DNA of 64,000 bases from an uncultured Tateyamaria sp. (GCF_947496075.1 NZ_CANMBJ010000002.1:1302001-1366000), one strand, 5' to 3'. Positions 1-64,000 are shown, counted from the stretch's first letter. The notes: generated from the sequence alone by a model not told the origin. Numbers and translations are program-made.

Positions 1-1
1 G

Positions 2-751
2 CGCGATACCTTGCCGCGCGTCATGCGTGGCAGTCGCATCGCGATGATTTTTCAGGAACCCATGACATCCCTGAACCCAGCCTTTCGCATCGGGGATCAG
101 ATATGCGAGGCGATCATTCAACACAGTGGCGCCACGCGCCCCGAAGCGCGTGCCCGTGCGGAAGACATGCTGCAACGCGTCGGCATTGCCAACCCTTCTC
201 AGAGGCTATTCGAGTATCCACACCAATTGTCCGGCGGTATGCGTCAACGGGTCATGATCGCGATGGCTCTGGCCAACGACCCTCAGGTTCTTATCGCGGA
301 TGAGCCGACAACTGCGCTTGATGTGACGATACAGGCGCAAATCCTCGACCTGATCAGGGACCTGCGCGATGCGACCAGGATGAGCACCATCATGATCACC
401 CATGATCTTGGTGTTGTTGCAGAGATCGCCGATCGAATAACGGTCATGTACGGCGGTCAGGTGGTTGAGCAAGGGCCCGTGAGAGAGGTTTTTGACAACC
501 CGCAGCATCCCTACACGATTGGTCTGATGAGCGCGATGCCCGGGCTGGACCGTCCGGGCGAGCGATTGGCGATTGTTCCGGGCACGGTTCCGACGATTGC
601 GAATATGCCTAAAGGTTGCCGTTTCCGAACCCGGTGCGCCTTCGCAGCGGCGACATGTGCGCAGCGACCCACGCTCTCGGAGATTGCCCCGCAGCACCAC
701 GTCGCATGCCACTTCGCGCCTCTTGAAGAACACATTGAGGTGACCCGTTGA
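2..751 (+). CDS. peptide ABC transporter ATP-binding protein, 5' end outside window
   Basis: ATPase of an oligopeptide/dipeptide-type importer (DppD/OppD family) that powers uptake through the inner-membrane permeases encoded just downstream. The reading frame is open from the first base, and the Walker A motif lies upstream of the window, so the gene is truncated by the window edge and not broken. Visible in order: Q-loop ([10 protein letters not shown]), ABC signature (LSGGMRQRV), Walker B ([12 protein letters not shown]), H-loop (ITHDLG), and a cysteine-containing C-terminal tail typical of oligopeptide ATPases ([10 protein letters not shown]). The track's start at base 11 is an internal TTG and is not the true start. 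Its stop overlaps the next start by 4 bases, so the two ATPases are translationally coupled. Confidence 0.93.
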
Positions 752-1851
752 ACCAAAACGTCATCCTCGAGGCCATCGATGTCGTGAAGCATTTTGGAAT
801 GGGTTCTGGCTGGTTATCTCAAACGCCGGTTGTGCAGGCGGTCGACGGTGTCTCACTTGAAGTGCGGCGCGGAGAGACCTTCGCGATTGTGGGCGAGAGC
901 GGCTGTGGAAAATCGACGCTCGCACGCCTGCTGATGCGGCTTTTGACACCAACCTCCGGCGATGTGCTGTTCGACGGACGACAGGTCAGTACGATCCAGG
1001 GCGAAGAGCTGAAGACGCTGCGCTGCGACATGCAGTTCATTTTTCAGGATCCCTTCTCCTCTCTGAATCCGCGGATGACGGTCGCCAAGCTTGTGGCGGA
1101 GCCTCTAGAAATTCATGCGCCCGCGCTGTCCGCACAGGACCGTCGCGCCAAGGTGGCCGAGCTGCTGCGCCAAGTTGGATTGCGCGCCGAACACGCAGAC
1201 AGGTATCCTCACGAATTCAGTGGCGGCCAGCGTCAACGGATCGGCATCGCGCGCGCGCTGGCCTCAGGGCCGAAGCTCATCATCGGGGATGAGCCGGTTT
1301 CGGCGCTGGACGTTTCGGTGCAGGCGCAAGTGATCAATCTTTTGGGCGATCTGTCCCGCGACCTTGGGCTGACCCTTGTGATCATCGCACATGATTTGGG
1401 CGTGATCCGGCACATGAGCGACCGCGTGGCCGTTATGTATCTGGGCCGGATTGTCGAGATTGGCACGACCGAGGATGTCTTTTCGGAGCCCAAACACCCC
1501 TACACACAGGCGCTTTTGGCCGCAATCCCGTCGATGGACGGGCCAGTGACGGATCATAGTGCGACGGTTCACGGCGAAATGCCCAGCCCATCGGATCCGC
1601 CGCCGGGCTGCCGGTTCCACACACGCTGCCCACACGCGCAGGCGCTTTGCAAAACGCAAAAACCGCATCTGAGTGCCGTACAGGACGCATCCCATCAGGT
1701 AGCCTGCCATTTCGCAGACACGTTGCAACGGCGGCACCGCCCATCAACCGCAACACAGAAATCCAAGACTGCCGAGGCACGTTTCGCGCTTTACCGCGCG
1801 GCGACAGAAGGCGGCGCCGTCACGCACAATGCAAAACAGGATCAGCCATGA
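748..1851 (+). CDS. peptide ABC transporter ATP-binding protein (DppF/OppF type)
   Basis: Second ATPase of the same importer, 367 aa. Walker [10 protein letters not shown] is at about residues 49-57, Q-loop [10 protein letters not shown] near 99-108, signature [10 protein letters not shown] near 157-166, Walker [13 protein letters not shown] near 178-188, and the oligopeptide C-terminal cysteine segment ([10 protein letters not shown]) follows. It starts at a TTG that overlaps the preceding stop (TTGA). The last 40 or so residues (after CHFADT) are a basic, low-complexity extension beyond the usual family end. The stop lies within an ATGA overlapping an upstream start candidate for the binding protein, consistent with one operon. 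Confidence 0.95.
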
Positions 1852-1868
1852 ACAGAGAGGATTTGAAG

Positions 1869-3389
1869 ATGTCACAGATGAAAAAGGCCATTATCACTGC
1901 ATTGGTTGGCGCAACCGCGCTCACTGCCAGCCCGGCGCTTGCCAAGGATCTGCGGATCGCGTTGCAATCGGACGCAGACGTGCTGGACCCCGACCAATCG
2001 CGCACATTTGTGGGGCGGATAGTCTACGCCTCGCTGTGCGACAAGCTGGTGGACATCACACCCGACCTCGAAATCATCCCGCAGTTGGCCACCTCCTGGA
2101 GCACGTCGGAGGATGGCACAGCAATCACGATGCAGCTGCGTGAGGGCGTGGTGTTCCATGATGGTACGCCGTTCAACGCCGAAGCGGTGGCCGCCAATAT
2201 CGAACGGTCGCAGACAATGGACGAGTCGCGACGCAAATCCGAGCTGGCCTCGATCACCTCGACCGAAGTCACGGGCGACTATGAAATTGTGTTCAATCTC
2301 GCCGGACCCGACGCAACGCTTATGGCGCAACTGGCCGACCGCGCAGGTATGATGGTCTCACCCACGGCGTCGGCCGCGGCTGGGACGGATTTCGGGTTGA
2401 ACCCTGTCTGCTCGGGCGCGTTTAGCTTCACGGAGCGCGTGGCGCAGGACAAGATCGTTCTGACCAAGTTCGCCGATTATTGGAACGCTGAGGCGATCCA
2501 CTTTGACAGCATCACCTTCCTGCCGATCCCCGACACCACGGTGCGTCTTGCGAACCTACAATCGGGCGACATCGACATGCTGGAGCGCTTGAACGCGACG
2601 GACCTGACACAAGCCAACGACGATCCCGACATCATCGTCGATAGCGCGGTATCACTCGGCTATCAGGCGATCACCTTCAACATCAACAACGGGCCCCGCG
2701 GCGACAACCCATGGGGTAACGACAAGCGTCTGCGCCAGGCGCTAAGCTACGCGATTGACCGCGAGGCGCTGAACCAAGTGGTCTTCGAGGGTGCATTTGC
2801 ACCTGGCAACCAACCGTTCCCATCGACTTCACCCTGGTACAATCAGTCCTTGCCGTTAGAAGCCCGCGATATCGAAAAAGCGAAGGCACTCCTGGCAGAA
2901 GCGGGCTTTGCCGATGGTCTGGAGCTGGAAGTTCAGGTGCCCAATTCCACCGAGCCGCTTGCAGTCATGCAGGTGGTTCAAGCCATGGCTGCTGAGGCCG
3001 GGATCGACATCAAACTGACCTCCAAAGAGTTCGCGACGCTGCTGGCTGACCAATCCGCCGGCGACTATACCGCAAGCCAGATCGGCTGGTCAGGTCGTGT
3101 TGACCCGGACGGGAACAACCACCCGTTCGTGACCACCAATGGCGGGATCAACGACTCCAAGTACTCCGATCCGAAGATGGACGAACTGATGGACGCCGCC
3201 CGCGTGGCTGGCAGCACCGAAGAGCGCAAAGCGCTTTACGATGAAGCCATGACCATTCTGCTGGACGATCTGAACCGGGTGTTCCTGTACCACGTCAACT
3301 GGATCTGGGCGTACAACAGCAACATGAAGGGCTTCACACCCTATCCCGACGGCATGATCCGCCTCGAGAACGTGACCTGGGAAGAGTGA
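1869..3389 (+). CDS. peptide ABC transporter substrate-binding protein (SBP family 5)
   Basis: Periplasmic binding protein of the importer, about 506 aa. The track begins at 1647, but the mature gene clearly begins later. ATG 1869 follows an AGAGAGG ribosome-binding site by about 9 bases and gives a clean Sec signal peptide (basic start, hydrophobic stretch, cleavage after SPALA). An in-frame ATG at 1848 overlapping the previous stop is the alternative. Family features include DPDQSRTFVG near the mature N-terminus and the later conserved RLRQALSYAIDREAL and KALLAEAGF segments of SBP_bac_5 proteins. The ligand cannot be read from the sequence; the downstream gamma-glutamyltransferase suggests small peptides or gamma-glutamyl compounds. 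Confidence 0.93.
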   Translation: MSQMKKAIITALVGATALTASPALAKDLRIALQSDADVLDPDQSRTFVGRIVYASLCDKLVDITPDLEIIPQLATSWSTSEDGTAITMQLREGVVFHDGTPFNAEAVAANIERSQTMDESRRKSELASITSTEVTGDYEIVFNLAGPDATLMAQLADRAGMMVSPTASAAAGTDFGLNPVCSGAFSFTERVAQDKIVLTKFADYWNAEAIHFDSITFLPIPDTTVRLANLQSGDIDMLERLNATDLTQANDDPDIIVDSAVSLGYQAITFNINNGPRGDNPWGNDKRLRQALSYAIDREALNQVVFEGAFAPGNQPFPSTSPWYNQSLPLEARDIEKAKALLAEAGFADGLELEVQVPNSTEPLAVMQVVQAMAAEAGIDIKLTSKEFATLLADQSAGDYTASQIGWSGRVDPDGNNHPFVTTNGGINDSKYSDPKMDELMDAARVAGSTEERKALYDEAMTILLDDLNRVFLYHVNWIWAYNSNMKGFTPYPDGMIRLENVTWEE

Positions 3390-3441
3390 TCATGACCTGT
3401 CCGCGCTGCCCCTGCGGGTTCTTTGCTGCTGAGGTTTTGAC

Positions 3442-4386
3442 ATGCTGGCGTTCCTGCTGCGACGCATCCTGATTGCCATTCCGACGATTGTGATCATCTC
3501 GATCATGGTCTTTGGACTGCAACATCTGTTGCCGGGCGATCCTCTTCTGGTGCTGGCCGGAGAAGAGCGTGATCCGGCCGTGCTGGAGGCGTTGCGCGAA
3601 AAATACCGCCTCAACGATCCGATCCCGGTGCAATATCTAGCCTGGGTGGGCAACGCCCTTCAGGGGGATCTGGGTGTGTCGCTGCGAACCAATCAGCCCG
3701 TCACCGAGCTGATGGCACAAAAGCTGCCCGTGACCATTCAACTGGCTCTGATGTCGATGGTCTTTGCCCTTGTGATCGGCATTCCAGCGGGCATCCTATC
3801 CGCGGTCAAAAAGGGCACTGCGACGGACTACGTTGCTAATGTGGTTGCCCTATCGGGGCTGTCTATTCCGAATTTCTGGCTGGGGATCATGCTGATCCTG
3901 CTGGTGTCGGTGAAATGGCAGTTGTTGCCCGCCTCCGGCTACGTGCCGCCGTCAGAGGATCTCTGGCAATCGATCCGCACGATGCTGATGCCGTCCTTTG
4001 TGCTCGGCACGGCGCTTGCCGCGACCTTGATGCGGCACACCCGATCCTCGATGATCGGTGTGCTCAGTGCAGACTACGTGCGCACGGCGCGCGCCAAAGG
4101 GTTGGCCGAACGCGTCGTCATCCTCAAACATGCCCTGCGCAACGCGCTCACGCCCATCGTGACACTAACCGCGCTTTTGTTTGGGGAACTGGTGGCGGGG
4201 GCCGTTCTCACCGAGCAGATATTTACCATTCCGGGCTTTGGCAAGCTGGTCGTCGATGCGGTATTCAACCGCGACTATGCCGTTGTGCAGGGCATCGTGC
4301 TTGTCACCGCTGTGGGGTTCATCTTCATGAATCTGTTTGCGGACGTCATGTATTTCGTCCTCAACCCGCGCTTGAGGGAGCAGTGA
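3442..4386 (+). CDS. peptide ABC transporter permease (DppB/OppB type)
   Basis: Inner-membrane permease of 314 aa with about six hydrophobic segments. It starts with the usual LRRILIAIPTIVIISIMVF helix and has the family motif LLPGDPLLVLAG directly after it. The cytoplasmic loop that contacts the ATPase is visible as DYVRTARAKGLAERVV, followed by LRNALTPIVT. It lies 52 bases after the binding-protein gene and 1 base before the second permease. Length is normal for the family. Confidence 0.95.
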   Translation: MLAFLLRRILIAIPTIVIISIMVFGLQHLLPGDPLLVLAGEERDPAVLEALREKYRLNDPIPVQYLAWVGNALQGDLGVSLRTNQPVTELMAQKLPVTIQLALMSMVFALVIGIPAGILSAVKKGTATDYVANVVALSGLSIPNFWLGIMLILLVSVKWQLLPASGYVPPSEDLWQSIRTMLMPSFVLGTALAATLMRHTRSSMIGVLSADYVRTARAKGLAERVVILKHALRNALTPIVTLTALLFGELVAGAVLTEQIFTIPGFGKLVVDAVFNRDYAVVQGIVLVTAVGFIFMNLFADVMYFVLNPRLREQ

Positions 4387-4387
4387 T

Positions 4388-5275
4388 ATGACCCAGACCG
4401 CGACCCAAGCGCCAGCGCCCAATGATCCCCTGCTAGAGGCCCGCCCCGAGAACCGCGTGTGGAAAAAATTTCGCAGCCACAAGAGCGCGATGGTCGGCGG
4501 TGCGCTGGTCGTGTTCTTCATCGCTATTGCGCTGGCAGCCCCGATACTACCGATCCCCGATCCTGCCGCGACGGATTGGGGCGCGGTGCGCAAAGCGCCA
4601 AGCGGGGAGAATTGGATGGGCACTGACGAAATCGGCCGCGATGTCATGGCCCGATTGATCTGGGGCGCGCAAGCCTCCCTGGCAGCGGGCGTTGTCTCGG
4701 TTGGGATCGCCGTTCTCTTTGGCGTGCCCCTGGGCATCGTTGCGGGGTATTTCGGCGGCTGGACCGACGCCGTCATTTCGCGCTGCACCGAGGCGCTTCT
4801 GGCTGTGCCGTTCCTAATCCTCGCGATCGCACTGGCCGCGTTTATGGGGCCGTCCCTGACCAATGCCATGATTGCCATCGGGATCTCGGCCACACCGATT
4901 TTCATCCGGCTCACGCGCGGGCAGGTCCTCAGCATCAAGGAAGAGGATTATGTCGAAAGCGCACGCGCAATCGGTCTGCCAACGCCCAAGATCCTCTCGC
5001 GCTACATCTTTCCCAACGTCCTGCCGCCCATTCTGGTGCAAGCGACGCTGACAATTGCCACGGCCATCATCGCCGAGGCGTCCCTGTCGTTTCTGGGCCT
5101 AGGTCAACAACCCCCTGCACCCAGCTGGGGGTCCATGTTGAACACCGCCAAGAACTTCCTCAATCAAGCCCCCTGGATGGCCATGTGGCCGGGCCTGTCG
5201 ATCTTCTTCGTGGTGCTGGGGTTCAATCTTTTGGGTGACGGCCTGCGCGATGCGCTTGACCCGCGCGAACACTAA
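4388..5275 (+). CDS. peptide ABC transporter permease (DppC/OppC type)
   Basis: Second permease of the importer, 295 aa. It has the typical cytoplasmic N-terminus ending in a first membrane helix (SAMVGGALVVFFIAIALAAP), the GTDEIGRDVMARLIWG motif characteristic of DppC proteins, and the ATPase-contact loop EEDYVESARAIGLPTPKILS. The C-terminal helix is followed by GDGLRDALDPR, the standard end of this family. With the flanking genes it completes a five-component importer. Confidence 0.95.
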   Translation: MTQTATQAPAPNDPLLEARPENRVWKKFRSHKSAMVGGALVVFFIAIALAAPILPIPDPAATDWGAVRKAPSGENWMGTDEIGRDVMARLIWGAQASLAAGVVSVGIAVLFGVPLGIVAGYFGGWTDAVISRCTEALLAVPFLILAIALAAFMGPSLTNAMIAIGISATPIFIRLTRGQVLSIKEEDYVESARAIGLPTPKILSRYIFPNVLPPILVQATLTIATAIIAEASLSFLGLGQQPPAPSWGSMLNTAKNFLNQAPWMAMWPGLSIFFVVLGFNLLGDGLRDALDPREH

Positions 5276-5286
5276 CTGGAGGCTTC

Positions 5287-7068
5287 ATGTCCAATTTCAC
5301 AACCCGCCCCGAGATCAGAGGCACCTTTGGCGTCGCAACTTCGACGCATTGGATCGCGTCGGCGGTGGGGATGAGCATCCTTGAGAAAGGCGGCAACGCC
5401 TTTGACGCAGCTGTGGCAACCGCGCTGACGCTTCAAGTGGTCGAGCCCCATCTGAATGGCCCTGCCGGGGACATGCCCGCGATCTTTTACTCCGCCGAAA
5501 CCGGCAAGGTCGAAGTGCTCTGCGCTCAAGGCGTAGCACCCGAAGATGCAACGATTGAGCACTACATACAGCAGGGTCTGACCCTGATCCCCGGTTCAGG
5601 ACTTTTGGCGACGGTCGTGCCCGGTGCCTTTGACGGCTGGATGCTGATGCTGCGTGATCACGGCACGATGACCCTGCGCGAAGTCATGCAGCCGGCCATC
5701 GATTATGCCCGCAATGGGCATCCCGTCTTGCCGCGCGTTGCCAACACGATTGCGGGGCTGCACGCGTTCTTCGAGGAGGAATGGCCCACTTCCGCTGCAG
5801 TCTGGACGCCCGGTGGCCGCGCGCCAGAACCGAACGAGCTGTTCAAAAACCCCGATCTGGCGGCAACCTATGATCGCTTGGCCTCGGCCGTGGGTGACAC
5901 ACGAGAGGTTCAGATCGACGCAGCCCGGCACGAATGGCGCGAGGGCTTCGTCGCCAAGGCGATTTTCGACTATCTCAAGGATGCGCACGTCATGGACGTG
6001 TCAGAGACCAAGCACAGCGCCGTTCTGGCCCCTTCGGACATGGCTGACTGGCGGGCGACATATGAGGCGCCTCTGAGCTACGACTACCATGGCTGGACTG
6101 TGTACAAGACCCACGCCTGGTCTCAGGGTCCAGTGCTTTTGCAGGCGCTGGCGATCCTCAAAGGGGTTGACCTTGGTGCCATGGACCCGAACGGGGCGGA
6201 ATTCGTGCACACGGTGATTGAGGCGATGAAGCTCGCCTATGCAGACCGGGAGGCCTATTACGGCGACCCAGATTTCAGCGAAATCCCGATGGATGTGCTG
6301 CTGAGCGAAGCATACAACGCCGAGCGCCGCGAGCTGATCGGGGCCGATGCCTCACTCGCGCAACGTCCCGGACGGGTGCCGGGGTTCGAGGCGCAAGCGG
6401 ATGCCTACATCGAACGCGCACAGCGCGATTTCAAGGTCGGCAGCGTGGCTTCACAAGAACCTACGATGTCGCATCTCACCGAAAAACGCGGCGATACGGT
6501 GCATCTGGATATCATTGACCGTTGGGGCAACATGGTGGCCGCCACGCCGTCGGGAGGCTGGCTGCAAAGTAACCCGGTTGTGCCGGGGCTCGGCTTCCCA
6601 CTAAACTCGCGGGCGCAGATGTATTGGCTGGAAAAGGGCCTGCCGACCTCGCTCGTGCCCAAGAGCCGCCCAAGGACGACGCTCACCCCTAGTTACGCCG
6701 AGAAGGATGGCGTCCAACTGGTGTTCGGCACGCCCGGTGGTGACCAGCAAGACCAGTGGCAGCTGATCTGGTTCCTGCGATTTGTGCACTTCGGCATGGG
6801 CTTGCAAGAGTGCATGGACCAGCCGCTTTTCCATTCCATGCACTTCCAAGGCTCGTTCTTTCCCAGAGAGGTCAAGACAGGTGAAATGATGATCGAACGC
6901 AATGTTGGCGATGACGTGATTGATGATCTGCGCACGCGCGGGCACAAGGTGACCGTGGCAGAGCCATGGACGGTGGGGCGCCTCACGGCGGCGCTGCGCC
7001 AGCCGGATGGCACACTGCGTGCGGCCGCCACCCCTCGATTGATGCAAGCCTATGCGGTGGGCCGATGA
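5287..7068 (+). CDS. gamma-glutamyltransferase family protein
   Basis: Ntn-hydrolase of the gamma-glutamyltranspeptidase family, 593 aa. These enzymes self-cleave before a threonine that then attacks gamma-glutamyl bonds. The likely catalytic Thr is T404 in GDTVHL, followed by the family pattern WGNMVAATPSGGW and PGLGFPLNSRAQ. The N-terminal subunit carries GGNAFDAAVATAL. No signal peptide is visible, whereas classical GGT is periplasmic, so this one probably acts on imported substrate in the cytoplasm. It follows the permease by 11 bases and overlaps the next gene by 4 bases (ATGA). Exact substrate unknown; related cephalosporin-acylase-like activities cannot be excluded. Confidence 0.9.
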   Translation: MSNFTTRPEIRGTFGVATSTHWIASAVGMSILEKGGNAFDAAVATALTLQVVEPHLNGPAGDMPAIFYSAETGKVEVLCAQGVAPEDATIEHYIQQGLTLIPGSGLLATVVPGAFDGWMLMLRDHGTMTLREVMQPAIDYARNGHPVLPRVANTIAGLHAFFEEEWPTSAAVWTPGGRAPEPNELFKNPDLAATYDRLASAVGDTREVQIDAARHEWREGFVAKAIFDYLKDAHVMDVSETKHSAVLAPSDMADWRATYEAPLSYDYHGWTVYKTHAWSQGPVLLQALAILKGVDLGAMDPNGAEFVHTVIEAMKLAYADREAYYGDPDFSEIPMDVLLSEAYNAERRELIGADASLAQRPGRVPGFEAQADAYIERAQRDFKVGSVASQEPTMSHLTEKRGDTVHLDIIDRWGNMVAATPSGGWLQSNPVVPGLGFPLNSRAQMYWLEKGLPTSLVPKSRPRTTLTPSYAEKDGVQLVFGTPGGDQQDQWQLIWFLRFVHFGMGLQECMDQPLFHSMHFQGSFFPREVKTGEMMIERNVGDDVIDDLRTRGHKVTVAEPWTVGRLTAALRQPDGTLRAAATPRLMQAYAVGR

Positions 7069-7811
7069 CGTTTTCCCTGATTGCCAAAGACACTGATGGA
7101 AGCATCGGTCTGATTGTCGCCAGCAAGTTCTTTGCCTGCGGCGCCGTGGTGCCCTTTGTCTCGGACAAGGTCGCGGTCGCAAGCCAAGCGTTTTGCAATC
7201 CCGTTTGGGGAACCGAAGGACGCGCGCGGATGATGGCCGGCGAGACTGCCGAGGTTGTCCTGACTGATCTGGTCGCGCGCGACGAAGGACACGCGATCCG
7301 GCAGGCGCATATGATGGACATCAACGGCCATTTTGCGGCACACACAGGATCAGACTGCGTTGATTGGGCTGGTCATCTGATGCGCAACGATCATTCGGTT
7401 GCGGGCAATATGCTGGCTGGCGGGGAAGTGCTTGATGCCACATCCGACGCTTATAGCAAGGGCGTCGGCCTTCCCTTTGCAGAGCGTTTGATCACTGCGA
7501 TGCAGGCCGGAGAAGCGACCGGTGGGGACAAGCGTGGCCGACAGGCTGCAGGTCTTGTTATCCATCGTGGGCAAGCCCACCCTTGGCTTGACCTGCGCGC
7601 GGATGATCATGCCGATCCGTTGGGTGAACTGGCGCGCCTGTGTGACGTTGCTCAGGAACGATACGTTCACTTCGCCAAAGGTATGCCCACGGCCGAACGA
7701 TTTTCAGGCTTTCCGACCCGCGAAGGGATCGATGCAGATATTGCGCGCGCCGAAGCGGAACGAAAAGCCGCTGGCCGTCCAAGCCGGTCACATGCGGTTG
7801 AGCTTGAATAA
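7065..7811 (+). CDS. DUF1028 family protein
   Basis: 248 aa from the ATG that overlaps the GGT stop; the longer track start at 6966 runs inside GGT and is rejected. The N-terminus MTFSLIAKDTDGSIGLIVASKF and the later VAGNMLAGGEVL match the DUF1028 family, which resembles Ntn-hydrolases and is often found beside gamma-glutamyltransferase and peptide transporter genes. Function is unproven; an amidohydrolase role in the same pathway is an inference from fold resemblance and context. The C-terminal 20 residues are charged (ERKAAGRPSRSH) and probably unstructured. Confidence 0.85.
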   Translation: MTFSLIAKDTDGSIGLIVASKFFACGAVVPFVSDKVAVASQAFCNPVWGTEGRARMMAGETAEVVLTDLVARDEGHAIRQAHMMDINGHFAAHTGSDCVDWAGHLMRNDHSVAGNMLAGGEVLDATSDAYSKGVGLPFAERLITAMQAGEATGGDKRGRQAAGLVIHRGQAHPWLDLRADDHADPLGELARLCDVAQERYVHFAKGMPTAERFSGFPTREGIDADIARAEAERKAAGRPSRSHAVELE

Positions 7812-7813
7812 TA

Positions 7814-7829
7814 TAGGGGGCACCCTCTA
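7814..7829. promoter_or_regulatory. imperfect palindrome before the GntR regulator gene
   Basis: TAGGGGGCACCCTCTA, a 16-base near-palindrome in the 55-base gap between the DUF1028 gene and the GntR gene. It could be an operator for the regulator or the stem of a weak terminator or attenuator; no T-run follows. Seen in sequence, role inferred. Confidence 0.3.
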
Positions 7830-7866
7830 AAGCACATTTTGATCGTTTGGAGAGACTGGAACTGAA

Positions 7867-8571
7867 ATGAACGTCATGCCGCCCAAAGGTCCGCAGCAAC
7901 AGGTGCGCGCGCGTCTGCTCGAATTGATCAAATCCGAGGATCTTGGATCCGAAGGAAAGCTGCCCACCGAGCGCGAATTGGCGGACCGTTTCGGGGTCGG
8001 ACGGCGCTTTATTCGGCAGGCACTGGATGCGCTGGAAGCCGAAGGTCTTGTCTGGCGCAAGCAGGGCAAGGGCACCTTTGCGGGACAGCCGATGGACCCG
8101 ATGGGCGATCTAGCCGCAAAGGTCACGGGCGAGACCAATGCGCTGGAAGTCATGGAGGCACGCCTTTGTATTGAGCCCGAGTTGGCTGCTTTGTGCGCTC
8201 AACGTGTGCTTCCGGAAGAAGTGACGCGTTTACGCATGTTGGCTCAGCGACAATGGGAGGCGACCGATGCTCAGGCCATGGAGCTTTGGGACGGGTCCTT
8301 GCATCGCTTGATCGCACAATGCGCCCGCAACCGTCCTCTTCTGACTGCATATTCGATGTTGGACAAAATCAGATCCAACCCTTCTTGGGTCCGTATTCGG
8401 GCCAAGGGCCGGACCGAGACGTCTTTGCAGGTCACCCACAGCGAACACACCGCAATTGTGGAAGCAATTGCAGCCGGCCATGCAGACGCTGCGCGGATTG
8501 CAATGCTCGACCACCTTGAAACACGGTTTGCTGCCTTGCGCGACGAATTGGTGATGGAAAAGATGTGTTAA
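7867..8571 (+). CDS. GntR family transcriptional regulator (FadR/FCD subfamily)
   Basis: DNA-binding repressor-type protein of 234 aa. The N-terminal winged helix-turn-helix shows KLPTERELADRFGVGRRFIR and the wing QGKGTF. The C-terminal part is all-helical (FCD domain), with metal/ligand-type histidines in LHRLIA and SEHTAIVEAI. It stands at the end of the transporter/GGT operon on the same strand and is the obvious local regulator. Its effector is presumably the imported compound or a breakdown product, but this is inference. Confidence 0.92.
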   Translation: MNVMPPKGPQQQVRARLLELIKSEDLGSEGKLPTERELADRFGVGRRFIRQALDALEAEGLVWRKQGKGTFAGQPMDPMGDLAAKVTGETNALEVMEARLCIEPELAALCAQRVLPEEVTRLRMLAQRQWEATDAQAMELWDGSLHRLIAQCARNRPLLTAYSMLDKIRSNPSWVRIRAKGRTETSLQVTHSEHTAIVEAIAAGHADAARIAMLDHLETRFAALRDELVMEKMC

Positions 8572-9239
8572 GGACGCCCCCAACCAAATTAATCAGTTAA
8601 AAAGGTATCGGGTTAGGCAGCACCGTGGCGATACCGAAACCGTTTCAGCATTTGCGCCGTTCATCCAATGCTTTCGACGTGACATACAAACGCCTCTACC
8701 ATGTCGATCGACTGGATCGAGACAGAATTGCCTGTTGTGGTGAAACCGATCTCAAAAAATCGCGCAGGTGCTGCTCCGCCTCACAGGCGGCGGTGAGGCG
8801 CGGAAAGGAGGCACAGGAATGTGCCGGTTGCGTACATCATTAAGCACTGAATTTAATCGCCGAATACGCTTAGCTTTCCGATACCCTGGCAATCAGAAGG
8901 TGTGTGGCCACAAGTATTCCGTCAGTACCAACATTGGAATGCACGGCTAGAGCTTGAACCGCGCATTTCTTGCATCTTGGCTAAGAGCCCGACTGCGGCG
9001 AAGCGACGTTTGACCCGCATGCCGCTAGTTCATCCAGCTGTCGGTTTTGCCACCGCAGCGAATGTCTCCTTCGACAGGCCGCAGCGCAGCGTTGTCCACG
9101 ATTATCGAACGGCAGCTCAATGATCGATCCCTGGATACGGCGTTGGATGCTGCGTCTGCCTCGAGGTCTACAGTGAGCCCAATTTACCAATGCCACGGAG
9201 CGCATCAATAACCGCTTTAGCAGTAAGTTAAGCCCTAGC
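8572..9239. other. gene-poor gap with possible decayed coding remnants
   Basis: No intact gene is supported between the GntR and LysR genes. The track ORFs here (60-75 aa) overlap in several frames and lack convincing starts. One plus-strand stretch at about 9100-9210 reads IIERQLNDRSLDTALDAA followed by SRSTVSPIYQ before a stop, which faintly resembles the helix-turn-helix of AraC-type regulators. It may be the tail of a dead gene; this is a weak impression only. Confidence 0.4.
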
Positions 9240-10151
9240 TTAGCCTTCCCATGGCGGGGTTTTACCGATCTCGGCGATCAGGAAATCCATAAACACACGG
9301 ACCTTGGGGGAAAGCACGTTGGACTTGGGATAGATGAGCCACAGCGCGTTACCGTCGTCGCCTTCGTAGTCCGGCAAAACGCGCCTGAGCTGTCCTGAGG
9401 CGATCTCTTCATGCACGCTCCAGAGAGAGTTTAGGGAAATACCTGCACCCGCCAAGGTCGCGTGTTTCTGGCTGAGCCCATCATCGATGATCAGCTGGCT
9501 TTTTGCAGCGCCCGGACTAAACTCGCCGGTCTCTCCATCTGCAGCCCTGAGCAGACGGGGACGCAGATGCCTGAACGCGATTTGCTTGTGATTGGCTAGT
9601 TCATCCGGGGATTTCGGCGTGCCATGCACGGCCAGATAGGAAGGGGCAGCGCAGAGAATGCGCTGGTCATCAGCCAGTTTGCGGCCTTTAAGACTGGTAT
9701 CGAGCAGAGGTGCGTTGCGCAGGGCCAGATCATAGCTGCCTTCGATCAGGTCGAACTGCACATCGGACAGGTGCAAATCCAGCGTAAGATCGGGATGCTG
9801 GTCCAGGAACTTTGGCAGGATGGGCGCGATGTAAAGCTGTGCGAACGTGCTTGGTGCGGCGAACCGCAGGGTGCCGCTGACATTGGCGGTGCCTTTGCCG
9901 AGGGCAGCCAGTGCGGCCTCTTCCTGGGCGATCATCTCACGCGCGAAGGGCAGGAAATCCACCCCTTCAATGGAAAGCGAAACCTTACGCGTCGTACGGT
10001 GCAGAAGCTCGGCCCCAAGGGCGTGTTCCAGCTTTGCCAGTTTCGCGCTGGACACGGCTGGGGCCATGCCAAGGCGGCGACCGGCGGCGCTGATGTTCAG
10101 CATTTCTGCGGCCAGAACGAACAACCGCAATCCGTCTGTATTGAAACCCAT
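9240..10151 (-). CDS. LysR family transcriptional regulator
   Basis: 303 aa from the ATG at 10151. The track extends 39 codons upstream (MSSVSSPQG...) through AT-rich promoter sequence, which is rejected. The N-terminal helix-turn-helix reads LRLFVLAAEMLNISAAGRRL and is followed by KLEHALGAELLHRTTRKVSL, the classic LysR pattern. The effector-binding domain follows from about residue 90 (GTLRFAAPSTFAQLYIAPILPKFL). It is divergent from the CmcJ-like operon with a 110-base shared intergenic region, the usual arrangement for a LysR regulator and its target. Confidence 0.93.
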   Translation of the reverse strand: MGFNTDGLRLFVLAAEMLNISAAGRRLGMAPAVSSAKLAKLEHALGAELLHRTTRKVSLSIEGVDFLPFAREMIAQEEAALAALGKGTANVSGTLRFAAPSTFAQLYIAPILPKFLDQHPDLTLDLHLSDVQFDLIEGSYDLALRNAPLLDTSLKGRKLADDQRILCAAPSYLAVHGTPKSPDELANHKQIAFRHLRPRLLRAADGETGEFSPGAAKSQLIIDDGLSQKHATLAGAGISLNSLWSVHEEIASGQLRRVLPDYEGDDGNALWLIYPKSNVLSPKVRVFMDFLIAEIGKTPPWEG

Positions 10152-10168
10152 TATATGCAAATCCCGAA

Positions 10169-10201
10169 TTATAAATACCAGAATATGCTGTTTATTTATA
10201 A
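10169..10201. promoter_or_regulatory. perfect 9-bp inverted repeat, candidate LysR operator
   Basis: TTATAAATA (10169-10177) and TATTTATAA (10193-10201) form a perfect inverted repeat with a 15-base spacer, in the AT-rich region between the divergent LysR and CmcJ-like genes. Size and position fit a dimeric regulator site that would control both directions. Binding by the adjacent LysR protein is inferred. Confidence 0.6.
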
Positions 10202-10261
10202 ATTGATAGCAATCATATTTGGTTTCATCGCAAGGCTGACACCCCTGAGGAGACGATACAG

Positions 10262-11038
10262 ATGACACGCACGGCCACAGTTAATTACCACGTTCACAAG
10301 GACGAACGCCAAGCGTTCGAGCTGGATGCAGGTGGCATCGTCGGCAATCTGATCTCGCCCGAGTTGGTGGTGACACAGGTGACCTTGTCGGACACTCGGA
10401 CAGCAAAGCGTCCGGTGGCGTTCGCGGCTGATGCCGTGGAATTCATAACCTACCCCAGTGCGGTGCAGGATTTTTGCGGCGACCACTGGAAAGACACCTA
10501 CGACCGCGAACTGACGCAGCTTTTGAACAACAAGCTGAACGCACGCGAGGTCATGATCTTTGACCATACCGTGCGCGTGGATGACCCGGATGCAACACGC
10601 AAACCAGCGCGCAACGTGCACAGCGACTACAGCGAAGACGGCGCAAAAAAACGTCTGATCGATCTGCTAGGTCCGGAAAAGGCGGCGACATGGGAGGATG
10701 GGCATTACGCCTTCATCAATGTTTGGCGGCCTGTAGAGCAGCCAATCAACAGCGCGCCTCTTGGCTTCGTGCGTCCGTCAAGTGTTGATCCGACAGACTG
10801 GATTTTGCTGGATCTGATTTACCCGGATCGCAAGGGCCAGATCATGGGGCTTGTGGGCAATCCGGATCATGAATGGATTTATCAATCGGTGATGACGCCG
10901 GACGAGGTTGCGTTTTTTAACATTTACGACAATCGCGGCCTGCCATCCATCGGGCACAGTGCGCTGGACATGGTCGAGGACCCAAGCCTAACCAGCATCC
11001 GCAAAAGCATCGAAAGCCGCACCTTGGTGCGCTACTGA
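10262..11038 (+). CDS. CmcJ/NvfI-type oxidoreductase (AsaB-like oxygenase fold)
   Basis: 258 aa protein resembling the CmcJ/NvfI/AsaB group. These relate to gibberellin desaturases and cephamycin CmcJ and are thought to be 2-oxoglutarate/Fe(II)-type oxygenases. The key block NVHSDYSEDGAKKR supplies the expected His-x-Asp metal ligands and a basic helix. The segment FINVWRPVEQPINSAPLGF is the family core. A later GHSALD provides a possible third ligand. It is the first gene of a tight four-gene set and is preceded by a GAGGAG-type ribosome-binding site (CTGAGGAGACG). Substrate unknown. Confidence 0.75.
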   Translation: MTRTATVNYHVHKDERQAFELDAGGIVGNLISPELVVTQVTLSDTRTAKRPVAFAADAVEFITYPSAVQDFCGDHWKDTYDRELTQLLNNKLNAREVMIFDHTVRVDDPDATRKPARNVHSDYSEDGAKKRLIDLLGPEKAATWEDGHYAFINVWRPVEQPINSAPLGFVRPSSVDPTDWILLDLIYPDRKGQIMGLVGNPDHEWIYQSVMTPDEVAFFNIYDNRGLPSIGHSALDMVEDPSLTSIRKSIESRTLVRY

Positions 11039-11051
11039 GAAAGCAACCGTC

Positions 11052-12017
11052 ATGTTCGACGACCACAAAAACGCGAGCTTCCCGCGCATCAACGCAGGCT
11101 ATAATACTGCGTTCCAGCCAGGCCGCCTGAGCATTGGCTTGGTACTGCCACTGGAGGCGTATGCCGTTGGCCATGAACCGACGATGCGGGACCATATCGA
11201 AACAGCACAACTGGCCGAAGAGTTGGGGTTTTCCGCCCTATGGCTGCGCGACGTACCCTTTAACGTTCCAGACTTCGGGGATGCAGGGCAGATTTTCGAC
11301 CCGTTTGTGTATTTGGGTGCATTGGCCACAGCGACGCAGCGTATCGCGCTTGGCACCGCCAGCATCATCCTGCCGCTGCGCCATCCGGCCCATGTGGCCA
11401 AGGCCGCAGCGACGGCGGATGTTCTGTCAGATGGCCGGGTACTGCTGGGGGTGGCATCGGGTGACCGGCCCGAGGAATACCCGGCGCTGAACCACAGCTA
11501 CCCGGATCGCGGCGCGCGGTTTCGCGACAGCTTTGGCTACATCCGCGCGGCGGCAGAGCCCTATCCGCGCCATCAAAGCGATCAGGGGCGTTTGCTGGGC
11601 GACATTGACCTGCTGCCCAAACCGGTCGGAAGCCGTCTGCCACTGCTCATAACAGGGGGCAGCCAGCAAACATCGGATTGGGCGGCGCAAAATGGCGACG
11701 GGTGGATGACCTATCCGCGCGATGTTGCCTCCCAGAACCGGGTGGTTGCCGACTACCGGCAGCGGTTGGTCACGATGGGGCAGCCAAACAAACCGGTGAT
11801 GCAATCGCTTTACGTTGATTTGCTGAAAACGCCAGATGCACAGCCACGGCCAATCCACCTGGGGTTCCAATCTGGCACCAATTTCCTACGCAGTTATCTG
11901 CGCGACATCGAAGCCCTGGGCGTGAACCACATCGCTCTGAACCTGCGATTCAATCAAGCCCCAATTGACACCACTTTGAAGCAGTTGGCGGACGATTTGC
12001 TGCCCGACTTTCATTAA
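11052..12017 (+). CDS. luciferase-like (LLM class) flavin-dependent oxidoreductase
   Basis: 321 aa bacterial luciferase-type TIM-barrel protein, expected to use reduced FMN. Family motifs seen: AEELGFSALWLRDVP near the N-terminus, RIALGTASIILPLRHP, and DVLSDGRVLLGVASGDRPEEY. The last is typical of the subgroup with an arginine after SGD. It begins 13 bases after the CmcJ-like gene. It is probably a monooxygenase or dehydrogenase in the same pathway; the substrate cannot be told. Confidence 0.88.
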   Translation: MFDDHKNASFPRINAGYNTAFQPGRLSIGLVLPLEAYAVGHEPTMRDHIETAQLAEELGFSALWLRDVPFNVPDFGDAGQIFDPFVYLGALATATQRIALGTASIILPLRHPAHVAKAAATADVLSDGRVLLGVASGDRPEEYPALNHSYPDRGARFRDSFGYIRAAAEPYPRHQSDQGRLLGDIDLLPKPVGSRLPLLITGGSQQTSDWAAQNGDGWMTYPRDVASQNRVVADYRQRLVTMGQPNKPVMQSLYVDLLKTPDAQPRPIHLGFQSGTNFLRSYLRDIEALGVNHIALNLRFNQAPIDTTLKQLADDLLPDFH

Positions 12018-12029
12018 AGGACAAAATGT

Positions 12030-12818
12030 ATGACCAAAACAATCCTCATCACAGGCTCGACAGACGGAATTGGCCTGCTGACTGCTCAGAAGATGGCGGT
12101 CGATGGGCACCGTATTTTGTTGCACGGGCGTAGCGCTGCAAAACTTGATGCCGCCGCCGGCAGTATCAGCGGCACGGTGGAAAGCTTTGTTGCCGACTTG
12201 TCGAATTTTTCCGCAGTTAAAGCACTGGCCGGTGACATCCGCGCCAAGCACGAAAAACTGGACGTTCTGATCAACAATGCGGGCGTTTTGCGCGCGCCCA
12301 ACCCGACGCTGAACGGCGGGCTTGATATCCGTTTTGTGGTCAACACCTACGCGCCTTATATGCTGACCGAGCTTTTGCTACCGATCATTCCGCAGGATGG
12401 CCGCGTTGTGAACCTGTCGTCGGCAGCACAGGCGCCCGTGGACAGGGAAGCGATGCTGGGTCAACGCCAACTGGACGAAATGGGCGCCTATGCCCAAAGC
12501 AAATTGGCGATCACGATCTGGACCCGTGAATGGGCGAGGACGTTGCCCGAAGGGCCTACAATGATCGCAGTGAATCCTGGGTCATTGCTCGCCTCGAAGA
12601 TGGTTAAAGAGGGCTTTGGCGTGGCCGGCAAGGACATGAATATCGGCGCTGATATACTGATAGAGGCCGCGCTTGGGTCCCGGTTTGCCGATGCGTCGGG
12701 CAAATACTTCGACAATGACAGCGGCGCCTTTGCCAACCCGCATCCCGCAGCACTCGATGCGGCGCATGCGGCGGATGTTATGACAACGATCAGGACCATC
12801 CTCGGCCAGCAAAGCTAG
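12030..12818 (+). CDS. short-chain dehydrogenase/reductase (SDR)
   Basis: 262 aa NAD(P)-dependent oxidoreductase with a Rossmann fold. The cofactor motif TGSTDGIGLLTAQ is at the N-terminus, then NNAGVL, a serine in NLSSAAQ and the catalytic YAQSK. An arginine following the second strand (LLHGRSAAKL) suggests NADP preference. It starts 12 bases after the LLM gene, within the same operon. Confidence 0.93.
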   Translation: MTKTILITGSTDGIGLLTAQKMAVDGHRILLHGRSAAKLDAAAGSISGTVESFVADLSNFSAVKALAGDIRAKHEKLDVLINNAGVLRAPNPTLNGGLDIRFVVNTYAPYMLTELLLPIIPQDGRVVNLSSAAQAPVDREAMLGQRQLDEMGAYAQSKLAITIWTREWARTLPEGPTMIAVNPGSLLASKMVKEGFGVAGKDMNIGADILIEAALGSRFADASGKYFDNDSGAFANPHPAALDAAHAADVMTTIRTILGQQS

Positions 12819-12906
12819 GACCGCGGCGCACGCGCCGCCCCAATCCCCAACCGTTTAACCCACCCCCTCGCGTCTCTGATGCCGAGGCCCAAGAAAGGAC
12901 TGCCTC

Positions 12907-13752
12907 ATGAAATATGAAAACTTTCAAACCTTCGACGTAGAAGTCGAAAACGCCATTGCCACAGTGACCTTCGATTTCGGTTCCGTGAATGTGCAAGGTC
13001 AGGAAATGTTGGCCGATCTCAACAGCCTGGCGATGCGGTTGGAACGCGATCGCGAGACAAAGGTCGTCGTCTTTCAATCGGCCAATCCTGAGATCTGGGT
13101 CTGTCACTATGACACGGAATTGCTAAAGGACATGTCAACAGAAGCCGTCTCGCGCGACGAGGCGCATCTGCTGGAACTTCAATCCGTTTGCGAACGCATC
13201 AGCAAAGTCCCCCAGGCCACCATCGCCAAGCTGGAAGGGTTCGCGCGTGGCGGCGGGCACGAACTGGCCCTCGCGCTTGATATGCGCTTTGCCGCGCGTG
13301 GCAAGTTCAAGTTCATGCAGATGGAAGTGGGAATGGGCATCCTGCCCTGCGGTGGCGGCGCGTCGCGCATGGCGCGGCAAACAGGCCTTGGCCGCGCGCT
13401 TGAGATCATTCTGAGTGCGCAGGATTACGATGCAGACGACGCCGAGCGCATGGGCACAATTAACAAAGCGTTGGAGCCAGATGAGATCGGGCCGTATATC
13501 GACGCGCTGGCGCATCGCATCGCGCAGTTCCCGGCGGCCTCGATCAACGCTTGCAAGCAGATGGTCTACGAATCCATTGATAAGCCCATCGATGACGCAC
13601 TGAAGGCCGAGGCCTATTGGCTTTACCAGGCGACCAGCAAAACCCCCGCGATTAAACGCTTCACCATAGCGGACGAACAGGCACTGGAACACGACATCGA
13701 AAACCAGCGCAACTGGAACGAGCTGGTCATAAAGGTTCAGGACATCAACTGA
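12907..13752 (+). CDS. enoyl-CoA hydratase/isomerase family protein (crotonase fold)
   Basis: 281 aa. The crotonase core is visible as KLEGFARGGGHELALALDMRFAA with the oxyanion-hole glycines, followed by MEVGMGILPCGGGASRMAR, which carries the glutamate position used by hydratases. The family acts on CoA thioesters, but some members are hydrolases or C-C lyases, and the first oxyanion strand is not obvious here. An 88-base gap separates it from the SDR gene, so it may have its own signals while staying in the operon. Confidence 0.85.
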   Translation: MKYENFQTFDVEVENAIATVTFDFGSVNVQGQEMLADLNSLAMRLERDRETKVVVFQSANPEIWVCHYDTELLKDMSTEAVSRDEAHLLELQSVCERISKVPQATIAKLEGFARGGGHELALALDMRFAARGKFKFMQMEVGMGILPCGGGASRMARQTGLGRALEIILSAQDYDADDAERMGTINKALEPDEIGPYIDALAHRIAQFPAASINACKQMVYESIDKPIDDALKAEAYWLYQATSKTPAIKRFTIADEQALEHDIENQRNWNELVIKVQDIN

Positions 13753-13771
13753 ACCGCCTTCAAGAAGCACA

Positions 13772-13803
13772 AGCTGGCTGCCCCACCTGTCGGGCGACCA
13801 GCT
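13772..13803 (+). terminator. long stem-loop after the crotonase gene
   Basis: AGCTGGCTGCCC pairs with GGGCGACCAGCT across an 8-base loop (CACCTGTC). The stem is 12 bases with one two-base mismatch, about 20 bases after the stop. No T-run follows, so it may be a Rho-type end, an RNA-stabilising hairpin or a weak intrinsic terminator. Confidence 0.45.
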
Positions 13804-15182
13804 ATAGACTCGGATCCTACCAAGCGAGTTGGAGGCAGCTGCAGCAAGGGCCCTTATTACCGCCGCCGCCCCACATAAAATGCGCCACCGAAATCTGGGC
13901 ATCATTGCAAACACAGCGAAGGTAGTTTTGTCCGGACTTTGTACTTTCATCCCAAACGTTCCGAGGTCAGTTGTGAGCCGAAAAGCAGACAGTTGATATA
14001 GCCGTGCGATCGTCAGACCGCGGGGTGGCGATGTGACCGGATTTGAATGCGCTTCACTTCTGCCAAGCCTGCAAAGGTTCGACTTGAAATGCCTGAGGCC
14101 AAAAAATCGCCACCCTTTGCGGGCGGTCTGGCAATCGCTGGGGGGGGCCGCGGCCCTTGATTTTGCTCTAGGGCGAAAATCTTGGAAGTTCGTTTTGCCC
14201 CGCGAATTGTGAGTTCGAGCGGCGCCAGACTTTGCTGACGCAGCGTATGTCGGCAATGCGAGTGCGACCGCAGGATACAAAAGCTGCGTTGAATGTCCCG
14301 CATGGGCCGGTCACTGACGACGACAGCAGATGGACCAAACAACAGAACATTTCTGTTGGGGCAGGGGGCAGACAGCGCCTCGCAGACATCTCAAAGGTAT
14401 CCGATGACCTGGCAGTTTCTTTCGATTCAGCAACAAACGCGGCGCAAACCACGACTCTTGTGTGCACTGTCGGAAGGACCGCCTTGTGAAACTCCACAGC
14501 ATTCCACCGATCCAAACGTGTCGATTTGGTATTGAGACGCTCTACAACCATGCGTTCAGTCTGGCAAGGCCAGCCGACAAGGGCCGACATACCTCAGGCA
14601 AGGGGGAAAATTGCTTAGGTTGTGCTGACTGGGAAGGTGTTCGATGAAGCATGGCCAGACCAGCATCGCGCCTAGGTCGTCGACGAGATGCTGAGCACCA
14701 TCGTGAGCAGTTGCTTGCCGCGCTCGAAGATGAGCGCGTGGTTAGTAGATTTCGTAGGAAAGCTACGGTGTGACTACCGTTTTGACTGAGTGCTAGTAGG
14801 CCAAGTAGCGCGCGCCAAAAGCAGCTATAACCTCAAATCGCTATGTGATTGTTTCCTTGGATCAGGGGGGCTCACTGTAGCAGTCTCATCATTTTGAGAA
14901 TCCGACATGGCGGTTGGATCTCCTTATTGTTGAGACTGCGGTTGCAGAAAAATCCGTTACTTAGCGCTTTAAATATCTGAGAATCAAGAATTCTTTGATT
15001 TCTGGCTCCGGCTTGCGTTCGCAGACATATTCGTCGTTGAACCAGACACTAGAGAAGCGATTGGCAAACCATATCTGACCGTCGCATTGGATTTCGCAAC
15101 ACGCATGCCAAGTGCAACTTAAGGGAGTTCTGTGCGACAGTTTTGACAACGGCGTCCGGTTTCTTGTCGATGGGCCGGACGC
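13804..15182. other. 1.4-kb gene-poor, decayed gap
   Basis: No intact gene is supported. Track ORFs here overlap each other in opposing frames and have no recognisable domain. The sequence has many stops in every frame and includes a short block shared with the gap near 31.3 kb (see repeat). A perfect GC-rich palindrome GGGCCGCGGCCC lies at 14145-14156, followed by a short T-rich run. The region looks like accumulated remnants of mobile or dead genes. Confidence 0.55.
14833..14874. repeat. degraded repeat copy A (shared with 31307-31350)
   Basis: The block beginning TCAAATCGCTATGTGATTG aligns with a block at 31307 that begins TCAAATTTTGCTATGTGATTG. Similarity continues through TTTCCTTGG and a G-run to CTCA. 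Roughly three quarters of positions agree by eye with a few one- or two-base gaps. Both copies lie in decayed intergenic sequence. Confidence 0.5.
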
Positions 15183-16085
15183 TCAGAGTAGCGCGTCCAC
15201 CTCTGATCGATACGGCATCGCAGGGGCGGTTCCGGCGCGCGTGACCGAGATTCCGGCTGTCGCACAGCCGTACTGTACCGCACGCAGCGCAGTGTCTCCA
15301 TTGGCCAGCATCGCGGCAAAAGCCCCGTTGAATGCGTCACCGGCGCCCGTTGTTTCGACCACCGGCCCGGCCTGCACGGCGGGTACCAGACCGTGACCCG
15401 ATAGATATGCGCCCTGTTCGCCCATGGTGATGATCGGTGTGCGCACGCCTTTGGCAATCAACGCGGCACAGGCGGCTTCCGCCTCGACCTCGTTTGTGAC
15501 TGCGATGCCCGTTAACGCCTCGCATTCGGTCTCGTTCGGGGTGACGTAGTCACAGAGTGCCAGCATGCCCTCGGGCAGATCAGCGGCCGGGGCGGGGTTC
15601 AGAACGGTTATGACGCCAGTGGCGCGGGCCAGTTCGAGCCCGCGCATGGCCGCATCCATCGGCTGTTCCAGTTGCGTGACGAACACGTCCGCGCTGGAGA
15701 TCAAGTCCTTGTGCGCCTCGACATCCGCCGGCGAGATCAGGGCCGCGGCCCCAGGGGATACGATGATGGCGTTGTCGCCTGTGCGTTCCTCGATGAAGAT
15801 AAAGGCGGCTCCGGTGTAGCTGTCGCTGATCTCACGCACATGCGGTGTGACCCCGGCCTGAGCCCAGGTGTTGAGGGCCAGCTTGCCGAAATCATCCTGC
15901 CCGAGATTGGTCATGAAATGCGTGTCAGCACCGATACGGGCACAGGCCACGGCCTGGTTTGATCCCTTTCCGCCTGGCCCCAATGCAAAGGCATTGCCCA
16001 TGACTGTTTCGCCCATCACTGGTATACGATCGGCGCGATAGGCGGTGTCGGCGACAAAGACGCCCAATATGACAACGGTACCCAT
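15183..16085 (-). CDS. ribokinase-like carbohydrate kinase (PfkB family)
   Basis: 300 aa sugar kinase. The N-terminal PfkB signature GPGGKGSNQAVACARIGAD and the C-terminal signature ETTGAGDAFNGAF (catalytic Asp in GAGD) are both present. The N-terminal motif matches ribokinases closely. It is the last gene of a minus-strand set after RbsD/FucU, SGNH hydrolase and the sugar ATPase; two bases separate it from the mutarotase gene. Pairing with an RbsD/FucU protein suggests phosphorylation of ribose, a deoxyribose or a similar furanose. Confidence 0.92.
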   Translation of the reverse strand: MGTVVILGVFVADTAYRADRIPVMGETVMGNAFALGPGGKGSNQAVACARIGADTHFMTNLGQDDFGKLALNTWAQAGVTPHVREISDSYTGAAFIFIEERTGDNAIIVSPGAAALISPADVEAHKDLISSADVFVTQLEQPMDAAMRGLELARATGVITVLNPAPAADLPEGMLALCDYVTPNETECEALTGIAVTNEVEAEAACAALIAKGVRTPIITMGEQGAYLSGHGLVPAVQAGPVVETTGAGDAFNGAFAAMLANGDTALRAVQYGCATAGISVTRAGTAPAMPYRSEVDALL

Positions 16086-16087
16086 GG

Positions 16088-16534
16088 TCAGCCCTCATCC
16101 GGGCCGACAACGCCCTTGCGCAGGGCAAAGCAACCGTAGAACCGCCGCTCTCCGGTCTGGATGACGGCATAGGCCTGTTTTGCCCGCTCGTAGAAGGCGT
16201 AGCGTTCGATCCCCAACAGTGTCGGGCCTTCGACGGCGCTAACTTCGGCCTGGACCTCTTCCATCACCGGCAGGATGGTATCTGGTTCACCCACCACCTC
16301 CATCCGTGCGGCGGCATCGTCGACAAAGGTATCGATGGGGTAGACGGACAACACGGCGCGCACGACCGCCGCCGCCGGGCGGTCTATGCGCAGGACCTCG
16401 CCCAGTACAGTCTCGCGGGCCACGCTGTCCGAGGGGAAATTTGTGTCGGCAATGATCAGGTCGTCACCATGACCCATCGCCCGCAGCGCATACAGCACGC
16501 CGGCATTCAGGATCGGATCAATTCCCTTGAGCAT
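16088..16534 (-). CDS. RbsD/FucU family sugar mutarotase/pyranase
   Basis: 148 aa from ATG 16534, which has AAGGAGTT upstream; the longer track start is rejected. The N-terminus LKGIDPILNAGVLYALRAMGHGDDL and then IADTNFPSDS are hallmarks of the FucU/RbsD family. Its decamers interconvert sugar anomers and ring forms, with the histidine in MGHGD as a key residue. It probably supplies the proper sugar form to the neighbouring kinase. It resembles FucU more than RbsD. Confidence 0.9.
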   Translation of the reverse strand: MLKGIDPILNAGVLYALRAMGHGDDLIIADTNFPSDSVARETVLGEVLRIDRPAAAVVRAVLSVYPIDTFVDDAAARMEVVGEPDTILPVMEEVQAEVSAVEGPTLLGIERYAFYERAKQAYAVIQTGERRFYGCFALRKGVVGPDEG

Positions 16535-16558
16535 GTGTGAACTCCTTTTCTTGGGCAA

Positions 16559-17206
16559 TCAGTTCATTTGGTTCGCGACAGCCTTGGCCATGGCCGCGCC
16601 GATCGCGGCATGCGCACCGGCGCAGAGGTGGACACCGTCCACCGGATCGACGTTGGCAACGCCATTCAGGTCGATGAACGCGGTTCCGTGTCGGGTGGCA
16701 ACGCTCTTCAGCAGGGCGGGGAGGGCCGCCGATTTGGGTCCTGCGCCTGCAAACGACTCTTTCAGCACGCCAACCTCCTCTACGACGACTGGCGCGGCTA
16801 ACAGGACGCCGGGCGCGTGGGAGTCGGGGCCGCTGTCGGACCCAGGAACCTCTGTCACGAGCCGCTGCAGGCCAAGAGCGATGTCATGGGCCGACAGGCC
16901 AAAGCGCGATTTGAGATCGTTGGTGCCCAGCACAAGAATGACCAGATCTACCGGCCTGTGGCTTTCGAGAATGGCGTGGAGCGCGCGCGCGCCGTTTTTA
17001 TGAATACCCTCGATGGGGTCATCCCAGACAGCCGTGCGCCCGGGATGTCCTTCCGGAATGATGTCCCAATCTCGCGGCAGCGAACGGGCCATCACACTTG
17101 GCCAACGGTCCTGTTTGTCGTGTCGACGTCGATCCGCCGCGGTGGTCATGCCAACCGTCCCATGCGTGTTGCTGTCACCAAAACAAAGGACGGTGCGTGG
17201 CGGCAT
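16559..17206 (-). CDS. SGNH/GDSL hydrolase family protein
   Basis: 215 aa esterase-type hydrolase. The nucleophile serine lies in block I (CFGDSNTHGT), with block III LGTNDLKSRFG and block V DGVHLCAGAH holding the catalytic Asp and His. No signal peptide is seen, so it is cytoplasmic. The position between the sugar ATPase and the mutarotase suggests removal of acyl groups from an imported sugar. It resembles arylesterase/acetyl-xylan-esterase-like SGNH proteins. Confidence 0.9.
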   Translation of the reverse strand: MPPRTVLCFGDSNTHGTVGMTTAADRRRHDKQDRWPSVMARSLPRDWDIIPEGHPGRTAVWDDPIEGIHKNGARALHAILESHRPVDLVILVLGTNDLKSRFGLSAHDIALGLQRLVTEVPGSDSGPDSHAPGVLLAAPVVVEEVGVLKESFAGAGPKSAALPALLKSVATRHGTAFIDLNGVANVDPVDGVHLCAGAHAAIGAAMAKAVANQMN

Positions 17207-17208
17207 GA

Positions 17209-18249
17209 TCAGATTGCCAGTCTTTGGCCGGTGGAACTGTCAAAGACGTGCAGGCAGCTCGGATCCGGCGCCAAATGAACGGTCTGTCCGGGCTCGAACG
17301 CGTGGCGTTCGCGAAAGACTGCGGTGACATCCTGACCCTCGAAATTCAGAAAAACCATGGTCTCGGAGCCAGTGGGTTCAACCACTTTGACCTGCATGGC
17401 CAGTCCCTTGTCGGCCAGAACAAGGTGTTCGGGCCGTACACCCAGACGCACTTTCCCCGCGCCTGACGGCCCGGCAAAGGTTTGATCGGCGATCCTGATC
17501 TGCTTGTCAGACAGGTCAGCATTCAAAAGGTTCATGGACGGCGCGCCGATAAACGTCGCCACGAACTCATTTGCCGGGTTGTCATAAAGTTCAAGCGGTG
17601 TGCCGACTTGTTCGATGTTGCCGCCTTGCATGACGACGATACGGTCGGCCAGTGTCATCGCCTCGATTTGGTCGTGAGTGACGAAGATTGTCGTGGTCTT
17701 GAGCCGCTGGTGCAGTTCCTTGATTTCCGTCCGCATCTGGATGCGCAGTTTGGCATCGAGATTGGACAAAGGTTCGTCAAACAGGAACACTTGCGGGTCG
17801 CGTACAATGGCACGGCCCATCGCCACACGTTGCCGCTGCCCACCGGAGAGGTGGCGGGGCTTGCGGTCGAGATATTCGGTGAGGCTGAGGATTTCGGCGG
17901 CTTCTTTGACCCGGCGGGCAATCTCTACCCGGTCGACCTTGGACACTTTCAGTGCAAAACCCATGTTTTCAGCGACGGATTTGTGCGGGTACAGCGCGTA
18001 GGTCTGGAACACCATGGCGATGTCGCGCTCTGCTGGCGGCAGGTTGTTCACGACACGATCACCGATGGCGATGGTGCCGCCGTTGATCGGCTCTAGCCCG
18101 GCGATCATGCGCAAGAGCGTCGACTTCCCGCACCCCGACGGGCCAACAAGCGCCACGAATTCCCCGTCGCCGATGTCCACGTTGACGCCGTGGATAACCT
18201 CTACGGCACCGTATGATTTTCGGATGTCCTGAATCTTGACGCCTGCCAT
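17209..18249 (-). CDS. sugar ABC transporter ATP-binding protein (UgpC/MalK type)
   Basis: 346 aa. Walker [10 protein letters not shown] is near residues 36-44, Q-loop in [10 protein letters not shown], signature [15 protein letters not shown], Walker B and D-loop [12 protein letters not shown]-loop VTHDQ. A C-terminal TOBE/OB domain of the CUT1 type starts near residue 235 ([10 protein letters not shown]; later GVRPEHL). It is the first gene of the minus-strand set and works with the binding protein and permeases encoded divergently, completing a CUT1-type sugar importer. Confidence 0.94.
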
Positions 18250-18326
18250 GCGCGGCTTCCCTCCACTTAGAAATTGGATGCTAGTGAAAGGGGTTTTTGT
18301 TGTCTACGTGCGCGGGTCAGCTTTTG

Positions 18327-18357
18327 TTGACTTAACGTAAATCTCACGCATAGTGAG
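18327..18357. promoter_or_regulatory. candidate promoter and operator between divergent sugar transport operons
   Basis: In the 216-base divergent region, TTGACT (18327-18332) lies about 16-17 bases before CATAGT (18349-18354), a plausible plus-strand promoter. The -10 element is embedded in the inverted repeat CTCAC-GCATA-GTGAG (18343-18357), a possible repressor site. A further short stem CCTCG/CGAGG lies at 18362-18379. Roles are inferred. Confidence 0.35.
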
Positions 18358-18465
18358 GGTTCCTCGGGGGAGTACGAGGCGCTATCACCTAGAAAAAATA
18401 ACAAAAAATGCGCCCCACCATCTGCCCAAGGATGATTTGTATCACGAGATCCAGGGAGGATGGAT

Positions 18466-20094
18466 ATGAAGACCGGATTGTATAATTACATTAGAGCGGC
18501 GCAGAAAATGAACCGGCGGCAGATGCTGAAAGGCACCGCCGCGGTGGGTGCTGCAGCCATGATGCCCAAGGGCGCAGCTTTGGCCGATGGACACGGAAAC
18601 GTCCGTGCCGAAATCCTGAAAATCCCCGGAGTCGGGGCTGGATCTCCCACCGACAGCGATTGGCAGAAGGTTGGCGAAATGTGCCTTGGGGCGACCAAGG
18701 AGAACGTGGCCGAAGGCGAGTTCGAAGGCGTCGAACTGACGTTCATGGGCCTGAACAACCAGAATCTGCACAACTTCCTGTTCCGCGGCTTCCTGAAGCC
18801 TTGGGAGGCCTATACCGGCGCCAAGATCAACTGGATCGACTTGGCGCAAGCCGACTATAATGCCCGCCTGCAACAGTCGATTGCCACTGGCACCGTTGAC
18901 TTCGATATCATCGAAATGGGCGCGCCGTTCGAAGGCGACGTGCTGGGCAAGGGCCTCGCGTCCGAGATGCCTGATTGGGTCAAGGAACAGATCGACATGG
19001 ACGACTATGTCGACTACCTCAAGGCACCCGTGGGCACCTGGGATGGCAAGACGTACCGTGTGTCCATTGACGGCGATTGCCACAGCTTTGCATATCGTAA
19101 GGACTATTTCGGACCCGACGGTATTGGCGGCGCCGAGGTACCTACCACCTGGCAAGAGATCAATCAGGTCTCCAAGGATCTTGTTGGCAAGGAGGACCCG
19201 CTGACCGGCCTGCCCGCACACGGCTATCTTGATCCGTTGAAGGGCTGGGGCGGCTTTGGCTTCTACTTCCTGGAAAACCGTGCTGCGGCTTATGCGAAAC
19301 ACCCGAATTCGCCCGCGTGGCTCTTTGACCCCGAAACCATGGCACCCATGGTCAACAACCCTGCCTGGGTGCAAGCCATTCAGGATGTGATGGACCTGAT
19401 TGAAGCGGGCGCTTACCCGGCAGACCAGATCAATGCGGACCCCGGCACGACAGCCTTCCAGCAATTCCTTGCAGGAACGGGTTCCATGCTGATGTGGTGG
19501 GGCGATGTGGGTTCTTCGGCCCGTACGTCGGACACGTCTGTTGTGGGCGATGTGGTTGGCTTTGGCATCAACCCGGCCTCGGACCGAGTCTACAACGCAC
19601 AGTCCGGCGCATGGGAAGACACGCGCAACGAAGCGCCCAATATGGCTTACATCGGGTGGGGTGTTTATGTCATGGCCACGGTCGAAGGCGACGAGAAAAA
19701 GAAGAAAGCAGCCTGGTCCGCGGCAGCCCATTTGGGTGGCAAGGACCTATCGCTTTGGGCGTCGGCCTATCCGTCGGGTTTTCAGCCTTACCGCAACTCG
19801 CACTTCCAGTTCGAAGAGTGGGAAGAGGCGGGCTACGACCGCGCGTATATCGAGGATTACCTCGGTTCGAACGCCGACAGTTACAACCACCCCAACGCAG
19901 CCATCGAACCTCGTATCCCCGGCATCTTCCAATACTACTCGGTTGCCGAGGACGAATTGGCCAAGGGCTATGCGGGGCAGTATGGGTCGGCGCAGGAAAC
20001 GGCGGATGCCATTGCTGCGGCCTGGGAAGAGATCACCGATCAGATCGGGCGGGACAGCCAGATCGCGGTGTATCGGGCATCGTTGGGCCTCTGA
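18466..20094 (+). CDS. sugar ABC transporter substrate-binding protein (SBP family 1)
   Basis: Periplasmic CUT1-type binding protein of about 542 aa. ATG 18466 follows AGGGAGGA by 5 bases and is preferred over the ATG 6 bases earlier that overlaps it. The N-terminus carries a twin-arginine-like signal (NRRQMLKGTAAVGAAAMMP, cleavage near ALADG), so export may be by Tat. Downstream, GLNNQNLHNFLF, then WEAYTGAKINWIDL and FDIIEMGAPFEGD fit family 1 binding proteins. The length is at the long end for the family. The sugar cannot be read from the sequence. Confidence 0.92.
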   Translation: MKTGLYNYIRAAQKMNRRQMLKGTAAVGAAAMMPKGAALADGHGNVRAEILKIPGVGAGSPTDSDWQKVGEMCLGATKENVAEGEFEGVELTFMGLNNQNLHNFLFRGFLKPWEAYTGAKINWIDLAQADYNARLQQSIATGTVDFDIIEMGAPFEGDVLGKGLASEMPDWVKEQIDMDDYVDYLKAPVGTWDGKTYRVSIDGDCHSFAYRKDYFGPDGIGGAEVPTTWQEINQVSKDLVGKEDPLTGLPAHGYLDPLKGWGGFGFYFLENRAAAYAKHPNSPAWLFDPETMAPMVNNPAWVQAIQDVMDLIEAGAYPADQINADPGTTAFQQFLAGTGSMLMWWGDVGSSARTSDTSVVGDVVGFGINPASDRVYNAQSGAWEDTRNEAPNMAYIGWGVYVMATVEGDEKKKKAAWSAAAHLGGKDLSLWASAYPSGFQPYRNSHFQFEEWEEAGYDRAYIEDYLGSNADSYNHPNAAIEPRIPGIFQYYSVAEDELAKGYAGQYGSAQETADAIAAAWEEITDQIGRDSQIAVYRASLGL

Positions 20095-20169
20095 TTCTGG
20101 CGAACATCAAGTTTGGGCGGCGCAACAGCGTCGCCCAATTCACGGAAAATACAGGCCACTTGTTGCATT

Positions 20170-21273
20170 ATGAGCGCTGAAGGCGACCTTCTTCACACAG
20201 TAACCGCCGATGACATTTCCGAAACGCGAAAGCGTTTGGGAAAAAGCATGGTCTGGGGTGCGGGGCTGCTTTGCGTCGGTCTTGCCGCATGGCAAATGGC
20301 GTTCGAGATGGACCGGGTTGGCCAAGGTTTCGGAAATTGGCGCCCCGTGCTGTACGCTTACATACTTTGGGCGACGGCCCTCTGCGTATCGCAGGTCATG
20401 ATTCGGGGCGAAGCGGGCAAGCGGACGCTGTTTGTTTTGCCTGCCGCGTTGTTCGTGATCAGCCTTGTTGTCTTTCCATTGCTTTTTGCGCTCTACATCT
20501 CCTTTACGGACTGGAACCTGGCGTCCGTTGATGGCCCGAAGCCCAATGGCTGGGCGAACATGGTGCAGATGTGGAACGACCAGTTCTACTGGAACGCATT
20601 GAAAAACATGGTTTATTACGTCATGGCAGTGAGCGTGGAATACGTGATCGCCTTTGGCCTTGCGCTGTTGCTGAACGCGCAAATCCGGGCGCGCAAGTTC
20701 TTTCGCGTAGTCTTTTTGCTGCCCCTGATGCTGAGCCCGGTTGCGGTATCGTGGATGATTGGCAAGTCAATGCTGGAGGTGCGGTTCGGCCCCATCTCGC
20801 GGCTTGTGCGCGAACTTGGGTTCGAACCGAGTTTCTTTGGCAGCCCGGAGATTGCCCGCTTCATGATCATGGCGATGGACGCGTGGACCTTTATCCCGTT
20901 CATGATGATCATGCTGCTGGCAGGGCTTCAGGCGCTGCCGCGCGAGGTGATCGAAGCCTCAAAAGTGGACGGGGCGTCGGGCTGGCAAAGCTTCAAGGAG
21001 GTGATCTTTCCCTTGATGCTGCCCGTGTCTGTCACGGCTATCGTGATCCGCGTCATCTTCAAACTGAAGCTGGCAGACATCATCATCAACGTGACATCTG
21101 GCGGACCGGGCGGCGCCACTGACTCGGTCACCAGTTTCATTTTTCGTGAGTACCGTGACCGTTCGAACGTGGGATATGGCACGCTTCTGGCGATGGTGTA
21201 CCTCGTGCTGATCATCATCTTTGTCACGCTGCTGCTCAAGCTGGTGAGCCGTTGGATGGAGCGCCCCGCATGA
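20170..21273 (+). CDS. sugar ABC transporter permease (MalF/UgpA type)
   Basis: 367 aa inner-membrane permease. ATG 20170 (MSAEGDLLHT) is preferred; the track start at 20113 lies in spacer sequence. The first hydrophobic segments cover roughly residues 25-95, then LFALYISFTDWNL typical of MalF-like proteins. The cytoplasmic EAA loop reads PREVIEASKVDGASGWQSF. The N-terminal cytoplasmic part and extra helices make it longer than the usual 290-310 aa. It overlaps the next permease by 4 bases. Confidence 0.93.
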   Translation: MSAEGDLLHTVTADDISETRKRLGKSMVWGAGLLCVGLAAWQMAFEMDRVGQGFGNWRPVLYAYILWATALCVSQVMIRGEAGKRTLFVLPAALFVISLVVFPLLFALYISFTDWNLASVDGPKPNGWANMVQMWNDQFYWNALKNMVYYVMAVSVEYVIAFGLALLLNAQIRARKFFRVVFLLPLMLSPVAVSWMIGKSMLEVRFGPISRLVRELGFEPSFFGSPEIARFMIMAMDAWTFIPFMMIMLLAGLQALPREVIEASKVDGASGWQSFKEVIFPLMLPVSVTAIVIRVIFKLKLADIIINVTSGGPGGATDSVTSFIFREYRDRSNVGYGTLLAMVYLVLIIIFVTLLLKLVSRWMERPA

Positions 21274-22190
21274 CCAATGCTGCCGTTTTCAAGGATCACG
21301 ACGCGGATCGCGTAGTCCGCATGAAATGGTGGACCAGCAGAGTGGCCATTTACACCGCGCTGATCGTCTGGGCCATCGTGTGCCTATTCCCGATCTACTG
21401 GACCATTACCACCTCATTCAAGCTGGCCCCGGACGTGATGCGGGGTAACATGGTGCCCTGGTGGGATTTCACCCCGCGCTGGAAGGGGTGGGAGTCGCTG
21501 GGCATCTCACCGCGGTTGATCGGAGAAGTGTCGACCGTGCGGGAAGAATTTCTGAAACGCTTCTGGAATAGTGCAATTGTTGCCACTTCAGCGTCGTTGC
21601 TTGCCGTCGTTCTGGGGTCGCTCGCTGCCTATGGTCTGTCCCGGTTCAATTACCGGTTCGGGTTCATGCGCAACTCGGACATTTCGTTCTTTTTCCTGAG
21701 CCAGATGATCCTGCCGCCCGTGGTTCTGGCCCTGCCGTTCCTAGTCCTTTACCGCTCACTTGACTTGCTCGACAGCCAGATTGGTCTGATCCTGCTGTAC
21801 ACTCTGATGGTGCTGCCAATCGTGATCTGGATCATGCGTGACCAGTTCCAGGGCATTCCGGTTGAGCTGGAAGAGGCCGCTCTGGTCGATGGTTTGGGCA
21901 TCTGGGGCGCCTTCATCCAGATTGTTTTGCCGATCGCGCTTCCGGGCATGGTCGCGGCATTCATCCTGAGCCTCGTGCTGTGCTGGAACGAATACTTCTT
22001 TGCCGCTCTGCTGAGTTCGACCAATGCCACAACCTTGCCCGTCATGGTGGCCAGTCAGACCGGATCGCAAGGGATCAACTGGTGGTCCATGGCGGCGCTG
22101 TCTTCGGCTGCGATCCTGCCACTGATTATCGTCGCCATCTTTCTCGAGAAATACATTATCAAGGGCATGGCGGCAGGAGCGGTGAAGTAG
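21270..22190 (+). CDS. sugar ABC transporter permease (MalG/UgpE type)
   Basis: 306 aa, starting at the ATG that overlaps the preceding stop (ATGA). The first helix IYTALIVWAIVCLFPIYW is followed by TSFK, the usual MalG start. The EAA loop reads PVELEEAALVDGLGIWGAF. The later segment WNEYFFAALLSS and the terminal EKYIIKGMAAGAVK are hallmarks of this subgroup. Together with the other three components it makes a complete CUT1 importer. Confidence 0.95.
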   Translation: MTNAAVFKDHDADRVVRMKWWTSRVAIYTALIVWAIVCLFPIYWTITTSFKLAPDVMRGNMVPWWDFTPRWKGWESLGISPRLIGEVSTVREEFLKRFWNSAIVATSASLLAVVLGSLAAYGLSRFNYRFGFMRNSDISFFFLSQMILPPVVLALPFLVLYRSLDLLDSQIGLILLYTLMVLPIVIWIMRDQFQGIPVELEEAALVDGLGIWGAFIQIVLPIALPGMVAAFILSLVLCWNEYFFAALLSSTNATTLPVMVASQTGSQGINWWSMAALSSAAILPLIIVAIFLEKYIIKGMAAGAVK

Positions 22191-22312
22191 TCACGGAGTA
22201 GATGCCTGCTCTCGCATCATCTGCGACTTTCAAACTCGTCCAGTCCGTCACTGCGACGAGGCGCATATGTTGTCAGTCCGCATCATTTGAATTACTAGCC
22301 CCAAATTCGCGG

Positions 22313-22798
22313 ATGGAAGCCAATTTGACACACGACATCACCTTTGCACGCTTGTCCGAAGTTGAACCAACCGAGATTGCGGCCCACATGTCTGACTCAC
22401 GGATGGCGGAGCACATGCCGCTTTTGTCCGTGAAATGGGACGCCGAGATTGCGGCAAAATTCGTCGCTAAAAAAGAACAGTGTTGGGTGCGTGATGGCCT
22501 TGGGCACTGGGCATTCCTATCGGACGACCAGTATGTCGGATGGGGCGGTTTTCAGAAGGAAGGTGACGAGTGGGATTTCGGCTTGGTCTTGCGGCCTGAC
22601 GCCTTTGGCCTTGGGGCTTGCATCTCAAGAAAAGCAATTGAATTTGCCATGGCGGACGACCGCATCCCTTACGTCACATTCCTCTTACCACCTTCCCGCA
22701 AGAAGCTGGGCGCGCTCAAAAGACTTGGCGCAAAGCACGTCGGCGAGATCGACTACGACGGTGCAATCTTTCTAAAGTATCGCCTCGAGACTGTATGA
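22313..22798 (+). CDS. GNAT family N-acetyltransferase
   Basis: 161 aa from ATG 22313; the longer track start (22202) begins in spacer right after the permease stop. The acetyltransferase core is suggested by WGGFQKEGDEWDFGLVLRPDAFG followed by a helix that would bind acetyl-CoA (GACISRKAIEFA). The last strand reads FLLPPSRKKLGALKRLGAKHVG, as in RimJ/RimL-like enzymes. Substrate unknown. It ends 24 bases from the convergent FGGY kinase and is probably not functionally tied to the sugar genes. Confidence 0.75.
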   Translation: MEANLTHDITFARLSEVEPTEIAAHMSDSRMAEHMPLLSVKWDAEIAAKFVAKKEQCWVRDGLGHWAFLSDDQYVGWGGFQKEGDEWDFGLVLRPDAFGLGACISRKAIEFAMADDRIPYVTFLLPPSRKKLGALKRLGAKHVGEIDYDGAIFLKYRLETV

Positions 22799-22822
22799 CA
22801 GCTTTGTCCGCATCGTCGGCCT

Positions 22823-24310
22823 TCACCCCAACTCCCGCGCAATGTCTTTCGTCTGCGCATAGAGCCTGCGAAAGAGAGTGTACGCCGTGTCGTATTCCGC
22901 TCGTGGGGATGCCGGGATCATATGTAGCGCGGGGTTCCATTTTGCAATGTCGTTCCGCTCGACAGCCCCAATCGCTAGGGCGGCGAGGAACGCGTCGCCA
23001 TAGCTGGCTCCCACCGTCTTTTCGCATACGATCTGATCAATGCCGGTGATGTCGGATGTAGCTTGCAGCCAAAGCGCATTTTTTGTGCCTCCGCCAACGG
23101 CGAGCAAACGAGTTGGTGACTGGCCCAGTTCGGCGAACGTGTCGGTGACGTGCCGCGTGCCGTGAGCGATCCCTTCGATCAAGGCGCGGTATATGTCGCC
23201 CCGTGTGTGGGTCAGGTTCAGGCCGAACAGGGCGCCCTTAGCGTTGATGTCATGGATGGGTGTGCGTTCGCCCGAGAAATAGGGCAGCATCAGCAGGCCA
23301 TTGGCACCCGGGGGCGATCCTGCGGCCTCTTGAGCCAGGATGGGAAAAGCCTCTGCCACATCCAGATCACGAGCGACCTGATCCCGGAACCAATGGGTCA
23401 GCGTGCCCGACGTGGCCAGCCCTGCCATCGAGGCGTGTTCTCCCTCAAAAAGCCAGGGTGCGTACCATATGCGCGGATCGGCGGCGCGCGTTTGTGTGCG
23501 CAGAATGATGAAGATGGTCGAGCCATACATCATCATCATGTCGCCGGGGTGATCCACCCCGACCGACAGCGCTTCGGCTGCGGCGTCAATCGTTCCGGCG
23601 GTCACCGGCGTACCTGCTGCAAGCCCCGTGTCGGCGGCTGCCGCTGGCGTGATATGACCCGCAATCTCGTTCGACCAAAGCAAGCGGGGCAGCTTGCTCA
23701 GGGGCAGAATGTCGTCTGCCAGATCGCCGACCCATGACTGTGTTGTGACGTCGTAGAGAGGAGAGAAATTTGCGGCCGTGTAGTGGTCGATGACCACTTC
23801 GCCCGTGAGGCGCTGCACCAGAAAGCTGGTTGAGGTCAGGATATGTGCTGTATCTGCGTAGACCTCGGGACGGTGCCGTTTGAGCCACAGGATCTTGGGG
23901 CCCACCGATTGCGACGTCAACGCATTGCCGCAGCGGGTAATGATGGTGTCTTCGCCGATCCGGTCCGTCAGTTCGCTCACTTCGGCTTCGGCCCGTCCAT
24001 CCACGCCGTAGAGCACCCCGTTCATCAATGGCGCCCCGGTCGCGTCCACCGGAAGCATGCAGGGACCGATCGCGCTACAGGCGACCGCCTTTACATCTGC
24101 CGGGTCGATACCGCTGTCTTTTACAAGGGTCTGGCTGACATGGACGAAATCGCCCCACCAATCCTCTTCGGGGCGGTGTTCGGCCCAGCCGGGTTGGGGA
24201 ACAAGCATCTGGTGGCCCCGTGCCGCCTGTCCGTGGACCGTTCCGGTTTCGTCAACGAGGACCCCCTTGGTTTCGTAGGTGCCGATGTCGATGCCAAGCG
24301 TGTACGCCAT
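22823..24310 (-). CDS. FGGY family carbohydrate kinase (xylulokinase-like)
   Basis: 495 aa sugar kinase. The phosphate-1 motif GIDIGTYETKGVLVD is at the N-terminus. The C-terminal ATP-binding signature is GGGTKNALWLQATSDITG. An MYGSTIFI segment follows GVDHPGDMMM. The family phosphorylates pentuloses, glycerol, gluconate and similar substrates, and the sequence alone does not decide which. It starts at the ATG that shares one base with the stop of the M42 peptidase gene. Confidence 0.92.
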   Translation of the reverse strand: MAYTLGIDIGTYETKGVLVDETGTVHGQAARGHQMLVPQPGWAEHRPEEDWWGDFVHVSQTLVKDSGIDPADVKAVACSAIGPCMLPVDATGAPLMNGVLYGVDGRAEAEVSELTDRIGEDTIITRCGNALTSQSVGPKILWLKRHRPEVYADTAHILTSTSFLVQRLTGEVVIDHYTAANFSPLYDVTTQSWVGDLADDILPLSKLPRLLWSNEIAGHITPAAAADTGLAAGTPVTAGTIDAAAEALSVGVDHPGDMMMMYGSTIFIILRTQTRAADPRIWYAPWLFEGEHASMAGLATSGTLTHWFRDQVARDLDVAEAFPILAQEAAGSPPGANGLLMLPYFSGERTPIHDINAKGALFGLNLTHTRGDIYRALIEGIAHGTRHVTDTFAELGQSPTRLLAVGGGTKNALWLQATSDITGIDQIVCEKTVGASYGDAFLAALAIGAVERNDIAKWNPALHMIPASPRAEYDTAYTLFRRLYAQTKDIARELG

Positions 24311-25404
24311 CAGGTGTAATCATCCCTGTCGAGTGAAAAATCGGCGCCGATGCGGGACAGGGCAGCGCTGATTAGCTGTGTCAGTCCGACCAGATCACCC
24401 AGATCGCAGACCTCGCGCGCCGAATGGGAGTAGCGCATTGGAAACCCGACATCGATCGAGGCGACGCCCTGTCCGACCAATTGCACATAGGAGAGGTCCG
24501 TGAGCACGCCGCCCTGTGCGCTGCGTTGAAGGGCGATGGTTTCGGACTGCGCCGCCCGTTCGAATAGATCTACCATTGCAGGGTGCGGGATCACACCGTT
24601 GAGCGTCCCGCGCCCATGAAAGGAATAAAGACTGATACCTGGCCCGGCGCCGAGAGAGATATCGCCGTGCCCGTCCATACCCGGGGTATCTGCTGCCAGC
24701 ATCAGGTCGATTTGAATGGCGATGTCGGGTTGCAGTGTCTGGGCGAGGGGCAGCGCGCCGCGCAGGTTGAATTCCTCCTGCACTGTGAATGCCAGATGTA
24801 CCGGAGGACCCGCGGGCCGATCTTTCAACTGGCGGGCGATCTCTAGCAACACAGCACAGCCCGCCCGGTCATCGACACTTGTTCCCATAATGCGGTCGTC
24901 CGCCAGTTGCCCGGCATGCGGTGCGTAGACCGCAGGCGTGCCGATACGAATGCCGGCCGCTTCGGCTTCGGTATCCGATGACATCCCGACATCGACAAAG
25001 AGCTCGCGATATGGGGTCACGGTGAACTTTTCGTCAGGTCCTGTCGCGTGGTGGCTTTTGTTGGCAATGACACCTGGCACATCGCGGCCTTCGCCGACAC
25101 AGATCAACACCTCTTGCGCGGCAAGCGCGCGCTCTGGCACGCCGCCCAGACGCTCGATCCTGAGTAGCCCGTCCGTTTCGATCTTGCGCACCACAAAACC
25201 GAGCTGGTCCATGTGAGTGAACAGCATGACCGCAGGTCCCTGGCCCGGAAACTGAGCAACTAGATTGCCCAAGGGGTCGGATCGACTTTGTACCCCGATT
25301 TCGACCAAACGTGCCTGAATGGCGCGGCGCACACGGTCTTCGTGGCCGGAAAGGCCCGGCACCAGCATCAAGTCCATCAGATCTTGTTTGAGACGCTCTT
25401 TCAT
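24310..25404 (-). CDS. M42 family metallopeptidase (glutamyl aminopeptidase/deblocking type)
   Basis: 364 aa from ATG 25404; the track start at 25506 lies inside the next gene. Two-metal aminopeptidase fold: GLSGHED near the N-terminus, metal ligands in FTHMDQLGF, SVDDRAGCAVLLE and QEEFNLRGA (catalytic Glu pair), further ligands in IDLMLAADTPG, and the final His in YSHSAREV. Its linkage by one-base overlaps to a sugar kinase and a BtpA protein is unusual for a peptidase. It may act on an amide or glycosylamine in this pathway. Some M42-like proteins are annotated endoglucanases, historically on weak grounds. Confidence 0.9.
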   Translation of the reverse strand: MKERLKQDLMDLMLVPGLSGHEDRVRRAIQARLVEIGVQSRSDPLGNLVAQFPGQGPAVMLFTHMDQLGFVVRKIETDGLLRIERLGGVPERALAAQEVLICVGEGRDVPGVIANKSHHATGPDEKFTVTPYRELFVDVGMSSDTEAEAAGIRIGTPAVYAPHAGQLADDRIMGTSVDDRAGCAVLLEIARQLKDRPAGPPVHLAFTVQEEFNLRGALPLAQTLQPDIAIQIDLMLAADTPGMDGHGDISLGAGPGISLYSFHGRGTLNGVIPHPAMVDLFERAAQSETIALQRSAQGGVLTDLSYVQLVGQGVASIDVGFPMRYSHSAREVCDLGDLVGLTQLISAALSRIGADFSLDRDDYT

Positions 25405-26201
25405 CAGCGTACCTGTCGCACGCGATCCATGAAGGTCTCTGCGCGGTCGGGGTCGATGGGGTTCCAGGTGTGCCCATCGACTTTCAGCGATGACCCAACG
25501 ATGCAACCATCTGCAATGGCCAAGACATCCGCCACAGTATCGTGCTTGACGCCGGTATTGGCCAACACCGCCAAGTCGGGCACGACGGCTTTCACCGCTT
25601 CCAGGTCTGACATCTTAGCGGCTTCACCTGTGATTTGGCCCGAGACCAGGACGGCATCCGGGACCGAAGAAAACACCGCGCTGCGCGCCCGGTTGGGCAA
25701 CGAGCGTTGGTCCAAGGAATAGGCAAACTCGGCTGATACATTGTAAAGCATGGCCATGTCCGGTCGTCCCAACCGATCACGGTAGCGCATGGCCTTGCCC
25801 GCGTCCGGCGTCCAAGCGCCCATGTCCGAGGCATAGGTGCCCGTAAATATCTCGCGCACGAAATCTGCGCCGGTTGCCACGCCCAGTGCGATCGTTGCGA
25901 TGGGATCCCAAAGCATGTTGACGCCAAAGGGGACTTTGATCTCTGGCTTCAACTGACCGATCAGGTGCGCCATCGCAGCGGTCGAAGCGGTATCGACCTG
26001 AAACTCGTAAGGGCGATCATTTTCGTTGCCGAACATCACGGCATCAAAGCCTGCATCCTGCAGCGCTGTAAGATCCGCACGGGCAGCGGCCAATAGATCA
26101 AGGGATGGATCGTGAAGCGGTGCACCTGGCAACGCACCGATATGAACCATCCCGATGACCGGCTTGGTCGCGCCGAACACCCGGGTAAAATTCTCCGCCA
26201 T
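25404..26201 (-). CDS. BtpA/SgcQ family protein
   Basis: 265 aa from ATG 26201, preceded by GGGGGAGGA; the track's earlier start is rejected. The N-terminus shows VIGMVHIGALPGAPLHD, then VPFGVNMLWDP and FVREIFTGTYASDMGAW, typical of the BtpA/SgcQ TIM-barrel family. BtpA was named from photosystem I biogenesis in cyanobacteria, but bacterial members in sugar operons (SgcQ) are thought to act on nucleosides or sugar derivatives. The latter fits the context here. Confidence 0.88.
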   Translation of the reverse strand: MAENFTRVFGATKPVIGMVHIGALPGAPLHDPSLDLLAAARADLTALQDAGFDAVMFGNENDRPYEFQVDTASTAAMAHLIGQLKPEIKVPFGVNMLWDPIATIALGVATGADFVREIFTGTYASDMGAWTPDAGKAMRYRDRLGRPDMAMLYNVSAEFAYSLDQRSLPNRARSAVFSSVPDAVLVSGQITGEAAKMSDLEAVKAVVPDLAVLANTGVKHDTVADVLAIADGCIVGSSLKVDGHTWNPIDPDRAETFMDRVRQVR

Positions 26202-26227
26202 CCACAATCCTCCCCCGTCGACTTTAG

Positions 26228-26243
26228 GAACAGCGGGCTGTTC
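26228..26243. promoter_or_regulatory. perfect 7-bp-arm palindrome, candidate operator
   Basis: GAACAGCGGGCTGTTC: arms GAACAGC and GCTGTTC around GG. It lies in the 93-base region between the divergently transcribed btpA-type gene and the aldo/keto reductase gene, well placed to control both. The binding regulator is not encoded nearby. Confidence 0.5.
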
Positions 26244-26294
26244 AGGCAAAAAGAAACTGCGCTAAGGTCAGAATGGCAGGATGGGGAGATGGTC

Positions 26295-27323
26295 ATGGAT
26301 CTGAAGACGCGACATTGGGACCGCATGAACAACGGGGGTCTGACGTTTACCGAACTGGGGTTCGGGACTGCGCCGCTGGGCAATCTGTACAGGGCGATCA
26401 GCGACGATGACGCGCGTGCGACCCTCGATGCCGCCTGGAACAATGGTGTGCGGTATTTTGACACCGCGCCGCTGTACGGGCTGGGGCTGTCCGAAACCCG
26501 ACTGAACCCGTTTCTGCGTGGCAAACCGCGCAATGATTATGTGCTGTCGACCAAGGTCGGGCGGCTGATCAAACCTTGCGCGCCCGAATACCGGACAGGG
26601 GGTGGAAAATGGTTCGATGTTCCAATGCGGCGCGAGCACTATGACTATTCTTACGATGGTGTCATGCGCTCTTTCGAGCACTCGTTTTCGCGCCTTGGCG
26701 TAGATCGGATCGACATCCTTTATGTTCACGACCTTTGTATCTTTACCCATGGCTCCAAAGAGGCCTCGGACATGCGGATCGAAGAGTTCTTTGGCGGGCG
26801 CGGCTATGACGCGATGGTGTCGCTGCGCGATCAAGGGCTGATCACAGCGATCGGGGGCGGGATCAACGAGTGGGAAGTGTGCCAGACGCTGGCCGAGCGC
26901 GGGGATTTTGACCTCTTCCTGTTGGCGGGGCGCTATACGCTGCTTGAACAGACGGCGCTCGACAGTTTTCTGCCGCTTTGCGAGTCGCGCGGGATCGGGA
27001 TTGTAACTGGCGGACCGTACAACTCCGGCATTCTCGCCACCGGCGCCTGCAAGGGGGCGTGGTACAACTACGATCCTGCGCCACAGGACGTCATCGACCG
27101 TGTGACCGCGATTGAACGGGTCTGCCAAGCCCATAACGTCCGGTTGGTCGATGCAGCGTTCCAGTTCCCGCTGTTGCACCCCGCGCATGTCACGGTCATC
27201 CCCGGCGGCCAGGGAGTTTCAGAAATGGAGAGCAATCTGGCAGCCGCATGCGCGGACATCCCGTCGGCGCTTTGGGCCGACTTGAAGTCCGAAGGTCTGA
27301 TGCGCGAGGACGCGCCCACGTGA
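26295..27323 (+). CDS. aldo/keto reductase, aldose 1-dehydrogenase-like
   Basis: 342 aa from ATG 26295, about 7 bases after a GGGGAG site (an ATG 6 bases earlier is possible). The track start at 26112 lies in the divergent gene. The AKR tetrad is visible: Asp and Tyr in FDTAPLYGLG, Lys in STKVG, His in YVHDL. The N-terminus LGFGTAPLGNLYRAI resembles L-fucose/D-threo-aldose dehydrogenases and pyridoxal 4-dehydrogenase. With the lactonase-type gene next to it, oxidation of an aldose to a lactone is the best reading; the sugar is undetermined. Confidence 0.88.
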   Translation: MDLKTRHWDRMNNGGLTFTELGFGTAPLGNLYRAISDDDARATLDAAWNNGVRYFDTAPLYGLGLSETRLNPFLRGKPRNDYVLSTKVGRLIKPCAPEYRTGGGKWFDVPMRREHYDYSYDGVMRSFEHSFSRLGVDRIDILYVHDLCIFTHGSKEASDMRIEEFFGGRGYDAMVSLRDQGLITAIGGGINEWEVCQTLAERGDFDLFLLAGRYTLLEQTALDSFLPLCESRGIGIVTGGPYNSGILATGACKGAWYNYDPAPQDVIDRVTAIERVCQAHNVRLVDAAFQFPLLHPAHVTVIPGGQGVSEMESNLAAACADIPSALWADLKSEGLMREDAPT

Positions 27324-28162
27324 AGATCGATGCCCATCATCACCTCTGGCAACCGGCACGCGGTGATTACGATTGGATGCCCAAGGACAATGCGACACTG
27401 AACCGTGCCTATGCCCCTCAGGACCTCGCGCCGCACGTTGATCACCTGGGCATTGACGGCACTGTCATCGTGCAGGCCGCGGCCAGCGTGGAAGAAACCG
27501 AATACATGTTGGGCCTTGCCGACGCCACGCCTTGGATCAAGGGCGTGGTCGGCTGGATCAACTTTGAGGATCCCAGCCATCTGCACCATTTGACACGGCT
27601 GGCATTACACCCGAAATTTTGCGGCGTGCGCCCGATGATCCAGGATATCCCGGATGTGAGCTGGATGTTGCGAGAGGACGTGCAATGGGCCTACCGCGCG
27701 CTGATCGATCTGGACCTTACGTTTGACGCGCTTGGGTTTCCACAACACATTTCGAATTTCACGACTTTGGTGACACAGTATCCAGAGATGCGGGTTGTCT
27801 ATGACCACTGCATGAAGCCTCAGATCCGTGACCAGCAAGCGGGCCGGGATGCTTTTGCCGAATGGGCGGATGGGATGACCAAGTTGGCCGACCGGACCGC
27901 CGCTTGTGTCAAGTTTTCGGCCCTCGTGACTGAAGCTGACGATGGGTGGGGGATTGAGGACATCCGCCCCTTTGCCCACCATATCCTAAACGCATTCGGA
28001 CCCGAGCGGGTGATGTGGGGATCGGACTGGCCCGTGTGTCGGTTACGAGCCGAGTATGATGCGTGGCACGACATCGCGCACAACCTGACCGCGCATTTGT
28101 CAGACGCCGACCGCGCTTGGATTTTCGGCGGAACAGCGGCGCGCTTCTACCGGTTGAGTTGA
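27320..28162 (+). CDS. amidohydrolase family protein, L-fuconolactonase-like
   Basis: 280 aa from a GTG that overlaps the AKR stop (GTGA), so the pair is coupled. This TIM-barrel amidohydrolase (COG3618 type) begins KIDAHHHLWQP (metal-type His pair) and has VYDHCMKP and, near the end, VMWGSDWPVCRL with the conserved Asp. Members hydrolyse sugar lactones such as L-fucono- or L-rhamnono-lactone. The gene order dehydrogenase-lactonase supports that role. Its 3' end overlaps the convergent PfkB gene by 16 bases. Confidence 0.9.
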   Translation: MKIDAHHHLWQPARGDYDWMPKDNATLNRAYAPQDLAPHVDHLGIDGTVIVQAAASVEETEYMLGLADATPWIKGVVGWINFEDPSHLHHLTRLALHPKFCGVRPMIQDIPDVSWMLREDVQWAYRALIDLDLTFDALGFPQHISNFTTLVTQYPEMRVVYDHCMKPQIRDQQAGRDAFAEWADGMTKLADRTAACVKFSALVTEADDGWGIEDIRPFAHHILNAFGPERVMWGSDWPVCRLRAEYDAWHDIAHNLTAHLSDADRAWIFGGTAARFYRLS

Positions 28163-28992
28163 TCCGCTTGGAACGTTTGGACTTTGTCAGGCGTGATGCT
28201 GTCGCGTTGATCAACCGGTGTCGAAACGTGTAACGCCGCCGCCGCTTGCGCAAACGCGATGGCGGCGGTCATGGATGTGCCAACCGCGACTTGTGCCGCC
28301 AAGGCGCCCACAAACATGTCCCCTGCGCCATGGGTCGAGATCATATTGACTGTGTGGGCGGGGTAGGTGGTGCCATGGAACGACACACCACCTGCGCCCA
28401 ATGTCCGTAGTATACGCGTGTCTGACGTGGCTTCGGTGTAGAATTCGGCTTCGACCTGGTTCACGATCAGCAGATCGATGGCGTCTACCAGTGAGGGTGA
28501 CAACGTGCGTGCGGGGGCTGCGTTGAGCCATATCGGGACACCCCGTTGCACCGCCTGCCGCGCCACGGCCAAGTTCACCGCTTCGGGAATTTCGTTTTGA
28601 AGGAGCACCAGCTTTGTGCTGTTCGGGAGTGTGATGGCTTCGGGATCAATGCGCAGATTGGCCGCCGAGACGATAACGGCGCCATAGTCTCCATCGTCAT
28701 TGACAATGGCAGCGCTCATGCCGCTGGCACCCCCGTCCACCTGGACCTGGTCTATATTGACACTGGCGGCCACTAGTGCGTCCCGGATCATGTCTCCGAA
28801 GCGGTCACTGCCAATGCGGCCGGCAAAATCCACATCGGCCCCCATGCGGGACGCGGCCACGGCCTGATTTCCACCTTTGCCGCCAAACACATAGGTCACG
28901 GCCGAGCCAGTCACCGTCTCGTCCAGCCGGGGCAAATCCGGTGCGCGCAGCACCACGTCAAGATGCAGCGAACCGGCAACAAAAACACTCAC
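28147..28992 (-). CDS. PfkB family carbohydrate kinase (ribokinase-like)
   Basis: 281 aa. The N-terminal PfkB signature is FGGKGGNQAVAASRMGAD and the C-terminal signature is STHGAGDMFVGAL with the catalytic Asp. It is clearly distinct from the other PfkB kinase at 15.2 kb, so it is not a duplicate. Its start overlaps the stop of the isomerase gene upstream by 4 bases. The pair looks like an isomerase-kinase step of a sugar route. Confidence 0.9.
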   Translation of the reverse strand: MSVFVAGSLHLDVVLRAPDLPRLDETVTGSAVTYVFGGKGGNQAVAASRMGADVDFAGRIGSDRFGDMIRDALVAASVNIDQVQVDGGASGMSAAIVNDDGDYGAVIVSAANLRIDPEAITLPNSTKLVLLQNEIPEAVNLAVARQAVQRGVPIWLNAAPARTLSPSLVDAIDLLIVNQVEAEFYTEATSDTRILRTLGAGGVSFHGTTYPAHTVNMISTHGAGDMFVGALAAQVAVGTSMTAAIAFAQAAAALHVSTPVDQRDSITPDKVQTFQADQLNR

Positions 28993-29978
28993 GGCAGCAT
29001 CGCTGCATGCACAAGACGCATTGCCGTGGGTGCGTCTTGTTTTGCGATTGCGCGTTGCAGCTCTGAATCTGAGACAAGACGGGCGGCCACTCCGCGCAAC
29101 CGCTCGACCACTTCGATATTCGTGCGGGCTTCGGCAACTGGATCCAGGCCGGAATGGTCAGGAAACGTGTCAAAGTAGATCGTGCCATCATATCCCGCGC
29201 GCTCGAGTTCAACCAGCAACTCGACCGTCTGAATCGGGTGGACGGCACCAACCATCAGACCGTTGTCCCATTTTCCGTAGCCATCGTTCAGATGAACGCC
29301 CAGAATACGTGAATACCGACCGACAAGAGCGGCAGCGTAGGCCGGCATTTCGTCAGCATAAAGCACGTGCGCAAAGTCCAACGTAACGCCGGTGTTGGGT
29401 CTGTTCATTTCGCTCAGTGCCAAAAGGGTCGTTGCCGCATCCGGCATCAAGGCAAAGGCCCGGGGCTCGTTGGGTTTGTATTCAAGTGCGATATCGATGG
29501 CGGGATTGTGGTCGGCCACTTCGGCCATGGCCTCAAGTGTTGCATCCCAGGCGCGTGCATAGTCCATTTGAAAGGAGTAATCGAACCCATCTTGCCCCAT
29601 CCAGAGGGTCATCAGGGTGCCGCCCATCTGGCTGAGCGCATCCAAACCCCGCTTGGTTTCGTCGATCGCAGACTGACGCACGGATGCATCTGGGTTGGTA
29701 AAGGCGCCCAGCTTGTAGCGGTCGTCGGTGTAGTACCGCATGGCGACACCGTTCAGCACCATCCCGTTGTCGTGTAGTGCCAAGCTGAGCTCCGCAGGTG
29801 TGTCATCCACAAAGTGATCTGGGAAATTCAGATCAGCGGCTGTCAAGCCTGCGGTGGCTGCGCGTGAAAGCAGGTCGGCCGTGGTCACGGTGTTTTTCTG
29901 GGGCCAGTAGTCGTTGGCCCCGATCTTGAAAGCGTTCAGGCGTGCGGCGTATCTCGGCGGGTGAATTTGGTTTTTCAT
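28989..29978 (-). CDS. sugar phosphate isomerase/epimerase (xylose-isomerase-like TIM barrel)
   Basis: 329 aa from ATG 29978 (MKNQIHPPRY). The track ORF runs on to 30353, but its extra 125 residues include a fused-looking piece of IS110 transposase and are not part of this gene. The AP2-type TIM-barrel core is visible: ALEYKPNEPRAF, TGVTLDFAHVLYA, ILGVHLNDGYG and YDGTIYFDTFP, with Glu/Asp/His metal positions. The substrate cannot be assigned. GGACA/TGTCC arms lie just upstream (29981-29999), which is weak as a regulatory signal. Confidence 0.87.
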   Translation of the reverse strand: MKNQIHPPRYAARLNAFKIGANDYWPQKNTVTTADLLSRAATAGLTAADLNFPDHFVDDTPAELSLALHDNGMVLNGVAMRYYTDDRYKLGAFTNPDASVRQSAIDETKRGLDALSQMGGTLMTLWMGQDGFDYSFQMDYARAWDATLEAMAEVADHNPAIDIALEYKPNEPRAFALMPDAATTLLALSEMNRPNTGVTLDFAHVLYADEMPAYAAALVGRYSRILGVHLNDGYGKWDNGLMVGAVHPIQTVELLVELERAGYDGTIYFDTFPDHSGLDPVAEARTNIEVVERLRGVAARLVSDSELQRAIAKQDAPTAMRLVHAAMLP

Positions 29979-30111
29979 ACGGACAAGGATACGGTGTCCT
30001 GCGTTGAAATCACAATACGGGCAGAGGGATGGCGGGTTCGTTTGGTCCATGCTCCGTAAAGGCGCATTTGCGTCTGCATGTGGCACTTCGAAACAGCGCA
30101 CTTGCATCTGT

Positions 30112-30567
30112 TGATCAGCGCAGCAACGCAGAATTCGTTTCGGCGTGCTTATACATCTGACCAAGTTCAGGATCGAAAGGGTGAAAATCATGCCAGAAAC
30201 GCCGGAACCTGCGACAACAGCACGGTGACCTAAGCCAATCGTCGCCACGACAGCCGATGCCGCGACAGACCCAACCGCAGGAATTGTCTGCAGCAGCTGC
30301 GCCTGCCGGCAAAGGCGAGCGCTAGATTCGCATCGTGATCTCGTACCAGCCAAGCCGGTTGTGCAGGTCGATCAGTTGCCGGCTGAGAACGCGCAGAATA
30401 TCCTCGGCAAGTTCGGGGAGTTTGACATGTCGTCCTTCGATGATCCCATTGGGACGAAACGAATGCCGAAACCTGACTTTGGTGCAGCCGCAGCAAACAG
30501 CAGCGAAGTCCCGCAATCCATAAGTTGGACTAACCCAAGATTTTGCAAGCGCGGCGAAGGTCTGCAA
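30112..30567 (-). pseudogene. decayed IS110-family transposase (central and C-terminal part)
   Basis: Three minus-strand frames in series match successive parts of an IS110/IS1111-type transposase. First comes LPELAEDILRVLSRQLIDL (30567-30322), then CRQAQLLQTIPAVGSVAASA followed by VVATIG (about 30300-30190), which is the well-known IPGVGP-type region. Last is a scrap LGQMYKHAETNSALLR (about 30170-30115) like the conserved GxISKRG-type end. The frame changes mean it is inactive. The N-terminal DEDD part and the terminal ends are not recognisable. Confidence 0.75.
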
Positions 30568-31480
30568 GGCAGGCTACAGCCACAGCATCTGAAACGTCAG
30601 CTGGACGGCGGCTTTAGGTCGGACTTGCGACTGCGAAGCCAGAAGCAGAAGCAGAAAATGACTATCGGGGCAGGGGGCTTAAATTTATCGAAGAAACGGT
30701 ATCTCCAAACAAACTGACAAAGACACTCAGAGCTCTGATTGAGCAGACACGCTAAATTGAGAATGACAGCAAGCTACTAATAATTGTGAAGCCGCTCTAC
30801 AGGAGAGTTTCCGATCCAGCATTGCTGATTGAACTAATCTCATCATGTTGTCTGTCCAGACACAGATATCGTTGTTTTAGAATAAGTACGGACTGCAGGG
30901 CCCTGTAAAAAAAGAAAAGTCCAAAGCAGAGTAGGCGTATCCGATTGGAGACACTACTTGAGAAAGCTGCTTCTACGGGCCTCTCTGAAGAAGACTTTTG
31001 TGCACTTGAAGAAAAGGCGGCTGCGAACGAGCGGAGCGTCGAAGCATAAGCGCGAAATTTGCTCGTGTCATGTTTCAAACCCAGCATGGGACGGGTTTTG
31101 GAGCAATGCCCGCAGCAAAAAATCGGTGGCCTCGTTGACCAAGATGCTGATTTCAAACGCGATCCGGACGCCAATGCGGCATCAGAGTTGGACTAGGAAT
31201 TCGCAAGCTTGCTTGGTCTTGGCCATAGGGTGATGGAGATTAAGACTGGGATCGTCGCGAGTGCTGGGTGTCGTAATTCATGCGCTTGGCGTGGAAGCTC
31301 GAAAATTCAAATTTTGCTATGTGATTGGTTTCTTTGGCTTGGGAGCCTCATGCATTCTGGCACACTCACAAAACGTATAATCCACATTATGTAAAATCTT
31401 AAAGGACCTCTAGCGCGTAACACCCCACGACAGAAACTCAGAGTGAACGCGTTTTGCTCAAGCTTGAACCCGATGACGTC
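30568..31480. other. 0.9-kb decayed intergenic stretch
   Basis: No intact gene supported. Two short plus-strand open stretches look more protein-like than their surroundings. One around 30939-31049 includes LETLLEKAASTGLSEEDF and ends at TAA. The other, at 31086-31196 (from ATG), reads MGRVLEQCPQQKIGGL and continues acidic to TAG. They could be tails of dead genes. The sequence is visibly richer in A and T than the sugar genes. A second copy of the short degraded repeat lies at 31307. Confidence 0.45.
31307..31350. repeat. degraded repeat copy B (shared with 14833-14874)
   Basis: The block beginning TCAAATTTTGCTATGTGATTG matches copy A near 14.8 kb, including the following TTTCTTTGG and the closing CTCA. 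It sits at the edge of the accessory block next to the radical SAM gene. Confidence 0.5.
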
Positions 31481-32491
31481 TCACCTGCGCACGAACTGCT
31501 CAGCGCGCGACTTGGTGATCAATATATCAGCGGTGCATCCGCATTTATGGGCCGTACAAGAAATAGGTGCGTATGGAAGTTCGAACGTTTCGCCCAACGT
31601 CCCGATCGATCCTCCTACGCCACAGGTCGCGCGAAAAACTTGGCCGGATGCATTGATACGCAGAGATTCGAGTCCCGCGTTGCACCGGTAACCCATGAGC
31701 CGGTTCAGATTGCGCAAAATGATTTCATTTGCACGCAGACGGTTCCGATTGCCGTCAGCGGTTCTTCCTGTCATCGTGGCTCTGGGCAATCTATCGGGAT
31801 GTCCTGAACAGCCCGGCAACCCAGCGTCCATGATCGCCATTTGTGCGTCAGAATACTCGTAGAGCTCGGTTGCAAAATCGACCCGGAGCGGTTTGAGCGA
31901 TATTGTTGCGTCGGGAAATGCCTGGCGAAGTTCAAGAGCGTCTGCATGGATTTTGCCAAATTCTGCAGGCTTCATGGTGATGTTGATGTGCATGGGTACA
32001 TCAGGAACCAAAATCTCGCCAACGCCTTTGAAGTGATCAAAATCTACGAATTCGCTATGGTACGTCAGAATAACGGCGTTCAGGTGCGGTTTGATCTTAG
32101 TCCAGAACCGATGTGTCCGAGATGCATTGGAAATCAAACTTACTGAAAACCCACGTGCACTCGCCTCTTCCAGGATACGTACGATCTGAGGGTGCATGGT
32201 TGGCTCTCCCCCAGTGAATTGTAGCCAGACACGTCGATCGCGGTGTGTAACGTAGTGGATTTGAAGCCGGTCGTAAAAGTCGACCACGTCATCCGGGTTT
32301 TGCCACCGCACCGTGCCGTCATGTAGAGACTTTGGACAGTAAGAACAGGCATAGCTGCACGCATTTCCAAGCATCCAGTCAACAAGCACGGTCCGGGCAT
32401 GAACTGCGTTTGTGTGCTCAAAAGATACGTAAGTCGCACCGTTGTCGTCCAAGTTAAACCCTCTGCCTTTGCAGCGCACAGTTTCGTACAA
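31481..32491 (-). CDS. radical SAM protein
   Basis: 336 aa enzyme using S-adenosylmethionine and an iron-sulfur cluster. The cluster motif CSYACSYC (C45, C49, C52) has the CxxxCxxC spacing, and the SAM-binding GGEP is near residue 93. A C-terminal set of cysteines (CNAGLES, ATCGVGG, CTAHKCGC) suggests additional cluster binding as in SPASM-type enzymes that modify peptides or sugars. The ORF begins at a TTG and no ATG exists upstream in frame, so the start is uncertain. It is divergent from the caspase-like gene with about 70 bases between. No precursor peptide gene was recognised nearby; substrate unknown. Confidence 0.85.
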   Translation of the reverse strand: MYETVRCKGRGFNLDDNGATYVSFEHTNAVHARTVLVDWMLGNACSYACSYCPKSLHDGTVRWQNPDDVVDFYDRLQIHYVTHRDRRVWLQFTGGEPTMHPQIVRILEEASARGFSVSLISNASRTHRFWTKIKPHLNAVILTYHSEFVDFDHFKGVGEILVPDVPMHINITMKPAEFGKIHADALELRQAFPDATISLKPLRVDFATELYEYSDAQMAIMDAGLPGCSGHPDRLPRATMTGRTADGNRNRLRANEIILRNLNRLMGYRCNAGLESLRINASGQVFRATCGVGGSIGTLGETFELPYAPISCTAHKCGCTADILITKSRAEQFVRR

Positions 32492-32560
32492 CTTGACTCA
32501 AATCGGCGAAGGACCCAAGCTTTCGCTGTTTTTATCCAAATCATTTAGAGGGCCGGTGTG

Positions 32561-34651
32561 ATGATGACCGTAAGTCCAAGTGTGAAGTTGATTATCGCTT
32601 TCTGTGTGCGAGCAGGGTTTTGCCTCGCTCTTCTCTGCCTCACGGCAGGTCCTGCGTTGGCTGACGGTCGTTGGGCACTTATTTTGGGTGTGGGCGAATA
32701 CGAAAGTCGCGCCATACCATCGCTCAGCAACGCTGTGAATGACTCTCGCGCTATCGCTGCATCGCTGAACGACATGGGCTTTGAAGTCTACTATTTGGAG
32801 AATGCGACCAAGGCTAAAATAGAAGAGACTGTCGATCAGATTGGACGAGAGCATCAGGGCGCAGAGCTTGGCCTTTTCTACTTTGCCGGTCATGGGTTGC
32901 AAGTTGGTGGGAAGAACTATGCACTGCCTTCAGATCTGGTGCCGGCCGGGGCTGATTTTCTGCAGCGCAACGCGATATCCGTGAACGATCTGATCAAGAC
33001 ACTGAACGATTTTGACACACAGTCGCTGGTTGTCATCTTGGATGCGTGCCGCGACTCCCCTTTCCCAAACGAGGAAGCAATTGGCGTTGGCCTCGCGTTG
33101 TTTGATGCGCCTGACAACACTATCGTGGCGTATGCAACCGCACCTGGCGCAGTTGCATTTGACGGCGCATATGGCAACAGCCCTTACACTGCTGCGTTGG
33201 TGACGGCGCTCAAAAGTGCGGAAACTGAATTCCGAGACGTTTTAAGGCTGGTTCGCGCGCGGGTTCGGTTGGCCACAGGGGGCGCTCAAACCCCTTGGTA
33301 TGTTGACAATTCCAAGGAGGCTATCACTCTGCGCCCACGGTTTGCGGAAGATGCCGAGGCATTGGCGCAGCTTGTGTCCGACCGCGATATAACGCTGTCG
33401 ACCACCGCATGGTTGACCGTTGTGGACAGTGCGGATCCCAGAGATTTCGAGCAGTTTGCATCGCTTTTCCCCGAGGACACATTGGCTGAAGTGGCTCAGC
33501 GACAACTGACCCTTGTGAGCGCTGAAGGAACACCAAGTTTTCCGCTGCTGGATCTGCGTGTCAGAGACGCAGATGAGGATGTGCCCGGCGGGCTTCTGGT
33601 TCAGATTACAGCATGCGACATCCTCGCGACCGGGATTGGGGATCCTTTGGCCTTAGTCGAACCTGTACCTCATGACTTGGTCAATACGCGCGCGGCGATG
33701 CGGGCTTGTGTTGAGGCAGTTCGAGACGACGCTACGAATGCGAGGCTTCTTGGATTGCTGGCCCGGGTCCTTAATCTGGATGAACGGTTTGAAGAGTCGC
33801 TGCACTACTATGAACTTGCCGCAGCGCGTGGGAACCCGACGGCGTATACCGGCATCGCAACAGCCTATCGGCTGGGTATGGGAGTTGAACCGGACAACGA
33901 GAAAGCCTTTGAATCTGTTCAAGAGGCCGCGCTCCTGGGATCGGCCCCTGCCCGGCTGCTTTTGGGTGTCTACTACCGCGAAGGCTGGGGACGGCAACAG
34001 TCGTTCCCCGAGGCCAGACGTTGGATGAGGCTGTCCTTGGATGCGGGCTATGCACCAGCATACGTCGCCTACGGTGGCACATATCGCAAGGGTCTTGGTG
34101 TGCCGAAGAGTGATGAAACCGCTCTGGAGTTCTACCGAACTGCAGCAACGCTTGGCAGCTCAGACGCTATGAACCTTATTGGAAGGGCTTACATGGCTGG
34201 CAAGGGCGTTCAGAGGGACACCAGAACCGGCATCCGTTGGCTAGCCAGAGCAAGCGAAGAAGGAAACCCCTTTGCGGCATTGGAACTCGGCAAGGCCTTT
34301 CAAAAGGGCAACGGAGTTGAGAAGGATCTCGAAAAGGCCCTTTCTTACTTCCGTTTGTCAGCGCAAAGAAACTTCGTAGGAGCCCACAATTACATCGGCA
34401 GTATCCTGCGCACCGGAACTCGGAACCGCCAACCCAATCTTCCCGAGGCCTACGCCAATTACATCATCGCACGGGACGGGGCGTTATTGCGGGACACACG
34501 TGACTCGATCAAACAGTTGAACGATGCTGAGGTGCGCATTGCGTCAATTATAGGCGAAATGTCGTCTCAGCAAATCGAGAGCGGAGAGCAGATGGCCGCT
34601 GACTGGATAGAGCAGTACGGTCTGCTTGACTTCAACCTTGTCAGCGAATGA
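32561..34651 (+). CDS. exported caspase-family (C14) protease with Sel1 repeats
   Basis: 696 aa from ATG 32561, 8 bases after AGAGGG (GTG/ATG codons on either side are alternatives). A signal peptide covers about residues 1-35 (cleavage near PALADG). The caspase-like domain follows, with the His of YFAGHGLQ (about 111) and the Cys of VILDACRDSP (about 163) as catalytic pair. A middle segment holds AWLTVVDSADPRDFEQFASLFP. Several Sel1/TPR-like repeats then fill about residues 400-640 (for example GMGVEPDNEKAFE, GLGVPKSDETALE, GKGVQRDTRTGIR). Likely periplasmic. Overlaps the next gene by 4 bases. Confidence 0.9.
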   Translation: MMTVSPSVKLIIAFCVRAGFCLALLCLTAGPALADGRWALILGVGEYESRAIPSLSNAVNDSRAIAASLNDMGFEVYYLENATKAKIEETVDQIGREHQGAELGLFYFAGHGLQVGGKNYALPSDLVPAGADFLQRNAISVNDLIKTLNDFDTQSLVVILDACRDSPFPNEEAIGVGLALFDAPDNTIVAYATAPGAVAFDGAYGNSPYTAALVTALKSAETEFRDVLRLVRARVRLATGGAQTPWYVDNSKEAITLRPRFAEDAEALAQLVSDRDITLSTTAWLTVVDSADPRDFEQFASLFPEDTLAEVAQRQLTLVSAEGTPSFPLLDLRVRDADEDVPGGLLVQITACDILATGIGDPLALVEPVPHDLVNTRAAMRACVEAVRDDATNARLLGLLARVLNLDERFEESLHYYELAAARGNPTAYTGIATAYRLGMGVEPDNEKAFESVQEAALLGSAPARLLLGVYYREGWGRQQSFPEARRWMRLSLDAGYAPAYVAYGGTYRKGLGVPKSDETALEFYRTAATLGSSDAMNLIGRAYMAGKGVQRDTRTGIRWLARASEEGNPFAALELGKAFQKGNGVEKDLEKALSYFRLSAQRNFVGAHNYIGSILRTGTRNRQPNLPEAYANYIIARDGALLRDTRDSIKQLNDAEVRIASIIGEMSSQQIESGEQMAADWIEQYGLLDFNLVSE

Positions 34652-36504
34652 TCCAACACACGCCCATCGCACAGACCCGCCAGGACGAGGAGACCTGTCA
34701 GTTAGGCGATGTGCCGTTCGTTTTTCTGTCCTATGATGAGCCCTGGGCAGATTGGAATTGGAGGGACTTGAAGTCAAAAGTTCCAACTGCAATGCGTGTC
34801 CATGGCGTGAAAGGACTGGATGCGTGTCATAAGGCGGCAGCGAAAGCCGTTGAAGGACAATGGCTGGTTACGGTAGATGCGGATACACGACTCGATCCGC
34901 GCCTGTTGAAGGCGACTGTGCCGACGGCGCTGATGCATGATTTGTTTCGCTTTGATTGGCTCAGCAGAAATCAGGTCAATGGACTATGGAGCGGTAACGG
35001 TTCCGTCAAGCTTTGGCCGACCAGGCTTTTGCAGGAAATGCAAACGCATGAGGCGGCACCGGATGAAAAGGTGTCGATGGACCATGACATTGGCGGCGTG
35101 CTTCCTGGTCGCTCGGGCCAGATCATCCGTCCCGAACGCGGCACCTACACCGATCCTGCGCGGACTGCGTTGCACGGTTTTCGTGCAGGATACCGAGAGG
35201 CCGTATTCCTATATCAGTTGGCTATTGAAGAGGTCGGCAGGCTGTCACTGGATGGTTGGCAACAGGCCAGCGTTGCCCGCATTTTGGGTGTTTGGTGCAC
35301 ACTTGGGCGGCATGCGCCTAATGGGCATTGGGTTTTGTACGGCGCTCGTCTCGGGTTGCTCCACCACGCGCAGAAACAGTTGCAGGACCCGAGGTGCGTC
35401 AATGATTATGGGTGGCTGTCGGAGCTCTGGTCGCATGACGTCGCACCGCGTTATGGGCTGGCTGGAACCGATGGACCGTGGAGATGGGATTGGTTGGAAG
35501 ACGACCTGCTCAAGATGGGCGACTGCATCCGAGCGGACCTGAATTTCCCGATTGCGGAGTTCGATACTGTTCAGTCTCAATGGCTGGTCGACGCGGATTT
35601 GCTGTCGGCAACCCCTGCGGCAAGTCGACATGATGCGATTGGGTACCTGACTATGATGGCAGCACCTGATGCCCATAACGCCGAGGTTGCTCGCCCGCTA
35701 TTTGATGTCGCTCGGACTCTCGACCACCCTTCAGCGTTTCACAATACCGGGCTGACCTATCTGCGTGCGTGCCAAGCGTCTGCGTCAAGAGAGATGGCGG
35801 ATTGGTATTTTCGGGCCGCCGATGCCTTGGGCAACCCGCACGCCTTCGGAAAAATTGAACACTTGCGTGCGGATGGTGTTTTCGAAGACAAAAACCGCCC
35901 TGCCCGGCGGGCCTGTGACTACCCAACGGTTCCGGCGGACAAGATCAAGTCTTTGGACATCGATGGATACTGTTTTGTCTTTGACAAAGCGGTTCAACCG
36001 ACGACCGAGATGGAAAAGCATGTCCCCGATCCCAATTTGTGCACAGACGGCCGCGTGATCGGGTATTCCTGTTACTGCCAATTGACAAGCCAGATCATTC
36101 ACTCCGGCATACGGTTTGGGGCAGTTCGGACGTTTCTGGATGCACCGGACCAGATGCCGTACGCCGTCCTTCCAAAGCATCTAGGGGAGCGCCGTCAGCC
36201 CAAATCCAGGAAAGAAGCGGCACTTTTCGCCGAATGCGATTTCAACTCAGGCGTTCTGTCGGACAATGCAATTGTGTTCGCCAGCGATGGCCCTTACCGC
36301 GACGCTTACCTGGGCGCCCTCGAAACCCTTCTTGGGAATGGCAAAATCCAAACTTGGCCAAAAAGGGATGCCGAATGGTTAAGGTTTCTGAAGCCAAGAA
36401 TTGCGCGCAAGCAAGCATTTCTGGAAGCCGCAGACAAGTTGGACGAGGATACTGCCACAGCTCTGATCCGGACAGCGGATGCTGTCTGGGGGCGCTTACC
36501 CTAA
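34648..36504 (+). CDS. large glycosyltransferase-like protein with Sel1-like segment, function unknown
   Basis: 618 aa, starting at an ATGA overlap with the caspase gene. Residues about 25-130 look like a GT-A glycosyltransferase: FVFLSYDEPWADWNW, then KGLDACHKAAAKAVEGQWLVTVDADT with a DxD-type motif. Around residues 350-405, AFHNTGLTYLRACQA and MADWYFRAADALGNPHAFGK resemble a Sel1-like repeat. The C-terminal 200 residues are unrecognised. No signal peptide, so cytoplasmic. The translational link to an exported protease is unexpected. Enzymatic activity is inferred and uncertain. Confidence 0.65.
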   Translation: MIQHTPIAQTRQDEETCQLGDVPFVFLSYDEPWADWNWRDLKSKVPTAMRVHGVKGLDACHKAAAKAVEGQWLVTVDADTRLDPRLLKATVPTALMHDLFRFDWLSRNQVNGLWSGNGSVKLWPTRLLQEMQTHEAAPDEKVSMDHDIGGVLPGRSGQIIRPERGTYTDPARTALHGFRAGYREAVFLYQLAIEEVGRLSLDGWQQASVARILGVWCTLGRHAPNGHWVLYGARLGLLHHAQKQLQDPRCVNDYGWLSELWSHDVAPRYGLAGTDGPWRWDWLEDDLLKMGDCIRADLNFPIAEFDTVQSQWLVDADLLSATPAASRHDAIGYLTMMAAPDAHNAEVARPLFDVARTLDHPSAFHNTGLTYLRACQASASREMADWYFRAADALGNPHAFGKIEHLRADGVFEDKNRPARRACDYPTVPADKIKSLDIDGYCFVFDKAVQPTTEMEKHVPDPNLCTDGRVIGYSCYCQLTSQIIHSGIRFGAVRTFLDAPDQMPYAVLPKHLGERRQPKSRKEAALFAECDFNSGVLSDNAIVFASDGPYRDAYLGALETLLGNGKIQTWPKRDAEWLRFLKPRIARKQAFLEAADKLDEDTATALIRTADAVWGRLP

Positions 36505-37058
36505 AGAACAGCTCTTGCTGCGCCTGCACTCTCGCAGGTGACGCCATCAGCAAATGCAGCACCTTGCTGCTGGTCAAAGGATTTCGTCTGGCGAAACAAA
36601 GAGGTTCCATCGGGCGTCTGGTATTCAAGCGTCACCCTATGATCTTCCGAGATCGAATAGAGGTCACCCTGCCCCATCTGAACGCGCACAGTCGACCTTG
36701 TGCTAACTAAGCGAACAAAAAGCTCTTCATTGTAGATGACCGCGGCGAGAGGCGCCGACCCAGGAAAAGTGGCCCTCTTTCCAAGAGCAACCTGCGCGAT
36801 TGTCCCGCAATTGACCATTTTTTCTGATCGGGTGCTGGCCTCTACGGTTGAACCACCGTCAATAATTGCAACGTCACCGAAGCCGGCAGCTTGAAAAGCA
36901 GCGGCAATCTGAGTGATCGATTTGGAGGTTCGAACGGACGATACACCCCCTTCTGGTTTTTCAATCAGATACAAACCTTCTTCGTTTGGTATCGCATTAC
37001 ATCCCGTCAACACGAGAGCCGCACATCCGGCATAAAAGGAACGTAGAAGTACGGTCAT
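36501..37058 (-). CDS. putative lipoprotein of unknown function
   Basis: 185 aa with a clear lipoprotein signal: short basic start, hydrophobic stretch, lipobox LTGC with Cys20. The rest is a soluble domain with two later cysteines (VNCGTI, VTCESA) that I do not recognise. It converges on the GT-like gene with a 4-base tail overlap and overlaps the preceding small gene by one base, so the two minus-strand genes are co-transcribed. Probably anchored in the outer or inner membrane facing the periplasm. Confidence 0.7.
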   Translation of the reverse strand: MTVLLRSFYAGCAALVLTGCNAIPNEEGLYLIEKPEGGVSSVRTSKSITQIAAAFQAAGFGDVAIIDGGSTVEASTRSEKMVNCGTIAQVALGKRATFPGSAPLAAVIYNEELFVRLVSTRSTVRVQMGQGDLYSISEDHRVTLEYQTPDGTSLFRQTKSFDQQQGAAFADGVTCESAGAARAVL

Positions 37059-37396
37059 TAGTAGAGGCCCCCACCACCGGATTGAGCGCGTTGGCCGCCG
37101 TTATCAACACTTTCGTTCCCGATTGATCTGTCGGTGCCAAGAGCTTCGCGGCATGAAATGTCTATCCCACGCTCGTTCACGCAACCCAGATTAACCAGCG
37201 CGTTGACAGCCTGCTCAACAAATACACCTGCCGGGTAGCTGCTGAGGTAGTTGAAATATGCACTCGGCGTGTTTTGAGACACCGTGTTTTGCCATAGTCG
37301 GTTTTCAGTTTCGTCCGCACTTGCCGCGGTTGATCCGAAAATCAATGATAAGAAAAAAGCGCGCCAAAAAAGAGCGAGGCGGGTGATCTGGGCCAT
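37058..37396 (-). CDS. small exported protein sharing a caspase-associated motif
   Basis: 112 aa from ATG 37396 (MAQITRL); the track begins 18 codons earlier. Signal peptide to about TAASA. The mature part starts ETENRLWQNTVSQNTPSAYF followed by YLSSYPAGVFVEQA. This W-x-x-y-L-x-x-y-P-x-G-x-A pattern is commonly found next to bacterial caspase-like domains and recurs in the caspase protein here (AWLTVVDSADP...FASLFPE). The C-terminus is Gly/Gln-rich and ends GGGGLY. One-base overlap with the lipoprotein gene. Role unknown; partner of the caspase-like protease is an inference. Confidence 0.65.
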   Translation of the reverse strand: MAQITRLALFWRAFFLSLIFGSTAASADETENRLWQNTVSQNTPSAYFNYLSSYPAGVFVEQAVNALVNLGCVNERGIDISCREALGTDRSIGNESVDNGGQRAQSGGGGLY

Positions 37397-37470
37397 TTCA
37401 ATACAACCTAAAAATTCAATGCAGAGATCATAGCAGAAACCGGCCGCCAATCAAAACACGAATATCAACT

Positions 37471-37920
37471 TCAGGCTGCAAAGACAGAATCCGGCCCGTG
37501 CCGTTTGGCTGCAATCGACCTGATTTCGGTGGAGCGGTTGCCATGCCATGTACATCCGACAACCTGCCAAAACTGCGTGATGTGATCCAAGCGGGCCATC
37601 AAATACTCTTCTGATGTCGCCGTCCCTGCGCCCTCATCCAAGCTTGAGCGCATGTCCAAGGGCACATACTCAAAAATCACCTCAGGACGATTGATCAAAA
37701 TCGGTGGAAACGTGTTGGAAATGACCAGACTGCGAAATCCAGATCGCTCGCAAATGACTTGGTGATCGTTCAGGTTGTGTTCGGCAGTCTTGATATCGTC
37801 CAAGTGTATCAGCGCCCAGCTGATTTTGTACGGTTCTTGCACTGATGAGTCACCAGTCAAAGAGGCATCAACCGCCTGACGACCTGCAGAAATTGCCCGC
37901 TTGAACTTGCTCCAAACCAT
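37471..37920 (-). CDS. hypothetical protein
   Basis: 149 aa from ATG 37920, which follows AAGGA by about 9 bases; the track start at 37950 is less likely. No signal peptide or known domain. Mixed alpha/beta composition, with ISWALIHLDDIKTAEH and a segment rich in hydrophobic residues (RSLVISNTFPPILINRPEV). It is transcribed away from the glycosyltransferase operon and toward the two exported-protein genes, 74 bases before the small exported one, so it may belong to the same unit. Confidence 0.55.
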   Translation of the reverse strand: MVWSKFKRAISAGRQAVDASLTGDSSVQEPYKISWALIHLDDIKTAEHNLNDHQVICERSGFRSLVISNTFPPILINRPEVIFEYVPLDMRSSLDEGAGTATSEEYLMARLDHITQFWQVVGCTWHGNRSTEIRSIAAKRHGPDSVFAA

Positions 37921-37999
37921 CAGGAATCCTTGTTCGTTGCAAATAGACAAACATCAATTCCTTGCTAGAGTAACCCAAGTTTTTGCGAGAAAGCCAGTT

Positions 38000-40186
38000 T
38001 TGAGAGTCGATGTATTACTTGTTGGAGACTTTCGCTTTCCGGGCGGAACGTCCACGTCCATAGTCTCCGATGTGAAGGCGTTGCACGGCGCGGGTTACAG
38101 GGTCGGGTTACTGGCCTATGCGAGCAACCTTTTTGATGGGCGGCGCAGCTTTCATCCTGGAATTCGCGCTTTGGCTGAAGATGGCTTGGCGTGTCTGGTT
38201 CCACCTGGTCAACCGGTTGAGGCCGAGTTGTGTTGTCTGCATCATCCGGCTGTGTTCGAACACCTGCCGGCGTTGCCCTTGGAGATCAGTTGTCCACGTT
38301 TTGTTATGATTGTGCATCATCCCCCCATCGATGCCTACGGAAACGAACAATACAATTTGTTGCGTTCAATGCGCATAACAGAAGCGCAGTTCGGCCACGT
38401 CGTCTGGGCGCCTGTTGGTCCAAAGGTTCGCGGTGCATTCAAAAAGGTCGCCTTGGCCCCTGCCCTGACCCAGTCCGATTGGGTTAACACGATCGATGCT
38501 GATGGGTTTCGCAAAAGCCGCCCCAGACTGAAGGGGCAGCTGCCGGTGCTTGGTCGTCATAGTCGACCGGGTGTCGAAAAGTGGCCGGACAGTGAAACAG
38601 AGTTCAAGAATGCCTACCCGGAAGCGGAACAACTCCGTGTTCGACTGATGGGATGGGGCAACCAGCTGGATGAGATTGTCGAGGAACGACCTCAGAACTG
38701 GGATGTTCTGCCCTTTGGCGCCATGCCGGTTGAAGACTTTCTGGCTGGTTTGGACTATTTCTCTTACTTCCATAGCGAGGTTTGGGCTGAAGCCTTTGGT
38801 CGGTCCATTCTGGAAGCCATGGCGGCCGGTCTTGTTTGTTTTTTGCCTGAACACTTCGAACCGCTCTTTCGACACGCGGCAGTGTATTGCGAGCCGATTG
38901 AAGTCTTGGACAAAGTACTGGGCTTTGAAAATAACCCCAAAGCCTACACCAAACAGTCAGAGCGTGCCGTGGAGTTCGTGAAATCGCATTTCGGCCCGGA
39001 TAAATCCGTCGCTCGGGTCGCAGCAATGATCGGCCCGCCGAACCGGCTTCCACAAGCTACCGCTGCACGCAAGGCCGGTGTTCTTTACCTAACGTCCAAT
39101 GGCGTCGGAATGGGCCACATTACCCGCTGTCTGGCAACCGCACGACGTTTGTCCGATCAGTGTGACCCTGTCATTGTGACGATGAGCAAGGCGTTTGGTG
39201 TTGCCGAGACACAGGGTTTCAAGGTTGAGTACCTGCCGTTTTTTAGATCCATTGGGATCGAGTACAGCGATTGGAACCAAAAACTCTCGGCCGAGTTGGA
39301 CATGGTTTTGCGATTTCACAGGCCCAATGTGCTGGTACTCGATGGAAATGTTCCCTATGATCCGCTGCTTCGGGTTCTTCCGGACTTTCCGCAGATGTGG
39401 AGTGTCTGGCAACGCAGACCACTTTGGCCGGCAGATGTAGGCGAAGAGTTCCTGCAGCATGCTTCCCGATTTGATACGGTGCTAGAACCAGGTGAACTCG
39501 CGGCACCCGTGGATCGTGGCCCAACCGTTGGGAGACGAGTTGAGGCGCGGCAAGTGCCGAGCATCCGCTATCTTGATCAGTCAGAGATTTTGGATCGCAA
39601 AGCTGCGCGTGCGTTGATCGGGCTCGATCCGGATCGTCCAGCATTTGTATTGCAATTGGGCTCCGGTAACAATTTTGACATGCAAGGGGTGCTCAAGAAA
39701 ATCTGCTCGATCGGCGATCCCGCTTTGCAGGCGCGCCCGATCCAGCTCGTTTTCGCGCGATGGCGTATAACGCAAAAAGCGCCTGAGTTACCGGCCTTCG
39801 TGAAGACTTTGGACGCGTTTCCGATTTCAAAGCTGCTGAATGCTTTCGACGGTGCGATAGCACTGGCAGGCTACAATACGTTTCACGAGAACATAGCAGC
39901 CGCTCTGCCAACTTTGTTTACGGCCAACCAACATCCCGAACAGGACGAACAATGGCTGCGTGCGGACTACGCCGCTCAATGTGGTTTGGCACTCAGTGCG
40001 CGCAGCTATGACGCGGTGCAGTTTGAAAGAGCGCTGCGCCGTCTTCTTGACCCAAAAACACGCGAAACACTGCGGCTGAATTGTAACCGCGCGAAGTTGG
40101 AAAACGGGGCGCAGCAGGCAGCCAATCTTATCTCAACATTGGCCATGACGCGAAAACCAAGCGGTGTCGCGTTTCATGCAGTTTAG
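38000..40186 (+). CDS. bifunctional-looking glycosyltransferase: GT4-like N-half, GT28/MurG-like C-half
   Basis: About 728 aa. No ATG is available; TTG 38000 (LRVDVLLVGDFRF) after GAGAAAG is preferred over the track's TTG at 37901, which would overlap the divergent gene. The N-half shows GGTSTSIVSDVKAL and the GT4 E-x7-E signature in EVWAEAFGRSILEAMAAG. The C-half restarts with LTSNGVGMGHITRCLATAR (MurG-like glycine-rich loop) and has a nucleotide-sugar site pattern in GYNTFHENIAAALPTLFTA. It therefore looks like two GT-B enzymes fused. Donor and acceptor unknown. Likely cytoplasmic, building a surface glycan. Confidence 0.8.
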   Translation: MRVDVLLVGDFRFPGGTSTSIVSDVKALHGAGYRVGLLAYASNLFDGRRSFHPGIRALAEDGLACLVPPGQPVEAELCCLHHPAVFEHLPALPLEISCPRFVMIVHHPPIDAYGNEQYNLLRSMRITEAQFGHVVWAPVGPKVRGAFKKVALAPALTQSDWVNTIDADGFRKSRPRLKGQLPVLGRHSRPGVEKWPDSETEFKNAYPEAEQLRVRLMGWGNQLDEIVEERPQNWDVLPFGAMPVEDFLAGLDYFSYFHSEVWAEAFGRSILEAMAAGLVCFLPEHFEPLFRHAAVYCEPIEVLDKVLGFENNPKAYTKQSERAVEFVKSHFGPDKSVARVAAMIGPPNRLPQATAARKAGVLYLTSNGVGMGHITRCLATARRLSDQCDPVIVTMSKAFGVAETQGFKVEYLPFFRSIGIEYSDWNQKLSAELDMVLRFHRPNVLVLDGNVPYDPLLRVLPDFPQMWSVWQRRPLWPADVGEEFLQHASRFDTVLEPGELAAPVDRGPTVGRRVEARQVPSIRYLDQSEILDRKAARALIGLDPDRPAFVLQLGSGNNFDMQGVLKKICSIGDPALQARPIQLVFARWRITQKAPELPAFVKTLDAFPISKLLNAFDGAIALAGYNTFHENIAAALPTLFTANQHPEQDEQWLRADYAAQCGLALSARSYDAVQFERALRRLLDPKTRETLRLNCNRAKLENGAQQAANLISTLAMTRKPSGVAFHAV

Positions 40187-40198
40187 ATGGGTTGACGC

Positions 40199-42397
40199 AT
40201 GACCGCCCGCGTCACAATCGGAATGCCCGTCTTCAACAACGCCGAAACGTTGGAACGTGCAGTGTCTTCCGTGTTGGCGCAAACATTTCGGGACTGGGAA
40301 CTTCTGATCACGGATGACCAATCCGACGACGAAACGTTTGGAATTTCGCAAGAATTAGCGACGGCTGACCCACGTATATCGGTACGCGTGAATGATCGAC
40401 GGATGGTCTTTCACAACTTTGAACTTGCCCTCAGGAAAGCACGCACAACCTACTTCGCCTGGCTTGCAGGTGACGATTATTGGGATCCTGCTTTTCTAGA
40501 AGCGACGGTTGCTGCGCTTGATGCCGCGCCTTCAGCGGTGTCTGTCATCCCTTCTGCTGCCTTCATAGGTGAACCGCCTCATCCAGTCCCCAACCTTGGA
40601 TTTCTGAAGGGTCTCAAGACAGAAAGGATCAAACGATATCTCGCCCATCCGGGTGGAACGCGGATGTATGGATTGATGCGGACCAAGGCTGCGCGCACTT
40701 CTTTTCCGATGCATGCCGGATACGCATACGACTGGTATTTCATGGTGTCTTTGCTGTCGAAGGGACCACAGCTTTCGCTTCCTGCATGTCTGCTTTTTCG
40801 GGAGGAAACGGGCTGGATCACCTATGCAGCATGCGGTACGGAAGGTTCGGAACGTTTCAAACTCAGACGGTGGCCGATCTTTGGCATCAGTTGGCAATTG
40901 CTCAAGACCAAGAGCATCCCCATCGGAGCCCTGCCGGCATTGCTTGCACTGAATGCCCGCAAACATGAGGAGTATTTGGCCGTAAACGAACCGGATGTCT
41001 TTTTACGCCGACTGGGCCTGTTCAAAAGAATTGGACTGCCACTCTCAAATCGGCAGGACAAGCTTTCTCAGCTTGCAGAGTATCACTCCGATAAGAAACT
41101 GGACTTCCCCGGTGTTGCAAAGACCGATCCAAAGTCGGCACCGGTTGTTGGACGTCAACACCCCGAAGTGACCGCCATCGTGACATGTCGCAACGCGGAA
41201 GCCATGTTGCCAGCGTTCATAGATCATTACCGACAAATGGGCGTCGAGACTGTTGTGATCGATCATGGATCGACCGATGACACCGAAAGGATCGCTACCG
41301 GACATCTGGGAACATCGGTCAAGGATATCATTTCCACACCCTTTTTCGGTGCGTTCGATCTGACTGCGCAGTTAGAACTGAAGTCGCAGGTCATGCAGGC
41401 CCAGAAGGGTGATTGGGTAATTCATGCGGATGTAGATGAATTCCTCACGCCCAAAGATGGATTGACCATTCCCGAGGCAGTGCGTTCCGTCAATCAGGCC
41501 GCTTTCGCATGTGAAGAATACCTGCATCTGCCGTTGTTCGAAGATGAGGTGCACGATTCCAGAAATTTCCGTAGAACTATGAACCAAACCACAAGGATGA
41601 TGGAGCGGGACGAGAAACAGCGACTTTTCCGTCGCGACGCACCCTTGGATGTTTGGATGGCGACGGGCGGGCATACCATCTCTCGAAGGGCGGAAGACGT
41701 GGCGTTGAATAGGTTGCGGCTTGATCACTATCTGGGCTTGTCGTTGGACGATATCCGGGGACAGTACTACAGCCGTGTCTTTGCCAGACGCGATTTGCAG
41801 AAATTGTGGCATCTGAATCGAAAGGCGGCTGCGCAGTTTGACATTGTAGGTGCCATTGACAGCCTACCGACGGAAACCAAGACGCTGCCCATATTTCGCT
41901 GTACGGAGGAGCGGCGTGTTAAGATCAAGTCTGGTGCGGACATCGTTGTTTTGGCGCAGAAAAAGGCTGACTTCAATGAGCTGTCTTCCAACTTGTCCGC
42001 TTCGTTTCCCGGGCTACGATTGCATCTTGAAACGTCGCCGATCGTTCCACAGACTGCGCTCCCTGTCCTGAACTTCCTTAGTCATCCTGCCTGGATCCAC
42101 CGCTTGCAGAATACCCGGGGGGAGGAACGGCGACAGGCAAGCGCATGGACGCGCCGATTGGCCAATGCGCGGCAAGCCGCTTTGGAGCGGTCAACGCCTT
42201 ACGCCGAAATCCGCATGGAAGATCTCCAAGCCGGGCGGGTTGATATGAGACAAACCCTGCAATTCTTACTTCTCGGCGCACCCAATGCCAACAACGGCAT
42301 GATTTTGGGACGTTCGGAAACCATCTCGATGGAACCCTACACGTCTCCGGTAAAAGACATCACAAAATCTCTCGCCGCTGATTTGGGCTATCGGTAA
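40199..42397 (+). CDS. tandem glycosyltransferase family 2 protein
   Basis: 732 aa with two GT-A domains. The first (residues 1 to about 230) starts VTIGMPVFNNAETLERAVSS, with TDDQSDD and the DxD-like AGDDYWD. The second (about 320-560) starts VTAIVTCRNAEAMLPAFIDH, with DHGSTDDT and HADVDEFLTP, matching the GT92/Glyco_tranf_2_4 type. The C-terminal 130 residues are unassigned. It starts 12 bases after the previous glycosyltransferase gene, so both probably act on one glycan. No membrane segments. Confidence 0.85.
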   Translation: MTARVTIGMPVFNNAETLERAVSSVLAQTFRDWELLITDDQSDDETFGISQELATADPRISVRVNDRRMVFHNFELALRKARTTYFAWLAGDDYWDPAFLEATVAALDAAPSAVSVIPSAAFIGEPPHPVPNLGFLKGLKTERIKRYLAHPGGTRMYGLMRTKAARTSFPMHAGYAYDWYFMVSLLSKGPQLSLPACLLFREETGWITYAACGTEGSERFKLRRWPIFGISWQLLKTKSIPIGALPALLALNARKHEEYLAVNEPDVFLRRLGLFKRIGLPLSNRQDKLSQLAEYHSDKKLDFPGVAKTDPKSAPVVGRQHPEVTAIVTCRNAEAMLPAFIDHYRQMGVETVVIDHGSTDDTERIATGHLGTSVKDIISTPFFGAFDLTAQLELKSQVMQAQKGDWVIHADVDEFLTPKDGLTIPEAVRSVNQAAFACEEYLHLPLFEDEVHDSRNFRRTMNQTTRMMERDEKQRLFRRDAPLDVWMATGGHTISRRAEDVALNRLRLDHYLGLSLDDIRGQYYSRVFARRDLQKLWHLNRKAAAQFDIVGAIDSLPTETKTLPIFRCTEERRVKIKSGADIVVLAQKKADFNELSSNLSASFPGLRLHLETSPIVPQTALPVLNFLSHPAWIHRLQNTRGEERRQASAWTRRLANARQAALERSTPYAEIRMEDLQAGRVDMRQTLQFLLLGAPNANNGMILGRSETISMEPYTSPVKDITKSLAADLGYR

Positions 42398-42403
42398 CAC
42401 GCT

Positions 42404-43420
42404 ATGGCCGATCGCATCGTTCTTCATGTGGGACCACACAAGACCGGATCGACGGCGCTGCAGCATATGTTTGCAACGAACAGGCGTGTTTTGGCGCGAT
42501 ATGGTATCCACTATCCGATCACTGGACTCGATGGCGCGGCACATCAGGACGTGGCGCGCGCTTGCTGGGGCAAAGACAGCTCTTTGCTGTTGGATTTGGC
42601 CAATGAGATGGCCGAACATGACACAGTCTTCATTTCAAGTGAGCTCATTTCAGCATTGGATATGAAAGGGTTGGAGCGCTTGAGATCGGCCTTTGGCGAA
42701 ACTCGGGTCGAGATCATCTATGTCATCCGTCGCTTGCCCAACCTGCTGGCAAGCCATTGGCGCGAACTGATCAAACACGGTCAAAAACTATCGTTTGAAG
42801 AGTACCTTGAAAACGCTGTTATTGACGCCGGGCGGCCCAATCTTGTTCCTCCGTTGCCAATGCTCCATCTGGACCGTCTTTGTGAGTTCTTTGGGTCCGA
42901 CACCTTGCGCATTCTTTGCTACGATGCGCGGAACGGTGAGGTGGAAAATTACGGTCAGGATTTCGTGGATGACATTTTTGGAATTGGTCACGAAAACGCT
43001 TTCAGAACCAAGCAGTTAAACACAACCGCCCCAGACTGGCAGGTCGAACTGGGTCGCCACATGAACATCTTTGGCAACACCTCCCTGAACTATCCCCAGC
43101 GGCTCAATCTAAGAAAGAAGCTGTTTGAACGTATCGCGGACGATATGTTGGACTGGATGCCCGGTTTTGCCGCTCAGTATCATGCCGCAGTACCCATCAC
43201 CCTTTCGAATGAAACGAACTGGATCGCGCAGGAGCAAGAAGCGGTTGCACAGAAGTATGGCAGCCACTTTGTTGACTCTGTTGAAAGCTACCTGGCACCC
43301 ACTGAAAAGCAAATCCGACAACTGCCGTTGGGCATGCTTTCACCACAACTCAGGTCAGATATATCTCTTCTTTTCAATGAACTGGCTGCGAACCTCGACC
43401 CTTCGCCACCAGCCGGATAG
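42404..43420 (+). CDS. sulfotransferase-like protein
   Basis: 338 aa. The N-terminus IVLHVGPHKTGSTALQHMF is the PAPS 5'-phosphosulfate loop of the sulfotransferase fold. VIYVIRRLPNLLASHWRELI is the 3'-phosphate region with its Arg/Ser pair. It would transfer sulfate from PAPS to a hydroxyl, most plausibly on the glycan made by the two preceding glycosyltransferases (6-base spacing). Acceptor unproven; lipid or protein sulfation is possible. Confidence 0.85.
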   Translation: MADRIVLHVGPHKTGSTALQHMFATNRRVLARYGIHYPITGLDGAAHQDVARACWGKDSSLLLDLANEMAEHDTVFISSELISALDMKGLERLRSAFGETRVEIIYVIRRLPNLLASHWRELIKHGQKLSFEEYLENAVIDAGRPNLVPPLPMLHLDRLCEFFGSDTLRILCYDARNGEVENYGQDFVDDIFGIGHENAFRTKQLNTTAPDWQVELGRHMNIFGNTSLNYPQRLNLRKKLFERIADDMLDWMPGFAAQYHAAVPITLSNETNWIAQEQEAVAQKYGSHFVDSVESYLAPTEKQIRQLPLGMLSPQLRSDISLLFNELAANLDPSPPAG

Positions 43421-43654
43421 GCTGATTGACACCTTGCAAATGGCCAATGAGCCGAACACAAGGGTTTGCCTCAATTCTTTAACTAAGCTAGGCTGAAAGT
43501 ATTGATCGAACGCATAGATGTGGCTCAGTATTCAGTTAAATTTGGCAGGCATTGCAGAGTATTTCGACCCGGGTTTGGCCGCGAGGCATTGGTGTTCCGC
43601 CACCACAAAACAGGTTCACCCGCAAAGCACTGCAGCTAAAGGGAGGCGCCAGTG
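43421..43654. other. intergenic region before the T6SS locus
   Basis: About 230 bases with no gene and no clear hairpin. It marks the boundary between the glycosyl/sulfotransferase genes and the T6SS accessory genes. Confidence 0.5.
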
Positions 43655-44086
43655 ATGATAGCGAATGAAACGCTGGATGGAGTGGCCATTGGCATCTTTC
43701 TTGGTGTGCAGGATGGCGCGGCGCAGGTCGTTTTCGCTGGAAACCCCAAAGACGAGGCGATTGCAGCAAGATCAACCGTGGCGCTGGGATCCGAGGACAC
43801 AGGATGCGAAGTGGCGCTCCTTTTCGAAGACGGGCGGCGTGACCGGCCCCTAATTATCGGTCGTATCGTCCAACCCGGAGTGACCGAGCCGGAACGGCCA
43901 GCGGTTGATATCGTTAGAGATGGTGACCGCGTCGTGATCGAAGCGCAGGACCGGATTGATCTTCGCTGCGGAAAGGCGCGTATCATCATGGAGAAGGACG
44001 GGCATATCACCATTCGTGGCAGTTATCTGGTCAGCCACGCCTCTGCATCCAACCGGATCCGCGGCGGATCGATCAACCTGAACTAA
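43655..44086 (+). CDS. DUF6484 domain protein, T6SS-associated
   Basis: 143 aa from ATG 43655, 8 bases after GGGAGG (the track uses a GTG one codon earlier). It is a beta-rich protein with the DUF6484 pattern: GVAIGIFLGVQDGAAQVVF, then RRDRPLIIGRI. The C-terminal half has repetitive strands (VVIEAQDRIDLRCGKARI, then HITIRGSYLVSHASASNRI) like the gp5/VgrG beta-helix spike. It probably takes part in T6SS spike or effector delivery. Its stop and the next start share a base (TAATG). Confidence 0.75.
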   Translation: MIANETLDGVAIGIFLGVQDGAAQVVFAGNPKDEAIAARSTVALGSEDTGCEVALLFEDGRRDRPLIIGRIVQPGVTEPERPAVDIVRDGDRVVIEAQDRIDLRCGKARIIMEKDGHITIRGSYLVSHASASNRIRGGSINLN

Positions 44087-44433
44087 TGGCGGCCCCTGCC
44101 CTACCCGATATCCTTCGACAGCATGCCGAACAGGCAGCTTTCCTCTGGACGCAATATGATGCGGTTCTACAGGAGCAAAAGCCAGAAAACCCAGACGACC
44201 GAGAAGCTCAGGAGGAAGAAGTCGCCCGGCTGAACGAGCGATTGGAAGCGCATCTGGACGGCCTTCGAATTGCTGGGGCCGAGGGGTTGGCAATGGCCGA
44301 AGATCGTCTTGCCGAGTTCCCGGAACGCGGCGAATTGTTCGTGGTTCGAATGCTTCAGCCGAGTGCGAAGGATATGCACGTGGCGGGTTTGGAGGTGGAC
44401 AAAGTAAGGGCGTATTTGGAGCGGCATGTTTGA
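44086..44433 (+). CDS. short TIGR02270-like T6SS-associated protein
   Basis: 115 aa. The N-terminus ILRQHAEQAAFLWTQYDAVL and then LNERLEAHLDGLRIAGAEGL match the start of TIGR02270 proteins, T6SS-linked HEAT-repeat proteins that are usually about 400 aa. The rest of that family (the HEAT repeats) is missing. The frame closes properly and the next gene follows on the opposite strand after 6 bases. Either a truncated remnant or a genuine short form. Translationally coupled to the DUF6484 gene. Confidence 0.7.
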   Translation: MAAPALPDILRQHAEQAAFLWTQYDAVLQEQKPENPDDREAQEEEVARLNERLEAHLDGLRIAGAEGLAMAEDRLAEFPERGELFVVRMLQPSAKDMHVAGLEVDKVRAYLERHV

Positions 44434-44439
44434 TCAAAA

Positions 44440-45396
44440 TCATGCATCCTCTGGCCACGCTCCGCTCTTGAGATCTTCGATGCCGACATAGGACCACTTC
44501 CCGTTTTTTCGCCGAAACATGCCAGCAAGATCAGTCGCCCAAAGAGTGTCGCCAATCGTGGAAAGGCTTGTTAGTGGAAAAGGTTCGCGCGCACAGCCCG
44601 TATTGTATGGGATCAACTCCTCATCTTCGTAGATGTAAAGGTTGTGCAGATTGGATGCAGGGTACTCAGCAATAGCAATAAATCGGTCCCCGTCGTTTAG
44701 CGCGGTACGATGCAGGGATGGCTGTTTGTCAGCAAAGAAAAGCTCAAAACCACTGTCGAAATAGCCCTTGTAAATTTCCGCCCCGTTGCTGTCCCCGGAT
44801 AACACGATATGCCCATTTTCGGCGTGCCCCGAAACGAGGCGCGCACCGGTCGCGATTTCAGTCGTCTCGACGTTACCTTGACGTACCCGAACGAGCGCGC
44901 CAAGCGCACCACAGAAAACAAAGTCAGAACCTACTGCAAAACCGGCATAAAGTGGAGGATGGTTTCGTGCATACTCTTTCACTCTTTGAGACTGAGTTTG
45001 CGCATCGTCCGAGCGTGGTGGTTTTGGGCCTGGTTCCAGCAAGGGTGTCCATTGTTTGCTCGACCAGGAAAACTGCCAAAGGTTCTGATACTCGCCACAC
45101 GCATAGACCTGATCCGTGTTACCCAAAACTGCGTAAATGAAGAAATCCTTTGGTGGTTGTGGTGCTCCGAAGAGTTCTTCTTCAGATGGCTGCAGGGCGA
45201 ACAATGCACCATGCGCCACAATCCACACCAAATCCCGGCTTTCGTCATAATGTGCGCCTTGTACAGAGCCTTCGCCCTCTAAGTCGAAAGACTCAAACGT
45301 CCATCTGTCAAAATCAACAGTGTAGACAGACCAGCTGTCTTCATCTGAATCGTCAATGGCGATGGCGTGTGTTTCTGAGATCGGAAGCGTAAACAT
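44440..45396 (-). CDS. putative immunity protein (beta-propeller-like) for the adjacent effector
   Basis: 318 aa, no signal peptide, no named domain recognised. Sequence is rich in beta strands and Trp/Tyr with repeated patterns such as DLVWIVAHGALFAL, QVYACGEYQNLWQFSW and DTLWATDLAGMFRRKNGKWSYVG, suggesting a beta-propeller. It is acidic. It lies 28 bases downstream of the PAAR/AHH effector gene on the same strand, the usual place for the cognate immunity gene. The role is inferred from position only. Confidence 0.6.
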   Translation of the reverse strand: MFTLPISETHAIAIDDSDEDSWSVYTVDFDRWTFESFDLEGEGSVQGAHYDESRDLVWIVAHGALFALQPSEEELFGAPQPPKDFFIYAVLGNTDQVYACGEYQNLWQFSWSSKQWTPLLEPGPKPPRSDDAQTQSQRVKEYARNHPPLYAGFAVGSDFVFCGALGALVRVRQGNVETTEIATGARLVSGHAENGHIVLSGDSNGAEIYKGYFDSGFELFFADKQPSLHRTALNDGDRFIAIAEYPASNLHNLYIYEDEELIPYNTGCAREPFPLTSLSTIGDTLWATDLAGMFRRKNGKWSYVGIEDLKSGAWPEDA

Positions 45397-45424
45397 TCAA
45401 ATGGCCCTTCAGGATTGCAACAAA

Positions 45425-46450
45425 CTATCCAAACAACCGAGACTGACGCTTGTCCTTGGAGGCTTGGCTTCGTGGTTTGAATTTCTTCAGGTTTTTGTTT
45501 TGCTTTTTCGCCGTCGAGTATTGCTGAGCGATGCATTCCTTCGCCTTCTCGGCGCATTCGCTATCAACGGCGGATTGGTCGTATGCAACGCATTCATCAA
45601 GCAGGTCATTCGCGGTTTTCAATGCGTTCGCTACTGACGGAGGAGACATTTCGCGGAAACGTTCGTCAAACTGATGCAGGAAACCGTGACCGCGCAGCGT
45701 GGCAAGGCTTGTTGTTCCAGTCGCTGCCGCATAGGAGCGGCCGCTTTCGACGGTTGAATCCCTATTGGCAATTCCGCGCGCGGATCTCGGATTGGCCTCG
45801 CAAGCTGCGGAGCCGTAGGCGTTTCCACCAACACAGATACTGCAACCCTCGCCTTCGGATGGAAATGCGGGATCACTTGGCGGAGTACCGCGATTGCCCT
45901 GTCTGACGTATTGGTCCGGAATGATATGGTGTGCCTGGCCTCCGCGTTCGTTACACGCGTCTTTCGTTCCGTCATAGGATCCAACAAGGCAGTTTGCGCT
46001 TTCGAATACAACTGGCGGCCCCGGTATGCCCGCGACGATCCAAGGCGCATCGTCACCGGGATCGCTCGCATGGTTGGTGGTTGCCATATCCGTGAACCGC
46101 ACCACCCCCTTGCTTTCCACTTTTACATCCATCGACCACTTTTTCGCGTAAGCCGCGCCTGTGTTCTTTGATGTAATGATGCCTTTCTTCGGGGCGCAGC
46201 CAGCCTCATCCCCAGAAACTTTGGACCACTTGCTCGCATTCTCCATGCTCACTTCCTTGCCGCCAATCAGCACCTTGCTGCTGCCTTTGGTCAGATCGCT
46301 GTCCATGGCGAAATTGGGATAGGGTATGGGCACGCCCGGCGGGGTAGCTGGAGTTTGAGGCGGGGTGAAACAAGTGTCAGGGAATGCTGCGATAATTTTG
46401 CAGCCTTGCGCCTTTGCAGAAATCTCCAGATTGTTTGCGAAAACGGTCAT
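45425..46450 (-). CDS. T6SS effector: PAAR-like (DUF4150) domain fused to an AHH-type nuclease
   Basis: 341 aa. Residues 1 to about 125 form a DUF4150 PAAR-like domain (CFTPPQTPATPPGVPIPYPN, then SSKVLIGGKEVSMENASKWS), which caps the VgrG spike. The C-terminal part carries GQAHHIIPDQYV (about residues 171-182), the A-H-H signature of HNH-like nuclease toxins. Cysteine pairs follow (GCSICVGG) and the tail is Lys/Arg-rich. No signal peptide, as expected for T6SS cargo. It would cut nucleic acid in a target cell. The start overlaps the stop of the ketoacyl-synthase-like gene. Confidence 0.82.
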   Translation of the reverse strand: MTVFANNLEISAKAQGCKIIAAFPDTCFTPPQTPATPPGVPIPYPNFAMDSDLTKGSSKVLIGGKEVSMENASKWSKVSGDEAGCAPKKGIITSKNTGAAYAKKWSMDVKVESKGVVRFTDMATTNHASDPGDDAPWIVAGIPGPPVVFESANCLVGSYDGTKDACNERGGQAHHIIPDQYVRQGNRGTPPSDPAFPSEGEGCSICVGGNAYGSAACEANPRSARGIANRDSTVESGRSYAAATGTTSLATLRGHGFLHQFDERFREMSPPSVANALKTANDLLDECVAYDQSAVDSECAEKAKECIAQQYSTAKKQNKNLKKFKPRSQASKDKRQSRLFG

Positions 46451-47475
46451 GCGCTAAGGCCTCCGACAATCGCGACGCCACAGGCGCCGTCGTCGGCAGA
46501 CGACTCAATCAAAAGCGGCTTTTGATGAGCGTAGTCTTTCCGCACCGCGGCGAGCGCCCATCCTAGCATCACCGGTACGACCGCCGCACCGATGTTCCCC
46601 AAGGCCGCGGCGATGGGCCAAATAGGATGAACTTCACTGCGTTCGCGTTGTGTACGCAATGAGGCAAGCTCGCTTTGTTTGAACCAGAAAGTTTCGCCGA
46701 TCAGGTCGCCGATTTTCACACCGATCTCATGTAGACCAAGACCGGCCTCAGACAGCGCAGCCTTGTAAGCGGCAGCCATCCCTTCCCCGCGCAATGGGAG
46801 ATTAAAACCATTCTCGTCCTGACCGTTGAGAAAGTGTGCTTCTTCTCGGGACAGACCAATGCCACCGACGTTCATTCCGGGCCCGGCCCCTCGACAAAGA
46901 ACCGCAGCGGCAGCCTCCCCGGGAAGAAAACCCTCAGGATTGTCTGCTGTTAGAAGGCGTTGTTGAGATAGATAGTGCTGGATCGTGCGCCCAGTCAGAT
47001 AGCTGTCGACCCCCAAGATCGCGATTTCATGGTTTGGATCTCTGGCCAGAGCCTTGCGTGCGGTACTAAGCGCCACAATGCCAGACGGGCGCCCGTGCGT
47101 CACCACCTTACTGCGCAGGGAATAATCCAGCCCCAGAATCTTCTGCACTCGATGTAGAAAACTGTCGGCATCAAGAATGGGCCGCCCCGGTCGGTCTTCT
47201 TCGGGCAGACACAGGATGATTTCGACACTTTGGCAATCGTTGGCCTGCTTCAACACTTCCAAAAGAGCTCCCGCTGCCAGGTGCGCCCATCGTTTTTCTC
47301 CGATCCACTGCCGTGGCAGGGGCACGGCAGCACCTCTTAACCATTCCCCGCCCGGTCCTGCGAAACGCGTTTCGGCAAAGCCGTCAATGCGGGCCCGCAA
47401 TGCAGCACACGAAGATGGTGCGTCCAGGCCAACTGCCGTGACCATGCCTGCCGCAGAGATGCGCAATCCGTTCAC
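46447..47475 (-). CDS. beta-ketoacyl synthase-like (thiolase fold) protein, T6SS-associated
   Basis: 342 aa from a GTG that overlaps the DUF2169 stop (GTGA). The track's 73 extra N-terminal residues are Arg-rich shadow sequence of the DUF2169 gene. The N-terminus ISAAGMVTAVGLDAPSSCAA resembles ketoacyl synthases; later VDSYLTGRTIQHYLSQQRLL and NPEGFLPGEAAAAVL match their core. The usual Cys-His-His set is not evident, so it may be a non-catalytic thiolase-fold protein. Such genes recur beside DUF2169 and PAAR genes in T6SS loci, perhaps as effector loading factors (inference). Confidence 0.8.
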   Translation of the reverse strand: MNGLRISAAGMVTAVGLDAPSSCAALRARIDGFAETRFAGPGGEWLRGAAVPLPRQWIGEKRWAHLAAGALLEVLKQANDCQSVEIILCLPEEDRPGRPILDADSFLHRVQKILGLDYSLRSKVVTHGRPSGIVALSTARKALARDPNHEIAILGVDSYLTGRTIQHYLSQQRLLTADNPEGFLPGEAAAAVLCRGAGPGMNVGGIGLSREEAHFLNGQDENGFNLPLRGEGMAAAYKAALSEAGLGLHEIGVKIGDLIGETFWFKQSELASLRTQRERSEVHPIWPIAAALGNIGAAVVPVMLGWALAAVRKDYAHQKPLLIESSADDGACGVAIVGGLSA

Positions 47476-48575
47476 GCGTCTTCGCTTTCGTTGCCGATCT
47501 CTGCGACAGCGCGAATGTAGCGACGTCCTTCTTCTCGGGCACGAACCATGGGTCCCGTTGGCGGCCCCAGCCAAAGCTCGTTGAACTCGATAAAGGCTTT
47601 TTGGATTCTCGCTTCTAATCGCCAGACAAGACTGAACTGCCGCGCTTCGGTGTCGATTAAAAGAGTGTCGGCCGTGATTTCCTGTTCGAGGCAAATCTTA
47701 CCATTTCGAAATAGCGTGACCGGTGTTTTGGTCTTGGGCAAGACAAACTGTTCCTGACCCGCGGGGGTGAGGCCAACCAGAAGTACCGGCGCGCCTTCGC
47801 GCAACCCGCTGAGCCATTGATCCTGTGGCGCAGATTGGAAATAGCGATCATCAAAATCCGGGGGGAGAAATGGAAAGATGTTATCGACATAGTTCTGATC
47901 GTATGTGCCGACATATTGCGAGCGATCCGGCCAATTCCGTCCAATCGGCCCCAACGCCATCGGTTTGTAGCTACCGTAGGGTGACGTAACCTCTTCACCG
48001 ATGGCTTCGGTGAGCGGCAGGGCAAGACCCGTAAGTTGGTCCTGATAGGCGGGAGACGCAAAGCCACACCCAACTGGATTGTCGCGGTAGACCTTAGGCG
48101 TATCGTCTTCGGGGTCGAACCTGTCTTGCCCGCCAAAGGCATGGTCGTACCCGATGGGAACCCGACGGAATGGCAGCGCTTTGCTGGCACGGACCACGGG
48201 GCCGATCACCTGCCATTCGCGGTAGCCCACCACGTCAAACTGTTTCGACCAATCATCGACCCTGATGCCGACCCGAACCCGGTCCGCTTGTTTGCTTTGC
48301 GGAGCATAAGCTGCCCCATGGACGATAACCTCGGGATGTGGCTTACGAAAGGCAAAGTCAGTTTCGCGAACCGGAGCGGAATAGGCTGGTTCGCCGGAAT
48401 ACTCATCCGCCATGGTCAATGGCGTCTGTATTTCGGCCAGTTGCGCGGGCTGGCCAGCTTCTTCCGGAAAATCCCAAGTCCCCTTGAACACAAACGAAAG
48501 ATACTCGCGCCCGGCCTTATCCAGTCCCATCGTTTTTTCATGAACAAAGCGAGTTTGGTTGTAGACTTGCATCAC
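47472..48575 (-). CDS. DUF2169 domain protein, T6SS effector-associated
   Basis: 367 aa. The N-terminal region shows the DUF2169 pattern: LSFVFKGTWDFPEEAG, then MADEYSGEPAYSAPVRETDFAF, HPEVIVHGAAYAP and later YDHAFGGQDRF and NPVGCGFASP. DUF2169 proteins are typically encoded next to PAAR-type effectors and VgrG and are viewed as effector adaptors or chaperones. It is transcribed 6 bases after tssH and coupled to the ketoacyl-synthase-like gene. Confidence 0.88.
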   Translation of the reverse strand: MMQVYNQTRFVHEKTMGLDKAGREYLSFVFKGTWDFPEEAGQPAQLAEIQTPLTMADEYSGEPAYSAPVRETDFAFRKPHPEVIVHGAAYAPQSKQADRVRVGIRVDDWSKQFDVVGYREWQVIGPVVRASKALPFRRVPIGYDHAFGGQDRFDPEDDTPKVYRDNPVGCGFASPAYQDQLTGLALPLTEAIGEEVTSPYGSYKPMALGPIGRNWPDRSQYVGTYDQNYVDNIFPFLPPDFDDRYFQSAPQDQWLSGLREGAPVLLVGLTPAGQEQFVLPKTKTPVTLFRNGKICLEQEITADTLLIDTEARQFSLVWRLEARIQKAFIEFNELWLGPPTGPMVRAREEGRRYIRAVAEIGNESEDA

Positions 48576-48581
48576 CGCGCC

Positions 48582-51254
48582 CTAGGAGAAATCATATGAA
48601 AACCCGTCATCGCCACCGGTGACTGTGACAGACGTCAACGTGGACCCATCCAGCGTGCGATCCAAAAGCTGACGGGACATCTGAGGTAGCAAAGTGTTCG
48701 TCAGGATCGCATCTATCATTCGCCCACCGCTCTCAATTTCGGTGCAACGGGCTTTGATTAGGTCAAGAGTGCCTTCGCCAATAATCAATTCCGCATCATG
48801 TTCTTTCTCGAGGCGCTTGGCGATGGCGTTGAGCTTGTGTCCGGCGATCACTTCTATCATCTCATCTGACAATGGATAGTAAGGAATGGCGACTAGCCGA
48901 CCCAGCAAAGCTGCTGGGAACACCTTGCGCAAAGGTTCCTGCAAGGATGCGGTCAGATCGTCGAGATCACAGTCCACTTTGCCTTGTTCGGTCATTGCCA
49001 TGATCTCGTCGGTGCCACAGTTCGAAGTCAGCAGTATGAGCGTGTTCTTAAAATCAATCCTGCGCCCTTCGCTGTCATCCATCATGCCCTTGTCAAAGAC
49101 CTGAAAGAATATCTCATGCACATCCGAGTGGGCCTTTTCGACCTCGTCCAACAAGACAACCGAATAGGGTCGTCTCCGGACTGCCTCAGTCAGAATACCG
49201 CCTTTCCCGTAGCCAACGTAGCCCGGGGGCGCGCCTTTGAGTGTGCTGACAGTGTGCGCTTCCTGAAACTCGCTCATGTTGATCGAGATCAGGTTTTGCT
49301 CGCCGCCGTACAACATGTCAGCCAACGCAAGCGCGGTTTCGGTCTTCCCAACGCCGGACGGCCCGCAGAGCATGAAAACACCAATTGGTTTTTCAGGAGC
49401 GGACAATCCGGCGTAAGAGGTCTGGATACGCGAAGCGATCATCTCAATCGCATGATCCTGACCGGTCACGCGACTTGTGATGGTTTCCACCATCTCCAAA
49501 GCTTTTTCCGCCTCGCTGGCCATCATCCGACCGGCGGGCACTCCGGTCCAATCCTGAATGACGGACGTTACCGCGGCAGAATCGACGGACGGCAGGATCA
49601 GCGGCGTTTCTCCTTGCTCTTCGGTCAGTTCCGCAATTTTCGATTTCAGTTCCGAAAGGGTGGCCTCGCGCTCGGCTGGATCCAAGGCTTCATCGGCCTG
49701 CTGATCTTCGCTTTCCGCGTCAATGGATTGTCCGGTGGATCGGAGTTTTGATCTCAAATCAATAATGTCAGCGACCAAAGCCTTCTCAGCGTCCCAGCGG
49801 GCACTTTCGCGCTCCAGCTCACCCTCAACGATTTTCAGATCTGCGGCGGTTTGGGTGGCCCGGTCCGACGCGTCAATACCAATGACTTGTTCGCGTTCTG
49901 CAATGGCCTGTTCAAGTTCCAGTGCAGTCTTGCGCCGGGTCAGGTCTTCAATTGCGGCTGGCGTTGCGTGCTGAGATACAGCGACACGTGCGCTTGCCGT
50001 ATCCAGAAGACTGATCGCCTTGTCGGGCAACTGACGCGACGGGATATAGCGGTGAGAGAATTCGACAGAAGCAGCAATGGCTTCGTCGAGTATTTCGACC
50101 TGGTGATGTTTTTCCAATACGCCCGCGACGCCGCGACACATCCGGGTGGCGACCTCTACGGATGGCTCCTCAACCTTGACGACCTGAAAGCGCCGGGTCA
50201 GGGCGGGGTCTTTTTCGATGTGTTGCTTGTATTCATCCCATGTGGTTGCCGCGACGGTGCGCAACTCGCCCCGAGCAAGTGCCGGTTTCAAGATATTGGC
50301 GGCGTCGCCGGTTCCTGCTGCCCCCCCTGCCCCGATCAGCGTATGGGCCTCATCAATGAACAGCACAATCGGTGTCGGAGAAGCTTGCACCTCATCAACG
50401 ACAGACTTCAGCCGTTTTTCAAATTCGCCCTTCATCGAAGCGCCGGCCTGCATCAGCGTTACATCCAATGCCCAAAGGGCAATACCCTTCAATTGCGGAG
50501 GAACATCTCCCTGGGCAAGGCGCTGAGCGAAGCCTTCGACAACCGCTGTTTTCCCAACGCCGGCTTCGCCTGTCAGGATCGGATTATTTTGCCGCCGCCG
50601 CATGAGAATATCGACCATCTGCCGAATTTCCGGATCACGGCCGATCACCGGGTCCAATTTGCCGTCTCTCGCCTCGGAGGTCAGATCGGTCGCATATTGC
50701 TCAAGCGCCGATTGTCCGCCCGGTGCAGGTTTCTTGTCCGGTGCCTCGGGCGTCGAACCCTCGACGCTGTCTGCCAAAAGCTCGTCCAGTTGCTCTGCCA
50801 GGGCGGCGCCATCCAGTTTGTCGAATTCCAAGCTGATGCGAAACAACAGCCCTTCAAGAACCCCTGTTTTGAGCATGGCGAGAAGTAGGTAGGCGGAGCG
50901 TACCGTTTCGTCACCATATTCCAACTGGCCCAATGTCCACGCTTCACGGATCGCAAGGAAAAGGTGATCGGAAAATTCCTCAACCGCGCCTGCCCCTGCA
51001 GGCAGACCATCCAAGACACGAGTCACATCAGCATCCAATTTGCCTTGATCAACGCCCGATGCGGCAAGCAACAGACTCAAGTCGCTTTGCGGTTCCGCAG
51101 CGATGGCCTGTACAAAATGAGCAAGCTCGACATACGGGTTTCCGCGCGACTTGGCGGTGCCTGCCGCAGCAGAAAAGCTTTTGAGGCACAATGGGTTGAG
51201 CTTGCCCACAAGCTCTTTGCGCTTGATCGAGCCGGACGCGGCAGATTGGGCCAT
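48582..51254 (-). CDS. tssH: T6SS ATPase TssH (ClpV)
   Basis: 890 aa AAA+ unfoldase that recycles the contracted TssB-TssC sheath. The start ATG 51254 follows a strong GGAGG site; the longer track start is rejected. The N-terminal ClpN region (about 1-160) begins LVGKLNPLCLKSFSAAAGTA, the sheath-binding type. First Walker A GEAGVGKTA at about 229-237, Walker B VLFIDEAHTL near 297, a coiled-coil insert about 440-545, second Walker A GPSGVGKTE at about 631-639 and VVLLDEVEKAH after it. It heads the minus-strand arm of the locus, divergent from the kinase gene. Confidence 0.96.
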   Translation of the reverse strand: MAQSAASGSIKRKELVGKLNPLCLKSFSAAAGTAKSRGNPYVELAHFVQAIAAEPQSDLSLLLAASGVDQGKLDADVTRVLDGLPAGAGAVEEFSDHLFLAIREAWTLGQLEYGDETVRSAYLLLAMLKTGVLEGLLFRISLEFDKLDGAALAEQLDELLADSVEGSTPEAPDKKPAPGGQSALEQYATDLTSEARDGKLDPVIGRDPEIRQMVDILMRRRQNNPILTGEAGVGKTAVVEGFAQRLAQGDVPPQLKGIALWALDVTLMQAGASMKGEFEKRLKSVVDEVQASPTPIVLFIDEAHTLIGAGGAAGTGDAANILKPALARGELRTVAATTWDEYKQHIEKDPALTRRFQVVKVEEPSVEVATRMCRGVAGVLEKHHQVEILDEAIAASVEFSHRYIPSRQLPDKAISLLDTASARVAVSQHATPAAIEDLTRRKTALELEQAIAEREQVIGIDASDRATQTAADLKIVEGELERESARWDAEKALVADIIDLRSKLRSTGQSIDAESEDQQADEALDPAEREATLSELKSKIAELTEEQGETPLILPSVDSAAVTSVIQDWTGVPAGRMMASEAEKALEMVETITSRVTGQDHAIEMIASRIQTSYAGLSAPEKPIGVFMLCGPSGVGKTETALALADMLYGGEQNLISINMSEFQEAHTVSTLKGAPPGYVGYGKGGILTEAVRRRPYSVVLLDEVEKAHSDVHEIFFQVFDKGMMDDSEGRRIDFKNTLILLTSNCGTDEIMAMTEQGKVDCDLDDLTASLQEPLRKVFPAALLGRLVAIPYYPLSDEMIEVIAGHKLNAIAKRLEKEHDAELIIGEGTLDLIKARCTEIESGGRMIDAILTNTLLPQMSRQLLDRTLDGSTLTSVTVTGGDDGFSYDFS

Positions 51255-51404
51255 GATCAGACCCTCCTTCTGGAAAATGGACTTCTTCAAAACACAGATG
51301 GGCAAAAAAAATGTCGCGCCCACGGTCAGGCTAACCTATCGTGAATTCAAAGATAAAGACATTTTTTGAAACCGGAATCCCAAGAATTTAAGAGGGGTTG
51401 ATAC

Positions 51405-53480
51405 ATGACAGGTCAGTTGCCGGGCGACATTTTCACCGTTGGGCAGGTCCTAAACAACACCTATCAGGTCGATCGCATCCTGGGACGCGGCGGCACAGGT
51501 GAAGTGTATCTGGCTTCTAACAAGATCACCGGTCGGAAGGTCGCCATCAAGGCGTTGAATCGCAACTTCTCTGGGAATGCAGATTACATCGAACTGATGA
51601 AACGCGAGGAACAAATCCGCGCAATCCATCATGATGCGGTGGTGCGTTACACGGAATGCTCCCTGTCTGATGACAGCCATGTTTTTCTGGTGATGGATTT
51701 TGTGGATGGTCCGCCCTTGTCGGATGAAATGGCGCGGCGACAGATGTCCGAGCGGGAACTGCTGATTATTCTGCACCGCGTTCTTGGAGGGCTGGAAGCA
51801 ACCCATAACAAGGGCATCATTCACCGCGATCTTTCGCCTGACAATATCATCCTGAAAGAAGGCGATCCTGCTCAGGCAACAATCATCGATTTTGGTATCG
51901 CCAAGGACACCGCCTCAGGTGCAAAAACCATCGTAGGTTCAGATTTTGCGGGCAAATACGAGTATTCTGCGCCTGAGCAAATCGACGGCCAGGTGGACGC
52001 ACGCTCTGACCTTTATGCCCTCGGCGCCACGCTTTTGGCTGCGTTTCGAGGCGAAACACCGTTCGCCAGCGCCGCCGTGGGCGAGATCATTCGCCGCAAG
52101 CAAAGTGCACTCGATACAGCGGGAGTGCCGGACAAGCTGAAAGAATTCATAGACCGGCTTACCGCACCGGATCCGAACAGTCGTCCCGCCAGCGCGGCCG
52201 AAATCCTGCGTGATGTTGACTTGGCGGTTGCACCGTCTGGTCGACCGACGGAACAACAAGAGAAGCCGCTCAAGAAGCGAGCTTTGGTCCCCGTTTTTGC
52301 GATCCTTGGTTTGGTGGCGGTCGGAGGCGGCCTATGGCTTGGCGGTGTATTCGACCCGCCTCCTCCGCTTGAGACCTACAGGCTGGATTTCGAATTCGAC
52401 ACATCAGGCCCACCGACGCTCACGACGTTTGCTCCAACTGATGAGGACGCGACCGCGTTGCAGGCGAGCGTCACTGCTGCTTTTGGCACGGCTCCGACTG
52501 GCAACATTACTTTGGCACGCGGAGTACCCAGTGATCAGTGGATAAAGAACGCCTCTGACATCATCTCCGCTCTCGCGCCTCTGGAGAGTGGCGACTTAAA
52601 AGTCTTGGAACGGACGGCTCAAATTACCGGTTTGGCCACCAACGTGGCTGAGAAATCTACTGTGATCCAGAATCTGCGTACATTCGCTGCGTCAACAGGA
52701 TGGACCATCACAAGCGACCTCAACGCCGGGCCACTTATTGTGACAATGGCCGATGTACAGTCAACGCTGGTTGGCTTGGCGGACTGCGGTCCACTTGAGG
52801 TGTCAGGCGATACAGATGGACGTTTCGGACTGACGGCAGCAATTGAAATTCAGGGCAACGTCGCTGACGCGACAACACGCACCGCGCTGACCGACGGTTT
52901 GACACCGCGGATCGGCGAACGCGGATTGAACGTTCAGGTAGATGTCTTGAACCCGCAGCTCTGCGCGATCCGGCAGATCCTGGACGATGTTCCAATTGGC
53001 GATGTTTCTATCGCCCTGTCCAATGGCGAAACCGGTGAACGAAACCTTTCTGGCGTGTTCACAACGGGTCAAAATCCAGTCGTGGATATTCTTGTGCCTG
53101 ACACATACGCTGACGGTGCGCTCTGGGTGATGGCAGTGAACCCGGACGGAACTCTGTTCCACCTGGTGCCCAACATCAACCGACAAGAGAACCGCATCGC
53201 CGAAATGGCGGAGGTGGAAGGTGGGCTTCGGCGGATACGTGTTTTGCATACGATCGACGAATTCCTTGCCGACAACAGCAAGGCTGCCACGCGCATTGCG
53301 GACACCAATTACGGGAAATCCGAGATCATTGCGATTCTGAGCGACGAATCGTTGTTCGATGGTCTGTACCCAACAACAATGAGTGTGGACGGCACGGTCG
53401 AGGCCCTCGAAGAGGTCATGAAAACCCGACCTGAGAACGTTCGCGCAGTCAGGTTTTCCATCATTGACGCACGTCCGTGA
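51405..53480 (+). CDS. T6SS-associated Ser/Thr protein kinase (PpkA-like)
   Basis: 691 aa transmembrane kinase. Glycine loop GRGGTGEVY, Lys48 in VAIK, HRD loop HRDLSPDN (140-147), DFG at 162-164 and APE near 189 make an intact Hanks-type kinase. A single membrane helix lies at about 293-315 (VPVFAILGLVAVGGGLWL). The periplasmic part holds repeated domains and ends in a DUF4384-like region. It heads the main operon and would phosphorylate the FHA protein encoded downstream, turning the T6SS on post-translationally. The matching phosphatase is not in the window. Confidence 0.9.
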   Translation: MTGQLPGDIFTVGQVLNNTYQVDRILGRGGTGEVYLASNKITGRKVAIKALNRNFSGNADYIELMKREEQIRAIHHDAVVRYTECSLSDDSHVFLVMDFVDGPPLSDEMARRQMSERELLIILHRVLGGLEATHNKGIIHRDLSPDNIILKEGDPAQATIIDFGIAKDTASGAKTIVGSDFAGKYEYSAPEQIDGQVDARSDLYALGATLLAAFRGETPFASAAVGEIIRRKQSALDTAGVPDKLKEFIDRLTAPDPNSRPASAAEILRDVDLAVAPSGRPTEQQEKPLKKRALVPVFAILGLVAVGGGLWLGGVFDPPPPLETYRLDFEFDTSGPPTLTTFAPTDEDATALQASVTAAFGTAPTGNITLARGVPSDQWIKNASDIISALAPLESGDLKVLERTAQITGLATNVAEKSTVIQNLRTFAASTGWTITSDLNAGPLIVTMADVQSTLVGLADCGPLEVSGDTDGRFGLTAAIEIQGNVADATTRTALTDGLTPRIGERGLNVQVDVLNPQLCAIRQILDDVPIGDVSIALSNGETGERNLSGVFTTGQNPVVDILVPDTYADGALWVMAVNPDGTLFHLVPNINRQENRIAEMAEVEGGLRRIRVLHTIDEFLADNSKAATRIADTNYGKSEIIAILSDESLFDGLYPTTMSVDGTVEALEEVMKTRPENVRAVRFSIIDARP

Positions 53481-53561
53481 CAGGAAAAATTTGACCGAAT
53501 CGGACATTTCCACAAAGCTCAAGTCACTTTTTGTTGTAGTTTTTTTGTCTAGGAATTTCGT

Positions 53562-54683
53562 ATGGAGCTGTCCGGCTTCCTCAGTACTGTAGACTCGGAA
53601 TCCCCCTCTGGCGTTGATCTGCGCAACGAGGCAGCTTTTCATGCGATTGAACGACAACTGGAACCCGCAGCACGTGAAGTTCGAAAATCGGAACGTGAAG
53701 ACGATCCACCCACAGCCGCGAATGTGGGATGGCAAGACCTCTTTGACGAAGCCGCATCGTTAGCCAAGACAGGTCGCGATCTGCGCCTTTTGGTGATTGT
53801 CGTTCGCGCGCTCAGCAATACAAACGGACTTGGCGGGCTTGTTCAGGGATTGCAACTGATCACAAAAACGCTGGAGCAATACTGGGACAGCGTGCACCCG
53901 ATGTTGCGCGACAGGGACTCGCCTAGGGATGCTGCCTTGCGCCGCACAAATGCGCTCAAGCAACTCGAAAACGATGACAACGGGCTCCTCGGCGATTTGG
54001 AAATGAACGGCCTGCTGCAACCACGCGGTATCGGGATTGTCACCGGTCAGAACATGGCCGACGCCGCACGCACAGATTTCGAGTGCATCAACGAAGCGCC
54101 GCAAGGATTGTCTGAAGATGACAAAGCCAAAATACTGGCACGTCACGAAAGAAACCAAGCGCGTGTCATTGCAGCGTGCCGCGCCATCGCAACAGAAGAG
54201 CCAGAGGTTGCAGACGCCTTGAAGACCGATGTCGCCTCGGCCCTGGCTGAGCTTGCCAGGCTTTGTGAGGTCTATACCACATCGGGCAAGTTCGAGGATG
54301 GTACGGGCCTCATTTTTCCGGAACTTGAGCTGTTCCTGACCCGCACCAAACAGGTGATGGAGGCGAACATGCAAGCAACTGCAAACGAACATCCCACCAC
54401 ACAGGCAGCCGGGTCGGCAACATCAAACGGCGCGGCGCCGACCGCCCCGGCAAAACAGACACTCAGCTCAGGTGTCAACAGCCGCGAGGACGTGATCGCA
54501 AGCCTCACGCAGATTATCGAGTTTTATAACCGCACTGAACCAAGCAGCCCAATCCCGCACCTGGCGGAACGGATGCGGCGCATGGTTCCAATGAACTTTA
54601 TCGAGTTGATGGAAGAGATCGCACCCAGCGGGATCAAGGAATTCAGGAACGTCGCTGGTGTTGGCAATGGCAAACCAAAGTAA
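53562..54683 (+). CDS. tssA: T6SS cap/baseplate protein TssA (ImpA family)
   Basis: 373 aa. The N-terminal ImpA domain begins LSTVDSESPSGVDLRNEAAF and includes the conserved WQDLFDEAASLAKTGRDLRL and LEQYWDSVHPML. The C-terminal part ends REDVIASLTQIIEFYNRTEP and then IPHLAERMRRMVPMNFIELM, the typical short-TssA ending. An Ala/Thr-rich linker separates them (about 275-305). It is an organiser of sheath assembly. An 81-base gap with a T-rich run precedes it. Confidence 0.93.
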   Translation: MELSGFLSTVDSESPSGVDLRNEAAFHAIERQLEPAAREVRKSEREDDPPTAANVGWQDLFDEAASLAKTGRDLRLLVIVVRALSNTNGLGGLVQGLQLITKTLEQYWDSVHPMLRDRDSPRDAALRRTNALKQLENDDNGLLGDLEMNGLLQPRGIGIVTGQNMADAARTDFECINEAPQGLSEDDKAKILARHERNQARVIAACRAIATEEPEVADALKTDVASALAELARLCEVYTTSGKFEDGTGLIFPELELFLTRTKQVMEANMQATANEHPTTQAAGSATSNGAAPTAPAKQTLSSGVNSREDVIASLTQIIEFYNRTEPSSPIPHLAERMRRMVPMNFIELMEEIAPSGIKEFRNVAGVGNGKPK

Positions 54684-54707
54684 TTTAAATGAAGGACGTA
54701 GCAAATC

Positions 54708-55244
54708 ATGGCAGACAGCAAACAGAAGGTCATAGAGCGTAATCGCGCACCAAGAGTGCAGATTGCGTATGACGTAGAGCACTACGGCAGCCCAACTACG
54801 ATTGAGTTGCCTTTCGTGATGGGGGTTGTTGCGGACCTCGCCGGGGCTTCTGAAACCAAGGAAGCCGTGAAACCCATCGGCGAACGGAAATTTGTCGAAA
54901 CTGACGCAGGCCGGTTCCCGAAGTTCATGGAAGCGCTCGCGCCGCGTGTGAAGGCCCGGGTCAAGAACACGCTGCCCGGCAAGGACGGCGAAGAAGCAGA
55001 CGAAGAGATGTTTGTCGATCTGACCTTTGAATCCATGTCAGATTTCACGCCGGACAAAGTGGCGCAACAGGTGCCGCAGCTGAATGAGCTGCTGAAGATG
55101 CGGCAGCAACTGGAAGAGTTGCTTAGCTACATGGACGGGCGAGTAGACGCCGAAAAGAGAATTGCTCAGCTTTTGGCAAACGAGCCGCTTTTGGCGGAGG
55201 CAGCAGAAGCGGCGATGAACAACAAAGACGGAGAGGAGGGTTAA
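54708..55244 (+). CDS. tssB: T6SS contractile sheath small subunit TssB
   Basis: 178 aa. The N-terminus is RNRAPRVQIAYDVEHYG followed by IELPFVMGVVADLAG, the hallmark TssB/VipA sequence, with LTFESMSDFTPDKVAQQVP further on. The end AAEAAMNNKDGEEG is slightly extended and acidic. It pairs with TssC, encoded 3 bases later, to form the sheath. Confidence 0.97.
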   Translation: MADSKQKVIERNRAPRVQIAYDVEHYGSPTTIELPFVMGVVADLAGASETKEAVKPIGERKFVETDAGRFPKFMEALAPRVKARVKNTLPGKDGEEADEEMFVDLTFESMSDFTPDKVAQQVPQLNELLKMRQQLEELLSYMDGRVDAEKRIAQLLANEPLLAEAAEAAMNNKDGEEG

Positions 55245-55247
55245 GCT

Positions 55248-56753
55248 ATGGCCGATACAGAAGCACAAGGCGCATCAAAAGAAGAAGAAACGCTGGATCT
55301 TGGTGAATTTTCCGCTCTTCTGGAAAAGGATTTCCGGATCAAGGAAAGCGAAAGCGACAAACTGAAAAACCTTGTGGGGAACCTTGCACTTGCAGCCAAG
55401 GAGCGCAGCGGTGCTGCCACAATTTCCGGCAACGCAGTCAAATCGATCAAATCCTTGATTGGCGGTATCGATAGCCTTTTGACCGATCAGATGAATGAGA
55501 TCATGCATGCCCCGGAGGTACGCGAGATCGAAGGCACATGGCGCGGTCTCCACTATCTGGTGAACAACACCGAGACGGATCAAAAGCTCAAGATTCGAGT
55601 GATGAACATCACGAAGGAGGATCTTGCAGATCACCTCGAGGATTTCGAAGGCCAGATGTGGGATCAGGCCGATATGTTCAAAAAGGTCTACAGCGATGAG
55701 TATTCCATGTTCGGCGGTGAACCTTTCGGCTGCATCGTCGGCGCTTACGAGTTCTCGCAGCATCCAAAGGATGTGGGTATGTTGCGCAACTTGTCCGGCA
55801 TCTGCGCTGCAGCACATGCTCCGTTTATCGCTGCTGCTGCCCCACAACTGTTCCGCATGGACAGTTGGCAAGAGCTGCCAAACCCACAGGATCTGGAGCA
55901 GATCGTGTCATCCCCTGATTACGCAAGCTGGCAATCCCTTCGTGAAAGCGAAGACGCCCGGTACATTGGGCTGACGATGCCGCGCGTTCTGGGTCGGCTG
56001 CCCTACGGAGCCGAGACCGTACCGGTGAAGGGCTTCGACTTTGAAGAAAAGATTGAAGGCAATCACGAGAACTATGTCTGGATGAACGCCGCGTTCGCGA
56101 TGGGCGTCAACATCAATAGGTCGCACAAGCTTTATGGTTGGGGCACTCAGATTCGTGGTGTTGAGTCAGGCGGAACGGTGATGAACCTGCCCGTGCACAC
56201 ATTCCCGACCGACGATGGTTCCGTCGCGATGAAGTGTCCAACCGAGATCGCGATTGATGATCGCCGAGAAGCGGAATTGGCAAAGCTGGGTATGATGCCC
56301 ATTCTTCACCGCAAAAACACCGATACCGCAGCCTTCATCGGAGCGCACAGCTTGCAGGACGACGAGGCCCGCGCCGGGCGCCTGGTCGATCCGGATGCGC
56401 AAGCCAATGAGAGGTTGTCAGCAAACCTGCCCTACCTCTTTCCGGTCAGCCGGTTTGCGCACTACCTCAAGGCGATCGCACGTGACAAAGTGGGTACGTT
56501 CAAGGAACGTGCCGACATGCAGGTTTGGCTCTCGGAGTGGATCAACCGCTACGTGCTGGCCAACACGGCAATGGCGGACGACACCGCAAAGGCAAAGCGT
56601 CCGTTGGCCGCAGCAGAGGTTGAAGTTGATAGTGTTGAAGGGCGCCCCGGCTACTACAACGCGCGTTTCTTCCTCCGCCCCCATTACCAGCTTGAAGGCA
56701 TCAATGCGTCGCTCCGGCTGGTTTCGGAACTTCCATCGGTGAAGGGCGCTTAA
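55248..56753 (+). CDS. tssC: T6SS contractile sheath large subunit TssC
   Basis: 501 aa, normal length. The conserved sequence EIEGTWRGLHYLVNNTETD is the signature of TssC/VipB. Further family blocks are PFGCIVGAYEFSQHPKDVGM, FAHYLKAIARDKVG and the ending PGYYNARFFLRPHYQLEG. The stop codon lies inside a perfect palindrome that separates it from hcp. Confidence 0.97.
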   Translation: MADTEAQGASKEEETLDLGEFSALLEKDFRIKESESDKLKNLVGNLALAAKERSGAATISGNAVKSIKSLIGGIDSLLTDQMNEIMHAPEVREIEGTWRGLHYLVNNTETDQKLKIRVMNITKEDLADHLEDFEGQMWDQADMFKKVYSDEYSMFGGEPFGCIVGAYEFSQHPKDVGMLRNLSGICAAAHAPFIAAAAPQLFRMDSWQELPNPQDLEQIVSSPDYASWQSLRESEDARYIGLTMPRVLGRLPYGAETVPVKGFDFEEKIEGNHENYVWMNAAFAMGVNINRSHKLYGWGTQIRGVESGGTVMNLPVHTFPTDDGSVAMKCPTEIAIDDRREAELAKLGMMPILHRKNTDTAAFIGAHSLQDDEARAGRLVDPDAQANERLSANLPYLFPVSRFAHYLKAIARDKVGTFKERADMQVWLSEWINRYVLANTAMADDTAKAKRPLAAAEVEVDSVEGRPGYYNARFFLRPHYQLEGINASLRLVSELPSVKGA

Positions 56754-56760
56754 GCGCCCT
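56743..56760 (+). terminator. perfect stem-loop at the tssC-hcp junction
   Basis: AGGGCGCTTAAGCGCCCT is a fully self-complementary 18-mer. As RNA it folds into a 7-bp GC-rich stem with a TTAA loop that contains the tssC stop codon. A pyrimidine-rich stretch with a short T-run (CACCTTTT) follows about 8-16 bases later. It may be a leaky terminator or an RNA processing/stability element that sets hcp apart. Confidence 0.55.
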
Positions 56761-56793
56761 CGCCTTCACCTTTTGGCATAAGGAAATTTCAAA

Positions 56794-57330
56794 ATGGCAA
56801 TTACTGGCTACCTTCTCATCGACGAAATTCAGGGTGAATCACAACGGGCTGATCACGAAGACGAAATTGATATCGTTGGGGTCGAGTGGAAAATCGCCCA
56901 AGCCGCATCAGCGCAAATCGGCAGCGGACGGTCTCGCAGTCGTGCGCAAGTCGGTGCTGTGAAACTGACCAAAACCAAGGATGCCGCATCGGCCTATCTT
57001 GCTTTGGCTTGTATGCAGGGCAAATCCTTCCCGTCCATGACTCTTGCCATACGCAAGGACAGCGGTGACGCGCATTTGGACTACCTCGTCATCACCATGG
57101 AGAACGCCACGATCTCGTCGTTCCGGATGGCCGGGGGGGCGAATCTTGGCAAGGATTCTTATGTAGAAGATGCCGACGCCGACAGCTTCTCGGACGGAGC
57201 AACCGACACGATTCTAGAAGAAGTCGGCATTGTGTTTGAAAACGTGACCTACAAGTACACAGTCCAGGCTGACGATCACTCCGCCGGTGACGAACACGAA
57301 ATCACGTTCGATATTGCCGCGGGCGTCTAA
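56794..57330 (+). CDS. hcp: T6SS tube protein Hcp (TssD)
   Basis: 178 aa beta-barrel protein that forms the inner tube. The start MAITGYLLIDEIQGESQ, the block SRSRAQVGAVKLTKTKDAAS and the strand TVQADDHSAGDEHEITFDI near the end fit the Hcp family. A ribosome-binding site AAGGAAA precedes the ATG. It lies 40 bases after tssC with a stem-loop between, and 3 bases before tssE. Confidence 0.95.
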   Translation: MAITGYLLIDEIQGESQRADHEDEIDIVGVEWKIAQAASAQIGSGRSRSRAQVGAVKLTKTKDAASAYLALACMQGKSFPSMTLAIRKDSGDAHLDYLVITMENATISSFRMAGGANLGKDSYVEDADADSFSDGATDTILEEVGIVFENVTYKYTVQADDHSAGDEHEITFDIAAGV

Positions 57331-57333
57331 TTT

Positions 57334-58062
57334 ATGACGCCCAGAAGGGGATCAATTGGTGAACCACAAGCCCAAAGCGAGGCGCTTCAGCCATCGCTTT
57401 GGGATCGGTTGGTCAACGATCTTCCGGGGTTGGATGCAGAGATTAGTTCCCTCCGTCGTGGCCTCGCTAAGGATCTTGGCGGTGCCGACAAACTCGATGA
57501 GCTTTTGGAACATGGCGTGTCTGCGTCCGCTGACGGCAAGCTCTTGGACGATGACACCAAGAAACGCCTGTTCCAACTGACACAGAAACAAGACCGACGC
57601 CGCGCCATCCAAGCCAGCGGTATCATGGTGACACGAGAGGTCCTGCGAGAAGCCGTGCGGCGCGACATCGAGATGCTGTTCAATGTGGAACGGATGGAAG
57701 CGGAACCGATGATGACCGATCGGGAAGCCAACAGATATCAAACCGCAAAGGACCTGCTGGCGGACTACCCGCAAGTCCAAACCTCTGTTCTGAACTATGG
57801 TGTGCCGTCCTTTGCTGGTCGTACAAGTACAGATTTCGACAAGTCCACATTGCGCAGAGAATTGAAGCAAACGCTGATTCATTTTGAACCGCGGCTGAAA
57901 CCGGACAGTATCCGGATCAACATCCGTCAAAGCGAAAAGATCGGCATGCGCATTGATGTGGATGCCACATTAATGCTGTCACCCACGCCCGAGCGGCTCA
58001 GGTTGTCAACCACCATTGATCTTGATAGCGGATCGGCTGCCACCGTGCTGGAGGATCGGTGA
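57334..58062 (+). CDS. tssE: T6SS baseplate protein TssE (gp25-like), with N-terminal extension
   Basis: 242 aa. The gp25-like core runs from about residue 90: VLREAVRRDIEMLFNVERME is a TssE hallmark, followed by LADYPQVQTSVLNYGVPSF. The EPRLKP segment near the end resembles FEPRL of the family. Typical TssE is about 140-170 aa, so the first 80 residues, which carry SLWDRLVNDL, are longer than usual. It overlaps tssF by 4 bases. Confidence 0.93.
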   Translation: MTPRRGSIGEPQAQSEALQPSLWDRLVNDLPGLDAEISSLRRGLAKDLGGADKLDELLEHGVSASADGKLLDDDTKKRLFQLTQKQDRRRAIQASGIMVTREVLREAVRRDIEMLFNVERMEAEPMMTDREANRYQTAKDLLADYPQVQTSVLNYGVPSFAGRTSTDFDKSTLRRELKQTLIHFEPRLKPDSIRINIRQSEKIGMRIDVDATLMLSPTPERLRLSTTIDLDSGSAATVLEDR

Positions 58063-59930
58063 TGGATGCCACGTTTCTCAGCTACTACGAAGATGAGCTG
58101 ACGCACATCCGGGACCTCGCAAAAGAGTTCGCCCAACTTCACCCTGCTGTGGCGCGCAACCTGTCGCTTGATAGCGTCCCTTGCCCGGATCCGTATGTTG
58201 AGCGGTTGCTGGAAGGCGTCGCATATCTGTCGGCACGGACACGCCTGAAAGTCGATGCGGAAAGCAGCCGCTATGTGCAGGCGCTTCTGGACGCGCTCTA
58301 CCCCGATCTGGTGGCACCTGCGCCGGCGATGTCGCTCGTAAAGTTCGCGCCCGGGGATCAGGTCGAGGAAATGGTTACCGGGTACACAGTGCCGCGCGGA
58401 ACCAGCATGGTTTCCGGGCTGCGCGACGGTCTTGCCACCCGCGCCCGCTACACGACCGCGCAGGATGTAACTCTCTGGCCAATCAAGATCGGAGCAGCTG
58501 AATACCTGCAGGATATCGGAGCACTGCAAGCGGTCGGGTTGGGAGACGACTTGGACGGTGCTCGTCATGCAGCAGGGATCAAACTTCAGCTCTGCTCTGC
58601 GTCTACTATACCGTTGTCCCAGATCGAGATTGATCAGTTGGACCTGTATCTTGGCCATCAAGCGCGCGGGGGGCTGCTGTTTGATGCGATTCACGGCCAT
58701 GGCACCACTTTGATGGCGCGTGGCAAAAGCAGCGGGTTCTCTCAGGCTGGCCAAGTCGAGATGATCGGAACGGCCCTCTCGGAGACTCTATTGCCGTCTG
58801 TGTCGGAGTCGTTTCAGGGGTACAGCCTGTTGCGGGAATACTTCCTGATGCCAGAGCGTTTCCACTATGTCCGGCTGACCGGCTTGCAAAGTTTCGTAAA
58901 AAAATCAGACGGCTCGGTCGAGATCATCATCCTTCTGGACAAACAACAACCTGACTTGGCGGACCTTTCAGTCAAAGACTTTCAGCTATTTGTAACACCC
59001 ATCGTCAATCTTTTTGAGCGGGAATGTAACATCGTCGAATTGGACCGCGCCCGAGCCGCGCATTTGGTCCACGCAGATCGCACCCGCACGATGGACTTTG
59101 AGATTTTCCGGCTCTTGAGCGTTGAAGATGTGGAAACAGATGGGCCTCAATCCGCGATCCCATCTTCATTTGCCGCCACATCAGATAAAGGTTCGCGCCT
59201 GTCTTATGCCACGAAACGACGCCCTCGGCGTCCGGTGGAAGACGAAATTCGGCGTGGTCAGATGCGAACGTCCTATCCAGGTGATGACTTCTATATCGCG
59301 CTCAGTCACGACGGTTCCGCCACAGGGCGCAACGTTGGTCGTTTGGACATACGCGCCCTTTGCACCAACCGTGACTTACCGATTTTGGATGACACCCCAG
59401 TTTTGACACTCGAGACTGGTGCGCCTGTGAACGACATCACTTTGTTGCAGGCAATCAAACGCCCCAGAGCCAGTTTGCAAGCGACTCTGCCGTCCGCCAG
59501 CGCGCGCGAAACTCGTCGCGACGAAGTCGCATGGCGTTGGATTAGCCAGATGGCGCTGAATCAAGTGTCACTCACGGAGACTTACACCGATGCGGAACCC
59601 ATTCGGGCGCTGTTATCGCTTTATGCGGATCGCGGTGATCCGGCTTTGAAGCGCCACGCACAAGCGCTGCGCTCCATTTCCGCCAAACCGATAATGGAGC
59701 GTCTCCCAATCGCCGGTCCTATGTGTTTCGGGCAAGGGACCGAAATTGGTCTCAGCCTTGATGAGACAGTGCTGGCCGGACACTCGCGTTTGTTGATGTC
59801 CGCCATTCTGGCGCAGCTTTTCCGTCGCCATGCTGCCATCAACGCCGTTGTTCGAACAAAAACCACTCTCATTGGATCGCAGGAGGACGTCTCATGGCCG
59901 CTCAGCCTCGGCAATCGCGCGATGATATGA
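58059..59930 (+). CDS. tssF: T6SS baseplate protein TssF
   Basis: 623 aa, usual length. The N-terminus FLSYYEDELTHIRDLAKEFAQLHP is the clearest TssF signature, followed by PDPYVERLLEGVAYLSARTRLK. Later blocks LQGYSLLREYFLMPERFHYV-like (seen as FQGYSLLREYFLMPERF) and GTEIGLSLDET near the end agree. It forms the wedge with TssE, TssG and TssK. Its 3' end overlaps tssG by 37 bases. Confidence 0.96.
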   Translation: MMDATFLSYYEDELTHIRDLAKEFAQLHPAVARNLSLDSVPCPDPYVERLLEGVAYLSARTRLKVDAESSRYVQALLDALYPDLVAPAPAMSLVKFAPGDQVEEMVTGYTVPRGTSMVSGLRDGLATRARYTTAQDVTLWPIKIGAAEYLQDIGALQAVGLGDDLDGARHAAGIKLQLCSASTIPLSQIEIDQLDLYLGHQARGGLLFDAIHGHGTTLMARGKSSGFSQAGQVEMIGTALSETLLPSVSESFQGYSLLREYFLMPERFHYVRLTGLQSFVKKSDGSVEIIILLDKQQPDLADLSVKDFQLFVTPIVNLFERECNIVELDRARAAHLVHADRTRTMDFEIFRLLSVEDVETDGPQSAIPSSFAATSDKGSRLSYATKRRPRRPVEDEIRRGQMRTSYPGDDFYIALSHDGSATGRNVGRLDIRALCTNRDLPILDDTPVLTLETGAPVNDITLLQAIKRPRASLQATLPSASARETRRDEVAWRWISQMALNQVSLTETYTDAEPIRALLSLYADRGDPALKRHAQALRSISAKPIMERLPIAGPMCFGQGTEIGLSLDETVLAGHSRLLMSAILAQLFRRHAAINAVVRTKTTLIGSQEDVSWPLSLGNRAMI

Positions 59931-60922
59931 GCGATACTCTCGCTCAAATTGCAAGTGACGCAGGGCGCAGTGAATTCTTCGCCCTGCTCCGGCGAATTGA
60001 AGAAGTCGACGGTCGCCGGTTCGGCGCAGTTGGTGGACCGGAGAACGAGCCTGCGCGACTGGGACAGCACATCAGGCTGTCATTTGCCACACGCGATGTA
60101 GAAAGCGTTGCCATCGACGGCGAGCAAACGCAGGTCAGCGCCAACGTTCTTGGTTTGCTTGGACCAGAAGGTCCTATGCCCCTTTTTATGACCCGTTGGG
60201 TGATGGCGCGCCTCTCGAACCGTTGGTTCGCTGGCGACAGTGATGGGGTCACATCGGACACGGCGTTTCGAGATTTTTTGGATGTGTTGCAGCATCGACT
60301 GATTGCCCTCTACTGGCGCGCGTGGGCCGACGCGCAATCCGAAGTTCAGGCGGGCCGTGGCGATGGGCGCACGCCCGCAATCATTGCCAGCCTCGCGGGG
60401 CTGGGGCTTCCTGGCACGCGCGATCCCGAGCACGACAAGGCAAAACTTGCCCATACCACAAAACTCGCTGTGCGTACGCAATCGCCAGAACGGTTGGTCA
60501 GCTATCTGGAGGACGTGGTCGGCGCGCCGGTTTCTCTGAATGAATTTTTGGGCCATTGGGACGAAATTCCGCGCCACCAACAAAGCCGTCTCGGGATGGC
60601 ATATTCCACACTCGGCGGTGCAGTTGTGGTCGGCGAACGTTGTTTCTCGCGTCAACACCGGGCTGAACTGCGTTTAGGGCCGCTTTCATTCCAGCAGTTC
60701 ACGACGCTTCTGGATGACCCCAAAAAGCGCACCGCTATCCGTCATGCTATCCTGTTTGCAAATGGACATGACATCACCTTTGACATTCGGCTTGTATTGG
60801 ATCGGGCCGAAGTTCCAGCTGCACGTCTTGGGAGCTGCCAATTGGGCCGAACTGCCTGGGTCTTGCCCAAGAGGGACCGGGATGCTGACGACGTGACCTT
60901 CCGTTTGGAGGATGCCGCTTGA
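59894..60922 (+). CDS. tssG: T6SS baseplate protein TssG
   Basis: 342 aa from ATG 59894, which follows a strong AGGAGG site by about 7 bases and lies inside the end of tssF; an ATG at 59927 is possible but has no such site. The family core is EFFALLRRIEEVDG, then LGLLGPEGPMPLFMT, RDFLDVLQHRLIALYWRAWA and LGPLSFQQFTTLL. The last 4 bases overlap the FHA gene. Confidence 0.94.
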   Translation: MAAQPRQSRDDMSDTLAQIASDAGRSEFFALLRRIEEVDGRRFGAVGGPENEPARLGQHIRLSFATRDVESVAIDGEQTQVSANVLGLLGPEGPMPLFMTRWVMARLSNRWFAGDSDGVTSDTAFRDFLDVLQHRLIALYWRAWADAQSEVQAGRGDGRTPAIIASLAGLGLPGTRDPEHDKAKLAHTTKLAVRTQSPERLVSYLEDVVGAPVSLNEFLGHWDEIPRHQQSRLGMAYSTLGGAVVVGERCFSRQHRAELRLGPLSFQQFTTLLDDPKKRTAIRHAILFANGHDITFDIRLVLDRAEVPAARLGSCQLGRTAWVLPKRDRDADDVTFRLEDAA

Positions 60923-62232
60923 CCGTAAATCTGATCATAGAAAGCGCGGCAACGCCGCAGGCCCGCATGAGTTTCACGTACGAATTTGGGCAAGTTGTGA
61001 TTGGGCGGGGAGCAGATGCTGACTGGCAACTTGATGACCCTGAACGCTACTTGTCTCGCAGTCACTGCATTCTGGCGATGACGGACGGAAAACTGACAGC
61101 AACCGATGCCAGTCGGGGAGGAACATTTGTCGACGGTTCCGAAACCGCATTGGGGACCGGCAATTCGGTCGTGCTGGAAGACGGTATGCGCTTGCGCATG
61201 GGGGACTTCGTCTTCCGAGTAGACATGGCTGCAGAAGCGGTGCCAGTTGAAAACCCTGAAACACCGCAGCGCAAGACTTCGCCATTCGATTTTAGTCAAG
61301 ATGATACGCTTGTTCGGCCGGAACCCGCTCCGCGCCCAGAGAGCTTACCCGATCCGTTTGACCCCTATGATCGCGCGTCAGGCCATTCCGATACTGACCA
61401 GATTGAAGCATCATCACCCAAGCCCTTTGGCATTGACGATCCCTTTGACCTGAATCTGGCGGATCGGACGCCACAGAAAGCGGTTCCATCCTCCGGCGGC
61501 TATTTCGATGCACCGATTTCCCGTGACGAAGCAGTTGCACCTGTGGAAACACCAGATAAGGAACGGGAAGACCCAGTGGTTGTGGAATTTACCTCTGGCA
61601 TTCGACCCGCAGAAACGAACGAAGTGACACCGCAAGAAACAGTCACGGATAGTGAGGTACTGGCAGCGCTGCTTGAAGGCATGGGCCTGGGAACGGATGC
61701 AATTGGCTCTGACCCAGTGGCCCAAGCTACTGAAATAGGGCGTCAGTATCGCCTACTGATCGACGGCGTGATGCAGCTTCTGCGGGCTCGGGCAAGCGCC
61801 AAACAACAAGTCCGTGTGGCACAGACGTTGATCTCAAGCGCAGACGTGAATCCGCTGAAGTTTTTGGCGACGGCCGATGATGCCCTGGACGCCATGATCT
61901 CCGGCGATCGGCCAGGTTACCAGTCTGCCGACGACGCGATCGTGGGCGCCTATCGCGATCTGGCCGATCATCAGTTGCGAACATGGCACGCCCTGCAATC
62001 GGCACTTCGGCGCATGATTGATCAGTTCGATCCAGAACAGATTGAACGGGAGATCGCAGAAACCGGCGTGCTTGAAGCGTTGCTTGCAGGAGGCAAGTCC
62101 GCTCAGCTTTGGCAGACCTACACGGAAAAATACAAGGAGATCGCCCGCGCCGCCGAAGAACGTTTTCTTGGCGAGGTCGGTGACAATTTTCGCGACGCAT
62201 ATGAAGGCAATGGGAAGGAGACTTCAAGATGA
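60919..62232 (+). CDS. tagH: T6SS FHA-domain protein (Fha/TagH)
   Basis: 437 aa. The N-terminal forkhead-associated domain (about 20-100) shows VVIGRGADADWQLDDPERYL, SRSHC and GTFVDG and would bind phosphothreonine. The middle (about 105-240) is acidic, Pro/Asp-rich and probably disordered. The C-terminal TagH domain (about 245-430) has IGRQYRLLIDGVMQLLRARA and LFLGEVGDNF-like endings (FLGEVGDNFRDAYE). The kinase at the head of the operon is the likely partner, making a threonine-phosphorylation switch. Confidence 0.92.
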   Translation: MTVNLIIESAATPQARMSFTYEFGQVVIGRGADADWQLDDPERYLSRSHCILAMTDGKLTATDASRGGTFVDGSETALGTGNSVVLEDGMRLRMGDFVFRVDMAAEAVPVENPETPQRKTSPFDFSQDDTLVRPEPAPRPESLPDPFDPYDRASGHSDTDQIEASSPKPFGIDDPFDLNLADRTPQKAVPSSGGYFDAPISRDEAVAPVETPDKEREDPVVVEFTSGIRPAETNEVTPQETVTDSEVLAALLEGMGLGTDAIGSDPVAQATEIGRQYRLLIDGVMQLLRARASAKQQVRVAQTLISSADVNPLKFLATADDALDAMISGDRPGYQSADDAIVGAYRDLADHQLRTWHALQSALRRMIDQFDPEQIEREIAETGVLEALLAGGKSAQLWQTYTEKYKEIARAAEERFLGEVGDNFRDAYEGNGKETSR

Positions 62233-62690
62233 CACTCACACGCCGCAATGCTATTCTCTCAGCGGGAGGTTTAGCCTTTCTGTCGGCTTGTCTGGCCAAT
62301 GACCCCGTACCCGGTTCCATTATGGCAACTGCCAACATGACCGACGGTGCAAATACCGGTCCTGACGGCAGTGGGCGACCATTGACGGTGACTCTGGTTC
62401 AACTCCGGTCCGCCAATCAGTTCTCCAGTGTGGATTTCGCGACATTGCAAGATCCGGAGAGCGCTCTCGCCGCGGACCTTGTACGCGCGGACAAGTTGGT
62501 GCTGGCCCCCGGCGGTATGGCACAAGGGACGTTCCCGGTCGAGGTGCAGCAAGGCGCTTCGACCCTTGGGATTGTCGCAGGGTTCCGTCAGCCGGGGGGC
62601 AAAGTATTCCGTTTGACGCAAGGCTTGCCCGCGACCGGCGATGTACTTCTCAACATCTCGGTCACGGCCTCTGGCCTCTCGGTTTCTTAA
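62229..62690 (+). CDS. tssJ: T6SS outer-membrane lipoprotein TssJ
   Basis: 153 aa. Lipoprotein signal with RR near the N-terminus, hydrophobic stretch and lipobox LSAC (Cys21). The mature part is a small beta-sandwich: LTVTLVQLRSANQFSSVDFA, LAADLVRADKLVLAPGG and VGIVAGFR-like (LGIVAGFRQP), all typical of TssJ/SciN. It anchors the membrane complex through TssM, which should be encoded beyond the window. It overlaps the FHA gene by 4 bases. Confidence 0.93.
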   Translation: MTLTRRNAILSAGGLAFLSACLANDPVPGSIMATANMTDGANTGPDGSGRPLTVTLVQLRSANQFSSVDFATLQDPESALAADLVRADKLVLAPGGMAQGTFPVEVQQGASTLGIVAGFRQPGGKVFRLTQGLPATGDVLLNISVTASGLSVS

Positions 62691-62707
62691 AAAGGACGAT
62701 AAGTCAT

Positions 62708-64000
62708 ATGAACGACGCCAACCGCGTGATCTGGTCAGAGGGGCTGTTCCTGCGGCCTCAGCACTTGCAGCAACAGGACCGCCATACCGACGCTTTGGTA
62801 CGGGGTGCGCTGCAGGCGCCAGAGCATCAGAGCTACGGCTTCACCCTCCTTGAGCTGGACAGCGGCGCGATTCAGGCGGGACAGATCGGACTGGGTGAGG
62901 TACAAGGCATTTTCCCGGATGGCACACCTTTCCTGCTTCCCGACATGAGTATCGGAATCAAGGCCCGGCCAGTATCCGCAAGCACGAAGGCGGGCGTCGT
63001 CAAGCTCGGCATTCCGGCACTGCAGCCCGGCATCGCAACAATGGACCCCGAGAGCGGCGGCGCACAGGGGGCGCGATACTTGGGACAAATCACCACTGTC
63101 CGAGACACGATCAAGGGCGGCGCGGACCCGGTAGAGATCGAGGTCGCTCGTCTTGCGCCCAAGCTCTTTCTCCCTGACGATTCAACGGACGGTTACACAG
63201 TTCTCCCGATCGCGCGCATCGATGGTTTGCTTGCTGACGGGTCGGTTGCACTCGACCCAGATTATCTGCCCCCTGCCCTCGCTACCGCAGCGGCCCCATG
63301 GTACGCCGCCTTTTTACAGGAGGTGTTGACCGGTCTCGACCGGATCGCGCAAGCCCATGGTGGCGTTGTGATGGGCGGTGCAGGCGCATCTGTCGAAAAC
63401 CTGCTGATCCTCGAGCTTGCCAACGCCGCCCGTCCGCGCATTGCGCATATGATGGGTCAAAACCTCTTTCATCCGTCTTCTTTGTTCCTCGAACTTGCTG
63501 GATTGGCGGGGCGGATGGCGACGTTCGGATCATCAGCACGCACGATGACGGAGCTGCCAGCTTATCAGCATGAAGATCCTCAGGGCAGTTTCATGGCCAT
63601 TGCAGACACCCTGCGGTCGCTCATTCTGTCGTTACGACACGTTGAACAGAAATCCATCGCTCTTAAGGTGGCCGGCCACTCCAAAAACGTCTGGACGGTC
63701 CGTTTGGATGACAGAGGGATCATAAATGATCACCGGATTGTACTGCGTGTTGGTGGCGATATGTCGGAAGCGCATCTGCGCAAGATATTTGCAGAGCAGG
63801 CCACAGTGGGTGCTGCGGATGAGTTCGACACGCTTTGGAAATCCAAGCTGACGGGCATACCACTGAAACCACTGCATTCGCAGCCTCGCGAAATTCCATA
63901 TGATGGTGAACGTCTCTGCCTCGAACTTGACCGCGCTTCTGACCACTGGGCCAAGCTTGCCGATGCGCCGGGTTTTGTTCTCGGGGTTGCCGGTAAGCTC
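62708..64000 (+). CDS. tssK: T6SS baseplate protein TssK, 3' end outside window
   Basis: 431 codons visible and open to the last base; absent from the ORF track because no stop is reached. The start NRVIWSEGLFLRPQHLQQQDRH is the TssK signature. Further on come PWYAAFLQEVLTGLDRIAQ and the block LFHPSSLFLELAGLAGRMATF, also conserved. Family length is about 445 aa, so only a few residues are missing. It links the baseplate to the membrane complex. It starts 17 bases after tssJ. Confidence 0.95.
   Translation, partial: MNDANRVIWSEGLFLRPQHLQQQDRHTDALVRGALQAPEHQSYGFTLLELDSGAIQAGQIGLGEVQGIFPDGTPFLLPDMSIGIKARPVSASTKAGVVKLGIPALQPGIATMDPESGGAQGARYLGQITTVRDTIKGGADPVEIEVARLAPKLFLPDDSTDGYTVLPIARIDGLLADGSVALDPDYLPPALATAAAPWYAAFLQEVLTGLDRIAQAHGGVVMGGAGASVENLLILELANAARPRIAHMMGQNLFHPSSLFLELAGLAGRMATFGSSARTMTELPAYQHEDPQGSFMAIADTLRSLILSLRHVEQKSIALKVAGHSKNVWTVRLDDRGIINDHRIVLRVGGDMSEAHLRKIFAEQATVGAADEFDTLWKSKLTGIPLKPLHSQPREIPYDGERLCLELDRASDHWAKLADAPGFVLGVAGKL

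Follow-up and report, generated by a model that had tools for sequence, protein, structure and literature searches.

The window, a 64,000-nucleotide stretch of DNA from an uncultured Tateyamaria sp., carries about nine genes grouped side by side, after which comes a T6SS cluster (43652–64000). A radical SAM gene (rSAM; 31481–32491, minus strand) lies divergent from the gene for a caspase-Sel1 protease (Casp; 32558–34651, plus strand), with a gap of 66 bp. The Casp stop overlaps the start of the gene for a predicted GT-A-type glycosyltransferase (GTL; 34648–36504, plus strand) by four bases, ATGA, at 34648–34651. On the minus strand, the genes for a lipoprotein (Lipo; 36501–37058) and a small protein (Small; 37058–37396) share a single base (TAATG at 37058). 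These are the five genes that the first-pass annotation had placed in 31481–37920, and all are present at those positions with the overlaps it described. The end of the unit that it set at 37920 is not borne out: Hyp159 (37471–37950, minus strand), GT761 (37901–40186, plus strand), GT732 (40199–42397, plus strand), and a sulfotransferase-like gene (42404–43420, plus strand) are also members, and the T6SS cluster begins 231 bp after the last of these. Rfam and tRNA scans of the window returned no match. Searches of Pfam, NCBIfam, and PADLOC assign no family over cut-off to GTL, Lipo, Small, or Hyp159; Lipo has one weak NCBIfam match that is far below cut-off.

Proteins of the module

Casp is a predicted exported protease with a signal-peptide-like N-terminus. 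It matches Peptidase_C14 (4.9e-34, 118.5 bits against a cut-off of 21.4) and Sel1 repeats (5.2e-27) in Pfam. Its catalytic dyad consists of His112 (FAGHGLQ) and Cys164 (LDACR), both invariant across homologs. By domain score and His/Cys dyad, Casp belongs to the C14 family, with predicted protease activity. A homolog is present in 26 of the 27 loci in which the module is found, and those with arrangement A (described below) conserve the C-terminal tail LDFxLV.

GTL contains a VDADT motif at residues 76–80, in which D77-A-D79 is invariant in the alignment, together with the invariant residues G116-N117-G118, K121, W123-P124, and T133-H134-E135. It matches no family in Pfam, NCBIfam, or PHROG. 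Its structural model is partly confident (mean pLDDT of 61, with residues 418–581 unreliable), and its Foldseek matches are GT-A and nucleotidyltransferase folds, the best at E 0.003 and none at E<=0.001. GTL is predicted to be a GT-A-type glycosyltransferase, the fold matches being only suggestive. The first-pass annotation described a Sel1-bearing, glycosyltransferase-like protein; the gene holds, and the Sel1-like repeats lie below Pfam detection (0 families), their only traces being helix pairs predicted at residues 326–408 and weak profile cross-matches. In other loci of arrangement A, GTL is followed by a second glycosyltransferase-like gene, GTL2. Because its C-terminal part matches this separate gene, the window gene looks like a fusion.

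Small is a protein of about 112 residues with predicted export. It consists of a hydrophobic N-terminus, one repeat, a linker that varies in both length and sequence, and a C-terminal tyrosine. This tyrosine closes the sequence of 21 of the 23 members; in the remaining two it lies one or two residues short of the end. The repeat, xxYLxxxPxGxxxxxA, is also present in caspase-like proteins of about 560 residues. Small itself has no caspase domain, contrary to its initial description as a small caspase-motif protein. On the basis of homolog alignment, its start is likely the ATG at 37396 and not the TTG at 37450. Lipo carries a lipobox cysteine, Cys20, and two more conserved cysteines, C84 and C175, in an alignment of 17 sequences. 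Its AlphaFold2 model is confident (pLDDT of 89.5) and has no match in the PDB at E<=0.001. Hyp159 is a small protein that is conserved next to Small in arrangement A, and a similar form, Hyp2, lies between GT4 and GTL in arrangement B.

GT761 comprises two GT-B-like halves with weak Glyco_trans_1_4 and PseG/MJ1255-type matches, and its start is likely downstream of 37901. It is found in nearly every module locus, with 30–51% identity across 11 of them. Giant open frames around some GT761 matches (G094) were discarded, as the sequence (L094) contains 9001 N. Relatives of the N-terminal half of GT761 also occur in other sulfotransferase and glycosyltransferase clusters. GT732, found in arrangement A, is a tandem family-2 glycosyltransferase (Glycos_transf_2, 5.7e-30; Glyco_tranf_2_4, 1.9e-15). 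The sulfotransferase-like protein carries an HVGPHKTGST motif and keeps its position in arrangement A. The window protein has no Pfam match; a homolog (L082) matches Sulfotransfer_3 at 0.0022, with 18.7 bits against a cut-off of 27.

The rSAM protein matches Radical_SAM in Pfam (2.4e-8, 34.7 bits against a cut-off of 29.5) through a CxxxCxxC motif (C45, C49, and C52). It also has a Cys-rich C-terminal region (C270, C290, C312, C317, and C319), and all eight cysteines are invariant in three homologs. Homologs lie beside Casp in the Brevirhabdus, Tabrizicola, Tropicimonas, Rhodobacter SGA-6-6, and G293 loci. Only 3 of 298 family genomes have the window type, the rSAM genes of arrangement A are of three unrelated types that alternate between loci, and most arrangement B loci have no rSAM gene. 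On these grounds rSAM is rejected as a conserved core part: first proposed as a full member of a five-gene set, it is accessory and exchangeable. An identity as prokaryotic viperin is also rejected, since the protein reaches 59.4 against 180 bits in NCBIfam over model positions 3–114 of 281 only. The window protein aligns over 88% of its length, at 32–33%, with rSAM proteins of Vibrio and Photobacterium plasmid clusters. These clusters are bacteriocin-like and hold a small Gly-Gly-leader peptide ending in Y or F, a GT2, an HlyD, and a peptidase-ABC exporter; relatives in Nocardia do not lie in such clusters.

Conservation and gene arrangement

The block recurs in 27 loci from about 17 genera, a count that includes G137 and the Rhodobacter CZR27 plasmid locus. 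Loci surrounding GT761 relatives in other genera show the block too. A scan of genome contigs with the single GTL sequence found no relative, and a scan of 85,462 species genomes with an eight-sequence alignment yielded 40 GTL loci, which were then annotated with profiles of the module proteins.

The loci follow two arrangements. Arrangement A has the order (rSAM) / Casp-GTL / Lipo-Small-Hyp / GT761-(GT732)-(ST), in which rSAM, GT732, and the sulfotransferase gene (ST) vary between loci. It is found in the window, Rhodobacter SGA-6-6, Tabrizicola, Brevirhabdus, Tropicimonas, UBA996, Defluviimonas, NORP251, and others, with all nine genes in the Brevirhabdus locus. Arrangement B has the order GT761-Lipo2-Casp-Small / GT4-Hyp2-GTL, which places Small and Casp adjacent on one strand, and is found in Sulfitobacter, Cribrihabitans, Tateyamaria, Ruegeria, Roseibium, Actibacterium, and two Rhodobacter. 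Three genomes of the same genus (G008, G009, and G017) carry the same families in a different gene order. The Defluviimonas WL0075 locus has neither the caspase nor Small, and Small was not found in a few other loci. The core consists of the caspase-Sel1 protease, GTL, Lipo, Small, Hyp, and GT761.

Of 298 family genomes, seven contain GTL (E<1e-130), and exactly these seven contain full-length Small (E<1e-20). The next match to Small, at 2e-14, is in a genome (G027) that has GT761 and a caspase and no GTL. Among 385 genomes drawn from the class, there is one weaker GTL match besides that of the window. Pairwise distances among Casp, GTL, GT761, Small, and Lipo correlate at r=0.88–0.94, at or near the permutation floor and within each arrangement too, which fits joint inheritance and would also be expected if each gene simply tracked the species tree.

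The neighbourhood is therefore conserved far beyond close strains, and the genes do not occur independently of one another, since GTL and Small co-occur almost exclusively. It is hardly credible that these are ordinary genes that chance to be neighbours; rSAM, GT732, and the sulfotransferase gene do differ among loci, but chance is rejected on the conserved order in 27 loci and on the co-occurrence. For the same reasons, the original proposal of an undescribed, jointly acting module survives as to the conserved unit; its core is different, rSAM being accessory, and the link to the T6SS had been missed. The module is patchily distributed and accessory, and has probably moved horizontally.

Association with the T6SS

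In the family sample, every one of the seven module genomes has TssC, versus 68 of 284 genomes overall (24%; p=3.5e-5, hypergeometric, with relatedness of the genomes ignored and no phylogenetic weighting). It is also present in four of four further module genomes (Rhodobacter, Defluviimonas, Ruegeria, and Roseibium), which brings the total to 11 of 11 tested. This co-occurrence at the genome level may result in part from lifestyle or shared ancestry.

Module and T6SS genes are adjacent in six loci: the window, Actibacterium (G263), G275, Tabrizicola, a Rhodobacter MAG, and Rhodobacter CZR27. Most module loci have no T6SS genes within 10 kb. The cluster in the window, assigned by Pfam matches, encodes DUF6484, a PAAR-like protein, DUF2169, a ClpV-like ATPase, and a Ser/Thr kinase, together with TssA, TssB, TssC, Hcp, TssE, TssF, TssG, FHA, TssJ, and TssK. 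The neighbours are FHA-TssK-TssL-TssM-TagF-PP2C-kinase in G275 and DUF2169 in Tabrizicola. On the complete plasmid of Rhodobacter CZR27, the module lies inside the T6SS locus, between DUF4150/DUF2169 and OmpA/PP2C/VgrG/TagF/TssM, and its genes are annotated as hypothetical, glycosyltransferase, caspase family, peptidase M14, and similar. In Tateyamaria and G275, a Ser/Thr kinase of the T6SS-cluster type stands beside the module with an OmpA-like gene. No module protein matches a T6SS family in Pfam or NCBIfam; the core Tss genes are neighbours only. That a conserved, T6SS-linked module exists is nearly certain.

Two known T6SS-associated gene sets resemble the module in part. Kinase, PP2C, and OmpA-like genes adjoin it in several loci, which recalls the T6SS threonine-phosphorylation pathway (PpkA, PppA, and FHA); that pathway is not known to include a caspase or glycosyltransferase. 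The Class II Tvp accessory proteins are likewise encoded next to or inside T6SS loci. This set consists of DUF6484 TvpC, PRK06147-type TvpD, DUF2169 TvpA, and a DUF4150 PAAR protein, which build the VgrG-PAAR spike (PMC13373197). In the window, a Tvp-type set is the immediate neighbour of the module, and Rhodobacter CZR27 has a similar set; the text of PMC13373197, however, does not mention caspase, Sel1, or glycosyl.

Viral relatives of GTL

Relatives of GTL occur in at least 589 uncultivated viral contigs. Among the 80 viral contigs kept, 46 loci also have a twitch-type radical SAM gene and 6 have the window rSAM type, and GTL often follows tail-type genes. The viral GTL and rSAM relatives have no match in cultured phage records by tblastn. 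The viral genes sit in neighbourhoods like the pelagimyophage host-recognition cluster, the tail-fibre region of marine T4-like phages that carries glycosyltransferases and radical SAM cassettes (PMC7029224). Unlike the module, the viral loci lack the caspase, the lipoprotein, Small, and GT761. These data show where the GTL family abounds, not the role of GTL in the module, and they tie the family to a set of glycosyltransferase and radical SAM genes that is widespread among uncultivated viruses of aquatic environments.

Possible functions of the module

The composition of the gene set suggests a joint function across the envelope. The leading candidate mechanism, proposed tentatively, is that the module, including a caspase in the periplasm, modifies glycans or proteins of the envelope and in doing so serves or protects the T6SS. 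In the cytoplasm, GTL, GT761, and, in arrangement A, GT732 would build and modify a glycan or attach sugars to an exported protein, with the help of the sulfotransferase-like enzyme and of a radical SAM enzyme that differs between loci. On the periplasmic side, the caspase-Sel1 protease would act with the lipoprotein and with Small, which on the simplest reading would be its partner or substrate. The target of the two sides together may be an envelope component, modified or switched by proteolysis, that the T6SS requires or against which it has to be shielded. A more specific form, which is unlikely, is a caspase-driven cascade in the periplasm that serves the T6SS specifically. Here Small, docked or cut by the caspase and bearing a dedicated glycan made by a glycosyltransferase family common to aquatic viruses, would license or shield the secretion apparatus.

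A role as a surface-polysaccharide island is somewhat unlikely. The product of the glycosyltransferases and sulfotransferase would then be a sulfated capsule or exopolysaccharide serving as a shield for T6SS-armed cells, with the caspase and lipoprotein as quality-control or regulatory extras. The three to four glycosyltransferase genes and the sulfotransferase-like gene of arrangement A loci point this way, as do the other clusters that hold relatives of the GT761 N-terminal half and the service of Sel1-type proteins in polysaccharide production elsewhere (AlgK and ExoR are weak matches). However, the clustered unassigned neighbours include no conserved polymerase, flippase, or ABC exporter, and arrangement B keeps only GT761, GT4, and GTL as glycosyltransferases yet retains the exported proteins. 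A generic EPS role also does not predict the T6SS link.

Mycofactocin biosynthesis combines a radical SAM enzyme, a glycosyltransferase, and a small protein with a C-terminal tyrosine. The tyrosine tail behind the variable linker of Small, and the likeness of the window rSAM to those of the Vibrio and Photobacterium peptide clusters, could similarly fit a RiPP-like system in which Small is a precursor whose tyrosine is modified by rSAM and which is glycosylated and released by the caspase. This is improbable. A RiPP cluster would be expected to hold an rSAM maturase wherever it holds the precursor, whereas most arrangement B loci keep Small and its tyrosine with no rSAM gene at all, and arrangement A alternates among its three unrelated types. 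The conserved set has no precursor-recognition protein or dedicated exporter. Mycofactocin differs further in that the module rSAM is dispensable, the start of Small is signal-peptide-like, and no further Mft gene appeared.

In some defence systems, orthocaspases act as executioners, and a conflict or cell-death module, with the caspase triggered by T6SS attack or phage and the glycosyltransferases modifying a sensor, would accommodate the viral GTL relatives and the PADLOC matches of Casp (caspase model) and rSAM (pVip models). These matches are partial (4–130 of 453 and 2–101 of 257, respectively), and fall short of the full-length matches by which PADLOC recognises a known defence system. 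The rSAM score is far below the viperin cut-off, so the viperin or defence reading of this gene is rejected. With a predicted signal peptide on the caspase and neither a sensor nor an NTPase switch among the genes, such a module is very improbable.

Relation to known caspases and significance

Casp resembles prokaryotic orthocaspases with Sel1 repeats in its C14 domain, His/Cys dyad, repeats, and N-terminal signal or TM segment. Sel1 is found in 6% of metacaspases, which are abundant in Alphaproteobacteria (PMC3501461). The text of that paper describes no conserved neighbourhood that contains glycosyltransferases or is linked to the T6SS, and the term "glycosyl" is absent from it. The open-access papers searched yielded no description of the module, nothing on a caspase with Sel1 and radical SAM, and nothing on a caspase family with the T6SS in alphaproteobacteria. 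The module thus seems not to have been described before, and T6SS loci carry an accessory module that is absent from the open-access T6SS literature examined.

The roles of bacterial caspase-like proteins are largely unsettled. Here, one of them is an established member of a compact gene set that recurs between genera, includes four families without a match in the libraries searched, and is linked to the T6SS. Exported caspases thereby gain a defined list of partners and testable phenotypes, namely T6SS killing, self-protection, and glycan profile.

The stretch beside the module (window 43652-48575) encodes a DUF6484 protein, a Tox-PAAR-like protein with an HHIIP motif, a KAS-like protein, and a DUF2169 protein. 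This is the composition given for the Class II Tvp set, which functions in spike assembly (PMC13373197). By position only, 44440-45396 is a candidate immunity gene. The T6SS cluster also contains a Ser/Thr kinase (51405-53480), and its 38% relatives are paired with an OmpA-like gene, adjoining caspases, in genome G006 and the congeneric G008, G009, and G017.

The Actibacterium caspase (L172:10924-13833) contains GHGVR instead of GHG[LV]Q, with its dyad otherwise intact. On the Rhodobacter CZR27 plasmid, RefSeq names the module lipoprotein (L261:8637-9095) "pyruvate/2-oxoglutarate dehydrogenase complex" and GT4 (L261:12488-13558) "peptidase M14"; both are likely misannotations.

Relatives of GTL, the module's predicted GT-A-type glycosyltransferase, abound among contigs of uncultivated viruses (L181-L260), frequently as tandem copies and frequently adjoining radical SAM genes. 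A representative had no tblastn match among 50,697 cultured-phage records.

Next to GT761, the loci of G275, Defluviimonas, and G137 instead carry radical SAM genes from different, unrelated families (L084:14241-15341, L087:15175-16377). Vibrio and Photobacterium plasmid clusters (L262:6212-14333, L264:5120-13389) combine a relative of the window's radical SAM enzyme with lysine acyltransferase-like, SelO-like, GT2, and HlyD proteins, a Gly-Gly-leader peptide, and a peptidase-ABC exporter, and look like bacteriocin-type clusters.
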